In this document: piece by piece, positions 1-49,363 of the stretch | Layout: every line of letters starts with the position of its first letter | How positions within the stretch are numbered: the first letter of the stretch is position 1 | Source: Oscillospiraceae bacterium | GTDB lineage: Bacteria; Bacillota; Clostridia; Oscillospirales; Ruminococcaceae | DNA: 49,363 nt | Assembly: GCA_017399625.1 (NCBI GenBank) | Contig: JAFQBT010000139.1 | Coordinates: 1 to 49,363 of the forward strand | Direction: 5' to 3' | The notes under the pieces: generated by a model | The model's database searches: none | Told to the model about the DNA's origin: nothing | What the model saw: only the letters and a program-made list of their open reading frames with translations | Program-made: the position numbers and the translations under genes

Positions 1-260
1 CTAAATCTGACAGATTTGCATTTGCTGCTTAATTAAGCAGCCGTTCTGCCGTTGAGTACCGCGGCTTCGGACAGGGCGTCGATTAGCGGTGAACGACCGG
101 CGGGAGCTTTTTCCGTACCGCCGTTGTATCAGGAAAATACCAAAGCGGACAGTTTGACTGCTGTCCGTCCGCTTCGGGAAATTTAAACAACAGCCTGCAC
201 CCGGAGAAGTTTGTGTGAATGGGCTTTCGGACAGGGGTTCGATTCCCCTCGCCTCCACCA
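1..260 (+). ncRNA. ssrA: tmRNA (transfer-messenger RNA), 3' part
   Basis: This is the 3' portion of tmRNA, which rescues stalled ribosomes and tags the nascent peptide for proteolysis. The window starts inside the tag reading frame: codons from position 3 read KSDRFAFAA followed by TAA at 30-32, the expected hydrophobic Ala-Ala tag end. Directly after the stop is the usual stem (GCTGCTTAATTAAGCAGC). The 3' end has a T-arm (GGACAGGGGTTCGATTCCCC), then the acceptor strand GCCTCCACCA ending at 260. The T-arm plus CCA could suggest a tRNA, but there is no anticodon arm and the tag frame lies upstream. The 5' acceptor half and the start of the tag lie outside the window. Confidence 0.92.
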
Positions 261-290
261 CTCAGTTTCACATAGCGTGAAAAATTACAG

Positions 291-336
291 AATAAGCCGC
301 CTGGCGAAGCTTTGCTTGCCAGGTGGCTTATTTGTT
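291..336 (+). terminator. Rho-independent terminator of ssrA
   Basis: A 15-bp stem (291-305 with 318-332, one G-U pair) carries a 12-nt loop and is followed by a T-rich stretch. It sits 30 nt after the CCA end of tmRNA. Confidence 0.85.
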
Positions 337-690
337 TGTGATGCTTTCAATTGCTTCGGCAAAACAAGTTTTCGGGTTTTTGTAAAATGCCAAACGGCAA
401 GGAAAGACTCGGTAAAACGGGTGCACGAATATTTTGAAAAAAATGCAAAATTTTACGCGTTTTCCGGTGGTGGAGGGTATGTGTTTTTTGACAGGCAACA
501 CCACAAGGAAACCATTCCAAAAACATATAAATGGCTTAAAATAGCCGTTCTCTGGGCAGGGGTTCGGTACGGTTGATGTCACTGCAAGGGAATAAGTCCT
601 AAAGGTAAATAATGGAAAATTGAAAGGCATGCAGAAAAGTCGAAAAGACAAAAAAGAAGTAAAAATGAGCATCAGTATGCGGAATATCAA
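337..690. other. Intergenic, no recognisable feature
   Basis: About 350 bp with no convincing gene. One open frame on each strand crosses the region (one starts inside tmRNA), but neither has a credible ribosome-binding site nor a recognisable protein. No RNA gene is recognised. Confidence 0.6.
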
Positions 691-719
691 TTGTCTTTTA
701 TGCTTAATAAGTTTATAAT
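691..719 (+). promoter_or_regulatory. Sigma-A type promoter for the dockerin protein gene
   Basis: A -35 box TTGTCT (691-696) and a perfect -10 box TATAAT (714-719) are separated by 17 bp. Transcription would start near 726. The GGGGGAC Shine-Dalgarno-like sequence lies 8 nt before the ATG at 762. Confidence 0.7.
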
Positions 720-761
720 AAATATGTATATACTTTTTTAAACTATCGGGGGACAGAGCGG

Positions 762-3700
762 ATGAAATTTCTTAAAAGGCTGATGGCTCTTATACTTGCA
801 ATAAATATGGCGTTTTCCGGTGCGGTGCCTGCTTTTGCGTTTGAACTGGAGAAAATCGGCGAGGAGATAAGTTTTTCCGAAGCGGAAACGGCGGAGCCGG
901 ATGAAGGATATACCGGCGAGGTTTTCTGGGAACAGGGCACCATCACCGCGGCCACCGGAATCGAAAGGGATTATCCGAACGTTGTAAGGAACAAGGGTTA
1001 TCTTGAACTTTCTGATTATTCCGGAATAACCCTCAACAGCGGACACTGCCTTACCTATTTTGTGTATGATAAGGATTATAACTATCTCGGCAACGGAAAA
1101 GCGGACCTTACCGCAAACTTCCTTCTGAGCGGGGAGGGAATTTCCACCAAAGAAATGCTTATCCGCTATCCGGAGGGTGTTTATTTCCGGATTGCGCTCT
1201 GGCGCGGAAAAAACGGAGAAATGGCCGTTGATATGATTCCGGATTCCGGAATCCGTTTTTACGATGCGGAGTACGGACCGGTAATCTGGGAAATGGGTTC
1301 GATTTACGCAAAAAGCGGAATCACCTTCGTCCGTGAGCAGGTTATCCGCTGTATCAGCTATCTTCCGGTTGAAGATTACGTTGGAGTCGGAATCGGAAAA
1401 GGCTATGCCGTCGGATATCTTGCGTATGATGAAAATCTCAATTACCTCGGAAACGGAAACCCGGATAAAACCGGATATTTCGTCACCAACGGGTTCTATA
1501 CGGAAGATATAACCGAAAATTATCCGGAAGCGAAATATATGAAACTCATTTTCCGGGAAGACCCCATTGCGGATTTCACCATGGATGCGGTTGAAAAATC
1601 CGGAATCCGGGTTTATAAAACCGGCGAGGATTTTGAACTTCCGGAGCCTGAACTTAAGGCAACAAACATAATGACAATGAACGGCTGTCAGGACGGCGCG
1701 GTTTATAACAAAAAGGTTTTCCTTTTCAATAATTCCGGGAACTGCAACGTTTATGACGTTGAAACAAAAACGAAAATCGGAAGCTTTACAGTCGATAAGG
1801 TAGGCGTTCTCAATCCACACGCAAATTCTGTCTGCTTCGGAAATGAATTTTACGCGGAAGGGGATAAATATCCGCTTCTTTATGTAAATATTTATAACAA
1901 TTACTGGGAAGGCTATGCCGACAAAAAAGAGGGAACCTGCTGTGTTTACAGAATCACCGAGGAAAACGGAGTTTTCGGATGCAAGCTTGTTCAGGTGATA
2001 AAAATCGGCTTCACCGATGATTATAATTTGTGGAACTCTGCGGAGGACAACGGATATCCTTATTATCTGCCCTACGGCAACTTTGTTGTTGATACGGATG
2101 GGGATAAGCTCTGGGCTTTTGTTCTCCGGAACGGCGAGGAACAAACCCGGTTCCTGAGTTTCGATCTTCCGGAAATCGGCGACGGAGTTTATAGCGAAAC
2201 CTACGGCTGCAATCTTGTTACCCTCGAAAGCACCGATATTATCAAGATGTTCGATACGGAGCATCTTATTGTTATCCAGGGATGCTGTTATTACGGCGGA
2301 AAGATTCTTTCCGTAACCGGTCTTGGCAAGGGAACCGTTGCCTCGCCTTTTATCCAGGTAATCGACCCGGAAAAGGGCGAAATTGAAAAGAACATTTGCT
2401 TTGAGGAAATCGGAATCACCAACGAACCGGAAATGATAAGTGTTGACCCCATGGACGGAACGATTTATTATGCATCCGTTGACGGAATTCTGAGAAGGCT
2501 TGAAATCAATACGGAATTTGCCGTTTTGGAGGGATGGAAGGCTGTTCCGGTTTCCGTGAACGAAAAAAGCGGACACCTTGCCTATAAAATTGAGGACGGC
2601 GTTCTCACCTTCCGGGATTTCGGAAATTCTTCCATGGAAGATTACGGAAGACTTCCGGATTATTCCAATATGAGCAGGGAAAACCCGACGGATTGTACAA
2701 TCGCTGAATGGTATCAGCGAAGAAAAGAAATAACCAAGGTTGTTTTTGACGAAACCATTTCCTGTATTGGTTCCTACGTTCTTACCAATATGAACGCAGT
2801 CGCCGAGATCCGGATCGAAAATCCGGAAGCGGAGGTTGTCAGAAACGCTGTTCTTTTCTCCACCACCGCAAGGGAAACCCCTCTTGATATCTTTGCGGCA
2901 AGCACCGTTAAAACGGCTGATTACTGGATAAGGGGCAATGGAAACAGAAAAATCAGCGTCGCAATTGCGAATCCGACTCTTTATTATACGGATTTGGAAA
3001 ACTATGCGGAAATGCTTAACGAATGCGAAAAAAACCTTATCTCCGCAGAACAGATAAGTATTGAAATGCTCTGTGAAGCGGTTGAGCTTATAAGCAAAAT
3101 TCCGCAGAACAACTATTCTGTTTCGGACTATGAAAGCACGGTTTACGGTGCAGAAAGTGCGGTCGTGCTTCTCAGAAAAATCAGCTCCGGAACCTGCGGC
3201 GAAGGGGTTTTCTATAATCTTGAAGTTTCCGAAAAGACCGGAAAGCTGCGGCTCAACATCACCGGAACCGGTTCCATGAACAGCTATGAAACCGAAAACG
3301 ATGTTCCCTGGCATGAAATTATGGATTCCATCGGCGAAGTTGCAATCGGCGAGGAAATAAGCGGATTCGATGCAAAAGCATTCCCGGAGGATGCGGTTTA
3401 TAAACTCTGTCTGAACTCCGAAGCCTTTGAATTTGCAGAAGAAAACGGCTTTGATATAAAAATCGAAAAACTTCGGATTCTCTGCATCGGCAACAGCCAC
3501 ACGGCGGATTATTCCGGATTTATCGGAAATATCCTTGCGGATATGGAAAACGCCGGTCTTGAAACCGAAATCACCATATCACGGGCGCAGATCGGAAGTA
3601 TCGGTCTTTATTCCGGAAGAAACAGCAACGTCAACGCAACTTACCGTTCCCATCTTGAAGCAATAAACAACAAAACAGGAGCATATAACTATCTTGCGAA

Positions 3701-4985
3701 GAACAGATATGACCTCGTCATCGTTCAGGATTATATGGAATCCGTTGTGGATTATCCGGAGGTTTTCAAGGCGGGAATAGCCTCATTTATCGGAAAAGTG
3801 AAAGAAATCGCTTCCGGAAACGGAAAAGGAGAACCGCAGGTTGCGTGGTTTGCGGACTGGGTGGATATCCGTTCCACCGGCGGAGATACTGCTCTTCGTG
3901 ACGGCGAAGGCAACAGGATAAGCCTTGAGGTCCTCAGCAGGGAAGAGGTCTATGCAAAATCCCTTGCGAATATTGCGGCGGTGGAAAAGGCAATTGCGGA
4001 AAAAACCGCAAATATGCCGGATTTTGTTATCCACGGTTCCACCTTCAAGCAGAACGCCATGAGCAGTTATTTCGGAACAACGAAGCTTTTTGATAAAAGC
4101 GATTTCTGCATTCTTGAAAGGGACACCACCCATCTCACCTATGAGCTGGGACGCTATCTTTTTGCGGCAGGAGTTGTTTCCGAAATTCTTGACAATTACA
4201 GCGAAATCCTCATCACCGAAAACGGAAAAATTGACGTCGGGGCGGCGCTTTCCGCTGAAAACGGACCTTCCGCCGAAGGAGAGGGAAGCCAGTACAGCGG
4301 CGCAGTCAACGGTGACGTTCTTGCGGTTATCCGGGAGGTCATCGCAAGCCCGGATGAATTCAGACAGTCTGTTTATACCGTCGATCCGGTTGATGCGTTT
4401 ATTGAAAAAGCTTCCGGAATCAATTGGAACCCGGAAGGGGTTTCCGGCGAGGAAGAAATCCTTGGAGCCCTTGCGGAGCAAATCGGTTCCCTTTGCGGAA
4501 ACGAAATCGAATCCTTCGGGCTGAGCATGGCGGAATATGAATCCGAAAACGATTACACCGTCGTTCTCCGGGCAACCCACGGTTACAGCATCATCGAAAA
4601 GAAATTCACCGTTCATAACCATGTTTATGAAGCCGCCGTGACTCCTCCCACCTGCACCGAGCAGGGTTATACGACATATACCTGCGGATGCGGAGAGAGC
4701 TATGTCGGAGATTATGTGGAGGCAGCCGGCCACAGCTTCGAAAACGGAATCTGCACCGTCTGCGGAGAATGGGAATACCCCATGGGTGACATCAACCTCG
4801 ACGGCGAAGTGAACGTAAAAGATGCTTACTATGCGCGCCTTGTTGCGGCGAAACTCATCAAACCAACCGATGAGCAACTTCTTGTCGGCGACGCTGACCT
4901 TGACGGAAGAATCACCGCTCTCGATGCGAACATAATCCGCAAATTTGTCGCAAAAATAATCGGAAAACTCCCGGTAACGGGATGA
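762..4985 (+). CDS. Secreted dockerin protein with propeller-like and SGNH/DUF4886-like domains
   Basis: A 1407-residue exported protein. Residues 1-27 form a signal peptide ending AFA. Residues about 52-165 and 177-290 are two copies of one module (shared patterns YxxxxWExGxI, Y(L/V)xYDxxxNYLGNG and SGIRxY). About 300-600 looks like a beta-propeller. Around 810-855 is a short domain with GTGSMNSY and VPW, also seen in the LRR protein at 40815. About 903-1160 resembles SGNH/DUF4886 hydrolases: GNSHT with Ser912, and DTTH with Asp1121 and His1124. About 1287-1337 has Cys-ribbon pairs like those in the protein at 42869. Residues 1342-1404 are a type I dockerin with two calcium-loop repeats (GDINLDGEVN and GDADLDGRI). 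It should dock on a cohesin-bearing partner; none is in this window. The gene is monocistronic. The hydrolase assignment is family-level and the substrate is unknown. Confidence 0.85.
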   Translation: MKFLKRLMALILAINMAFSGAVPAFAFELEKIGEEISFSEAETAEPDEGYTGEVFWEQGTITAATGIERDYPNVVRNKGYLELSDYSGITLNSGHCLTYFVYDKDYNYLGNGKADLTANFLLSGEGISTKEMLIRYPEGVYFRIALWRGKNGEMAVDMIPDSGIRFYDAEYGPVIWEMGSIYAKSGITFVREQVIRCISYLPVEDYVGVGIGKGYAVGYLAYDENLNYLGNGNPDKTGYFVTNGFYTEDITENYPEAKYMKLIFREDPIADFTMDAVEKSGIRVYKTGEDFELPEPELKATNIMTMNGCQDGAVYNKKVFLFNNSGNCNVYDVETKTKIGSFTVDKVGVLNPHANSVCFGNEFYAEGDKYPLLYVNIYNNYWEGYADKKEGTCCVYRITEENGVFGCKLVQVIKIGFTDDYNLWNSAEDNGYPYYLPYGNFVVDTDGDKLWAFVLRNGEEQTRFLSFDLPEIGDGVYSETYGCNLVTLESTDIIKMFDTEHLIVIQGCCYYGGKILSVTGLGKGTVASPFIQVIDPEKGEIEKNICFEEIGITNEPEMISVDPMDGTIYYASVDGILRRLEINTEFAVLEGWKAVPVSVNEKSGHLAYKIEDGVLTFRDFGNSSMEDYGRLPDYSNMSRENPTDCTIAEWYQRRKEITKVVFDETISCIGSYVLTNMNAVAEIRIENPEAEVVRNAVLFSTTARETPLDIFAASTVKTADYWIRGNGNRKISVAIANPTLYYTDLENYAEMLNECEKNLISAEQISIEMLCEAVELISKIPQNNYSVSDYESTVYGAESAVVLLRKISSGTCGEGVFYNLEVSEKTGKLRLNITGTGSMNSYETENDVPWHEIMDSIGEVAIGEEISGFDAKAFPEDAVYKLCLNSEAFEFAEENGFDIKIEKLRILCIGNSHTADYSGFIGNILADMENAGLETEITISRAQIGSIGLYSGRNSNVNATYRSHLEAINNKTGAYNYLAKNRYDLVIVQDYMESVVDYPEVFKAGIASFIGKVKEIASGNGKGEPQVAWFADWVDIRSTGGDTALRDGEGNRISLEVLSREEVYAKSLANIAAVEKAIAEKTANMPDFVIHGSTFKQNAMSSYFGTTKLFDKSDFCILERDTTHLTYELGRYLFAAGVVSEILDNYSEILITENGKIDVGAALSAENGPSAEGEGSQYSGAVNGDVLAVIREVIASPDEFRQSVYTVDPVDAFIEKASGINWNPEGVSGEEEILGALAEQIGSLCGNEIESFGLSMAEYESENDYTVVLRATHGYSIIEKKFTVHNHVYEAAVTPPTCTEQGYTTYTCGCGESYVGDYVEAAGHSFENGICTVCGEWEYPMGDINLDGEVNVKDAYYARLVAAKLIKPTDEQLLVGDADLDGRITALDANIIRKFVAKIIGKLPVTG

Positions 4986-4988
4986 TAA

Positions 4989-5029
4989 AAAACCTCCGTG
5001 CTCAAAATGAGCACGGGGGTTTTTCTTTG
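4989..5029 (+). terminator. Rho-independent terminator after the dockerin protein gene
   Basis: The stem ACCTCCGTGCTCA / TGAGCACGGGGGT (one G-U pair) with an AAA loop is followed by TTTTTCTTT. The stem contains the GTGCTCA/TGAGCAC motif that recurs elsewhere in the window. Confidence 0.9.
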
Positions 5030-5301
5030 TTGCCTTTAGGCTTAACTAAACCCCCGGTTCTGCAGGAGTCGATAACAAGCCTTGGCATAAAAATTACAGA
5101 CCAACTGCATTTTTGCAATAGGCGAATGTTACCGGTTTACCGGAAGCAGGGCAAACGATGCATTGGTAATATTCAGTACCCATTCAAGGGGTCAGCAAGT
5201 ACTGACCCCCTTAATGTCTGAGCAAACAAACAGTTTAATAGTGGTTATGTTCCGGATAAAAATGCTTTTTGAAAAATAAAAAAATTATTTCCGGAAAATG
5301 G
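5030..5301. other. Intergenic with a small palindrome
   Basis: No gene is supported. The only structure is a stem-loop, GGGGTCAG (5188-5195) with CTGACCCC (5202-5209), which lacks a T-run. The 79-codon frame over this stretch begins inside the preceding terminator and is not credible. Confidence 0.5.
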
Positions 5302-5329
5302 TTGACATTATGGAAAATATGGCTATAAT
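5302..5329 (+). promoter_or_regulatory. Consensus sigma-A promoter of the tetR-pilus operon
   Basis: A perfect -35 box TTGACA (5302-5307) and a perfect -10 box TATAAT (5324-5329) are separated by 16 bp. It is the strongest promoter match in the window. The predicted start (about 5336) falls inside the palindrome described next, which suggests a strong but repressed promoter. Confidence 0.85.
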
Positions 5330-5333
5330 GAAA

Positions 5334-5394
5334 TTAGCACGCATGCAAATTGTATTTGTGCAAATTGCAGGCATATAAATTGCACATGTGCTAA
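5334..5394. promoter_or_regulatory. Operator-like long palindrome, probable TetR binding site
   Basis: The outer arms are TTAGCAC (5334-5340) and GTGCTAA (5388-5394). Imperfect symmetry continues inward, with (A)TGCAAATT on the left and AAATTGCA on the right. An inner GTGCAAATTGCA (5359-5370) is near-palindromic, so three TGCAAATT-like half-sites are present. The array spans the expected transcription start and ends before the start codon of the TetR gene. Binding by that regulator is an inference from position. Confidence 0.6.
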
Positions 5395-5417
5395 TGAACA
5401 AGAAGGAGGAACTTCCT

Positions 5418-6131
5418 GTGCCGCATATCAACAAAAAACGCCCTGATACAAGGCTTCAGATAATCCAGCTTGCAGCCCGGCTTTTTCTTGAGGAAGGATA
5501 TTCAAACACCTCCTTTTCAAAAATCGCGAAGATTCTTGATATAAGCACAGGAAACATCACTTTCTATTTTAAATCAAAAGAACATCTTCTTGCTGTTCTT
5601 GCGGAAGAATTGTTTGTTTTCCAGGAAAAACTTCTTGAACAGGCGGCAGACGAGGGAAAAACTTCAATGCTTGCCTATTGCCTTGAAATTGCAACGATTG
5701 CTTCGGCCTGCAGCGAAGACGAAGCCGCAAGAGATATTTTTATTTCAGCATATTCTTCCGAAATGATTCTCGGGCTTATCCGGGAAAACGATAAGGAAAA
5801 AACAAAGAAAATTTTCGGGCAGTACCGTCCGGAATGGACTGACGAACAATGGACCGCGGCGGAAAACATTGTTTCCGGAATCGAATATGCAACCCTTATG
5901 ACCCCGGAGGAAAAAACTCCTCTTCCGCTCAAGATAGAATCGGCAATAAGTTCTATCCTCGCCATTTACGGAGTTCCGGAAGAGATGAGGAAAATCAAAA
6001 TCTCGAAGATTTTTGCTCTTGATTACCGCGCTCTCGGAAAAAGGGTCCTCGGAGAATTCAAGGACTATATCAACACAGTGAATGAACAGAACCTTAAGCA
6101 GGCAATCAGGGAAAAACAATCAAAAACATAA
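5418..6131 (+). CDS. TetR/AcrR-family transcriptional regulator
   Basis: A 237-residue regulator with the TetR helix-turn-helix near the N-terminus: a helix ending in LFLEEGY, then TSFSKIAKILDIS, then the recognition-helix signature GNITFYFKSKEHLL. The remainder is a helical ligand/dimer domain with no recognisable ligand class. The start is GTG at 5418 because AAGGAGG (5403-5409) lies 8 nt before it. An upstream in-frame GTG at 5388 and ATG at 5394 would place translation inside the operator-like palindrome, before this site. It is the first gene of an apparent operon running to the sortase gene ending at 15401. It probably represses its own promoter and hence the pilus genes; this is inferred from layout. 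Confidence 0.88.
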   Translation: MPHINKKRPDTRLQIIQLAARLFLEEGYSNTSFSKIAKILDISTGNITFYFKSKEHLLAVLAEELFVFQEKLLEQAADEGKTSMLAYCLEIATIASACSEDEAARDIFISAYSSEMILGLIRENDKEKTKKIFGQYRPEWTDEQWTAAENIVSGIEYATLMTPEEKTPLPLKIESAISSILAIYGVPEEMRKIKISKIFALDYRALGKRVLGEFKDYINTVNEQNLKQAIREKQSKT

Positions 6132-6149
6132 TATTCCGGAGGGCTGAGC

Positions 6150-6545
6150 ATGAAAGAAAAAGAGCTCCGAAAGCTGAGCAGGGAGGAACTTCTTGAACTT
6201 CTCCTGGTCCAGACAAGAGAAACGGAAAGGCTTGGAAAAAGGCTTGAAAAAGCGGAAGCGGAACTTGCGGAAAGAAAAATCAACATCGAAAGATCCGGTT
6301 CCCTTGCAGAAGCTTCCATGAGGATAAACGGGGTTTTCAAAGCGGCGGAAAGCGCGGCGAAACAATATCTTGAAAACATAATTTCCCTTGAAAACGAAAC
6401 AAGAGAAAAATGCAAAAAAATCCTTGAGGATGCGGAATACGAAGCGGAGCGAATCCGCAAAGGAAAACCGAAGGACACCGTTACGGAAGTGATCCTCGGC
6501 GAGATAAACGATTTTATTAACGAAAAAGACGGAATGGTTGAATAA
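6150..6545 (+). CDS. Small coiled-coil protein of unknown function
   Basis: A 131-residue, highly charged, helical cytoplasmic protein with no signal peptide. It opens with KELRKLSREELLELLL, continues as a coiled coil rich in Glu/Lys/Arg (about 10-50), and has a second helical segment around 55-105. I recall similar small proteins being common in Clostridia next to signal peptidase I genes, but I know of no established function. GGAGGG precedes the ATG. It follows tetR by 18 nt and ends 2 nt before the signal peptidase gene, so the two are very probably co-translated. A structural or scaffold role near the membrane is only a guess. Confidence 0.75.
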   Translation: MKEKELRKLSREELLELLLVQTRETERLGKRLEKAEAELAERKINIERSGSLAEASMRINGVFKAAESAAKQYLENIISLENETREKCKKILEDAEYEAERIRKGKPKDTVTEVILGEINDFINEKDGMVE

Positions 6546-6547
6546 AG

Positions 6548-7123
6548 ATGATTTTTGAAAGATTTCCCGCATCAAAGGAAGTTGAGCAGGAACTCAAAAG
6601 AGAGCAATATAAAAGCCGTTATAAAAGAACGCTCCGAAGCACGGTTTTTGCTCTTATAACCGCGGCGGCGGTTGCGGTTTTGGTTGCAACGCTCTGGCTT
6701 CCGGTGCTTAAGATTTTCGGTTCATCAATGAGCCCGACCCTTGCGGAAGGCGAAATCGTTGTTTCCGTAAAGGCAAAAAACCTTGAACCGGGCGATATAG
6801 TCGCTTTTTATTACGGAAACAAGGTTCTTGTAAAAAGATATATCGCCGGTCCGGGAAGCTGGGTTGATATCCGGGAGGACGGAATTGTTCTTCTGGATGA
6901 CGAAATTCTTGTTGAACCCTATATTTCCGAAAGGGACAAAGGAATCTGCGATATTGAATTTCCGTACCAGGTTCCGGAGGAAGCGATCTTCCTTATGGGC
7001 GACCACAGAAAAACCTCGGTGGATTCAAGGCACAGCAGCGTGGGCTGCGTTTCGGAAGAACAGATAGTAGGAAAAATCGTGTTCCGGGTCTGGCCTCTTG
7101 AAAAGTTCGGATTCGTGAAATGA
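6548..7123 (+). CDS. lepB: Signal peptidase I (S26A type)
   Basis: A 191-residue type I signal peptidase with one N-terminal membrane segment (about 28-52) and an extracellular catalytic domain. The nucleophile box is GSSMSPTL and the general-base Lys lies in VLVKRYIA, so it is the bacterial Ser/Lys type, unlike the two Ser/His enzymes at 24564 and 30582. The C-terminal box GDHRKTSVDSR is intact. It lies 2 nt after the coiled-coil gene and 31 nt before the tip adhesin gene. Pilus loci often carry a dedicated signal peptidase for pilin precursors, and this position fits that role. Confidence 0.93.
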   Translation: MIFERFPASKEVEQELKREQYKSRYKRTLRSTVFALITAAAVAVLVATLWLPVLKIFGSSMSPTLAEGEIVVSVKAKNLEPGDIVAFYYGNKVLVKRYIAGPGSWVDIREDGIVLLDDEILVEPYISERDKGICDIEFPYQVPEEAIFLMGDHRKTSVDSRHSSVGCVSEEQIVGKIVFRVWPLEKFGFVK

Positions 7124-7154
7124 CTATAAAAAAACAAAAGATTGGAGGGGTAGC

Positions 7155-10100
7155 ATGGGAAATGTGTTTCAGAAAAAAGCTAAGGAACTGAATAACAACA
7201 GGAAAAACAGAAGCCTCTGGAAAAAAGTTTTCAGACCTCTTGCCCTTATCGCTGTTTTCTGTACGACCTATATTTTGATATTGCCCGCTATAACAATGGA
7301 AGGAGAGGCCGTCTGTGGTTTTGAGGAACATTTCCACAGCGAAGAATGTTACGAAAAGGTTGTGATCGAAGAACTCCTTTGCGGATATGAAGAAAACGAA
7401 GAGATTCTTCATGAACATTCGGAAGGCTGCTATAAAAACGACGGAACGCTGAACTGCACCGAACAGGAAGTTCAGCTCCATTCCCACAACGAAGGCTGTT
7501 ATGCTTCCGTAGAAAAGGAAATCCTGATCTGCGAAGCCGGCGAACACCTCCATACCGAAGAATGCTTCGCAAAGGAGGAATATCCCGAAACATACCTTTG
7601 CGGAATGGGAATCCACTCCCACATCGAAAGCTGCTACGGCGCGGATGGAAATCTTATCTGCAGCATTCCGGAACATTCCCACGGAGCGGAATGTGTTTCC
7701 GAAGAAGTTGACAGCTCGGCGGATACCGAAACCCCGGAAGATTGGGAAGCTTCCCTTTCCGGAATTTCCTTCAGCGGAAACTGGGCAAAGGACATCCTTG
7801 CGGTGGCTGAAAGCCAGATCGGTTATTCCGAAAGCGCCGAAAACGTAATCCTTGTGGGCGAAGAACTTAAAGGCTACACCCGCTACGGTGAAAAGTACGG
7901 CGATCCTTACGGCGATTGGAGCGCAATGTTCGTTGCTTTCTGCGTTGAATATGCGGGAATTACGGATTTTGCAACGGAAACCGAAAGCGAAAGATGGCTT
8001 CTTGCTCTTGATGCGGAAGGAAAGCTCCTTTCCGGAGATTTTGTTCCGGAAACCGGCGACCTGGTATTTATCGATACCGATAACGACGGCGAAGCGGAGC
8101 TTATGGGAATTGTTACCGGAAAAGTTTCCGGAACGGAAAAAATCGAATTCATTGCCGGCGATACCGAAAACGCCCGGGTTGAATATCTGATTTACGAAAC
8201 TTCCGATCCCGCAATCCTCGGTTATTGCGAACTTCCGGAAAACCCGATGGCAAAAGAAGAAATCCTTTCCGCGGAAAGCGTTGCGGAAAAGATTATGAAC
8301 CTTCCTTCGGCGGAAGAAGCAAAAGAAAAACTTGAAGGATTCAACAGCGTTCTTGATAAGGAATCCTATGAAGTATATAAAGAAGAACTCGGAACCGCGG
8401 TTGCGGAAATAAAAGAAGCTTATGAAACTTTTGACGATGCTCAGAAGCTCATAGCCGGAGATATATCCGTGCTCGCCGGAATTGAAACGGTGCTCACCGA
8501 AGCGGAATGGAAAGAACTTTCCGTGCTCAGCGAAGATAAGGCATTTGTTTCCGTGCTCGAAGCGGTCGATTCCGAAAACGAAAAAGTCGGAATCGGCAAA
8601 AACGCGGTTTTCGGCTTCAAAGGCGAAACAAAAACTTACGTCGATGAAAAATTCGGCGAAGCAAGAATAAAACTCGAAATTGTTCTTCCTCTTCCGGCGG
8701 AAAAAGCGGTTTTTGACCTTGATGCGATGAGCTGGATTGAGGAAGCGGAAATCAAAGCGGAAATCGCTGCGGAAGCCGCAGCCCAGACCCTTACGGGTTA
8801 TCTGAGAATCCGCGCGGAAAGCCTTGAGGAAACGGTTGTTCCCGGAACTTTCGGCGAAAGCGTCGCGGTAAAAATCCTTGAAATGTCCCACGGCGAAGAA
8901 GTTTTTGTAACGATTGCCGCCGCAATGGAACACAACGTTTGGGAAGAAACTTGCGAAACCCACGGAACGGAAGAAAAGCTCCGCGTTGAATCAAAGCATC
9001 TTGCGGTAAACGCGGTCATGGACGAAGCGACACAGCAGGCTGAATATGAAGCGCTTCTTGCCGAATTTGAAGCTCTTGCTGCGGAAAACCTTCCGGAGGA
9101 AGAACTTAAAGCAAAAGCCGAAGAACTTTGGAACAAGGTTTCGGAAAGATATAACAAAGGATTCCTTTCCGAAGAAAAATTCAGGGAGCTTTCCGAAAAA
9201 ATAAGCGTTCTGATTTACGGCGACCTTGATACAATCGCGGAATATGCGGACGGATATAACTGGAAAGCGTTTGTTGAAAACGGCGGATTCGGCGAATACA
9301 ACAATTATGAATCCATCGGTTCGGCAAGCGGCGAATTTATAAATTCCGTTATTGAAAACAACATCTTCTCCGCTTCCGGATTTGCCGGAACAGTAAACGC
9401 CGCGGGAAATGATGATCCTTCCGATTCCCAGATAAGGGCGGAAGGCGGCGAAAACGTTTCTTCCGAAGGCGCCGTTTACGTAAGCAAAACCATCGACGGA
9501 ACGGAAATTGAAAACGTCTTCGACATAACCCTTGAAATTATTACCCAGGATATTGTCACCGAAGTTTATAAAGAACCGGATATGGCGGTTGTAATTGTAA
9601 TGGATATTTCCCAGACAATGAACTCCGATTTCGGCGGCAGCACAAGATATGCGGCGGCAATGACTGCGGCGGAAAACTTTATAAAACAGTTCCGCCAGAA
9701 CAACAAGGGCGCAAGCAAAATCGGATTTGTTGCATTCAACACCGACGCCCACCAGATTTTCCCGCTCAGCCAGTGCTATACCGCGGCACAGGAAACTTCG
9801 CTTATAAGCGCGATGAAGAACGGAACCTCGACGATAATCAACAAGAGCGGATACGCTTCCGCGCACAACAGGTTCACGAACATTGAAGGCGGACTTAAAC
9901 GGGCGTATGATATGCTCAATTCCGCAGGAAACGAACATAAATACGTCGTATTCTTAAGCGACGGTTTCCCGACCACATATCTTAACACCGGAACAAGCGC
10001 GGCATATGACGGTTACGATCCTTATGATGCAAACGGAACCCGTTTTTACGATTCGGTTCAGAAACTGAACGGAAAAAACCGTCCCTGCGCTTACGGAACA

Positions 10101-11336
10101 AGCTATTCCGACCCGGCTGCAATCAAAGCAAGACAGCAGGCAACAACGATGAAGAACAACGGAGTCACAATCTTCTCCATCGGCGTCGGAATCGGCGATC
10201 AGACCATTAAAAAATACGTTGACCAGTGCCTTAACACAAGCCATTCGGTTGTTGACAGAAGAAACACCAACTATGAAATCGGCGCGGCGGATACCCCCGA
10301 CGCATTCAAAAACTGGCTTGGAAACAAAATCGGTTCCGGATATTATTACGACAGCACAAACTCAACCGGTCTTGCAAATGCGTTCAACAAAATCTTTGAA
10401 CAGATCAAAGAACTGAACGCGCAAAGTTCCCATCTTGATTGGGTTGCAACGGACCCCATGGGCGATATGGGCGTTCACGAACTCGATTCCGTTGAGTTCA
10501 TCGGATTCTATAACAAAGACGGCATTCTTGTTGAAGGCGACCTTAAAGGCGAAAGCGGAGACGGCGAAGAATATGAAAACACCGCAACCTTTGATGAATC
10601 CAAACATACAATCGAATGGGACATCAAGAAGTCCGGATACGTAAGCACCGCATTCGGAAACGTAACGAATTACCGCTGCACTCTTAAATACAGAGTAAGG
10701 CTCCAGAACGAAATGAGCCAGTTCATCGAGCGGGAATCCTACGATACAAACGACGTTACATCCCTTACCTACCGAGTTATTGAACAAACCGGAAGCAACG
10801 TTACAATTTCCGACAGAAAAACCGTTGAATTCCCGATTCCGGCGGTTGAAGGCTATCTTTCCGAACTCAGCTTTACAAAAACAAACTCCGTCGGAGATCC
10901 TCTTCCGGGCGCAACTTTTGCTCTTGCCCACGATACCGAAAGCTGCGGATTCTGCCGCGGCGACGGAAAGGGACATGTTGAGGTAAGCGTTTATGAAGCA
11001 ACTTCCGACGAAAACGGAAATGTTTCCTTCAGCAATATCCCTTCCGGACACACCTACACCCTTACCGAAACGGTCGTTCCGGACGGTTATAAACCGAACG
11101 ACAACACCTATTCCATAAAAGTTTCCTACGATGCCCTTACCGTAACAGTTACCGGAAAGAGCGGAGAGGAAATCACCTGGGATGAGTTCATCGAGAACGA
11201 AATCCAGTATGTTCTTCCTTCCACCGGAGGAAGCGGCAGAGATCTGATTTATACATCGGGCTTTATGCTTTTCACAGCGGCGGCCATAATGTACGGATAC
11301 TTCCGAAAGCGCGGAAAAAGGGAGGCGAGGGAATAA
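7155..11336 (+). CDS. Pilus tip adhesin with CHAP-like, VWA and SpaA-like domains, LPSTGG anchored
   Basis: A 1393-residue surface protein. A basic N-terminus and hydrophobic helix (about 27-45) act as signal. Next come six HxHxxxC-type repeats (about 50-190; for example HFHSEEC, HSHNEGC, HLHTEEC, HSHIESC). Residues about 212-360 resemble a CHAP amidase, but the Cys of the usual WCAxF motif is Ser (DWSAMF) and the His of HxGIV is absent (ELMGIV), so it is probably non-catalytic. A long helical, Glu/Ala-rich region follows. The VWA domain (about 805-1090) has the MIDAS elements DISQT, TNIEGG and LSDG. A SpaA-like Ig domain spans about 1234-1335. The sorting signal LPSTGG (1354-1359) is followed by a hydrophobic stretch and RKRGKR. 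VWA proteins at this operon position typically cap sortase pili and bind host or matrix ligands. Confidence 0.88.
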   Translation: MGNVFQKKAKELNNNRKNRSLWKKVFRPLALIAVFCTTYILILPAITMEGEAVCGFEEHFHSEECYEKVVIEELLCGYEENEEILHEHSEGCYKNDGTLNCTEQEVQLHSHNEGCYASVEKEILICEAGEHLHTEECFAKEEYPETYLCGMGIHSHIESCYGADGNLICSIPEHSHGAECVSEEVDSSADTETPEDWEASLSGISFSGNWAKDILAVAESQIGYSESAENVILVGEELKGYTRYGEKYGDPYGDWSAMFVAFCVEYAGITDFATETESERWLLALDAEGKLLSGDFVPETGDLVFIDTDNDGEAELMGIVTGKVSGTEKIEFIAGDTENARVEYLIYETSDPAILGYCELPENPMAKEEILSAESVAEKIMNLPSAEEAKEKLEGFNSVLDKESYEVYKEELGTAVAEIKEAYETFDDAQKLIAGDISVLAGIETVLTEAEWKELSVLSEDKAFVSVLEAVDSENEKVGIGKNAVFGFKGETKTYVDEKFGEARIKLEIVLPLPAEKAVFDLDAMSWIEEAEIKAEIAAEAAAQTLTGYLRIRAESLEETVVPGTFGESVAVKILEMSHGEEVFVTIAAAMEHNVWEETCETHGTEEKLRVESKHLAVNAVMDEATQQAEYEALLAEFEALAAENLPEEELKAKAEELWNKVSERYNKGFLSEEKFRELSEKISVLIYGDLDTIAEYADGYNWKAFVENGGFGEYNNYESIGSASGEFINSVIENNIFSASGFAGTVNAAGNDDPSDSQIRAEGGENVSSEGAVYVSKTIDGTEIENVFDITLEIITQDIVTEVYKEPDMAVVIVMDISQTMNSDFGGSTRYAAAMTAAENFIKQFRQNNKGASKIGFVAFNTDAHQIFPLSQCYTAAQETSLISAMKNGTSTIINKSGYASAHNRFTNIEGGLKRAYDMLNSAGNEHKYVVFLSDGFPTTYLNTGTSAAYDGYDPYDANGTRFYDSVQKLNGKNRPCAYGTSYSDPAAIKARQQATTMKNNGVTIFSIGVGIGDQTIKKYVDQCLNTSHSVVDRRNTNYEIGAADTPDAFKNWLGNKIGSGYYYDSTNSTGLANAFNKIFEQIKELNAQSSHLDWVATDPMGDMGVHELDSVEFIGFYNKDGILVEGDLKGESGDGEEYENTATFDESKHTIEWDIKKSGYVSTAFGNVTNYRCTLKYRVRLQNEMSQFIERESYDTNDVTSLTYRVIEQTGSNVTISDRKTVEFPIPAVEGYLSELSFTKTNSVGDPLPGATFALAHDTESCGFCRGDGKGHVEVSVYEATSDENGNVSFSNIPSGHTYTLTETVVPDGYKPNDNTYSIKVSYDALTVTVTGKSGEEITWDEFIENEIQYVLPSTGGSGRDLIYTSGFMLFTAAAIMYGYFRKRGKREARE

Positions 11337-11425
11337 AAAAACAAGCTTTCCTGAAAAAAACTGAAAAAAGCGCCCGGAAGAATATCCGGTATAACAAAAA
11401 TACTTTAAAGAAAGGATATAACACG

Positions 11426-13177
11426 ATGAAAAGATTTTTAGCCATAGTCCTTTGCCTTATTATGGTCTTCAGCCTTTCCGCAACCGCATTTGCAGAAGAG
11501 CACAGCCACACCATCACAATCTATAACAACCAGAACAAAGATTACGTTTATGCGGCATATCAGATTTTTGACGGCGATCTCAATACCGACGGCGTTCTTT
11601 CCAACATCGCCTGGGGCAGCGGCGTTGACGGAGCTGCGCTTCTTGCGGAACTCCAGGGCGTTGCGGCATACAGCAGCTGCACCGACGCAAAAAGCGTTGC
11701 CGCAGTTCTTGCAGCAGCACCCCTCAAAATGGATGACCCCATCGCCAAGGCATTTGCAGATATCGTTGCAAAACATGTCATCAGCGGAGCCGGAAAAACA
11801 TCCAGCTATGACAATACCGCAAAACACCACCTGATCACCGGTCTTGAGGACGGTTATTACATCGTTATCAACGAAACCATTTCCTCCGAACCCAACAGCA
11901 CCTATTCCCGCTATATCCTCGAAGTTGTCCGCGACACCGAAGTTTCCCATAAAGGCGAATTCCCCACTGTTGATAAAAAGATCGACGAAGGCGGAAACAA
12001 AGTTGAACTCAACGAAGCAGGCATCGGCGAAGCTGTAAAATATGAAATCACCGGTACTCTTCCGGAAAACCTTGATGATTACGTAACTTATTACTACGCA
12101 TTCAGAGATACCCTTTCCGCAGGTCTTACCTATAACGACGACGTCAGAATCACCGTAAACGGCGTTGACGTAACAAAATATTTCTATAAGGAAGGCGTTG
12201 CGTATTCCGGAACCGATCCCGCAGACCCTTATAAAGGCGGAACCTCTCTCTATTTCGGAATCCAGGATCTCCTTGCTCTCGAACTTCTCGCAGACCCGGT
12301 TGTTGGCGAAATCACCGGCAAAACCCTTGTTGTTGTAACCTATTCCGCAACCGTTAACGAAAACGCTGTTATCGGTGTTGAAGGTAACCCCAACAAAGTC
12401 CGCATTGAATATGACAACAACCCCAACACCGAAGAAGTTCCCACAACTCCTCCCGAAATCCCCGAAAAACCCGTTCCCACCGAACCTCCCACGGAAACTC
12501 CCGAAGACGAAGTTGAATCCTATGTAACTTCCCTTACCGTAAAAAAAGTTGACGGTGCAGGCAATATCCTCACCGGTGCGGAATTCACCCTTTCCGGCGA
12601 TGCAGTAAGAACTATGCTTGTTACCCGCAAAACCTTTGCAGTTGCAACCGGAAGCGAAGTTCCGGTTTACTGGGAACTTGTTGCAGGCGGATTCACCGAT
12701 GTTGCCCCGGTTCTCGAAGATGACCCGGCAACCACCGATATCGATGAAAAAACCATTCATCTTTACGTAACCGCATACCCCACCCATGTTATCAAGGAAG
12801 TTAAGGAAGTAATCACAAAAACCGAATCCGTTGAAGTAAAAGCCTTCGTCGGCGAAGACGGTCTTGTTACCTTCACCGGACTTTGCGCAGGCGATTATGT
12901 ACTTACCGAAAGCGTAACTCCGGCGGGTTACAACACCATCGACCCCATCGAATTCACCATCACCTTCCATCCGGACAACAAGGAATTTATCTGCGACAAC
13001 AGCTGGATCCTTGAGGACCAGACCACCAACACCTTCTATGCAACCATCGTAAACGTTGCGGGTTCCACCCTTCCTTCCACCGGCGGCATCGGCACCACGA
13101 TCTTCTATATCCTCGGCGGAATCCTTGTTGCAGGTTCCCTTGTTTTCCTCGTAACCAAAAAACGCATGGGCGCATGA
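11426..13177 (+). CDS. Major backbone pilin with LPSTGG signal
   Basis: A 583-residue fimbrial subunit: signal peptide ending AFA, an N-terminal domain, a central isopeptide-type domain from about residue 180 and a C-terminal Cna/SpaA domain from about 366. FPTVDKKI (about 179-186) probably contains the lysine used for intermolecular linkage. A Pro/Glu/Thr-rich linker (about 335-366) separates the domains. The E-box YVLTESVTPAGY (about 491-502) fits an internal isopeptide bond. LPSTGG (549-554) is followed by a membrane segment and KKR. It lies between the tip adhesin and class C sortase genes, as in known Gram-positive pilus operons. AAAGGA precedes the ATG, and a strong stem-loop follows the stop codon. 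Confidence 0.9.
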   Translation: MKRFLAIVLCLIMVFSLSATAFAEEHSHTITIYNNQNKDYVYAAYQIFDGDLNTDGVLSNIAWGSGVDGAALLAELQGVAAYSSCTDAKSVAAVLAAAPLKMDDPIAKAFADIVAKHVISGAGKTSSYDNTAKHHLITGLEDGYYIVINETISSEPNSTYSRYILEVVRDTEVSHKGEFPTVDKKIDEGGNKVELNEAGIGEAVKYEITGTLPENLDDYVTYYYAFRDTLSAGLTYNDDVRITVNGVDVTKYFYKEGVAYSGTDPADPYKGGTSLYFGIQDLLALELLADPVVGEITGKTLVVVTYSATVNENAVIGVEGNPNKVRIEYDNNPNTEEVPTTPPEIPEKPVPTEPPTETPEDEVESYVTSLTVKKVDGAGNILTGAEFTLSGDAVRTMLVTRKTFAVATGSEVPVYWELVAGGFTDVAPVLEDDPATTDIDEKTIHLYVTAYPTHVIKEVKEVITKTESVEVKAFVGEDGLVTFTGLCAGDYVLTESVTPAGYNTIDPIEFTITFHPDNKEFICDNSWILEDQTTNTFYATIVNVAGSTLPSTGGIGTTIFYILGGILVAGSLVFLVTKKRMGA

Positions 13178-13219
13178 TGATTTTCTGAAAAACAGGATTC
13201 ATTCAGTTTAATCAAAAAA

Positions 13220-13246
13220 GGGCGGGGGATTTTTATTCCCCCGCCC
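13220..13246 (+). promoter_or_regulatory. GC-rich stem-loop after the backbone pilin gene, no U-tract
   Basis: A perfect 10-bp stem GGGCGGGGGA / TCCCCCGCCC with a 7-nt loop lies 42 nt past the pilin stop and just before the sortase ribosome-binding site. No T-run follows, so full termination is unlikely. A role in protecting the upstream pilin mRNA 3' end, or in partial read-through, is inferred. Confidence 0.6.
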
Positions 13247-13266
13247 GCAGAAGAAAGGAGAAACCT

Positions 13267-14091
13267 ATGAAAAAGAAAGGAATTTCATCAACGGTCATTC
13301 TTGTTCTCATAATGGTCATAGGTCTGTCCCTTCTTCTGTATCCCGCCATAAGCGACTGGTGGAACGCAAGAGTTTCCTCCCATGCTGTAAAGGATTATAT
13401 CCAGCAGATTGCCGATATCGACGACGGTAAATATAAGGAAATCTGGCAGCAGGCAAGGGAATATAACAAAAAAGCCGCGGAAAGAAAAAACCAGTATTTC
13501 CTCAGCGATGAGGAAAAAGCGGAATATAATGCGGCTTTCAATGTCGGCGGAACGGGAATTATGGCATATATCGAAATCCCCTGCATAGACGTTATGCTTC
13601 CGGTCTATCACGGAACGGAGGAACCTGTTCTCCAGGTTGCGGTGGGACATCTTGAATGGACCAGTCTTCCCACCGGAGGAGAAAGCACCCACTGCGTTCT
13701 TTCCGGACACCGGGGACTTCCTTCCGCAAAGCTTTTCAGTGACCTTGATAAAGTTCTTGTCGGGGATTATTTCCGGCTCAACGTTCTTGACGAGGTGCTC
13801 ACCTATGAGGTTGACCAGATAAGGATTGTCCTTCCGGAGGAAACTTCCGAACTTGTCATCGAGGAAGGAAAGGATTACTGCACTCTTGTAACCTGCACCC
13901 CCTATGGAGTCAACAGCCACCGTCTTCTTGTCAGGGGACACAGAATCGATAATATCGAGGAAGCCCAGGAAGTAAGGGTAACTTCCGACGCGATGATAAT
14001 CGAAAAACTTATTGTTGTTCCCTTTGTTTTTGTTCCGGTTCTTGCGGTGATGTTCGCGGTTCTCCTTTTGGGAGGAAAAAAACGCGGATGA
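13267..14091 (+). CDS. Class C sortase (pilus polymerase)
   Basis: A 274-residue membrane-bound transpeptidase that links backbone pilins by cleaving LPxTG and joining it to the pilin lysine. It has an N-terminal membrane segment (about 9-27), a C-terminal membrane segment (about 245-268) typical of class C, and the IPCIDVMLPVYHG core strand. The catalytic triad is His148 (SGHRG), Cys210 (VTCTPYG) and Arg223 (LLVRG). The DPx lid motif that usually lies just before the GxMGYIEIP segment reads FNVGGTG here, so the canonical lid Asp-Pro is missing. AAAGGAG precedes the ATG. It lies between the two pilin genes. Confidence 0.92.
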   Translation: MKKKGISSTVILVLIMVIGLSLLLYPAISDWWNARVSSHAVKDYIQQIADIDDGKYKEIWQQAREYNKKAAERKNQYFLSDEEKAEYNAAFNVGGTGIMAYIEIPCIDVMLPVYHGTEEPVLQVAVGHLEWTSLPTGGESTHCVLSGHRGLPSAKLFSDLDKVLVGDYFRLNVLDEVLTYEVDQIRIVLPEETSELVIEEGKDYCTLVTCTPYGVNSHRLLVRGHRIDNIEEAQEVRVTSDAMIIEKLIVVPFVFVPVLAVMFAVLLLGGKKRG

Positions 14092-14133
14092 TTTTTCTGA
14101 ACGAATATCTCTTTTGGTAAGGAGGTTTTTTTC

Positions 14134-14805
14134 TTGATTAAAAGATTTTTTGCTTTGCTTCTGGCAATTGTTGTTTTTGGCGCATTTCCGGTTTTTGCCT
14201 TCGGTCACGAAGTTCCGGACCCGGAAAGGAAAGGTTCCGTAACCGTCACGGTGACCTATAAGGGCGAACCTGTTCCCGGCGGAACGCTTACCATCTATAA
14301 GGTCGGAAACGTCGTTTCCGACGACGGAAACTATGGCTTTGCCTTTACCGGGGATTTTGCGGAATGTCCCGTTTCAATCGATGAAATCGGTTCTTCGGAA
14401 CTTCCGGCGGCTCTTGCAAAAATTGCCGCGGAAAAAAATATCGACGGAATAACCGGCTGGATAGACCACCGGGGAAAAGTTTCCTTCACCGATCTTGAAA
14501 TCGGGCTTTATCTTGCGGTTCAGGGAAGAGCCGCCGCCGGATTCGGAAAGATAAATCCCTTCCTCATTTCCGTTCCTTATTACAACGGGGAAAGCTATAT
14601 CTATGACGTTGACGCATCCCCGAAAATCGACCTTAAGCCGAAGCCGGAAGAACCGGATGACCCGGAAGATCCTCCGGATAAACCGGATGACGAACTTCCG
14701 GATACCGGGCTTATGAACTGGCCGGTTCCGGTAATGGCGGTTTCCGGCGCGGTTCTTATCGGAGTCGGAATCATTCTTCGCCGCGTTGAAAGGAAAATGA
14801 AATGA
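14134..14805 (+). CDS. Minor/basal pilin with LPDTG signal
   Basis: A 223-residue exported subunit. The start is TTG at 14134, with AAGGAGG (14119-14125) 8 nt upstream. It has a signal peptide ending VFAF, a single Cna-like beta domain (about 30-165; GGTLTIYKV, FTDLEIGLYL), then a Pro/Asp/Glu-rich linker (about 168-187). LPDTG is at 188-192, followed by a membrane segment and a basic tail. Small size, a Pro-rich stalk and a place before a second sortase fit a wall-anchoring basal pilin. Its stop overlaps the next start by 4 nt (ATGA). Confidence 0.87.
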   Translation: MIKRFFALLLAIVVFGAFPVFAFGHEVPDPERKGSVTVTVTYKGEPVPGGTLTIYKVGNVVSDDGNYGFAFTGDFAECPVSIDEIGSSELPAALAKIAAEKNIDGITGWIDHRGKVSFTDLEIGLYLAVQGRAAAGFGKINPFLISVPYYNGESYIYDVDASPKIDLKPKPEEPDDPEDPPDKPDDELPDTGLMNWPVPVMAVSGAVLIGVGIILRRVERKMK

Positions 14806-15401
14806 AAATAAGATTGAGCGCTGTTTTTATCATATCGGGTTTTCTGCTTCTTGCGGGCGCTCTGGGGCTTTTCTTCCATAACGAAAAGCTCCAGGAGGAA
14901 GCGGCGATGGCTTCGGAAAACCTTATGCCGCAGATCGTTGAGGCGATAAAAATCGAACAGGAAAAGGAATCCAAACCGGCTGTTGTTTCTCCGGAGGAAA
15001 AGGAAATGGTTTCCGTCGCAATAGATGGGGAAAATTACCTTGGCTTCATCGGAATCCCGAAGCTCGGGCTCCAGCTTCCGGTTATAGCGGACTGGGATTA
15101 TGAAAAGCTGAAGACTGCGCCCTGCCGCTATTCCGGTTCCCTTTATACGGATGATTTTGTTGTGATGGCGCATAACTATAAAAAGCATTTCGGAAGGCTT
15201 TCACAGCTCGTCAGCGGCGATACGGTCACTTTTACCGATATGGAAGGGGAAACGACCAGCTATGAAGTCGTTTCCGCGGAAACGCTCCCAAAAACCGCCG
15301 TGGAGGATATGACCGCGGGGGAATTTGATCTCACCCTTTTCACCTGCACTTACAGCGGCGAAGCAAGGGTTACCATACGCTGCGACAGAACGGAAAACTG
15401 A
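14802..15401 (+). CDS. Second sortase, short form, possible pilus-anchoring enzyme
   Basis: A 199-residue sortase with an N-terminal membrane helix (about 5-24), a charged linker, and the catalytic fold from about residue 80 (YLGFIGIPKLGLQLPV). The catalytic residues are His124 (MAHNYKKHFG), Cys182 (FTCTYSG) and Arg193 (VTIRCDR). It lacks the C-terminal membrane helix of class C enzymes. Translational coupling with the LPDTG pilin (ATGA overlap) suggests it handles that pilin or attaches the finished pilus to the wall. The exact class (B- or D-like) cannot be fixed by eye. Confidence 0.88.
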   Translation: MKIRLSAVFIISGFLLLAGALGLFFHNEKLQEEAAMASENLMPQIVEAIKIEQEKESKPAVVSPEEKEMVSVAIDGENYLGFIGIPKLGLQLPVIADWDYEKLKTAPCRYSGSLYTDDFVVMAHNYKKHFGRLSQLVSGDTVTFTDMEGETTSYEVVSAETLPKTAVEDMTAGEFDLTLFTCTYSGEARVTIRCDRTEN

Positions 15402-15415
15402 ATTAAATAAAAAGG

Positions 15416-15449
15416 CTCCGCACCTGTTTTTTGAGTGCGGAGTTTTTTT
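15416..15449 (+). terminator. Rho-independent terminator of the pilus operon
   Basis: The stem CTCCGCAC (15416-15423) pairs with GTGCGGAG (15435-15442) and is followed by seven T. It lies 14 nt after the sortase stop. Confidence 0.9.
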
Positions 15450-15728
15450 GTTTTTTTGGGCGGAAAGGTTATTTGTGCGGAGAGAGAAGCTGTAAGAGGC
15501 TTTAAAACGGATTTTATGCGGAACTTGGGAAAGTTTCGCTGGAGATGGAAAAACGTATTAAACGGGCTTAAAAGCCCGCTTACTGAAAGAGAACGCCGGA
15601 GATTGTTTTTGAATTAAAAGCGGAAAATTAATTTTGAAGGAATACGGATTCTTCGCTTCGCTCAGAATGACATTACCGCGCCACCGTAGGGAACGGATAA
15701 AAAGCCCCCCTTGTTAAAGGGGGGGTGG
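15450..15728. other. Intergenic, no gene seen
   Basis: No credible coding frame. It holds a small palindrome around 15561-15577 (CGGGCTTAAAAGCCCG) and a short element at about 15647-15671 reading TTCTTCGCTTCGCTCAGAAT, of a type I recognise as a dispersed intergenic repeat in Clostridia. A GGGGGCTTTTT-like palindromic unit lies at about 15700-15728. Confidence 0.5.
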
Positions 15729-15796
15729 TTTTGGCTTTGCCAAAACCGGGGGGATTCTGTTGAAATTACCGGCTGAATTTAACGGGATGGGATTAC
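15729..15796 (+). repeat. Dispersed repeat block A
   Basis: This 68-bp block begins with the small palindrome TTTTGGCTTTGCCAAAA. It is present in inverted orientation at the window end (49299-49363), with about two mismatches over the part visible there. Confidence 0.85.
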
Positions 15797-15798
15797 AA

Positions 15799-15842
15799 TC
15801 CCTCCGTCAGCTTCGGTGACATCTCCCTTTGCACAAGGGAGG
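15799..15842. repeat. Palindromic unit AATCCCTCC...GGGAGG
   Basis: A REP-like unit: ATCCCTCCGTCAGCTTCGGT, then CTCCCTTTGCACAAGGGAGG. The unit contains two small hairpins. Related units occur at 16003, 20300, 23090 and 49169. Confidence 0.75.
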
Positions 15843-15870
15843 CTGCCCTTCGGGTTACCTGTGAATCCCT

Positions 15871-15936
15871 CTTCCGTCAGCCTTCGGCTGACACCTTCCC
15901 CTCTGGGAAGGCTGATTACCTCGGAGGAAGGCGGAG
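15871..15936 (+). repeat. Dispersed repeat block C
   Basis: Contains the hairpins CCGTCAGCCTTCGGCTGAC and CCTTCCCCTCTGGGAAGG, then GCTGATTACCTCGGAGGAAG. An inverted copy lies at 49227-49290 with scattered substitutions. Confidence 0.8.
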
Positions 15937-16002
15937 GAACACCTCATTCATCACCGCCCTGCGTTTTCAACTTTCAGCTCTCAACTTTACACTAAAAAAG
16001 AA

Positions 16003-16056
16003 TCCCTCCGTCATTTCCTGCGGAAATGCCACCTCCCTTTGCACAAGGGAGGTTTT
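16003..16056 (+). repeat. Dispersed repeat block B
   Basis: Reads AATCCCTCCGTCATTTCC, then GGAAATGCCACCTCCCTTTG, ending ACAAGGGAGG. An inverted, nearly identical copy lies at 49169-49222. Confidence 0.85.
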
Positions 16057-16060
16057 TAAA

Positions 16061-16309
16061 TGAGCACGGGTTCCAGAAGGATGAGCACGGAGAAAACGAA
16101 AGCTGAGCACGCGGTTCCGGAAAACCGATTCCCGGTGCTCAAAAACCCATTCGGGTTCAAAAACCGGACGAAAAAAGACGGGGAAATTCTGGCCGGAAAA
16201 TGGATTTTCCGGCGGCTTTCCGGGTGGATTTTTGGCAATGAATTTTATAAAAACGGCGCTGAGCACTGTTTGAGCACGAAAGAACCGGCCTTGCTGCGTT
16301 CCGTGCTCA
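16061..16309. repeat. Cluster of seven TGAGCAC/GTGCTCA motifs
   Basis: TGAGCAC occurs at 16061, 16082, 16104, 16260 and 16271, and its complement GTGCTCA at 16135 and 16303, all within 250 bp of non-coding sequence. The 95-codon frame across it has no ribosome-binding site and no recognisable product. Confidence 0.6.
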
Positions 16310-16344
16310 AATTAAAAGACCGAAAAACCGGGTACAGCATAATG

Positions 16345-16554
16345 TAAGAAAATCCCAGAATTGTAAAAATCAAGGAGATTTTTTAAGCCAAATTGTTATA
16401 AAATTGTAAATTTTCGTTTCCGAAGCAAACAAATTAACCCATAGGGTATTGATTTTAAATAGGATTTGTTGTAGCATATAGGATGCTGAAAAATATACTT
16501 AAAATTTTGTATTGAATTTTTATATATAATTAATTTTTGGAGGAAAACGGATTT
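16345..16554 (+). promoter_or_regulatory. AT-rich leader with candidate promoter for the 26-kb cluster
   Basis: Strongly AT-rich sequence ahead of the first gene of the SipW cluster. A perfect -10 box TATAAT lies at 16525-16530, but no good -35 sits 17 bp upstream. TATACT at 16494-16499 is a second candidate. A small hairpin, AGCAT/ATGCT, lies near 16473-16487. I could not match a known riboswitch by eye. Confidence 0.4.
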
Positions 16555-17427
16555 ATGGAAAAGACCCGGGAAATGTTTAAAAAACTTCTGATGTTATTTG
16601 TTGCGGCGGTTCTTGTTTTTTGCGGAGCCACCGAAGCTTTTGCGGACGAGAGCACAGATTCCGGAAACCTTGTCCTTGAGGAAAACAAAGAGGAATTTGA
16701 TTTCGGCGAAACGAACGCGGTTTTTGATTACTCCGTGCTCGAACGCCAGATCACCGTTGCAATCGCTCTTGATGAGCACGGCTATACCGCAGCAAGCTGG
16801 GACGTTCTCGAAAAGGCGCTTGATAATGCAATAATGCTTCTCGATAATGCAGAAAGCCAGCAGGAAATCACCGATACCGCCGATGCGCTGCAAAAAGCGG
16901 TTTCCGCCCTTGTTCCGATGGATTATTCAAAACTCGAAAAATCCCTTGGTCTTCTCTATGGAAAAATCGATGAGAACTCCGAAGTCCAGGATGTCTGGGT
17001 AAGGGTAAGCGCCGCGGTTGAAAAATCGAAGGGACTTCTTCTCAGCGGCGACCAGGCACTTGTTGATTCCGCTGTTGCGGAACTGGAAGCCCTCCTTGAG
17101 GAGATCGAAAACATCCCCGCCGGCGAACCGGAAACCATCATCAAGGAAGTGGAAGTCCAGGTTCCTCCCTCCGATGATTTCTGCAACATTCCGGGACACA
17201 AAATCTGGCCGGTGCTCTTCTTCATAAGCCTTGCGATTAATGCCGCCCTTGCGGTTCTCATCGGATATGTTTTCTCGAAAATGAAAAACTCCGAAGATAA
17301 TATCCCCCTTGTCGGATACGATATCGACGATGACATCGACGGTATGGACGATTCTGACGATTATACGAACGACGATTTTGCTGAGGATTATGAAAACGAA
17401 GCCTTCGCAGATGACGACGAAGATTAA
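16555..17427 (+). CDS. Membrane-anchored extracellular protein with FIVAR-like domain
   Basis: A 290-residue protein. The start is ATG 16555, with GGAGGA 10 nt upstream; an in-frame TTG at 16537 would overlap that site. It has a signal peptide ending AFA and a FIVAR-like helical module (about 58-118; pattern YTAASWDVLEKALDNA, then ADALQKAVSAL). A second, weaker helical copy (about 120-185) is followed by one membrane helix (about 213-240). The C-terminal tail is very acidic, with about 40 residues of Asp/Glu runs, and should lie in the cytoplasm. It is the first gene of the SipW cluster. FIVAR-like repeats are known from cell-surface and carbohydrate-associated proteins. A bridge between wall and cytoplasm is inferred from topology. 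Confidence 0.75.
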   Translation: MEKTREMFKKLLMLFVAAVLVFCGATEAFADESTDSGNLVLEENKEEFDFGETNAVFDYSVLERQITVAIALDEHGYTAASWDVLEKALDNAIMLLDNAESQQEITDTADALQKAVSALVPMDYSKLEKSLGLLYGKIDENSEVQDVWVRVSAAVEKSKGLLLSGDQALVDSAVAELEALLEEIENIPAGEPETIIKEVEVQVPPSDDFCNIPGHKIWPVLFFISLAINAALAVLIGYVFSKMKNSEDNIPLVGYDIDDDIDGMDDSDDYTNDDFAEDYENEAFADDDED

Positions 17428-17475
17428 TACAGGCAACCGAAACTGAAAGATCAATTTCTGAGGTGACTTTTGAAT

Positions 17476-18951
17476 ATGGCTGAAATGGAAAACAACTGGA
17501 AAAGAACAGAATATGAAAGCTGGGAGGAAGCATTCCATGGGCTTGCTCCGGCGGTGCGCCAGCAATCCGTAAGAGTTGCGGCATATACCCAGGCGCTCTA
17601 TCTCAAGGCGTGCGAACTGAAGTTCGGATGCGAAACAAGGGACGGAGCCGAAAGAATGAAGGGAAAATATGCCGACCTTGCCTATAAATGCGGAATGTAT
17701 CACCAGCTTGGAAAGGCGCTTGTTCCTCCGGAATATCAGATCTGGAACAACGGCTTTACCGAAGAGGAAAAGGCGGTTTACAGAAAATATACCTCCGACG
17801 GAAGAGTTCTTGCGGCAGTCCTGCAGGAAAAGGGAAACAAAATCGGAAAACGCAAAGTTGATTTTGCGGAACAGCCCACAAAGAACATTCCCTGGCTCAT
17901 GATCCGCGAAAGCTGCGAACAGCACATGGAAAGATGGGACGGAAAAGGCTTCCCCGCCGGAAGAAACACAACTTCCATAAGCCCCGTTGCACAGATCGTC
18001 GGCATTGCAAAGGAACTTGACCGTCTTGCTTCCGAAACAAAATCCGAAGACCCCTTTGCAGAGGCAATGCAGATCCTCATCGACCAGAGCGGAAGCGCAT
18101 GGAACCCCGCTCTTATAAAAGTTCTCGAGGATTCCCGTTCCAAATGCAGAGCGATTTATAACAAATACATCCACTATACCGCCGCCCTCCCGAAGACCGT
18201 TCCTCTTGTTGAAAAGAAGAAGGACAGACCCATGGGACTTCGCTACAGACCCATGGTCAGCGACGTTGAGGGAAAGGTCGTTGCCTATGAGGCAGTTCCC
18301 TGGTTCGGCGGAGTTCTCGGACAGCCGGGAGAAACCGAACATGCTTACGAAGTTGAGGAAATGCTCGTCCGCAAAAAGATGGTCGAGGATGTTTCGAAAT
18401 ATTTCCTTTACGAAGCGGCGGATGCGGTTCTCAGAATCGAAAACTGCGAACTCGATATAAAATGGGTCATGCTCCAGATGCTGCCCAGCTTCTATCAGCT
18501 CAGCAGCCAGCTCCAGAACTTCAACCAGCTCTTCAAGGACCAGCCGATCCAGAAGGAAAAACTCCTTCTCACTGTTCCGGCGGAACTTGTTGCCGGCGCG
18601 GGAAAAAGCCTTTCGACCCTGATCGAAAGATATCTCCGCAACGGAATAAAGCTTGTGCTTGATGGATATGACCCGGCAAAGCACGGCGAAAAACTCCCGA
18701 TGGAAAGAATCAAAGAGATGGGATTCACCTTTGTCCGCTTCGATGCGGATACATATCTTCAGCAGGAAACCGCAAACGCAATGGGTAATTTCCGTGCCGA
18801 AGGATTTGTCCTTCTCGGCGGAAACGCAGACAGCAGAGAAGCTCTCAGCTGGCTCGAAGCCTGCGGCACCGACTGCATGAGCGGAACGGTTACCGGAATT
18901 ATGGTAAGCGAAGATGAACTTATCCGGGATTCCCTTCTCCGGGAGAGGTAA
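17476..18951 (+). CDS. Degenerate HD-GYP/EAL two-module protein
   Basis: A 491-residue cytoplasmic protein. The N-terminal half (about 15-215) follows the HD-GYP phosphodiesterase plan, but HDxGK reads H76-Q-L-G-K and the GYP loop reads QHMERWDGKGFP (149-160). The metal-binding Asp and one His are therefore lost, while DGxGxP is kept. The C-terminal half (about 255-490) follows the EAL plan, but EAL reads E272-A-V, the DDFG motif reads D396-G-Y-D and the catalytic Lys region reads VRFDAD. Both halves are probably inactive as c-di-GMP phosphodiesterases and may instead sense c-di-GMP or bind partners. ATG 17476 is chosen over TTG 17470 from the spacing to GAGGTG (17460-17465). It lies between two membrane-protein genes, with 6 nt to the next. 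Confidence 0.75.
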   Translation: MAEMENNWKRTEYESWEEAFHGLAPAVRQQSVRVAAYTQALYLKACELKFGCETRDGAERMKGKYADLAYKCGMYHQLGKALVPPEYQIWNNGFTEEEKAVYRKYTSDGRVLAAVLQEKGNKIGKRKVDFAEQPTKNIPWLMIRESCEQHMERWDGKGFPAGRNTTSISPVAQIVGIAKELDRLASETKSEDPFAEAMQILIDQSGSAWNPALIKVLEDSRSKCRAIYNKYIHYTAALPKTVPLVEKKKDRPMGLRYRPMVSDVEGKVVAYEAVPWFGGVLGQPGETEHAYEVEEMLVRKKMVEDVSKYFLYEAADAVLRIENCELDIKWVMLQMLPSFYQLSSQLQNFNQLFKDQPIQKEKLLLTVPAELVAGAGKSLSTLIERYLRNGIKLVLDGYDPAKHGEKLPMERIKEMGFTFVRFDADTYLQQETANAMGNFRAEGFVLLGGNADSREALSWLEACGTDCMSGTVTGIMVSEDELIRDSLLRER

Positions 18952-18957
18952 AATCCT

Positions 18958-20235
18958 ATGAAATTCGATAAATTCAAGCCGAAAGGTAAGAAAGAGCCGG
19001 AAAAGCTTGAAACTTACCTTCTTGCGGCGGATAACCCGGTCGGCAAAGAACAGCTGCGGCCGTTTTTCAAGCGAAAGCGGAGCGGCGAAGTCCTTACGAG
19101 GGAACAGGTCTTTGCAATAAAGCGCGGAAGAAAACTTCTCCGGAAGGAAATGCGCGCACAGGGCATGAAGCGGCGGATAGATTTTGAAATCACCGCCACG
19201 AACATGGGCCTTTATTTTGACCGGAACAAATTATTCTGGCCGTTCTTCCTCTGGCTTATAAGAGACAACACGGTTCTGAAAGTCCTTGCAACAACGGCGG
19301 TAATAACCACCGCGGTTACGGTTTCGGTTCCGGTTGTTGAATATATCCAGCAGATTGTTACGGAATATATTGAAAAAATTGTTGAACAGATCGTCCAGCA
19401 GCAGGTGGAAAAGGAAGTCGACCGATTTACCATCAGCCTTTCGGACGAAATGCTGAACTCCGGCTTCACCCTCAGCGAAACCATCGATTTTGAAAACGCT
19501 TCAACAAACCTTGTTGCGGCGGCGGTCGAAGGCGTTCCCTGTATCTCCATAAGGGACATCCCCCTCGACGTAAACGATTACGAAGGAAGATATCCGGATG
19601 ATTCGTTCTTCGCCTATACCTTCTATTGCCGCTATGAAAGCACCGTTTCCGAACCCATCGATTACGATTGGTCAATCAACATCACCCGTGAGGACGAGGT
19701 TGTTGTGGAAGATCCGGAAACCCTTGAGCAAAGGAGCTATTTTGTTTCCGATGCAATCTGGGTAATGGTCTTCGAGGATAACGAAATGCTTTTCTATGCA
19801 AAGGTCGGCGAGGACGGCGAAATCGAAGCGCTTCCCGCAAAGGATATCACCGACAGAGGATATGAAGGCGGACCGCACATTGACCATGCGAAGAGCCCGG
19901 AAGAGCAGTATGAAATTGTTCAGGAGGGGCATTACTTCGATTATTACCGGGTAAAGCCAATAAGCTACGTTTCGGAAACGGTTGTTGCAAAGGGCAGGAT
20001 GGAAAACGTATTGCCCTTCGATATAAGCGTTTTTGATCCGGAAGCGGAATTTGACCCGGAAAACCCCAACGGCATCCATAAATATACCGTTGTAATATGG
20101 CTCGAGGGCGATGACCCGGAATGCACCGATGCGCTCATCGGCGGCTCCATCGGAATGAACTTCAGCATCAAGTTTGCCGAAGACGAACCCGAGGAGGAAA
20201 CACCCGAAGAAGAAACTCCGGGCGAAGAAGGCTGA
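18958..20235 (+). CDS. Membrane-anchored extracellular protein with C-terminal WLEG motif
   Basis: A 425-residue protein with a basic, Lys/Arg-rich cytoplasmic N-terminus (about 1-90), a hydrophobic segment (about 92-125), a short amphipathic helix (VEYIQQIVTEYIEKIVEQIV) and an extracellular beta-rich domain (about 155-405). Near its end it reads VVIWLEGDDPEC and then NFSIKF. The same WLEGxDxxC motif ends the SipW-type proteins at 23405 and 29218, so this protein shares their fold but keeps an uncleaved anchor. The tail is EEETPEEETPGEEG. It may be the membrane base on which secreted subunits assemble. It follows the HD-GYP/EAL gene by 6 nt. Confidence 0.72.
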   Translation: MKFDKFKPKGKKEPEKLETYLLAADNPVGKEQLRPFFKRKRSGEVLTREQVFAIKRGRKLLRKEMRAQGMKRRIDFEITATNMGLYFDRNKLFWPFFLWLIRDNTVLKVLATTAVITTAVTVSVPVVEYIQQIVTEYIEKIVEQIVQQQVEKEVDRFTISLSDEMLNSGFTLSETIDFENASTNLVAAAVEGVPCISIRDIPLDVNDYEGRYPDDSFFAYTFYCRYESTVSEPIDYDWSINITREDEVVVEDPETLEQRSYFVSDAIWVMVFEDNEMLFYAKVGEDGEIEALPAKDITDRGYEGGPHIDHAKSPEEQYEIVQEGHYFDYYRVKPISYVSETVVAKGRMENVLPFDISVFDPEAEFDPENPNGIHKYTVVIWLEGDDPECTDALIGGSIGMNFSIKFAEDEPEEETPEEETPGEEG

Positions 20236-20238
20236 TTG

Positions 20239-20360
20239 CCTTCCCCTTGAGGGGAAGGTGCCTATCGCGTAAGTGAGGCGGATGAGGTGTGATTCTGCAA
20301 GATGGAATCCCTCCACCGTGCCATACGGCAACGGTCCCCCTCCCTTTAGGCAAGGGAGGC
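20239..20360. repeat. Dispersed palindromic repeats between two cluster genes
   Basis: Contains the hairpin CCTTCCCCTTGAGGGGAAGG, then a unit of the GGAATCCCTCC...CAAGGGAGG family. It shares building blocks with the repeats at 15.8-16.06, 23.1-23.4 and 49.2-49.36 kb. Confidence 0.75.
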
Positions 20361-20618
20361 AAATGAATTGGTTTATGCTTTCCGCTTTTGCTTTAAGTCG
20401 ACAAAAGCAAAAAAGGAATTACATAAAGCTCCGGCGGGAGGTTAAACACGACAAAAACCCAAAATCTTTTTGCCGCCGCGGAAAATTGCTGCGCAGGAAG
20501 GAATTTCCGCTTTTCCTGAATTGGGGTAAGGGAAAAACGGCTTTTCCGGAAAGGCAAGGCGCTTTTTCAAAAAACGGCAGAAAGAAAAAATTTTTTTGAA
20601 AGGAATGAAACAAAAGAC
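20361..20618. other. Intergenic leader before the 780-residue protein gene
   Basis: No convincing gene; the 108-codon frame here is repeat-derived and basic. It holds a hairpin, GCTTTTG/CAAAAGC, near 20386-20410 and A/T-rich runs before the AAAGGAATG ribosome-binding site. No clear promoter was found. Confidence 0.45.
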
Positions 20619-22961
20619 ATGGTAAGTAAATCTCATGCAAAGCGTCGCCAGGACATTAAAACCAAACTTATGGCCGCAATCGCGATGCTTCTTGTATCCT
20701 CCATCATGATGGTATCTTCCACCTATGCATGGTTCACCCTGTCTACCGCACCTGAGGTAACCGGTATCACAACGCAGGTTGGCGCTAACGGTAACCTCGA
20801 AATGGCATTGCTTCCTGCAGATGTCAATGGCACAAGCACCCTTGATGCTGAAGGTTACGGCATCACCTCCGACGTTAACAACTCCATGTATGACGGAAAC
20901 GGCGCACTTAGGGATAATATTAAAGCCGCAAACATCACCTGGGGTAACCTTGTTGACGTAAGCGATGCTTCCTACGGTCTGGATAAACTTAAACTTTATC
21001 CTGCTGCCCTCAATATTACAGGACAGAATACCGACGGAAACGACGTTATTGGTACTACCAATATTCTCAAAACTCCTGTTTACGGAGCAGACGGAAGAGT
21101 TATCGAAGTTACTCCCAACACTGTAGCAGGTACTCTTGCTCAGAACGGAGCGGCATTCTATGCTAACACTGAATATGGTGTTCGCGCAGTTGGTGTTGCT
21201 TCCGGTATGACCGAACGTCAGCTTGCTTTCTCCAGCGCAGCGGGCAACGCAAAAAGCTCGATGGAACAGGCAAGAACCGCAATCGTAAACTCTCTCAGAG
21301 CTAACGGTTCCGATATGGCAAACCTTGCTGTAAAACACGCTAACAACGGTGATGCAGAAGGTTACAGCAAAGCAGAAGTCGGCAAAGTTGTTACCGCAGT
21401 TAAAGACCTCAGAGCAGTTGTAAACCATGTTGACACCGCTTATAAAAATGCTGTTCTTGCTCTTGCTGCATCCGCATTGACCGGAACAGAAGACGTTGTT
21501 TACGAATATGTAAAAGGTCTTGTTGAAGCAGAAAGCTCCACCTTCCCGGGTGTTGCTGCTGCTATTACAAACGGAACCGGCCTTACCGAAGGCGCAACCA
21601 TTCCTGCTGAAATAAGCACCGCTCTCAACACCTATGTCAGCTATTACAACTCTCTCGAAAGCGCTGTTACTGCAGCAGAAGGAAATATCCCTGCAGGTTT
21701 TGATGCTGCTGCTGAAGATACAAAATACACTTGGGCTGATGTAAGAGCGGTAATGGACCCCCTTATGAACACTGAAGAAATGACCTTCAACGGCCTTACC
21801 ATTGATGAAGTCAAAGCTGATATTTCCGGATTCGCAAATTCTGTTTTGGCAAACAACAACAGCGTAACCCTTCTTATGAGCGACGGAAGCGGTGTTTATG
21901 AAACCCTTGCAGACCATGTCGGCGATTATAATGCAGATATCACCATTTCTGTTGTAGTTATCGAAGGCAGCGAGCCTATGTCCGTAAACGGTATTCTTAA
22001 AACCAAGAGCAATGTTGACGAAGCAGGCAATCCTTATGTTCAGGATTTCATCAATGTTGCAAAAGCAGGCGGCGCTCCCAGCAGCGGCAACGCAGCAGAG
22101 AACCCCATCACTGAATATTACGGATATATCATTGACCTTGCATTCCGTACCAACGCAGCAAACTCCAACCTTCTTATCCAGCAGGAAGGCGTTGACCGTA
22201 TTTATAGCGACAACACCGACGCAACCGCTGCAACAATGGGTCACGGCGCTTCCATGACTTTCAGCGCAACCGTTGGTTTCAGCGAAGCAAAAATGATCGA
22301 GCTTATGAAGCATATCAAAATCGTATTCTTCAGACCCGATAGCGGCGAAGTTGTAACCTATGCACAGCTTGATATGGCAAATGCTCAGCAGACTGCGGAA
22401 GGTATTACCGCAAAAATCATGCTCATCGGCGACGGTTCCTATGTAAAAGAAGCTTATAACGCACAGAGCGGCAAAACTTATTACACCAAAGAAACTGTTC
22501 CTACCGAGTACGGCCTTACCACCGATGCTGAAATTAATGAAGACACTACTTATTACACCAGAAGTGATGCAGAGCCTTATACTTATACCGAAGTAGATTC
22601 TCCTGTTGTAGAGGATATCGCAACTTACTATGTAGTAACCGCAAGCGAAGATAAATACACCGCAATTACCGGTGCTCCTGCAGATGGAGTTGATGTTTAT
22701 GTTCTCAGCGAAAAGACCGATATTATGCCTCTCCAGCAGAACACAATCGAACTTCTTTCCGTTCTTGTATATCTTGACGGTGAAACTGTTACCAACGCAG
22801 AAGTCGGTACCGGCACCACTTCCATGACCGGAACCATGAACCTCCAGTTCGCTTCCGACGCAACTCTTGACCCGATGGATTACGCGGCACTCAATCCGAA
22901 TCTTGCTCCCTCAACCCCCGCAACTCCCGGAAACGATGAAGGCGAAGGAGAAGGAAACTGA
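20619..22961 (+). CDS. SipW-dependent exported protein, candidate major fibre subunit
   Basis: A 780-residue protein. A basic start and hydrophobic helix ending TYAWFTLS form a SipW-type signal. Immediately after comes the shared strand motif APEVTGITTQVGANGNLEMAL, also recognisable in the proteins at 23405, 29218 and 35570. ANITWGNLVDVSDASYGLD (about 108-126) is matched closely by the 1489-residue protein. A long Ala-rich helical insert (about 200-400) follows. Near 615-700 are three YYT/YYV-type short repeats. The C-terminal motif VYLDGETVTN...MNLQF (about 716-745) corresponds to WLEG motifs in the others. The acidic Gly/Glu tail has no anchor. It is flanked by repeat-bearing spacers and followed by a strong stem-loop, as expected for an abundant subunit. 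No known family name can be assigned with certainty. Confidence 0.75.
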   Translation: MVSKSHAKRRQDIKTKLMAAIAMLLVSSIMMVSSTYAWFTLSTAPEVTGITTQVGANGNLEMALLPADVNGTSTLDAEGYGITSDVNNSMYDGNGALRDNIKAANITWGNLVDVSDASYGLDKLKLYPAALNITGQNTDGNDVIGTTNILKTPVYGADGRVIEVTPNTVAGTLAQNGAAFYANTEYGVRAVGVASGMTERQLAFSSAAGNAKSSMEQARTAIVNSLRANGSDMANLAVKHANNGDAEGYSKAEVGKVVTAVKDLRAVVNHVDTAYKNAVLALAASALTGTEDVVYEYVKGLVEAESSTFPGVAAAITNGTGLTEGATIPAEISTALNTYVSYYNSLESAVTAAEGNIPAGFDAAAEDTKYTWADVRAVMDPLMNTEEMTFNGLTIDEVKADISGFANSVLANNNSVTLLMSDGSGVYETLADHVGDYNADITISVVVIEGSEPMSVNGILKTKSNVDEAGNPYVQDFINVAKAGGAPSSGNAAENPITEYYGYIIDLAFRTNAANSNLLIQQEGVDRIYSDNTDATAATMGHGASMTFSATVGFSEAKMIELMKHIKIVFFRPDSGEVVTYAQLDMANAQQTAEGITAKIMLIGDGSYVKEAYNAQSGKTYYTKETVPTEYGLTTDAEINEDTTYYTRSDAEPYTYTEVDSPVVEDIATYYVVTASEDKYTAITGAPADGVDVYVLSEKTDIMPLQQNTIELLSVLVYLDGETVTNAEVGTGTTSMTGTMNLQFASDATLDPMDYAALNPNLAPSTPATPGNDEGEGEGN

Positions 22962-23011
22962 TTATCAGGAATCGGCTTAAGATATAATTCTTAAGTGCAA
23001 CCTTAAAAAAT

Positions 23012-23043
23012 ATTCTCCGCTCCGGATTTCCGGAGCGGAGAAT
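23012..23043 (+). promoter_or_regulatory. Strong stem-loop after the 780-residue protein gene, no U-tract
   Basis: A 15-bp arm ATTCTCCGCTCCGGA pairs perfectly with its complement around a very short loop. The sequence after it on the + strand is CCCCAAAAAA, so it is not a normal terminator in this direction. On the - strand it would be followed by T-rich sequence, but no - strand gene is present. It may protect the upstream mRNA. Confidence 0.6.
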
Positions 23044-23081
23044 CCCCAAAAAAGCCCGTTGAGGGCTGCCCTTTGTGTTTT

Positions 23082-23389
23082 TGAAAAAAAGCCTCCCTTG
23101 TCAAAGGGAGGGGGACCGCGAAGCGGTGGAGGGATTCATTCCTCCAGCTGAGAAAAATGCGGAAAGGAAACATACACCTCATCTGACGCGGCATATGCCA
23201 AGCGGCACCTTCTCCTCAAGGAGAAGGCAAAATGCAAAGGGGAACCCGCAACTTTGATTAAATGAAAGATAAATATCCTTTATCTTTTATAAAAGAACGG
23301 AGAGGAAGCCCTCCGGGTTACTTGTTAATCCCTCTTTCGTCTTTTTGCGGCAAGCCGCAAAAATCCACCTTCCCCTCCGGGAAGGCAGA
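23082..23389. repeat. Dispersed palindromic repeats in the spacer
   Basis: Three repeat pieces: GCCTCCCTTGTCAAAGGGAGG through GGGATTC (about 23090-23138), CCTTCTCCTCAAGGAGAAGG (about 23209-23228), and AATCCCTCTTTCGTC with a TTTTTGCGGC/GCCGCAAAAA hairpin (about 23327-23385). Between them an AT-rich hairpin AAAGATAAA/TTTATCTTT (23265-23287) is followed by CTTTTATAAAAG. Confidence 0.7.
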
Positions 23390-23404
23390 GAAAGGAGAAC
23401 GCCG

Positions 23405-24487
23405 TTGGTAAAAAAAGAACACGTTAAAAAGAAGGCGAAGCGGACAATCATCTATTTCTATATGATTCTGATCCTGCTGGTGCTGACTGTAACGGCTTCA
23501 TATACATGGTTCAGCATTTCCCGAACGCCGAAGGTCAGTAACATGAACGTCTATATTACAACCCAGCCGGGACTCGAAATGTCCATCGATAAGGAAGAAT
23601 GGCTTCTCCAGCTGGATTTCTGGGAGGCGGTCAACGCAACCACCGAACAGAACCCGGATAAGGAACGCCCGGTTCTCCGTCCGGTAACCTGGTCGGAAGT
23701 GAACAAATGCTTCTATGCGGCGGCCTATGGCGCCGACGGAAGGCTGAAGCCTTACCGGGACTGGCACGTTCTTTCGGACGAACGCAACGCAAACAAGCAG
23801 AATTTTGAAGGATATTACATAAAAGCAACGGTTTTCATGCGAAGCGGACAGAATGCGGAAATAACCCTTTCTCCCGCGGTGGAAGTCAACGACGGAATCG
23901 ACGGTTCCGGAACCTATGTCCGGGGAATCCCGGTCTGGAACCCGGGTTATTACGTCGAGGAAGAGGATGACGACGGAAATATCCTCCATAAACTGGTCGG
24001 TTTCGGGCACGATAACTCCGGTCTCGGTGCCGAAAACGCGATACGCGTCGGTTTCCTTGTAACCCATCTCGTTCAGAGCGAGGAAGGGGAATATCTCCCG
24101 GATGAGGAAAGGGAACCGGAATTCTTCATCTATGAACCAAACTGCAACATCGGGCTTTCCGGCGAAAGGGAATATATTCCCACCCCGAGCATGGACGAAA
24201 CAGAAACCCTTGTTCCTCCGGAACGGCTGATTCTCCAGACCGCCACAACCTGGACCGAAGCTGACCCCATCGAAAACGGAGTGGTCATCCATACTTTCGG
24301 CGAACTTCTTGAACCGCCGACGATTTTTAAAATCGAAGCGGGCGAAATCGTCCAGGTGGATCTGTATTTCTGGCTCGAAGGGCAGGATATCGATTGTCTC
24401 AACAGCGGAAGCGAAGCCCAGATCCAGGCGAACCTCCAGTTCTCCGGAACAACCGAAAGCCAGAGCGGTTTTGTAAAAATTGAGTAA
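23405..24487 (+). CDS. SipW-dependent exported protein with WLEG motif
   Basis: A 360-residue protein. The start is TTG 23405, because AAAGGAG (23391-23397) lies 7 nt before it; the longer frame from 23345 would translate repeat DNA. The N-terminus is very basic, followed by a hydrophobic helix ending TASYTWFSISRTPKVS. This is the SipW-type pattern, then the shared strand ending PGLEMSI. The beta-rich body has ENAIRVGFLV, a string also seen as AAIRVGFLA in the protein at 29218. The C-terminal motif is YFWLEGQDIDC with LQFSG following. It has no cell-wall anchor. The SipW-like peptidase gene begins 76 nt downstream. Confidence 0.75.
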   Translation: MVKKEHVKKKAKRTIIYFYMILILLVLTVTASYTWFSISRTPKVSNMNVYITTQPGLEMSIDKEEWLLQLDFWEAVNATTEQNPDKERPVLRPVTWSEVNKCFYAAAYGADGRLKPYRDWHVLSDERNANKQNFEGYYIKATVFMRSGQNAEITLSPAVEVNDGIDGSGTYVRGIPVWNPGYYVEEEDDDGNILHKLVGFGHDNSGLGAENAIRVGFLVTHLVQSEEGEYLPDEEREPEFFIYEPNCNIGLSGEREYIPTPSMDETETLVPPERLILQTATTWTEADPIENGVVIHTFGELLEPPTIFKIEAGEIVQVDLYFWLEGQDIDCLNSGSEAQIQANLQFSGTTESQSGFVKIE

Positions 24488-24503
24488 GTCATATTAGCAG
24501 TAA

Positions 24504-24533
24504 TTGCAAACGCAGGTATTGCTTTTATATAAA
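24504..24533 (+). promoter_or_regulatory. Candidate internal promoter before the first SipW gene
   Basis: TTGCAA (24504-24509) and TATAAA (24528-24533) are separated by 18 bp, in the only AT-rich gap between 23405 and 31343. It could drive the peptidase, AAA+ and coiled-coil genes separately from the upstream subunits. Confidence 0.4.
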
Positions 24534-24563
24534 TGTCTTTTTAAGAAGGGAGCGACCCAAAAA

Positions 24564-25550
24564 ATGAAAAAAGAGAAAGAACAAATAGCAGCACCCGTTT
24601 CTCCGGAACAGGAAGAGGAAATAGTTGTTGTTGAGGAAGAAAGCAAAGGCAAAAAAGCCCTGAACATGGTTGTAAACATTGTTCTCGTTGTTGCAATCGC
24701 CCTCGCAGCAGTCTGCACCTATGCTTCCTATGTTTCAACTTCCGGAAACGGCGTTCCGAACATCTTCGGAATTCGCATCTTCTCTATCCAGACCGAATCC
24801 ATGTACCCCACCCTTTTGCCCGGCGACCTTATTTTTGATACCGGCGTCAAGGATCCGTCCGAACTGAGAAGAGACGACATCATTACCTATTGGACCGTTA
24901 TCAACGGCGAACGCGTTCTCAACACCCATAGAGTTCACGAAATTTATGATGGCGGCGGCTATCTTATTTTCTCCACCAAGGGTGATAACAACACCTCGGC
25001 CGACCCCCTTACCGTTCATGAATCCGAAATCGTCGGTAAATATTCCTTCCGCGTCCCCGGCGTCGGAAAGGTTTTCGATTATCTCCAGACGAGCACCGGC
25101 TTCCTTATTGTAATCGTAATACCTGTATTCCTTTTCTTCCTGTTCCATCTTGTCCAGTTCTTCCGCGTTCTCTTCGAATATCAGAACGTAAAGAACCGCA
25201 TCAAATTTGAGCAGGAACGCGGCCGCACCGAAGACCTTATCGATCAGGAACAGAAACGCCAGTCCGAAGCCCAGGCTGCGGCAAGAGCAAAAATGGAAGA
25301 AGAAATCCGCGAAAGACTCAGGGCGGAAATCATGGCTTCCATGGCGGCCCAGGCAGCGGCTGCTCCCGCTCCCGCACCGGCAGAACCTGCTCCCGCTCCC
25401 GCACCGAAGGAAGAACCCACTCCCGCTGTAACGGAGGAAAAACCGGCAGAAGAACCTGCTGAGGAAGCTCCCGCAGAGGAAATCGTTGCGGAAGAAGTTC
25501 CGGAAGAGGAACCGGCAGAAGAAAAAACGGAGGAAACCGCAGAAGTCTGA
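24564..25550 (+). CDS. sipW: SipW-like signal peptidase (ER/archaeal S26B type) with long acidic tail
   Basis: A 328-residue enzyme with a cytoplasmic acidic start, a membrane helix (about 33-58), a catalytic domain, a second membrane helix (about 180-205) and a long cytoplasmic tail. The nucleophile is Ser79 (TESMYPTLLPGD). The general base is His122 (LNTHRVHE) rather than Lys, and Asp141 lies in KGDNN. These mark the SipW/ER class, which in Bacillus matures TasA and TapA. The tail has a Glu/Arg coiled coil (about 215-270) and then Ala-Pro and Pro-Glu-Ala repeats (about 275-328), absent from Bacillus SipW. ATG 24564 is chosen because the upstream in-frame ATG (24504) overlaps the promoter-like region. 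Its likely substrates are the neighbouring exported proteins. Confidence 0.9.
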   Translation: MKKEKEQIAAPVSPEQEEEIVVVEEESKGKKALNMVVNIVLVVAIALAAVCTYASYVSTSGNGVPNIFGIRIFSIQTESMYPTLLPGDLIFDTGVKDPSELRRDDIITYWTVINGERVLNTHRVHEIYDGGGYLIFSTKGDNNTSADPLTVHESEIVGKYSFRVPGVGKVFDYLQTSTGFLIVIVIPVFLFFLFHLVQFFRVLFEYQNVKNRIKFEQERGRTEDLIDQEQKRQSEAQAAARAKMEEEIRERLRAEIMASMAAQAAAAPAPAPAEPAPAPAPKEEPTPAVTEEKPAEEPAEEAPAEEIVAEEVPEEEPAEEKTEETAEV

Positions 25551-25582
25551 GATTTCCCTCCGGGAAAAAACAGGTGTAAAGC

Positions 25583-27151
25583 ATGAATAATTTCTTTAAC
25601 TATTTTACCGAGGATATCGGACAGGTTTTTCAGGCTTTTGTTGAAGTGCTCAGCGCAATTTTCAATTTTCTGAACTACCTTTTCAATTTCCCCATGCGAA
25701 TGAACATTATCAAGGAGCACAGCGAAAGTTTCAGCACCACCGACTGGGTAATGCTGCTCATCGCCAACATCATGATAATCGCCGTTTGCTGCCTTATCAT
25801 ATATTTCATCGGAAAGCTTATCCGGAAAATCTTTTTCGGCGGAATTTCCAAAAGGGAATACGAAAGAATGTCTGCCCAGGTGCGGACTCTCCAGCGTGAC
25901 CTTCTCCGTTCCAACTACGAAAAAGATAAAATCCTTGCAATGACCATGGGAAATCCGGAACTTCCCCCGGAAGAGGAGGAAGAAAAGAAGGAAGAAGGCG
26001 AAGAGGAAAGCACCGAGCTTGTTCCTTCCAACAGAAACACCTTCGATTCTCCCTGTGTTGATCCTTCGGACAGCCGTTTCTTCCGTCTTACCTGTGTTGA
26101 TAACTACTATAAAACCGAATACGTAAAGCCGGAATATGATAACGAGATGAACCTTGAGCAGATCTGCGAAAGATTCCGCAATTTTGCCGCATCCCAGCTC
26201 AAGCTTTATTATGACCTTGATATGATGAGATTCTTCCTTGCTTCCATGGGAACTTCCCGAATCATCATCCTCCAGGGTATTTCCGGTACCGGTAAAACCT
26301 CCCTTCCTTATGCATTCGGTAAATTTGTCCAGAAGGACACAACCGTTGTTTCCGTCCAGCCTTCCTGGCGTGAAAGAACGGAGCTTTACGGATATTTCAA
26401 CGAATTTACAAAGCGTTATGCAGAAACGGAATTTTTGCAGGCAATTTATGAATGCAACTATTTCCGCGATCCCCATATTGTAATCCTGGACGAAATGAAC
26501 ATCGCCCGTGTTGAATATTATTTTGCGGAAATGCTCTCCATTCTCGAAATGCCCCTTCAGGAGGAATGGAAGGTCGATATCGTAACCGCGGTCTGGGATA
26601 ACGACCCCTGCCTTATCGACGGCGGTAAGGTCCAGATCACCAACAACGTCTGGATCGTCGGCACCATCAACAACGACGACTCCACCTTCGCCGTTGCGGA
26701 TAAAGTTTACGACCGTGCAATCCCGATCGACCTTGACAGCAGAGCGGATCCTTTCGAATGCGAAATGACCGATCCGGTCTATATTTCCACCGACCGCCTC
26801 AACGAACTTTTCGATGAAGCAAAGAGAAACTATCCCGTTTCCCAGGAAATCATGGATAAGCTCGAACTTGTAAACGCATATCTTATCAAGAACTTCCGCC
26901 TTGCTTTCGGTAACCGAATCATGAAGCAGATCGGCGACTTTGTTCCCTGCTTCATCGGATGCGGCGGAAGCGAAATCCAGGCAATCGACTTCATCGTTGC
27001 AAAAAAAGTTCTCCGTAAGTTCGAATCCCTCAGCCTCGGCTTTATGAAAGACGAGCTCACCAAATTCAGCAACTATCTGGATAAAGTTTTCGGCAAAAAC
27101 CAGATGGCAATCTGCAAGGACTATATTGAACAGCTGAAGAAAAACAACTGA
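25583..27151 (+). CDS. Membrane-anchored McrB-like AAA+ ATPase
   Basis: A 522-residue protein with one N-terminal membrane helix (about 52-76), a charged coiled coil and Glu-rich linker (about 90-150), then an AAA+ domain of the McrB/MoxR type. Walker A is GISGTGKTS (Gly232-Thr239 core) and Walker B is VILDEMN (Asp303, Glu304). The DEMNxARxExYFxxML pattern is typical of McrB-type enzymes. Sensor 1 is GTINNDD and an Arg-finger-like DRA follows. Known McrB proteins drive DNA restriction with McrC. This one is tethered to the membrane, lacks a DNA-binding N-domain and lies 27 nt before a DUF2357-like gene inside a secretion cluster. A remodelling or motor role in surface assembly is inferred. 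Confidence 0.85.
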   Translation: MNNFFNYFTEDIGQVFQAFVEVLSAIFNFLNYLFNFPMRMNIIKEHSESFSTTDWVMLLIANIMIIAVCCLIIYFIGKLIRKIFFGGISKREYERMSAQVRTLQRDLLRSNYEKDKILAMTMGNPELPPEEEEEKKEEGEEESTELVPSNRNTFDSPCVDPSDSRFFRLTCVDNYYKTEYVKPEYDNEMNLEQICERFRNFAASQLKLYYDLDMMRFFLASMGTSRIIILQGISGTGKTSLPYAFGKFVQKDTTVVSVQPSWRERTELYGYFNEFTKRYAETEFLQAIYECNYFRDPHIVILDEMNIARVEYYFAEMLSILEMPLQEEWKVDIVTAVWDNDPCLIDGGKVQITNNVWIVGTINNDDSTFAVADKVYDRAIPIDLDSRADPFECEMTDPVYISTDRLNELFDEAKRNYPVSQEIMDKLELVNAYLIKNFRLAFGNRIMKQIGDFVPCFIGCGGSEIQAIDFIVAKKVLRKFESLSLGFMKDELTKFSNYLDKVFGKNQMAICKDYIEQLKKNN

Positions 27152-27178
27152 TAAAATTCTTCATGAAAGGAGCCGCTC

Positions 27179-29164
27179 ATGGCTGCATCCACTAAAAAAA
27201 CCGCCGGAAAAACCGGAGCAAAAAAGAAGGATTCCTATATTGATCCTCTTTACGAAAAATACACGAAAAGTGTCATAAGAGCTCTTGGAAGCACGGAGTT
27301 TTACGAATTTTTTATGGACGCCGTTTCAAGAGCGGACAATAAATTCCAGTTTTCCAACAGGAAGATGGAAAAAACCGTTGACCTCAACTGGGTCGATGCA
27401 ATCGAAGAAACCCTTCCCGCAATACAGAACATTATTTCGAACCCGAGGAACGTTATCCATGAGGAAGAACTCATCGTAAACGTTGCAAACGCAAAAAAAG
27501 CGGGTTCCGATGTTGTTCGCCATCTTGCCCAGCACGCAAGCCTTGTTGAGAAATACGATTACGATACCGGCGAAGTCCGCCCAAGCAAACTTATGCAGAA
27601 ATACAGGGAGGACAGTACCCATCTTTATGAAAACCGCCTTGTTTTCACGGCGCTTGAAACCGCTTTCCAGTTTGTAAAAATCCGCCACGATGCGCTTTTT
27701 GCCGCCATGAGCGATGAATTCGGCGCAAAGCTGAAGCTTGATTCAACAATGGAAACCTCGACGGAACTTGTTCATTTTGATATGTATATGCATATCAAGG
27801 AGGTTGACAGCGCCATCGAAACGGACGATAAAAACGGCCATGTCTTCGACAGAATCTCGAAGATTTACCGAATTTTAATGGTGCTCATGCAGAGCCAGTT
27901 TGCCCAGCATATGGAAAAACTCCCGAGGGTAAAAGGTACGCTCACAAAGACCAACGTGCTCAAAAAGAACCCGGACTACCGAAAGGTAATGGCGCTGCTC
28001 GAATATCTCCGCGGCTATGACCAGATCGGTTATACCATCCGCGTTGTTGAGCAGAACCCGGAAATCGACGGCATTATGGAACGGGATATTTATCATAATA
28101 TCATGTTCAACTACCTCATCCTCAAGGGCTATCTTGAGGACGAAAGGGACCGCCGGATCCCCGCTCCCGCAAAGACGAGAAAGCGCATGCTCAAGCCAAA
28201 ATTCGTCAAGGAAATCATCGAGGAACTCACCGAGGATTACGACCTTCCGGATGTGGAAATCCGCAAGGTGCTCATCGAGGAGCTCACCAAGGAACAGCTC
28301 ATGCTCGAGGAGGAAGCGGAACGCAGAAGGCTTGTTGAAGAGCAGGAGAGAAGGAAGCTCGAGGAGGAGGAAAGACTCCGTCTTGAGGCCGAAGCAGAAG
28401 CCGAAAGACTCCGCAAGGAAGCCGAAGCCGAAGCGGAAAGAATCCGCCTTGAGGAAGCCGCAGAAAAGGAACGCCTTTTTGCGGAAAGAATGGAGCGCGA
28501 AGCGGAAGAAAGACGCAGAAGCAGAATCTTCCAGGAAGAGCTTACATATTTTGCCGAGCATCTTGAGGAGCGCATAGAGCTCCGCGAAGCCGCCGTTGCA
28601 AAGCGCCTTGAGGAAATGAAAGCCTTTGAGGAAGCACAGCGGAAAATTGAAGAAGAAAAACAGCGGAAGATCGAGGAGGAGGAAAGACTCCGCCGCGAAA
28701 AAGAAGAGGAAGAACAGCGCAATCAGAAAATCCTTGTTGAAAAACAGGCGGAAGAACAGCGCAGAACCGAAATCTTCCAGAAAGAAATCGACCGCTTCAA
28801 CGAAAATCTTGAGCAGCGCAAAGCCGCAAGAGAATCCGCCGCGGAAAAACTGCTCAAAGCAAAACAGGACTTCGAGGAAACCGCAAGGCTTATGGAAGAA
28901 GCCGAGCAGGCAAAAATCGAAGAGGAAATCCGCAGAAGAGAGGAAAGGGAAAAACTCCGCCTCGAAAAGGAACAGAAGAAGGAACAGGACGAAAAAGACG
29001 ACGTTCTTTCTGCGCCTTTCCGGGAGGAAATTGTTGTTTTCCTCGATTCCCTGCCGAAGAGAATTGCCCTTCGGGAAGCGGAAACAAGAAGAATCCTTGC
29101 GGAAAAGGAGCGGCGTGAAATCGAACGCCAGCGCCGTCTTGCCGCAAGAGCCGCAAGAAGATAA
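27179..29164 (+). CDS. DUF2357-like protein with long coiled coil, partner of the AAA+ ATPase
   Basis: A 661-residue cytoplasmic protein. The N-terminal half (about 15-340) resembles the DUF2357 domain found with McrB-type ATPases, with PRNVIHEEELIVNVANAKKA and the hallmark-like YENRLVFTALE; I see no PD-(D/E)xK nuclease motif. From about 370 it is an uninterrupted Glu/Arg/Lys coiled coil. Inside this lie three repeats (about 450-495, 531-575, 611-655) with the pattern F-x-x-E-(I/L)-x-x-F-x-x-x-L-x-x-R-x-x-x-R-E, each followed by a charged helix. The Arg-rich end is RRLAARAARR. AAAGGAG precedes the ATG and the ATPase gene ends 27 nt before, so the two probably work as a pair. The DUF2357 relation is by eye and moderate. 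Confidence 0.72.
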   Translation: MAASTKKTAGKTGAKKKDSYIDPLYEKYTKSVIRALGSTEFYEFFMDAVSRADNKFQFSNRKMEKTVDLNWVDAIEETLPAIQNIISNPRNVIHEEELIVNVANAKKAGSDVVRHLAQHASLVEKYDYDTGEVRPSKLMQKYREDSTHLYENRLVFTALETAFQFVKIRHDALFAAMSDEFGAKLKLDSTMETSTELVHFDMYMHIKEVDSAIETDDKNGHVFDRISKIYRILMVLMQSQFAQHMEKLPRVKGTLTKTNVLKKNPDYRKVMALLEYLRGYDQIGYTIRVVEQNPEIDGIMERDIYHNIMFNYLILKGYLEDERDRRIPAPAKTRKRMLKPKFVKEIIEELTEDYDLPDVEIRKVLIEELTKEQLMLEEEAERRRLVEEQERRKLEEEERLRLEAEAEAERLRKEAEAEAERIRLEEAAEKERLFAERMEREAEERRRSRIFQEELTYFAEHLEERIELREAAVAKRLEEMKAFEEAQRKIEEEKQRKIEEEERLRREKEEEEQRNQKILVEKQAEEQRRTEIFQKEIDRFNENLEQRKAARESAAEKLLKAKQDFEETARLMEEAEQAKIEEEIRRREEREKLRLEKEQKKEQDEKDDVLSAPFREEIVVFLDSLPKRIALREAETRRILAEKERREIERQRRLAARAARR

Positions 29165-29217
29165 TTTTTTGAAAAAAGCCGCATAATGCGAAAGAAAAGC
29201 GAAAGGGGGAACATTGC

Positions 29218-30573
29218 ATGAATAAGATTCAGGTAAAGCTTATTGCAGTTGCCCTCGCGCTTACTCTTTCGGTTTCGGTGGTAATAATGTCGTCCTATGC
29301 ATGGATGGTGCTTTCGTCCAATCCTGCCGCAACCGGAATCCAGGTTGTTATCGGCGGCGGAAACACGATTCTTATTGCGCCGAACATTGAAACGGAGGAC
29401 GGACACCATATTCCGGGACATTTTTCCGACAGCATAAATTTCGGAATGTATAAGGATTACGATTATCTCAAAGAGGTCGGCGGGCTTACTCCCGTTTCAA
29501 CAAGCGACGGAATCGATTGGTTCGTCGCGGAGGGAAAGCATGATCCCTTCCTTGAGCACGCAAACCTTCCGAAATACATTACTTCCGAAGACGAAAACGG
29601 AAACGAAACAAAAACCGAAAACCCGCTTATCCGGGAGGGAAACTTCATCTATCTGGATTTCTGGGTTGTTGCGCCCGCCGGGGATTATAATCTCCGGATT
29701 TCCACCGGAACAAAGGATTCCAACGGAGGAGATTCTTCCGGCGGAAGCTTTGTAATCGATCTTCCGGTACCGGTTCTTGATACGGAGGGGGAAGTTGTTA
29801 CCGCAACCCTTACCGAACCGGAGGGAAGCGCCGCCGCGGCGATCCGCGTCGGATTCCTTGCAAACCCGGTGATGCTCACGGACGATACCATGGAGCATTA
29901 TATGAACAGCCCCTATGAGGACGACCGCTTCACTTCGCTCCGGGGTTCATATTTCGAACCGAACACCGGTTCCTATCATTCGGATCTGGATAATTTTGTG
30001 ATTTATGAACCGAATGCGGATTACCATCCGGGAAAAAGCGAACTTGAAGGAACCTATGTCCAGACAAAGCCCCTTGTTCTCGGAGAAAACGGCGAAGGCG
30101 TTCCGAACGGGGATATCTGGAACCAGCTTACCGTTCAGCTTAAAAGCGACTGGATGGTAAATGCGGAATACAGCAGACTTTACCTTGAAGAGCATCTCAA
30201 TGCCGCATTGATAAAGAATGAGGACTGGAAAGATCTTCCCGAAAAGCAGATCATGGCGGAATTTTTGCAGAAAAGCCTTCAGGGACAGTTTTCCCAATAT
30301 GTCACCAAGGGAGAATTTATAAAATATTCCGCAGCGGAACAAGGTTCTCTCCGTGCGTATGCAGAATCGGAAGAGAATATTTCCGCCGAACAGCTTTCAA
30401 ATCTCACGAAGGCGGGAGCAACGGAAGACGTTAAAATAATTGAACTCGAAAGAAACATTCCCCAGCGTATCCGGATGTTCATCTGGCTTGAAGGGCAGGA
30501 TATGGATTGCGCCGCAAGCGCAAAATCCGCTTCCTTCGCAGTTAACATCGAATTTGCCGGCGGAACTGAATAA
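29218..30573 (+). CDS. SipW-dependent exported protein with WLEG motif
   Basis: A 451-residue protein with a short signal ending MSSYAWMVLS, then the shared strand TGIQVVIGGGNTILIAP. A beta-rich body contains FIYLDFWVVAP, AAIRVGFLANP and FVIYEPNADYHPG; the protein at 23405 has IRVGFLV and FIYEPN at matching places. The C-terminal motif FIWLEGQDMDC with NIEFAGG matches the protein at 23405 and the membrane protein at 18958. A helical insert of about 100 residues (about 310-405) is unique to it. No anchor is present. GGGGGA precedes the ATG. It lies between the DUF2357-like gene and the second SipW-like gene, 8 nt before the latter. Confidence 0.75.
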   Translation: MNKIQVKLIAVALALTLSVSVVIMSSYAWMVLSSNPAATGIQVVIGGGNTILIAPNIETEDGHHIPGHFSDSINFGMYKDYDYLKEVGGLTPVSTSDGIDWFVAEGKHDPFLEHANLPKYITSEDENGNETKTENPLIREGNFIYLDFWVVAPAGDYNLRISTGTKDSNGGDSSGGSFVIDLPVPVLDTEGEVVTATLTEPEGSAAAAIRVGFLANPVMLTDDTMEHYMNSPYEDDRFTSLRGSYFEPNTGSYHSDLDNFVIYEPNADYHPGKSELEGTYVQTKPLVLGENGEGVPNGDIWNQLTVQLKSDWMVNAEYSRLYLEEHLNAALIKNEDWKDLPEKQIMAEFLQKSLQGQFSQYVTKGEFIKYSAAEQGSLRAYAESEENISAEQLSNLTKAGATEDVKIIELERNIPQRIRMFIWLEGQDMDCAASAKSASFAVNIEFAGGTE

Positions 30574-30581
30574 ATAGATTT

Positions 30582-31343
30582 ATGAACAACGAAACGAAAG
30601 AAAACGGCGACGTTCGCCTTCACCGCTGGATAAGCACCGTTGTAACGGTTCTTCTGGTGCTTGCCGTGGTGTTCTGCCTGTATTCAGTGGTGCAGGTTCT
30701 GAGCAAGGGATACGTCAATATCGGCGGATTCATGATGTTCCGGGTCGTAACCGGAAGTATGGAACCGACGATGCCAACAGGAACTCTTCTCATAACAAGG
30801 GAAGTTGATATTGAAACCGTTGCGCTCGATGATATCGTCTGTTTCCGGACAAGGGTTTCGGAAATCTGGGGAAAAATCGTTACGCACAGGGTCGTTGATA
30901 TAATGGAAACCGCGGAGGGGATCCTTCTTGAAACAAAGGGGGATGCAAACCTTGCTTCGGATATCTATTATGTTGACAGTTCGAATTTTATCGGCAAAGT
31001 TATATGGCATTCGGGAGATGGCAACGTTTTGGCTGACTTAGTATCACTTTTCACAAGCAAAATCGGTTTTTTGGGCTGCATTGCCTTGCCGAGCCTTATT
31101 CTTGCGGCGCTTATTCTTAAAAACAGCGTCGGAAGCATCCGCCATGAACTTATGATGGTCATGGAGATGGAAAGACAGCAGAAAATCGCCGCAGAGCAGA
31201 ATGCCGGCGCTTTTGAAATAACCGAGGAAGAATATAACGAAATGTACGAAAGAATTCGTAAGGAACTTATTGAGGAGCTGACGCATTTTGATGAAATTCA
31301 ACCTGAACAAGGAGAATGTTCTGAAAATTCTGAAACTGAATAA
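30582..31343 (+). CDS. sipW: Second SipW-like signal peptidase (S26B type)
   Basis: A 253-residue enzyme with an N-terminal membrane helix (about 17-40), an extracellular catalytic domain, a second membrane helix (about 160-182) and an acidic helical cytoplasmic tail (about 185-253). The nucleophile is Ser59 (TGSMEPTMPTG) and the general base is His102 (VTHRVVD). KGDAN supplies the conserved Asp. It is shorter than the enzyme at 24564 and has no Pro-Ala tail. The Shine-Dalgarno sequence is weak, so translation may be coupled to the gene ending 8 nt upstream. Its 3' end overlaps the following exported-protein gene by about 53 nt. Two such enzymes in one cluster suggest divided substrate sets. 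Confidence 0.9.
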   Translation: MNNETKENGDVRLHRWISTVVTVLLVLAVVFCLYSVVQVLSKGYVNIGGFMMFRVVTGSMEPTMPTGTLLITREVDIETVALDDIVCFRTRVSEIWGKIVTHRVVDIMETAEGILLETKGDANLASDIYYVDSSNFIGKVIWHSGDGNVLADLVSLFTSKIGFLGCIALPSLILAALILKNSVGSIRHELMMVMEMERQQKIAAEQNAGAFEITEEEYNEMYERIRKELIEELTHFDEIQPEQGECSENSETE

Positions 31344-33411
31344 TGTGCCTTCGGAAAATTCCGGTTCCCCGGAACTTGTTAAAGCAAGAAGGAATATCTA
31401 TCTCCAGGCGGGGCTTGCCGTTCTGACGATAGTTCTGACCCTTGTAATCATCTTTTCGATGACTGCGGCATGGTACACGAACATTGTTGAAACAAGCGGA
31501 CTTGTTTTTGAGGTGGAATCCTGGGGATATTCCGGCGAAGTTCTGATTTCGGACAAAGTTGTTGCCGCCGCACCCGGCGACAGCGGAGTTGTCGGCCTTA
31601 CCGTAAGCGGCGCAAACGAGGAAAGTTCCGAAATTCTCGACGTAAAGGTCAACGTGACGAAGGACGCCATGAGGGACGAAATGCAGCAGAGAATGTTCTT
31701 CTATGTTGACACCGCGGCAACCGAAAACGGCGAAAACGTCGAAAGGGTATATCTCAGCAGCCTTAAGGATTATTCCTACACCCTTTTCAGCGGCGGTTCC
31801 ATCCTTATGAACGACGATTTTTCAAACGTTCCTGCGCTTAAATGGCAGTGGGTCTATGACGTTCTCGGATACTACGTTATTGCGGATTATAATGCTCAGA
31901 ACGAACTTGAGGTGACCGAATATATCCGCCCCATAGAATATGATTTTGATAAGGCGACTTTTAAGGAAACAACCCAGACTGTTACCGTTGACGAAACAGA
32001 AAAAGATATCAATACTTATGAAATCGCAACCGTTGACGGAACCCTTACTCCGGAAGAGTTCCTTGAGGAATTTTCGAAAAAAGACGGTTTTGAAGGAACG
32101 CTGAATATAAAGACTCCCGAAGAAGAGACTGATACCGAAGATAATCCCTTTGCCGAACCGGTTACAATCGGCGGTAAAGAATATTATAAAATCGGCGAAG
32201 CTGCAAACGGAAGAGGAATCTATGCCCGCCTTTGTACCTATGGCGAAATTGAAGAGGAGACCCGATATGATACATATCTGGGAGAGCTTGCCAAGAAAAA
32301 AGCGGACGGAGAAACCGATGAAACCGGTAGTTATTCTCTTCTGACTTTTGGAGCAACGGTGGGCGTTACCGTTGAGCAGAAGAAGATTGAAACCACCGTT
32401 GTAAGCGATGTTACGGGATTTAAAAACGCAATTGAAAACGGCGGAGCAATTGCGCTTGCCGCGGATATCGAAATTGGCGAACAGATTTCTGTTCCCGCCG
32501 GAGAGGAAATCTGGATTGACCTTGGCGGAAATACCATCACAAGCGGTGTAACCGGAACCGGCGGCGCCATTGTTGCAGAAGAAGGAAGTTCCCTTACAGT
32601 TGTGAACGGAAAACTTGAGGGCAACGGAGGAAAAACCGGAAGAGGAATTGAAGCTATCGGCGCGGAAGTGAATATCAGTAATGTGGATATAACCGGTTTT
32701 GACAGAGGAATTAATATAAGCGACGAAAAAAGCCTGGATACGGATTCCACGGTGCGCGTTTCCGGATGCACTGTTGACGGCGTAACCTGTGCGGTTTTTG
32801 TTTCCGGAAACGGAACGGGTACCGGTAATAAAACGCAGCTTATTGTTGATAAATGCACTCTTACATCGGAGTTGTACGGAATAGTTGGAAACGGTTCCGA
32901 CAACAGAGTAGGAACAGATATACAAGTTCTCAACAGTACCGTGAAAAGCGAAGGTGCGGGAATTTATCATCCCCAGAGGGACAGCACCCTTACGGTTTAT
33001 AACAGCACCGTTGAAGGCTATACCGGAATTGCAATCAAGGGCGGATATCTTGAGGTTATAAACTCCGAAATTATCGGTAACGGAGATATGCTTGAGACCC
33101 CTGAAGGCAGCAACAGCGGTTCTGCTACCACCGGTGACGCAATTTATATTGAAAACAACTATGAGAAAAACAGCATAAGCGTTGTTATAAGGGAAGAAGA
33201 AAATTCCGGCACCGCGGAGCTTAAAGCAACAAAAATCGAAAGTAAAAAGGACCACGCAGTCCGGATTTTTGACGAAACCAGAAAGAACGTGAAAATCACA
33301 ATCTATGGCGGAACTTTCAGCGGAATAGGTAAAATCAATGATGAATGGCTTGCGGAAGGCATGAGAACGGATGGAACCAACGGCGCATATGAGGTAGTTC
33401 CGATTGCCTGA
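31291..33411 (+). CDS. SipW-dependent exported protein with beta-helix domain
   Basis: A 706-residue protein. The basic N-terminus and hydrophobic helix (about 40-60) end FSMTAAWYTNIVETSG, a SipW-type signal. The N-terminal beta domain (about 60-140) has GDSGVVGLTVSG. A linker with acidic stretches follows. Residues about 375-680 form a right-handed parallel beta-helix of the pectate-lyase type: repeated short strands with ladder-like LTVVNGKLEG, VNISNVDITGF, LIVDKCTLTS, IQVLNSTVKS, LTVYNSTVEG and LEVINSEIIG. Similar folds serve as adhesins or polysaccharide-active domains; catalytic residues are not evident. ATG 31291 is chosen over TTG 31288; both follow GAGGAG (31272-31277). The start overlaps the peptidase gene, implying coupling. 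Confidence 0.75.
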   Translation: MKFNLNKENVLKILKLNNVPSENSGSPELVKARRNIYLQAGLAVLTIVLTLVIIFSMTAAWYTNIVETSGLVFEVESWGYSGEVLISDKVVAAAPGDSGVVGLTVSGANEESSEILDVKVNVTKDAMRDEMQQRMFFYVDTAATENGENVERVYLSSLKDYSYTLFSGGSILMNDDFSNVPALKWQWVYDVLGYYVIADYNAQNELEVTEYIRPIEYDFDKATFKETTQTVTVDETEKDINTYEIATVDGTLTPEEFLEEFSKKDGFEGTLNIKTPEEETDTEDNPFAEPVTIGGKEYYKIGEAANGRGIYARLCTYGEIEEETRYDTYLGELAKKKADGETDETGSYSLLTFGATVGVTVEQKKIETTVVSDVTGFKNAIENGGAIALAADIEIGEQISVPAGEEIWIDLGGNTITSGVTGTGGAIVAEEGSSLTVVNGKLEGNGGKTGRGIEAIGAEVNISNVDITGFDRGINISDEKSLDTDSTVRVSGCTVDGVTCAVFVSGNGTGTGNKTQLIVDKCTLTSELYGIVGNGSDNRVGTDIQVLNSTVKSEGAGIYHPQRDSTLTVYNSTVEGYTGIAIKGGYLEVINSEIIGNGDMLETPEGSNSGSATTGDAIYIENNYEKNSISVVIREEENSGTAELKATKIESKKDHAVRIFDETRKNVKITIYGGTFSGIGKINDEWLAEGMRTDGTNGAYEVVPIA

Positions 33412-33456
33412 TAAAGCGGGCAGAAAATTTTTTGGCAAAGGAGAAGATCCGGAAAA

Positions 33457-34068
33457 ATGGACCATTGGAAAAAGAATAGTTCCCTCCGGTATTTTGCGGG
33501 TCTTGCCTTGCTGATGGTGCCGGTTATCCTGATGATAATCGCATCGCCGGCTTTTGCCCGGTACCAAAAGGAAAAAATCGGGAACATTACCTTTAACGTA
33601 AAGGAACCGGGGCAGATTTGTTTTGTAAATATCGAGAACAACCAGCTTGAAGTAATTGATAATGAAAACAACAAATTTGTCTGGACAGAATCCGAAGGAA
33701 CAAAAAGTCTTGAAATTTCCGTTGCCAACGGAAGCGGAAACAGCGATTATTCAGAATATGACCAGAACGTCACCGTAATGCTTGTTGCGGGGCTTGGGCT
33801 TTCGGTTGAGGACGGCGAAACCGGAATCACCCTTGAGCACGGGGGAAACATCTATTCGGCAAAGGCTGAAAAAACAATTCCCGGTTCCGAATCCTATACG
33901 GCCTTCGGCGAAAGCTGGGTAATAACCTTTTTTGATAAAGCCGGAAACGAATTCAGCGGCGTTCTTGAAGGTGGAAAGCTTGATACCTTCACCGTTAAAA
34001 TAACGGTGGAAAATGCTTCGATTATTGAAAATACGGTGATATCACCTTTTGCAAAAATTATTAATTAA
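33457..34068 (+). CDS. Small SipW-type exported protein (TasA/camelysin-like)
   Basis: A 203-residue protein with a signal helix ending SPAFARYQKE. The AxAR-Y junction is the pattern I associate with SipW-type subunits in Clostridia. A single beta-sandwich-like domain follows (VMLVAGLGL, ITLEHGGNIYSAKA, FTVKITVENA). Its size fits the TasA/camelysin class of small fibre-forming proteins. It has no anchor and no cysteine pairs beyond one Cys. AAAGGAG lies about 13 nt before the ATG. It ends 20 nt before the next gene, which shares the ARY junction. A role as minor fibre subunit or initiator is inferred. Confidence 0.7.
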   Translation: MDHWKKNSSLRYFAGLALLMVPVILMIIASPAFARYQKEKIGNITFNVKEPGQICFVNIENNQLEVIDNENNKFVWTESEGTKSLEISVANGSGNSDYSEYDQNVTVMLVAGLGLSVEDGETGITLEHGGNIYSAKAEKTIPGSESYTAFGESWVITFFDKAGNEFSGVLEGGKLDTFTVKITVENASIIENTVISPFAKIIN

Positions 34069-34088
34069 AACGGAAAGGAGAATGGAAT

Positions 34089-35573
34089 ATGTTAAAAAGA
34101 AGAACAGCGGCATATTGCGTTCTCCTTGCAATGTTCATTATTGCGGGCGCGGTTTTCGGTTCTGTCGGAAAGGCGCAGGCAAGATATAACAGCATGATTT
34201 TCTTCAGCACCGTTGTTGAAGCGGAAAAAACCGAAATTTCAAGCGATATTCTTGCAAAGGAAAACGAAGCGGGAGTTATCCTGATGCTCGGGGATGTTCC
34301 GGAGGCAAAAACTTTTGAATTTTCCCTTTCCGCTTCCGGCGGAACCGCGGAGGAAACAATAAGCTGGGAATATCCGAAGGATTACGTTGTAATCTATGCA
34401 AAGCTGAGCCAGAAGACCGCTGCTCCGGAAACGGAAACTGCGGAAGCGGCAGAGGCGGCAGAAGCTGAGGAAACCGTAACGGATATAGATTCCGGCGATA
34501 AGATAAAAATCGCCGAAGGAACCGAAACAAAAGTTATAATGGAAGTTGTTCCGATCGAAAATGCGGTCACAACAAAAGCGGAGGAAATCATTGTTAATGT
34601 GGGCGGACTTTCCGGAACAGTAATCTTCGAAATTCCGCCGGATGAAGAGGAAAACGTTTCCGGCGGGGAATCGGATAAGGTCCAGACCGGAACAGGAGAA
34701 ACGGAATCCGGCGAGGGCGAAACCGGCGGTTCCGTCGGCGGAACATCGGGAACGGTTGAAGCTCCGGCGGGGAAAATCGATATTCTCCCGAATTTCGAAC
34801 CGGATGGAATGCTTCCGATGAAAGTCGATATTCCGGTCGGCGCCCATTACGTCAGAATCGGAACTTATGAAGGCGAAAAACTTGCTCCGCTTCCGGCTGG
34901 AACAAGAATAAGCCTTAACGAGGGAAAAGATTTCTATATCATTCCGGAAAACGCTGTTCCGGAATTTCCGATATCAAGCATAACCTGTTCGGAGAATAAA
35001 TATTCGATTCTTCTGGATTTCGGAAGGGCGGAAATAACTCCCGCCGAAGCGCTTGCCTTTGGGGTCGAAGCTTTTTCCGAAAGCGGAAAAATCGCGGTTT
35101 TGAAGGGCGAATCCCTTCCGGATATTTCCGGAGCGGGAATTTCGAAAATTGAAACCGGGGTCGAAGAACTCGAAATCGGCGAAGGAGAAGAGGAAATAAT
35201 TCCGGAGGAACCGGAATATTACGTTCTTTCCGAAGGCGGAACGATTCGGATTTCGTTCCCGGAGGAATGGAGGAATTTCGCGAAAAGCGGATATTCGATC
35301 CAGATGCTCAGAACCGCGGAAAACGAAACAGTCGGTTACAGCAACGTTGACATCCTTGTCAACAGCCTCTGGGCCGAATATGCCGAAGAGGAAGGAAACG
35401 CGGATCTCCTCATAAAGGTCGGCGAAATTCTTCCGCCGGCGGGAAAATACCAGGCGATTTTGCAATGGGAATTCAATGGAATTTGTTTTTATAAAAAGCA
35501 GATCACATTTTTTATAAATTATTCCACCGACATTTATTCAACTTTTGAGAGTCAGGGGGTTGCCGGAAAATGA
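34089..35573 (+). CDS. SipW-type exported protein with repetitive acidic linker
   Basis: A 494-residue protein. The signal helix ends GKAQARYNSM, similar to the protein at 33457. The beta-rich N-terminal domain (about 35-110) is followed by an Ala/Glu run (TAEAAEAAEAEE, about 115-130), a second beta segment and a Gly/Ser/Glu/Thr-rich linker (about 200-235). Further beta domains extend to the C-terminus, with RISLNEGKDFYIIPENAVP and GTIRISFPEEWRNF. No anchor is seen. The stop overlaps the start of the 1489-residue gene (ATGA), so the two products are probably made in fixed ratio. I do not recognise the domains beyond the general beta-sandwich pattern. Confidence 0.68.
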   Translation: MLKRRTAAYCVLLAMFIIAGAVFGSVGKAQARYNSMIFFSTVVEAEKTEISSDILAKENEAGVILMLGDVPEAKTFEFSLSASGGTAEETISWEYPKDYVVIYAKLSQKTAAPETETAEAAEAAEAEETVTDIDSGDKIKIAEGTETKVIMEVVPIENAVTTKAEEIIVNVGGLSGTVIFEIPPDEEENVSGGESDKVQTGTGETESGEGETGGSVGGTSGTVEAPAGKIDILPNFEPDGMLPMKVDIPVGAHYVRIGTYEGEKLAPLPAGTRISLNEGKDFYIIPENAVPEFPISSITCSENKYSILLDFGRAEITPAEALAFGVEAFSESGKIAVLKGESLPDISGAGISKIETGVEELEIGEGEEEIIPEEPEYYVLSEGGTIRISFPEEWRNFAKSGYSIQMLRTAENETVGYSNVDILVNSLWAEYAEEEGNADLLIKVGEILPPAGKYQAILQWEFNGICFYKKQITFFINYSTDIYSTFESQGVAGK

Positions 35574-38500
35574 CAGAAACACAAAAACGGATTGAGGCAT
35601 ACCAGAAAGTCTTGCCGGATATTAAAGAAAAGGTAGCGGCGGTAGCAATGCTTCTTGCGCTGTCGGTCATCATGCTGACATCCGCATCGTTTGCATGGCT
35701 TACCATTTCGCGCGCGCCGGAGGTTACAAGCGTTGCAACAAACGTTGCGGCGAACGGTAACCTGGAGATTGCTTTGGTAAGCAGCGACGAAGACGGAAAT
35801 GCAATTGTTCCGGATGAATCCAATATTGGAGATTCTTTTGAAACAAACGGACAGGATGTTACTGCCGCCAACCTTACCTGGGGTAACCTTGTTAACCTTA
35901 AAGACCCAAGCTACGGTCTTGACAATTTTGTTTTGAGACCGGCAAAACTTGAAACCGCAAACCTTGATGAAAAACCCCTTTATTCCGTAGGATACGGACA
36001 GGACGGACGAATTGACGGATATCTCGAAAATTTCGGTTATACATCCTGGGTAAAACCGGAAGGACTTTCTGGATATTTCGAAGTTTCGAATAAACTTGGT
36101 GTAAGAGCAATTTCTTCGACCGAGGTTTCCGCACCCGAAGGCGCCGCAGGTATATATTATGCTATGGTTCAAACCGCAAAAGGAAAAAATACAGAAGCTG
36201 CAAATAACTATGTTGCTTTGAAAAATAAAGATGGCTACATGGATTCGCTTGCGGCTATGATGGGTTATTATATGACAGCAAAATTTGCGGTCGGCGAAGG
36301 TGCGCTGCCTCACCTTGTAAACCCGACTGTTGATATTGCCCATGTAATAAAACTTGAAGCGATGTATGCCGATTTTCTTCTTTGCTATGAAAAAGAAGCT
36401 GAGGCAATGGCCGACCTTGCAAACGCATACCGTTATCTGGTCGGTACACAGAATGAATATACGACAGAGATGATGCTCAGCCTTGATACAAAAGCAATGC
36501 TGCAGCAGGACGGTGTCCCGATTCAGGGATGGGAACAGTTTGTTAAAGACTATAACACAATTTATTCCGACCACGAAAAGCTTTTGGAAATTTCAAAATC
36601 CGGTACAAATCTTCAATGGAAAGAAACAGGACTAAATGACATTGTTAATCACCTTGTAAACGTAGGTCAATGTACCATTGCAGGACAAAAAGTTGATACC
36701 ATGGGTGTCAGTAGTGCTATGAAATTAATGTTTGGTACTCAGGAAGCGAGAATCACAAACGGAATTCTTGTTCGTTATGAACAGCGTACCGGCGGATACC
36801 TTGAGGTGAAAGGACTTAAAGTTTCTGCAACCGCATACAGAGAAGAAGTTGGTGAACAGAGCGCAACGATTACGGTAAACATTAAAACCACTGCGGACAG
36901 AAACTACAACGAGTTTACAAACGATGTTGCAGCAGTTGAAGAGGAGAACGACGGTAAGTTCCAGGGAGCTGCGGTTGGTAAAGCGCAGGATACTTATGCG
37001 CTTGCAGTTGACCTTTGGGTAAGGACAAACAGTTATAACAGCATTCTTACTCTTGCAGGAAATCTTTTGACAGAGACAAGAGAAGAAGAAGCGGTTGGAA
37101 AAGACGGAGAAGGAAACCCTGTTGACGTTTATGTTGTAACGGGTAAAGATACCGAAGGAAACGAAACGACATTTGATGTTTACTACGGAACGAAAACAGT
37201 TGAAAACGAAGACGGAACCACTTCGCAGGAAGAGGCACTTTTCTTTGAGGGAACAAATACGGAGTTCATCATGGAAGAGGGCGAAACTATTCGCAGAAAG
37301 ATGAATGTTATCACAACAGTACTTGGATATGAGGGTGAAAACCGAGTATGGGGTGAAAACGAAAGTCTTCCGACCGGTTCCACAACCCAAGGTTCCGGCA
37401 GCTGTTATGTATTTTATGCGGATAACCCGGAAGACCAGGTTCAGAGTCTTCAGATTCTTGATAACCTCAGAGTTGCTTTTATTGATGAATACGGAAGCCT
37501 TCTTGCAACAGCGGAAATGGGCACCGAAAACATTTTTGAGGAAAACGGACGAGTTACAGTTCCGCTTGTTCTCAAAAGCAGCGATGTAAGCTATACCGAT
37601 ATCAACAACAACACAATTTACGGAATAACAACTCTTGAACAAAACAGGGCAACAAGAATTACAGCAATTGTTTATCTTGACGGCGGTACCCTTACCAATG
37701 ATATGGTTCTTGCTTCGGCAGGTATTCAGGGACAGCTTAATATTCAATTTGGAAGCAGTACTTTGCTTGAACCGATTTCTAACGAAAAACTTGAACAGCA
37801 ATACCGCATTGTAACAGCAAGAATTGAAGGACAGTCCAACTTTGAATACGGCAACGGCGATGCCACAGTTAAGGTTGTTGCTGAAATTGAGGGCGACGGC
37901 GCGGCACCTGAAACGGTAACAGGCTTCTTCATCAGAAAGATCGGTTCAACCCAAGGTTCCAAAGAAGAAACCATGATTTTCAGCGATGCAAACAAAGACG
38001 GAAAATGGGAGGCAACCTATACTTTCACGGCTCCCGGTAACTATATTTTAAGATCCATTGAACTTGACGGACAGGAATATGAACTTGAGGATAAACCGGA
38101 AGCAACAGTTGAAGGTTTTGCTCTTCAGAGTCTTACCTATGTAGGTGAAGACGACTTTAATGATATCGAAGTAATGACCGCAGACAGATATTATTCGGCA
38201 AAAATGTCCCTTAAATTTGTTACCGAAGATGTAAGCAAAATGCCGGGATCTGTTCAGGGAAGATTCAACTATGATGGCGGTACTTTAAACGTTGATTTTG
38301 CTTATGATTCAAGCACTCAGCTTTGGGAAGGAACTGCGGTGTTCCGTTCTTCTGCAGAATATACGATGAAATATCTTGTTCTTGACGGAGAACACACTGA
38401 ACTTGCGGAATCTTTTTGGAAAACTGCGGATATCAAAGTTGGTATGAAAGCAATTGTTTACACAACCAGCCCCCACGAATTCCTTTACGAAGGAACTTCC

Positions 38501-40039
38501 ATGCCGCTTAATCAGCAGTTCCTCGGAATGAAAGTAAAGGTTGTTGATGACGCAGGAAACGAGATAGAAAATCTTCCCAACGCAAAACTTATTTATGCGC
38601 AAAGGGGTAATATCCGGGAAACAATGGATACGGACCTTGAATGGAACGCACCTTATTATGAGGGTGAACTTGCAACAGATGGTCCCGGTATCTGGCAGTT
38701 CATGAGTGTTCAGATTGCGGGAAACGATATTACAGTTGCGACTGAATCTCCGGTGTTTGAAATTATGTCCCCGAACCCGCCTGAATATTATGGACAGAAC
38801 ACGATTCCAGTACAGTGGGCTCCGGGAAACAACGCAACAATGAACATAACGCTTACCGATGCGGGTACAAGAGTTAAAGCGGTTATTACAAGCACAGGCG
38901 GAACAAGTGAAACTGTTGTGGGCAGCATTGCGGAATCGTCAACTTTTGAGGACGGAACGGCCTGGACGAGATTTAACTTTGTAATTCCGAACGAGAGCAA
39001 CGGACGTCAGGACGGAACTTGGAAACTTGAGCGGCTTGAAGTAAGCGGCGCGTTCTCCGAAGACGGCGTTCAATATACGGAAGAAGCTCCTCTTATTTTC
39101 GATGAAAATGATTTTGAGACAGAAATCAAAGCACAGGTTGTTACAAGGATTACCGTAAACTTTAGTCAAGGCGGCGGTCTTAATGAACTTGGCGGTACTT
39201 CCAGCGGAGGAAATGTAAATGCAACAAGCGCATTTATGACGACCCACAACGTACCTGGAATTGAAGTTAAAATAAGCGACCAGAACAATGTTGCGATAAT
39301 TAAGGATGTTGTTCTTACTGTAACTCATAACGGTTCTATGAGGGAATACGGTGGATATACCAATACAAATACAAGCCTTGGACAAATCAAAGAAACTTAT
39401 AACCTTACGGGAACCGACGGAACTTTTGCTCCGAGCCCTTCACCTCAGCTTACTTACGCAGGAAAATATTCGACTGATATAGCATTTACTGCAGTAATCG
39501 GCGGCGTGGAATATGAACTTAACAATGGTTCTGCGGGCGTTAATGTAACGGGTATTCCGAGTTATCAAATTTATTCCATTACTCCGAGCGTTCAAATTAC
39601 AGAGGCTAAATCCGGAAGTACAAGCTCTTCTACAGCGGCTGCAACAGGCTATTCAACAACCGTATATTTTGTTGAGTCAAAGAATACTACTTGTGGTATT
39701 ACGACGACAAACTATACTTCGCCTTATGTTAAAATTGCCATTGCCGGTTATGGAAGTGCATCCGACGCGACTTTGACCTTTGTTGAAAGTAATAACGGAA
39801 CTGTACGTCTCTATACAACCGGAGGTTCGGGTAATAGTAATAGCGGAGCAACATCAAGTTTCATTTGGACCGCAGAGGGAATTTGCATGAGATATGTCGG
39901 CGATTACGGATATCGAAGCGGCGGTAGTGACAGTAAGACAGCGGCAGGAACTTTGAAAGCAACCAAGCTTGTTCTTACCTATGGCGGCCATTCTTTCGAA
40001 GTTGATATTCCCGATATCACTATCAGCAACCCGGAATAA
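35570..40039 (+). CDS. Large SipW-dependent exported protein with Ig-like tandem domains
   Basis: A 1489-residue protein. The signal ends SASFAWLTISRAPEVTS. Residues to about 740 form a second version of the protein at 20619: NVAANGNLEIAL, ANLTWGNLVNLKDPSYGLD, and VYLDGGTLTN...LNIQFGSSTLLEP (about 697-730). The rest (about 745-1489) is an extension of several Ig-like beta repeats, with patterns such as WEATYTFTAPGNYILRSIEL then LDGQEYEL, and WTRFNFVIPN then TWKLERLEV. The end is Ser/Thr/Gly-rich and has no anchor. This is the layout of a fibre protein with a shared assembly module and a long distal arm. It overlaps the previous gene by 4 nt and is followed by a GC-rich stem-loop. Confidence 0.75.
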   Translation: MTETQKRIEAYQKVLPDIKEKVAAVAMLLALSVIMLTSASFAWLTISRAPEVTSVATNVAANGNLEIALVSSDEDGNAIVPDESNIGDSFETNGQDVTAANLTWGNLVNLKDPSYGLDNFVLRPAKLETANLDEKPLYSVGYGQDGRIDGYLENFGYTSWVKPEGLSGYFEVSNKLGVRAISSTEVSAPEGAAGIYYAMVQTAKGKNTEAANNYVALKNKDGYMDSLAAMMGYYMTAKFAVGEGALPHLVNPTVDIAHVIKLEAMYADFLLCYEKEAEAMADLANAYRYLVGTQNEYTTEMMLSLDTKAMLQQDGVPIQGWEQFVKDYNTIYSDHEKLLEISKSGTNLQWKETGLNDIVNHLVNVGQCTIAGQKVDTMGVSSAMKLMFGTQEARITNGILVRYEQRTGGYLEVKGLKVSATAYREEVGEQSATITVNIKTTADRNYNEFTNDVAAVEEENDGKFQGAAVGKAQDTYALAVDLWVRTNSYNSILTLAGNLLTETREEEAVGKDGEGNPVDVYVVTGKDTEGNETTFDVYYGTKTVENEDGTTSQEEALFFEGTNTEFIMEEGETIRRKMNVITTVLGYEGENRVWGENESLPTGSTTQGSGSCYVFYADNPEDQVQSLQILDNLRVAFIDEYGSLLATAEMGTENIFEENGRVTVPLVLKSSDVSYTDINNNTIYGITTLEQNRATRITAIVYLDGGTLTNDMVLASAGIQGQLNIQFGSSTLLEPISNEKLEQQYRIVTARIEGQSNFEYGNGDATVKVVAEIEGDGAAPETVTGFFIRKIGSTQGSKEETMIFSDANKDGKWEATYTFTAPGNYILRSIELDGQEYELEDKPEATVEGFALQSLTYVGEDDFNDIEVMTADRYYSAKMSLKFVTEDVSKMPGSVQGRFNYDGGTLNVDFAYDSSTQLWEGTAVFRSSAEYTMKYLVLDGEHTELAESFWKTADIKVGMKAIVYTTSPHEFLYEGTSMPLNQQFLGMKVKVVDDAGNEIENLPNAKLIYAQRGNIRETMDTDLEWNAPYYEGELATDGPGIWQFMSVQIAGNDITVATESPVFEIMSPNPPEYYGQNTIPVQWAPGNNATMNITLTDAGTRVKAVITSTGGTSETVVGSIAESSTFEDGTAWTRFNFVIPNESNGRQDGTWKLERLEVSGAFSEDGVQYTEEAPLIFDENDFETEIKAQVVTRITVNFSQGGGLNELGGTSSGGNVNATSAFMTTHNVPGIEVKISDQNNVAIIKDVVLTVTHNGSMREYGGYTNTNTSLGQIKETYNLTGTDGTFAPSPSPQLTYAGKYSTDIAFTAVIGGVEYELNNGSAGVNVTGIPSYQIYSITPSVQITEAKSGSTSSSTAAATGYSTTVYFVESKNTTCGITTTNYTSPYVKIAIAGYGSASDATLTFVESNNGTVRLYTTGGSGNSNSGATSSFIWTAEGICMRYVGDYGYRSGGSDSKTAAGTLKATKLVLTYGGHSFEVDIPDITISNPE

Positions 40040-40051
40040 TATGAATTGAGA

Positions 40052-40075
40052 CCGGTCCCCGAAACCGGGGACCGG
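40052..40075 (+). promoter_or_regulatory. GC-rich stem-loop after the 1489-residue protein gene, no U-tract
   Basis: CCGGTCCCC (40052-40060) pairs perfectly with GGGGACCGG (40067-40075), loop GAAACC. It is followed by CAAAGCC and a GGAGGTGA ribosome-binding site, so read-through is likely. It is similar in type to the hairpins at 13220 and 23012. Confidence 0.6.
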
Positions 40076-40099
40076 CAAAGCCATGGAGGTGAGATTTTT

Positions 40100-40798
40100 A
40101 TGAACCTGAAAACAATATTGGTGCTTTCCATGGGAACTGGCGTGATGCTTGTTTTGATAGCGATTCTTATGAAACGCTATGGCATAAAACTTTGGAAAAG
40201 TGTTCCGGTTTCGGTTTTGCTGACCGTTACTGGAACGATAGGAACATATATCTGGTTTTTTATTGAAGCTTCATGGTTTGGCGGGCGTTCATATTACGGA
40301 GCGGTATTTATTGTTCCGATTGCGTTCAGATATGTTGCAAAAATGATGAAGATTCCTTACGGCGAACTTATGGATTTCTGCGCGCCGGCGGAATGTATTA
40401 TGCTTGCAATTATGAAATATCAATGTTTTGTGGACGGATGCTGCGGAGGAAGAGTTCTCCGCACATTGGAGGACGGAAGCACGGTTTTGTTCCCAAGCCA
40501 GATAGCGGAACTTATCAATGCTTTTGTGCTGATGATCGTTTTGATGACAATGGGGATTTTAAAAAAACAGCACGGGAAAATTTATGCGTGGTATCTGATT
40601 CTTTACGGAGTAACACGTTTTGTTCTTAATTATTTCCGAGCAGACACAACACCATTTTTGATGGGACTTCCTGCCGGAAATTTCTGGTCAGTTGTTTCCA
40701 TTGCAATCGGATTTTTGTGGATAAAGGATTATGCAGTTAAACTTGTTAAAAAAGAAGAACTGAAGCAGGATTTGATATCTGAGGAAATCGAGCTTTGA
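40100..40798 (+). CDS. Lgt-like polytopic membrane protein
   Basis: A 232-residue protein with about six or seven membrane helices. It resembles the prolipoprotein diacylglyceryl transferase (Lgt) family: QCFVDGCCGGR sits where Lgt-like proteins have the GRxGxFxxGCCxG motif, and FPSQIAELI matches the HPTQLYE region. The Arg of the usual GR pair is replaced (MKYQCF), so classical activity is doubtful. ATG 40100 follows GGAGGTGA (40085-40092); the in-frame ATG at 40046 would span the stem-loop. None of its neighbours shows a clear lipobox, so a normal lipoprotein role in this cluster is unsupported. It lies between the largest exported subunit and the LRR protein. Confidence 0.75.
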   Translation: MNLKTILVLSMGTGVMLVLIAILMKRYGIKLWKSVPVSVLLTVTGTIGTYIWFFIEASWFGGRSYYGAVFIVPIAFRYVAKMMKIPYGELMDFCAPAECIMLAIMKYQCFVDGCCGGRVLRTLEDGSTVLFPSQIAELINAFVLMIVLMTMGILKKQHGKIYAWYLILYGVTRFVLNYFRADTTPFLMGLPAGNFWSVVSIAIGFLWIKDYAVKLVKKEELKQDLISEEIEL

Positions 40799-40814
40799 AA
40801 AAGGAGATTCCGCT

Positions 40815-42656
40815 ATGTTAAACATTTTAAAAACTGAATATGTTTCGCGGGTTCTGGCGGTGCTTCTTTCGGCGACGCTTTGTTTTGGTTTTTCGCCATT
40901 TGTTTTTGCCATGGAAGGAGAAACCGAAACAGAAATTATTGAAGATGATACAACCGAAAATCCTACAGAAGAACCGATAATTGAAGAAGAAAAACCGAAG
41001 GTTACAAACGGAACCTGCGGAACAAATCTTTCCTGGGAATTTTCCGCAGGAACACTTACAATTTCCGGTTCCGGAGAGATGAACAACTATTCGGATGAAA
41101 AATCTGTTCCGTGGTACGGGATTCGCAACGAAATTTTGAAATTATCTCTTCCGGAAGGACTTACTTCTGTTGGGAAAGCGGCTTTTTACGGCTGCAAAAA
41201 CATTGTTTCCGTTAAAATCCCAAATTCTGTAACAAAAATAGGAGACTATGCTTTTTCAAACTGCAGGGGGATGACAATGCTTGGTTTTGGAAGCAGAGTT
41301 GAAACTATTGGCGACAGCGCTTTTTCTGATTGTTACAGCATAAGTTCGATTCGCCTTCCGGATTCCCTTCGAAAAATCGGGAAAAAGGCATTTTACAGAT
41401 GCGAATCAATTACAACAATTACCGTTCCTGCCAATGTCACAGAAATTGGTATGAAAACTTTTGCTTACTGCAAAAACCTTGTAAGCGCAAATATTCAGGC
41501 GAAAATCACAGTTGTTCCGGAATTAATGTTCTATGAATGCAAAAAGCTTTCGTCGATAACTCTTCCGGATACGATTGAAGATGTGGGTGAACACAGCTTC
41601 AGAAATTGCGACAGCCTTGCCGCTGTTTATTACAACGGAGAGAGCGTTCCGATTGATGAACTTGAAGAAGAAATCGGTGCTCCTGTAAGCGAAGGAAGTC
41701 CTTCCGGAGAAAACACCGGCGGAGTTATTTTGGACAACGGCGACGGAACAGTTACCGCAGAAAATACTACTGTAACTGAAGGCGAGGATTCTACAGTTTC
41801 GGCAACGACGGAAATAACTGTTACTACAGAAGGGGAATTCGTTGAGAGTTCTGAACCGGAAGTTTCAGTAAGTATCAGCGGCGAAAAAGGCTGGGAAGAA
41901 TCCGTTGGTGTGGTCGAAGATATTATTAGAGAGCACGGAACGGCGGACGACGGTTCGGAAAGACATATCGATATTGAAATTTTCCTCCAGGGAACGGAAA
42001 CGGTTGATGTTGGGTTCATTGAAATGATTGCCGGAAAAGATGTTACTGTAACGATTACCACCGAAAACGGTTCAGTTTGGGTGATCAACGGAAAAGATAT
42101 CAACGTCGAGGAACTTTCCGGAAATTACAGCTTTGCCTATGTTCTCGAAGCTGGTTCTGCCGAACTTTGCGAAAAGCTTGGGGCAAGCTCCTGCTTTGTG
42201 CTCCGGTTCCTTGCTCCGGCGGAAATCAATGCGGAAGTAATGATCCGTATCGGCGGAAGCTACGCAAGAAGAAATGCAACCCTTTTCCAGGATGGAAAGG
42301 AAGTCAGCAAGGTCCAGAGCGCCGTTGTTGATAACGAAGGCTATGCCCATTTCTATCTTGGTTCCGTAACGGAAAAAACGGAATATTATATCGGAATGGA
42401 TATTGCCGGAGCTTCCGAAGAAGCGATTGTTCCTCAGAACATGCTTGCTGAATACGGAAACATGGAATATATTGAACCCATCAGATACGAGATTACAGGA
42501 AGGACTTCTTCCTGGGGAATGGGTCTTGGCCAGGTCATGAGCATTCTTGCGGTTGTAATGGTTTCCGTAATCGTTGTTGTCGGCGCGGTAATGTTCTTCT
42601 GGAACAGACAGCGGCTCAAAAACGGATATGTCCCGCAAATGGACGATGATGAATAA
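40815..42656 (+). CDS. BspA-type leucine-rich-repeat surface protein with membrane anchor
   Basis: A 613-residue protein: signal peptide ending VFA, an acidic Thr/Glu linker, then a short domain with CGTNLSWEFSAGTLTISGSG and VPW that also occurs in the dockerin protein (762). About 110-290 holds BspA/LRR_5 repeats of about 23 residues (I-G-x-x-A-F-x-x-C-x-x-(L/I)-x-x-(L/I)-x-(L/I)-P). A Thr/Glu/Val-rich stretch and a beta domain follow. The C-terminal membrane helix (about 575-598) precedes WNRQRLKNGY and an acidic end, so it is membrane- rather than wall-anchored. BspA-type repeats bind host proteins or other cells in known examples. It is the last gene of the cluster; AAGGAG precedes the ATG. 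Confidence 0.85.
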   Translation: MLNILKTEYVSRVLAVLLSATLCFGFSPFVFAMEGETETEIIEDDTTENPTEEPIIEEEKPKVTNGTCGTNLSWEFSAGTLTISGSGEMNNYSDEKSVPWYGIRNEILKLSLPEGLTSVGKAAFYGCKNIVSVKIPNSVTKIGDYAFSNCRGMTMLGFGSRVETIGDSAFSDCYSISSIRLPDSLRKIGKKAFYRCESITTITVPANVTEIGMKTFAYCKNLVSANIQAKITVVPELMFYECKKLSSITLPDTIEDVGEHSFRNCDSLAAVYYNGESVPIDELEEEIGAPVSEGSPSGENTGGVILDNGDGTVTAENTTVTEGEDSTVSATTEITVTTEGEFVESSEPEVSVSISGEKGWEESVGVVEDIIREHGTADDGSERHIDIEIFLQGTETVDVGFIEMIAGKDVTVTITTENGSVWVINGKDINVEELSGNYSFAYVLEAGSAELCEKLGASSCFVLRFLAPAEINAEVMIRIGGSYARRNATLFQDGKEVSKVQSAVVDNEGYAHFYLGSVTEKTEYYIGMDIAGASEEAIVPQNMLAEYGNMEYIEPIRYEITGRTSSWGMGLGQVMSILAVVMVSVIVVVGAVMFFWNRQRLKNGYVPQMDDDE

Positions 42657-42666
42657 GTGAAGATAA

Positions 42667-42696
42667 AAATCCCGGAAAAATTTTCCGGGATTTTTT
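42667..42696 (+). terminator. Rho-independent terminator ending the SipW cluster
   Basis: The palindrome AAATCCCGGAAAA / TTTTCCGGGATTT is followed by T residues, 11 nt after the LRR gene stop. It marks the end of the co-directional cluster. Confidence 0.9.
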
Positions 42697-42729
42697 GCGT
42701 AATTAATTTAATAATTTATTATATTTATA

Positions 42730-42758
42730 TTGCAATTTAATGGGAATGGTGCTAAAAT
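42730..42758 (+). promoter_or_regulatory. Sigma-A type promoter for the 2075-residue protein gene
   Basis: TTGCAA (42730-42735) and TAAAAT (42753-42758) are separated by exactly 17 bp. The expected start near 42765 leaves a leader of about 100 nt, which contains the hairpin GTGCGC/GCGCAC (42832-42846) just before the ribosome-binding site. Confidence 0.65.
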
Positions 42759-42868
42759 AACAATGAATATTTATGATGGAAAGTGGGTCTTTGTCCCTTG
42801 CGGGATTTTCCCTTTTCCAATCACAAATGAAGTGCGCTTTGCGCACGTAAATCATAGGAGGAGATATG

Positions 42869-45800
42869 ATGAAAACAAGAACACCGATTCTGTCGCGCTG
42901 CCTTGCTATGTTCCTCGCTGTAATGCTTGCATTCGCAAACGTTCCGGGACTCATGGTAACTGCATTTGCGGCAGAGAACGCTGTTTCCGCAGGTTCCGTT
43001 GTCGCAGACAACTATGAACTTTCCGAAGCAGAAAAAGCACTTCTTGAATCCGGCTATCTTTCCGCAGATTATACCGTCGAGTATGATTCTGCAAAAGACA
43101 GCTGGGTAACAGTCGACCACGAAAACAAAAAGATCGTCGCTGCATCCAATGATGGCTGGATTGCAACCGATGCTCATATCATTGTTGACGGGGCTTCTGT
43201 TGAAGATGTTGCTCTCACCGATGGCGAAGGCACCTACACTTATGATGAAAATGCTTTCTCCGTTGAAGTACATTATGAACTTCATAAGGTTGTAAAAAAC
43301 CAGGCAGAAATGCTCGCTGCAATTGCTGCTCTCAAACAGGGCGTTGCAAACACTGAAGCAGTTGCAGCACAGGATGGTAACCTTTACATCCTCGAACAGG
43401 CAATGCCCGAATTGGTCGATCTTGCTAAAAACGGCGTTTCGACCCCCCTTGGTCCGCTTACTTTTAATGATGAACTCAAAGCAGCTGTAAATGCTCTTGA
43501 TGCACAGATGACGGCAAACGAAGGCAAACTTAATCTTTCCGTCATGGTCGAAGCTTATGATGCTGCTTCTGAAACTGCTTACATCGTAAGCAACGGTAAA
43601 GATATGAAGGCGGAAGTAGTTGCTCTTTATGACAATCTATCTGTCATCAATGCAACTCTTCAAGATATGGCAAACAAAATCTCGGGTTTTGTTGCAGGTG
43701 GATGGGTAGACGCAGAAGTTGCGGACCAGCTTAAAATCCTTGCCGGAGTTTGCAACAACATTATCACCGGTCTTGATGCTGTTTCCAAAGATGAATGGTA
43801 CGCAGCAAACAACACTGTTGTTAATGCTGCAGGCGCAGAGCTTGATGAACTTGTTCTTGCTCTCGGCGAACTCACTGCTGTTGAAGTAAAAGATCAGCTT
43901 CTTGTTGATACTGCTGTTATCAAAGTTAACATGGCAATGAGCGATGTTACCGTAAAAGTTGTCCTCAACGTTGTTGAGGATAAAGCAGACAGCAAACTTC
44001 TTGTTGAAGCAGGTTCCGTAACCGAAGTTATCACTCTCAGCGACGGCGCAACCAAAGCAGAGATTGAAGCAGAGGCACAGACCGTTATCAACGCAGCTCT
44101 CGAAGGCTGGGCAGAAGTTTATTCCGAAGCAAACTTTGCTCCCGAATATTCCGAACTTCCCGAAACCCTTACCGAAGACGTTGAATACGTAGTAACCTAT
44201 TCCCCTGTTGATTACGTTATCGATCTCGGCTGGACCGATGATATGACCGTTCCTTACGGTTATAAATACACCCTCCCGAAACACTATAACGCAGAACAGG
44301 CATATGACTACTATGTTGATGGCGAACTTTATGCACAGGGACAGGTTGTTGTAATTCTCGGCAACACCGTTATCACCCGCGAAGCAGGTAAATCCTACAA
44401 CGCCGGCGATCTTTATACCATCGTTGCAAACAACTTCGGCGATGATGTTGCAAAAGCAATCCTCACCTCCGGCGCTCTTTTCGATGATATTGCAGTAAAT
44501 TACCGCAAACCCGACCCGGCAGATGCAGCAAGCCTCCTCACTCTCGTTGATGGAATCCTTACTGCAAATGATTATGCTTCCGACTACGAAGGCATCGACT
44601 GGATCCCCTATACCTACGGCGAAACCGGTACTGAAAATAATTTCTCCGGAAACACCGCTGAATGGGACGGAAAATCCGTAAAAGTTCAGTATATCCTTGC
44701 TCTTGACAACTTCGGCCAGGCAAAAGCACAGGAGATCCTTGATCTTGCAGAAGCTCTCAAAGCTGAAGCAGAAGGACAGAAATCCGCAATGGATAGCCTC
44801 CTCGGCATGAAAGACACCCTTGCACAGCTTGACAAAACCAAGCTCGGCGCACTCAACGGTGTTATCGATGTTACCGACTTTACTGAAGGCGACGGAACCG
44901 ATACCGATGCTGAGAACCTTGCACTCCGTGCTGAACTCAAAGCAATCGTAAGCGCAATCATTGCAAACAACCTTGATGGCAACCAGCTCAGAATCCTTAC
45001 CATGGTTACCAACTATGAAAACAACGGTCTTGTATATTACTACCGCAACTACAGCGAAATCAAAAAAGAAATTGATTCTCTTGTAGAGTACATGGGCAAC
45101 CTCATGGATAAAGAGGAAGCACTCAGAATCATGTGCACTGCAGCAGGTTACGGCGAATATGCAGACAAGATTTCCGACGTTGAAGGCAAACTCAAAGAAT
45201 ACAACGAAATGCTCAGCGCACCCAACGCAAAAATCGACGTTGACAGCGCAAACCTCGGCAAACTCGTTGCAGCTCTCAACATGGAAGGAACTGCAGAATG
45301 CGAAGCATCCGGTTCTCCTTACGTTCTTTCCGAAATGCTCACCGCAATGGATGAAAGCCAGGTTAACGTTCAGGTTATCATCAGCACCCCTGCTGGTAAC
45401 GCAACCGTAACCACCGATACCATGGATCGCGGCGCAGTTCTTGAACAGAGCGTAATCGATGCACTCAAAGCAAACGTTGAAGCTGAAGTTGAAAAACTCC
45501 TCGGCGCAAACGAAAAATATTATGATCTCGAAGTAAGCGAAGAACTCGACGCTCTCGTTGGTTCCGAACTCGACGGACAGGTCAACGTTTACTATACTTA
45601 TTCCTATAAAGAATATACCGTAGTAATCGAAGGCGAAGATGACCAGATCGTTACCATCGGCGATCTTGAAATCGATCTTCCCAAACATCCCGAAACCGGC
45701 TGGACCTATAAATACACCATCGACGGTGTTGCAGATATCGTAAGCGATTCCTACACCTTCACCACCGAACAGCTCGACAGACTCTTTGTTGAAGGCGTTT

Positions 45801-48800
45801 ACACCGTTGCAAGAGTTGCAGCAAACGATGCTGAAGACAACATCGCTGATTCCACCCTTGAAAAATGGCTTGTTAAAGAAAACGGCAAAACCGTTGGTGT
45901 TTGTGCAAGAGTTGATGGAAACAAAAACGGCGTTATGGGCTTTGCAATGGATATGGTAAACTCCGGTTACAGCTACATTGCTCTTAACGGCGAAGCATTC
46001 CTCTATCTCGGCGAAGACAGCAGCCTTGAAATCTGCGTACAGACCCTTATCAACGCTGTTCTTAACGACAACAGCTTCGGCGACCACACCCTTATCGGTC
46101 TTGGCAAAAACGGCAAAGGCGAATTTGTTCACGCAAAGATGGACCTCGGTAACGATGCAGACGATCTTGCATTCGAAGGACTTGATTTCACCCTTTATCT
46201 TGAAACCGTTCCTTCCCAGATGGCAACCGTTGCAAACGGCCTTGAAAAAGTTCAGTCCTACATGAGCTTCAATTCCAATAACGGCGTTATGGATGTTGAA
46301 GTAACCCTTCCCGAAAAAGTTTATGAAGTATATCTTGCAGCACTTCTCGCAACCGACAATGTTGACAAATATACCATGAACGAACTCAACTCCGAAGTTG
46401 CATTCCAGTTCCTCTGGGACTATGTTGAAATCGTAAAGAACAGCGATGCTGATACCGAAACCTTTACCAACACCCTTGCAAAACTCGGAATTGAAAAAGA
46501 CCTTACCGGCGCAGAAGATTATTATCAGCTTATGAAACGCGCTCTTAACAACGAAGGTCTTGTTGTCAACCCCGAAGATGACAACGAAAATGTTGACATT
46601 TCTGTTACCGCAAAGAGCCAGAAAGCTATCAACGGTCTTATCAACCTCCTCGGAATTGATGTTTCCGCTTATGAGCTTTACCTCAACATGGTAAAAGAAT
46701 ACAAATACGATGATGCTGTTGTTTACGGCGCAGTTTCCGCAAAACTCGGCAACACCGATAAAGATTTTGAAGCAGCTCTTCTCGATGTTCGTCACCCCGT
46801 TGAAAGCAAAGTCGATTACCTCAAGAAATTCGACTTCACTGACAACCTTCCTGCAAGAGCAGCAAGCATCGCAGGCGAAGCAGCAATCATCCTCCTCGAT
46901 GACGTTGACGGAAACCTTGTATTCAACGATGCAACCATCATCGACCTTAACGGTCACACCATTAACGGCAACATCACCGCTAACGGCAAAACCCTTATCT
47001 TCGATTCCAGCCTCGATACCTTCAATTGCGGCGGAGTAAACGGCGAACTTTCCGGCAACCTCACCATCGTAGGCGGTAACTATACTGCAGACGTAACTGC
47101 ATATATCCCCTCCGGTTACGAAGTTGAAGACGGCACCGTTCGCAACATCCTTTATACCATCAGCAACGGCGAAGCACAGGCACAGAACTTCATGACCTAT
47201 GCAAGATCTGCAAACGGCGAAAAAGTAATCTTCAACGTCGATACTGATATCTTCGACAAAGACGTTGCAAGCTATACCGAAGCAGCAACAATGGTTGCAG
47301 CAGACGTTGCAGTTGACCTTGTTCTCAACTACTTCACTTCCGCTTCCCTTACTGCAGACGGCTACAACATTTATAACATCACCGTAACCGATATCATTGG
47401 TCTTTATGACAGCACCAACCGCAAAGAAGCACTTATCAACACTGCTCTTTCCTGGGTTGATCTTAACGACCTCAACGGCTTCATCAACGGCATCATCGAC
47501 AAAATGATCGACTTTGCTGCAATTGAAGAAGCAGTTCGTGCTGACGAAGAATTCATCAGCTTCGATGCAGCAGTTGCTCCCTGGAGCGTAACTGTTGACC
47601 ACATCGCTACCGGCGATTATCTCACCGTTGGCATTGCTCCCAATGCTGACAAAGAAAGAACCTTCACCGTCGGTCTCAGAATCGAAGGCAGCAAGAAAGA
47701 TTATGCTGCAAACCTTGCAGGCGGTCTTTCCGATATGGTAGTTGCTGACGAAACCGATGCAGAAGTTCTTATCAACAGACCTTCCTACTCCAACAAACAC
47801 CTCACCGTTTCCGGCGAAGGCTCCCTTGTTGTTGTACTCGACGTTACCAAAGACCAGAACAGCGCAAACGCAATGACCTTCACCAATGATGAATATCTCG
47901 AAGTTCTTGCAGTTGCTCTCAGCTATGGACTTAACGATAACAAATATGTTGCAGCAATCGGCGACGATGAAGCTCTTAAAGATCTCATCGATAACCTCAC
48001 CGCTGCAGAGCTCATCACCGCTCTCAAAGTTATGAACGTTCCGAACAGATTCGATGCAATGTGCGAAAAAGTCGGATATACTTCCACCAGCAACGCTGAT
48101 AAACTCGAGAATGTATATCACCTCATCGCTGTTGCACTCGGTGAAGCACTTGAAAAACTCGAAATCAACGGACCTGCAAAGAAACTCGGCAACCTTTATA
48201 ACGAAACTACCGGTTATTACGAAATTTCCGGAACCCGCGCAGCAAGCAAAGACCTTTCTGCAAAAGGTTACACTCTTACCATTGGCGCAGAAGTAACTGA
48301 GCTCACTCTCAGAGTTAAACTCTTCGACGATAAACAGCCTGTTCACGTTCACACCACTGCAACCAGAATTGAAGACCGCGTTGAGCCTGATTGCGTAAAC
48401 GAAGGTTCTTACAAACTCGTAACTTACTGCACTGAATGCGGAACTGTTCTCAGCGTTGAAACTGTTATCATCCCCGCTCTTGGACACACTCCTGCAGACC
48501 CCGTTACTGAAAACGTTGTTGCAGCAGATTGCGAAAACGAAGGTTCTTATGATACCGTTGTTTACTGCGAAGTTTGCGGATGCGAACTCAGCAGAGTAAC
48601 CACCGTTGTTCCTGCTCTTGGACACGATTGGAAACTTGTTGAAAGAGTTGAACCCACCTGCACCGAAGCCGGTTATGAAATCTATGAATGCGCAAACGGC
48701 TGCGGCGAATCTTTCAGAGTTGAGCTCGAAAAACTTGATCACAGCTGGGTACTTGTTGATAAGACTGAACCCGATTGCGTAAACCCCGGAACTGAAACTT

Positions 48801-49096
48801 ATCAGTGCGAACACTGCGGCGAAACCTTCACTGTCGAAACCGAAGATGCTCTCGGTCATGATTGGGGCGAATGGAACGTTGTTGTTCCCGCAACCTATGA
48901 ACGCGAAGGCGTAATGCGCCGTTACTGCAGAATCTGCGGCGAGCATCAGGATAGACTTATCCCGAAACTCAGAGATCCTTCTGACAGAGAAGACGACGAG
49001 AACCCCTCCACCGGTGCTCCCTTCGTTTCCGCTCTTGCAGCAATCGCAGTTCTTGCCGGCGCAGCATATGCTTCCAGCAAATCCAGAAAAAACTGA
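42869..49096 (+). CDS. Giant surface protein with Cys-ribbon repeats and NPSTG sorting signal
   Basis: A 2075-residue protein. AGGAGG (42856-42861) favours ATG 42869 (7 nt) over ATG 42866 (4 nt). It has a signal peptide ending AFAAE, then a very long Ala/Asp/Glu-rich body of alternating helical and beta segments without a recognised family. Around 430 and 910 are two related segments (YxxTYS..DYVI with YKYTLPKH; YTYSYKEYTV with IDLPKHPETG). About 1340-1420 looks like a short beta-helix (LNGHTINGNITANGKTL). About 1825-2035 has five Cys-ribbon repeats (DC or TC, then YxCxxCG, then ALGH), as in the dockerin protein. NPSTGAP begins at Asn2045, followed by a hydrophobic stretch and SRKN. This is a sortase-type signal differing from the LPSTG and LPDTG signals of the pilus. 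The gene is monocistronic. Confidence 0.85.
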   Translation: MKTRTPILSRCLAMFLAVMLAFANVPGLMVTAFAAENAVSAGSVVADNYELSEAEKALLESGYLSADYTVEYDSAKDSWVTVDHENKKIVAASNDGWIATDAHIIVDGASVEDVALTDGEGTYTYDENAFSVEVHYELHKVVKNQAEMLAAIAALKQGVANTEAVAAQDGNLYILEQAMPELVDLAKNGVSTPLGPLTFNDELKAAVNALDAQMTANEGKLNLSVMVEAYDAASETAYIVSNGKDMKAEVVALYDNLSVINATLQDMANKISGFVAGGWVDAEVADQLKILAGVCNNIITGLDAVSKDEWYAANNTVVNAAGAELDELVLALGELTAVEVKDQLLVDTAVIKVNMAMSDVTVKVVLNVVEDKADSKLLVEAGSVTEVITLSDGATKAEIEAEAQTVINAALEGWAEVYSEANFAPEYSELPETLTEDVEYVVTYSPVDYVIDLGWTDDMTVPYGYKYTLPKHYNAEQAYDYYVDGELYAQGQVVVILGNTVITREAGKSYNAGDLYTIVANNFGDDVAKAILTSGALFDDIAVNYRKPDPADAASLLTLVDGILTANDYASDYEGIDWIPYTYGETGTENNFSGNTAEWDGKSVKVQYILALDNFGQAKAQEILDLAEALKAEAEGQKSAMDSLLGMKDTLAQLDKTKLGALNGVIDVTDFTEGDGTDTDAENLALRAELKAIVSAIIANNLDGNQLRILTMVTNYENNGLVYYYRNYSEIKKEIDSLVEYMGNLMDKEEALRIMCTAAGYGEYADKISDVEGKLKEYNEMLSAPNAKIDVDSANLGKLVAALNMEGTAECEASGSPYVLSEMLTAMDESQVNVQVIISTPAGNATVTTDTMDRGAVLEQSVIDALKANVEAEVEKLLGANEKYYDLEVSEELDALVGSELDGQVNVYYTYSYKEYTVVIEGEDDQIVTIGDLEIDLPKHPETGWTYKYTIDGVADIVSDSYTFTTEQLDRLFVEGVYTVARVAANDAEDNIADSTLEKWLVKENGKTVGVCARVDGNKNGVMGFAMDMVNSGYSYIALNGEAFLYLGEDSSLEICVQTLINAVLNDNSFGDHTLIGLGKNGKGEFVHAKMDLGNDADDLAFEGLDFTLYLETVPSQMATVANGLEKVQSYMSFNSNNGVMDVEVTLPEKVYEVYLAALLATDNVDKYTMNELNSEVAFQFLWDYVEIVKNSDADTETFTNTLAKLGIEKDLTGAEDYYQLMKRALNNEGLVVNPEDDNENVDISVTAKSQKAINGLINLLGIDVSAYELYLNMVKEYKYDDAVVYGAVSAKLGNTDKDFEAALLDVRHPVESKVDYLKKFDFTDNLPARAASIAGEAAIILLDDVDGNLVFNDATIIDLNGHTINGNITANGKTLIFDSSLDTFNCGGVNGELSGNLTIVGGNYTADVTAYIPSGYEVEDGTVRNILYTISNGEAQAQNFMTYARSANGEKVIFNVDTDIFDKDVASYTEAATMVAADVAVDLVLNYFTSASLTADGYNIYNITVTDIIGLYDSTNRKEALINTALSWVDLNDLNGFINGIIDKMIDFAAIEEAVRADEEFISFDAAVAPWSVTVDHIATGDYLTVGIAPNADKERTFTVGLRIEGSKKDYAANLAGGLSDMVVADETDAEVLINRPSYSNKHLTVSGEGSLVVVLDVTKDQNSANAMTFTNDEYLEVLAVALSYGLNDNKYVAAIGDDEALKDLIDNLTAAELITALKVMNVPNRFDAMCEKVGYTSTSNADKLENVYHLIAVALGEALEKLEINGPAKKLGNLYNETTGYYEISGTRAASKDLSAKGYTLTIGAEVTELTLRVKLFDDKQPVHVHTTATRIEDRVEPDCVNEGSYKLVTYCTECGTVLSVETVIIPALGHTPADPVTENVVAADCENEGSYDTVVYCEVCGCELSRVTTVVPALGHDWKLVERVEPTCTEAGYEIYECANGCGESFRVELEKLDHSWVLVDKTEPDCVNPGTETYQCEHCGETFTVETEDALGHDWGEWNVVVPATYEREGVMRRYCRICGEHQDRLIPKLRDPSDREDDENPSTGAPFVSALAAIAVLAGAAYASSKSRKN

Positions 49097-49131
49097 TTTT
49101 TCCGGAAAGCGGCAATAAAAGCTGAATAATT

Positions 49132-49166
49132 AAAAAGAGCACGGCCAAAGCCGTGCTCTTTTTTTA
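49132..49166 (+). terminator. Rho-independent terminator of the giant surface protein gene
   Basis: AGAGCACGGC / GCCGTGCTCT stem with a CAAA loop, preceded by A5 and followed by seven T, so it could work in both directions. Confidence 0.9.
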
Positions 49167-49168
49167 AT

Positions 49169-49222
49169 AGCCTCCCTTGCCTAAAGGGAGGTGGCATTTC
49201 CGAAGGAAATGACGGAGGGATT
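49169..49222 (-). repeat. Dispersed repeat block B, inverted copy
   Basis: The reverse complement of 16003-16056, with a few differences in the loops (TAGG against CACA, TTC against TGC). Confidence 0.85.
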
Positions 49223-49226
49223 CTAC

Positions 49227-49290
49227 CGTCGCCTTCCGCCGAGGTAATCAGCCTTCCCGGAGGGAAGGTGTCGCCGAAGGCGACGGAAGG
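49227..49290 (-). repeat. Dispersed repeat block C, inverted copy
   Basis: The reverse complement of the block at 15871-15936. Paired changes in the hairpin arms (GTCGCC/GGCGAC against GTCAGCC/GGCTGAC) keep the stems intact. Confidence 0.8.
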
Positions 49291-49298
49291 GTGTTAAT

Positions 49299-49363
49299 CC
49301 CATCCAGTTAGATTCAGCCGGTAATTTCAACAGAATCCCCCCGGTTTTGGCAAAGCCAAAAAC
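49299..49363 (-). repeat. Dispersed repeat block A, inverted copy (cut by window end)
   Basis: The reverse complement of 15729-15796, with about two mismatches. The window ends inside the TTTTGGC palindrome. Confidence 0.85.

Follow-up and report, generated by a model that had tools for sequence, protein, structure and literature searches.

Two adjacent genes on the forward strand of the window, the whole stretch of 49,363 nucleotides analyzed here, encode an AAA+ protein and a partner carrying a DUF2357 domain. The first gene (25583 to 27151) specifies a 522-residue, NxD-clade McrB-like AAA+ NTPase with an N-terminal transmembrane (TM) anchor, as judged from an orthologue alignment, PDB profile matches and hydropathy. 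Hydropathy indicated one TM segment only, a helix at residues 58 to 76 (25754 to 25810) followed by a charged, helix-like linker. The Walker A motif GISGTGKT (residues 232 to 239; 26276 to 26299), the Walker B motif LDEMN (residues 302 to 306; 26486 to 26500) and the NxD signature NNDD (residues 363 to 366; 26669 to 26680) were invariant in 18 aligned orthologues, bearing out a preliminary description of this DNA that had announced a membrane-tethered AAA+ protein with intact Walker motifs.

These features extend well beyond the window. In a set of 116 AAA sequences, which still includes duplicate contigs, the Walker A pattern G..G.GK[ST] was present in every member, Walker B read LDEMN in 112 and LDELN in 1, with no match to the pattern in 3, and the NxD site was NNDD in 115 and NTDD in 1. 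Hydropathy predicted at least one TM segment in all 95 orthologues longer than 480 residues. The corresponding site was NxDE in 19 of 21 outgroup relatives and NIDQ in one, and none was found in the last; relatives from a phylum sample also had NxDE, and their matches, confined to the AAA core, mostly started at about residue 190. McrB was the sole significant PDB match of the AAA profile (6hz4, 6ut6 and 7vsr; best E value, 5e-6). HMMER aligned the E. coli NTAD with the NNDD of the family without gaps, so that by its spacing NNDD fits NxxD as well as NxD. Judged from its sequence, the AAA protein belongs to the McrB clade and has both Walker motifs, a sensor Asn and an intact NxD signature.

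The partner gene (27179 to 29164, forward strand) starts after a gap of 27 nt, the ORF coordinates and spacing being those given previously. Its 661-residue product combines DUF2357, the N-domain of McrC, with a coiled-coil-like tail, and profile searches, hydropathy and composition indicated no TM segment and no detectable nuclease. In a permissive genome search, the stretch 27296 to 27706 reached 27.0 bits for DUF2357 (PF09823) against a curated cut-off of 23.3, in agreement with the DUF2357 likeness proposed before. Plain hmmscan returned no family for the window partner and DUF2357 for 9 of 17 orthologues (E values up to 1; best, 1.5e-13). A tail rich in E, R, K and A (28229 to 29161) stands in place of the McrC nuclease; the last 311 residues comprise 88 E, 52 R, 34 A, 30 L and 26 K. 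A crude PD-(D/E)xK pattern matched 0 of 86 unfused partner tails, as expected from the earlier claim that the partner has no visible nuclease motif, and no nuclease family appeared for 17 partner members among the matches listed. By these searches, the partner is a DUF2357 protein with a charged, coil-like tail and without a detectable nuclease.

The pair is flanked by two genes for ER-type, SipW-like signal peptidases and by genes for probable exported proteins, all on the forward strand, so its reported position amid such genes was confirmed. The first peptidase (24504 to 25550; TIGR02228, 1e-25; NF046067, 3e-28) has a long C-terminal tail past its last TM segment, and the second is encoded at 30582 to 31343 (TIGR02228, 6e-23; NF046067, 1e-22). 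Both exceed the TIGR02228 cut-off and fall below the own cut-off of the SipW model NF046067. The catalytic Ser and His are kept in all 156 SipW homologues. DUF2357 and SipW are fused in a single ORF in 10 Ruminococcus-like loci, where the peptidase Ser and His lie between two TM segments, after the coil. An extra weak hydrophobic segment near residue 600 in 6 of the 10 fusions makes the membrane side of their DUF2357 ambiguous, which counts against the explanation that we favor below. Such fusions, together with post-DUF2357 tails of 306 residues in the median (contig-cut tails included), would suit a scaffold whose coils form a cytosolic patch that does no more than hold SipW and the export site in place, with NTP hydrolysis used for assembling the patch itself. 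We consider this very improbable, since the tails are just 43 to 59 residues long in several members that nevertheless keep the gene pair (L080, L116, L138, L084, L086 and L129), and since the NTPase motifs are near-invariant.

Upstream of the pair, the probable exported proteins are one of 780 residues (20619 to 22961), in which a TM segment precedes TYAWF, and one of 380 residues (23345 to 24487; start codon uncertain) with SYTWF and the C-terminal sequence WLEGQDIDC. Downstream of it are a 451-residue protein (29218 to 30573) with SYAWM and C-terminal WLEGQDMDC, a 707-residue protein (31288 to 33411; start codon uncertain) with a hydrophobic segment and then TAAWY, and a large protein of 1489 residues (35570 to 40039) with a hydrophobic segment and then SFAWL. 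Two further proteins of the run, of 203 residues (33457 to 34068) and 494 residues (34089 to 35573), show no SipW-type signal by pattern; their homologues occur in 15 and 9 of 98 loci, respectively, window included. All of these genes are on the forward strand, as is that of a membrane-anchored protein (18958 to 20235; TM segment at residues 106 to 124) which has a C-terminal WLEGxDxxC stretch in common with the exported proteins. A homologue of the anchored protein was found in 80 of the 98 loci, window included, and hhalign aligned it with the exported family over 49 columns (97.5%; E value, 6e-12); we propose that it may be a base or anchor subunit.

SipW-type signals were detected in 189 of 1156 same-strand genes; of the controls, 8 of 1156 N-termini had one after shuffling, as did 9 of 212 ORFs on the opposite strand. 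The shuffled set had one start per protein and the real set further Met starts too, which slightly favors the latter. By sequence, the exported family had no match among solved structures, TasA, the SipW-signal model (TIGR04088) or pilins, and the word fibre, used below, is therefore a guess. TasA-like or known-pilin substrates had been candidates and were dropped, as neither TasA/camelysin homology nor the TIGR04088 signal gave a match. As to regulatory elements, no known riboswitch near the operon passed its Rfam gathering score, either in the window or in 7 other loci, and promoter-like matches were about as frequent as expected by chance (22 versus 20.1 +/- 3.7 in shuffles). Terminator-like matches were above chance (50 versus 30.1 +/- 6.5). 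The longest hairpin, of 14 pairs (23012 to 23043), lies in the 383-nt gap between the genes at 20619 to 22961 and 23345 to 24487.

We surveyed the conservation of this arrangement in 80 loci from GTDB genomes and 18 loci from relatives; the two sets have at least 3 contigs in common, and duplicate contigs remain in the 98-locus counts. DUF2357 came next after AAA in all 78 assessable GTDB-genome loci and in all 17 assessable loci of the relatives. Among 76 GTDB-genome loci, 63 had a SipW gene at most 1.5 kb upstream and 13 had none there; the relatives' loci had one in 16 of 16 cases. SipW was fused to DUF2357 or located at most 2.5 kb downstream of it in 54 of 67 GTDB-genome loci (absent from 13) and 17 of 17 relatives' loci. 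Any SipW gene was present in 78 of 80 GTDB-genome loci and 18 of 18 relatives' loci. The neighborhood survey, with its 10 fusion loci, thus substantiates the recurrent link between the pair and SipW that had been suggested. In one locus, L100 (21.7 kb, with AAA midway along it), the pair occurs and no SipW was detected at an E value of 1e-5. The genes for AAA and DUF2357 remain adjacent in orthologues with as little as approximately 44% AAA identity, so their pairing exceeds chance. Their distances correlate with an r of 0.91 over 88 loci, a value that shared ancestry alone raises. Among the deeper AAA relatives at the class level, 10 of 17 neighborhoods contain SipW and 7 do not (L202 to L207 and L221), and relatives with an AAA-DUF2357-AAA order exist beside transglutaminase membrane proteins. 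The 7 SipW-free neighborhoods and L100 were retained in the analysis and count against the explanation favored below. The tree was built without L044, L045 and L050 (same contigs as L063, L065 and L128), L211 and L213 (treated as duplicates of L085 and L073) and one further row.

Full or near-full AAA orthologues were found in 18 of 150 relatives, own genome included, and PF09823 matched the partner in 16 of these 18 at an E value of 1e-5, the exceptions being G127 and G133. Two genomes with weak AAA matches and no partner (G019 and G032) were left out of the AAA-positives; adding G019 would not weaken the co-occurrence. The exported-protein profile matched in 18 of 18 AAA-positive genomes versus 2 of 132 others (Fisher, 2e-21), a co-occurrence favored by the profile having been built from AAA-neighbor proteins, and in some genomes (G118 and G136) its matches were limited to the signal region. 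In the genus of the window, SipW was over the cut-off in 6 of 6 AAA-positive and 0 of 9 AAA-negative genomes. Of 53 relatives with SipW over the cut-off, 35 lack AAA, indicating that AAA is not needed for SipW export in general.

These data bear on whether the pair controls SipW or does mechanical work. It might act as a switch in the membrane, responding to a signal or to the state of the envelope by starting or stopping cleavage by SipW, and have no mechanical part in export or assembly; SipW fusion and close linkage fit control and assembly equally well. An HD/EAL-like protein (17470 to 18951; HD_5, 3e-12; EAL, 27.3 bits, below the Pfam cut-off) is encoded directly upstream of the anchored protein, which also fits control. 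Its homologues occur in 18 of 98 loci (the window's own copy lies outside the gene calls used), and EAL matched 6 of 131 scanned neighbor proteins. Nothing specific speaks against such a switch; nevertheless, AAA+ hexamers usually perform mechanical work, and the exported family follows AAA more closely than SipW does. We therefore hold a purely regulatory role to be unlikely, while taking it more seriously than the other alternatives.

McrBC is a type IV restriction enzyme, and McrB is a GTPase, so that the ATP drive proposed earlier for the pair is a conjecture. The present system resembles E. coli McrBC in its McrB AAA+ core (PDB 6hz4; E value, 5e-6) and McrC DUF2357 domain, and differs from it by the lack of a detected nuclease, the membrane anchor and NNDD instead of NTAD. 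With this ancestry, the pair could be a nuclease-less CoCoNuT-like or abortive-infection module that adjoins the surface operon or acts through it. The best PADLOC match of the AAA protein, the candidate defense protein PDC-M26A (1e-40), counts against an export function, and the NxD motif and coils are further points of likeness to CoCoNuTs, which frequently lack the McrC nuclease as well, according to the main text of Bell et al. (PMC11090510). However, the same text states that nuclease-less CoCoNuTs always have a HEPN or other predicted nuclease, whereas no nuclease recurs among the scanned neighbors of our system. That scan covered 131 of 148 proteins, drawn from 13 loci out of the 20 chosen (one of them, L103, incompletely represented); among the best 25 of 81 PADLOC families, none matched more than 2 of the 131 proteins, and 19 were GajB-type UvrD helicase models with one match each. 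Moreover, none of the 72,556 plasmid or 50,697 phage records has a place that covers 80% of the AAA protein; 13 plasmid and 2 phage records match the AAA core alone. As a defense role would also leave the SipW fusions and the exported family unexplained, we find it improbable.

The preliminary description had called this an undescribed system. Its McrB/DUF2357-like, membrane-tethered, SipW-linked pair beside exported-looking proteins stands; the novelty had to be given up, because Bell et al. (eLife, 2024; PMC11090510) already named CoCoPALM systems, in three main-text sentences that defer the description. The traits given there are an NxD McrB-like NTPase, in which D or E usually comes after the signature and to which an FtsB-like TM and coiled-coil domain is fused, a coiled-coil McrC homologue and associated signal peptidase family genes. 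Our system shares an NxD McrB-like NTPase with a TM segment, a coil-like partner akin to McrC and signal peptidase genes. No FtsB/DivIC family was among the Pfam matches of 18 AAA members at an E value of 0.1, and the pilus wording used for CoCoPALM finds no pilin match here. The present system is of the CoCoPALM type, a class named in print and hardly described, for which the literature searched describes no function. Compared with that main text, we add the SipW or ER type of the peptidase, the fusions of DUF2357 with SipW, the exported WLEG family and the survey. As far as the open literature shows, the SipW type with invariant Ser and His, the fusions, the exported family ending in WLEGxDxDC and the AAA-DUF2357-AAA relatives are new. 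In B. subtilis SipW-TasA/TapA and C. perfringens SipW-BsaA, too, a dedicated signal peptidase of the ER type accompanies exported substrates, which there form polymers; the sipW-bsaABCRSD operon yields the BsaA polymer and is described, in the available part of PMC7395162, without an AAA/DUF2357-like pair. Nor do the exported proteins of our system match TasA structures or TIGR04088.

We favor, at a probability of roughly 60%, a disarmed restriction core that would act as an NTP-driven membrane machine and export or assemble surface proteins in a SipW-dependent manner. In such a machine, the McrB-like AAA+ NTPase and the McrC DUF2357 core would have lost the nuclease and been built into the membrane to serve a dedicated ER-type signal peptidase. 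The AAA protein would form a hexamer on the cytosolic face, on which DUF2357 would dock and stimulate hydrolysis as in McrBC. The coil might connect this motor with the cytosolic side of SipW, which the machine would gather or gate. Cleavage of the exported precursors, held by their N-terminal helix, would fall near the (S/T)(Y/F)AW(F/L/M) site and be coordinated with their assembly onto the TM-anchored base protein, so that a surface fibre or layer results. A bolder version, to which we would give clearly less than even odds, has the disarmed McrBC core as the motor of a machine dedicated to exporting and assembling a new surface polymer family of gut Clostridia, physically coupled to SipW. 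With the AAA-DUF2357-AAA relatives, it would then form a class of envelope machines that are driven by NTP and derive from restriction enzymes. As the isolates Ruminococcus albus KH2T6, R. flavefaciens YRD2003 and Anaerosporobacter faecicola carry the system, our proposal is open to experiment.

An McrBC lineage without its nuclease, with a membrane anchor and a signal peptidase fusion, suggests that a defense NTPase was converted to envelope machinery. We know of no powering or gating of export from the cytosol in the established SipW-TasA picture. If our proposal is true, SipW-dependent export in these gut bacteria would be powered or gated from the cytosol.

The AAA+ NTPase gene (AAA; 25583-27151, 522 amino acids [aa]) and the gene of its DUF2357 (McrC N-domain) partner (27179-29164, 661 aa) were both found as open reading frames (ORFs) separated by 27 nt, as the preliminary description had it. 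AAA has a single transmembrane (TM) segment (residues 58 to 76), its Walker A, Walker B, and NNDD motifs are invariant, and all significant matches of its profile in the PDB were to McrB. Reading NNDD as NxD fits the sequence, with an NxDE motif present in 19 of 21 of the next relatives; by spacing, NxxD may also apply, because NNDD aligns without gaps to the NTAD of E. coli. DUF2357 scored above the Pfam cut-off in the partner itself, which hmmscan alone missed, and in the partners from 16 of the 18 AAA-positive genomes. The domain is followed by a charged tail of approximately 311 residues in which sequence searches found no nuclease signature, consistent with the earlier impression. This argues against a role of the pair in defense, which its ancestry and a match to PDC-M26A would favor. 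Similarly, among the first 25 of 81 defense families, none matched more than two of 131 neighboring proteins, and no near-full-length AAA homologue occurs in 72,556 plasmids and 50,697 phages.

We then considered the distribution of the pair. AAA orthologues were present in 18 of 150 relatives, own genome included, representing 11 genera and 7 families as counted from genome handle codes. Genomes G019 and G032 were rejected, their weak matches being other McrB-like proteins with no partner. Within the window's genus the distribution is patchy (6 of 15 genomes), and the window's own genome (2.1 Mb, 87% complete), of which the window is one entire contig, has one copy. A GTDB genome scan yielded at least 595 pattern matches, at least 569 of them relatives, of which the best 80 were used. 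By title, these belong to Oscillospiraceae, Lachnospiraceae, Ruminococcus (R. albus and R. flavefaciens), Anaerosporobacter, and one "Bacilli" MAG; among the matches listed, the closest named relatives are Oscillospiraceae MAGs from ruminant guts. In one locus (L075), the AAA gene is split into two ORFs (10001-10855 and 10913-11587 of 10001-11587), through a MAG frameshift or a broken gene. The association with SipW, an ER-type signal peptidase, that had been proposed from the window does recur in these 80 loci: DUF2357 lies after AAA in all 78 assessable cases, SipW lies within 1.5 kb upstream of AAA in 63 of 76, and it is fused to DUF2357 or lies within 2.5 kb downstream of it in 54 of 67. 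Of 13 loci devoid of upstream SipW, 12 have it downstream; in the sole exception, L100, no SipW was found at E 1e-5. The orthologous system is largely confined to the window's own class, because 21 of 33 matches at 1e-10 in a class sample (391 genomes) had E values below 1e-100, whereas among 54 matches in a phylum sample (398 genomes) only the window's own genome fell below 1e-40.

The best evidence for joint action of the pair and SipW comes from fusions. In ten loci (L051, L062, L102, L107, L121, L133, L135, L136, L139, and L141), DUF2357, a coil, and a SipW-type peptidase are encoded as a single ORF; in these fusions, two TM segments flank the peptidase's catalytic Ser and His. The L051 fusion matches the NCBIfam SipW model (2.5e-27), and in that of L121 (R. 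albus KH2T6) both DUF2357 and Peptidase_S26 exceed Pfam cut-offs. The nine fused loci included in the AAA tree fall within one Ruminococcus-like clade, not on a single branch; the fused and unfused states require at least six changes, an overcount since some rows scored as unfused have no partner on the contig.

The same-strand gene run (16537-40798) has gaps of at most 53 nt with a single exception of 383 nt, and it may comprise two transcripts. A strong minus-strand terminator-like hairpin of 14 pairs (23012-23043) lies in that long gap. Several genes of the run encode an N-terminal hydrophobic helix followed by (S/T)(Y/F)AW(F/L/M), where SipW-type cleavage is expected. Such signals were found in 189 of 1156 same-strand genes from 98 loci, versus 8 after shuffling and 9 of 212 opposite-strand ORFs. 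Many of the encoded proteins terminate in WLEGxDxDC, for which a pattern search retrieved 111 proteins from 77 loci, and the exported family shares this C-terminal stretch (hhalign, 97.5%) with a TM-anchored protein (18958-20235) that has homologues in 80 of 98 loci. The exported-protein profile matched 20 of 150 relatives, namely, the 18 AAA-positive genomes, G019, and G129 (Fisher, 2e-21), whereas SipW exceeded its cut-off in 53. The exported proteins gave no match to known pilins, to TasA, or to models of the SipW signal.

The last gene of the run (40046-40798) is Lgt-like (prolipoprotein diacylglyceryl transferase), well under NCBIfam equivalog cut-offs. Directly upstream of the operon, the protein encoded at 17470-18951 combines an HD domain with an EAL-like domain that scored below threshold; as EAL matched 6 of 131 neighboring proteins scanned, cyclic-di-GMP control is possible. 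Elsewhere, a separate sortase/pilin-like cluster (6548-15401) encodes a VWA and SpaA protein, an LPXTG pilin, two sortase-like ORFs, and its own bacterial-type signal peptidase I, and the contig starts inside a tmRNA gene (1-260; Rfam RF00023, 5' end cut).

Among 17 class-level neighborhoods, SipW was present in 10 and absent from 7 (L202 to L207 and L221); three further ones are phylum-level outgroups. L202, L203, L204, and L206 have an AAA-DUF2357-AAA arrangement without SipW, with TM segments in both AAA copies, and L205, also without SipW, has one pair and the remnant of a second. On the tree, these AAA copies form two neighboring basal clades. Two loci, L204 and L206, were tested for what comes next, and in each the first large membrane protein after the triad contains a transglutaminase core (3e-21 and 8e-22, respectively). 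Together, these relatives hint that membrane and surface contexts extend beyond SipW. Both transglutaminase-core proteins show weak AgI/II-C2 similarity. The L204 triad follows rplQ, adjoining rplQ and rpoA.

The module is thus real and strongly conserved. The proposal that it is an undescribed system is not supported: Bell et al. 2024 (eLife, PMC11090510) had already named the class CoCoPALM, in a main text that hardly describes it. The module is a member of this named but undescribed class: it has the NxD motif and the signal peptidase linkage, and no nuclease was detected in its sequence. The TM segment of AAA and the charged tail of the partner are possible candidates for the FtsB-like part and the coiled coil by which the class is also defined. 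In the open-licence literature, the name occurs in that paper and its preprint, other uses looking unrelated by title; no paper there mentions both SipW and DUF2357, and nothing closer was found. By analogy with McrBC, and in view of the fusions, AAA would form a hexameric NTPase that DUF2357 activates and whose coupling to SipW would serve export or assembly. In a bolder reading, to which we give a probability of about 0.36, lowered from 0.40 because the transglutaminase link comes from two tested loci and the relatives lie in two neighboring clades, a disarmed McrBC core may be the motor of a SipW-coupled export-and-assembly machine for a new surface-polymer family in gut Clostridia, and would belong with its transglutaminase-linked relatives to a class of NTP-driven envelope machines of restriction-enzyme descent.
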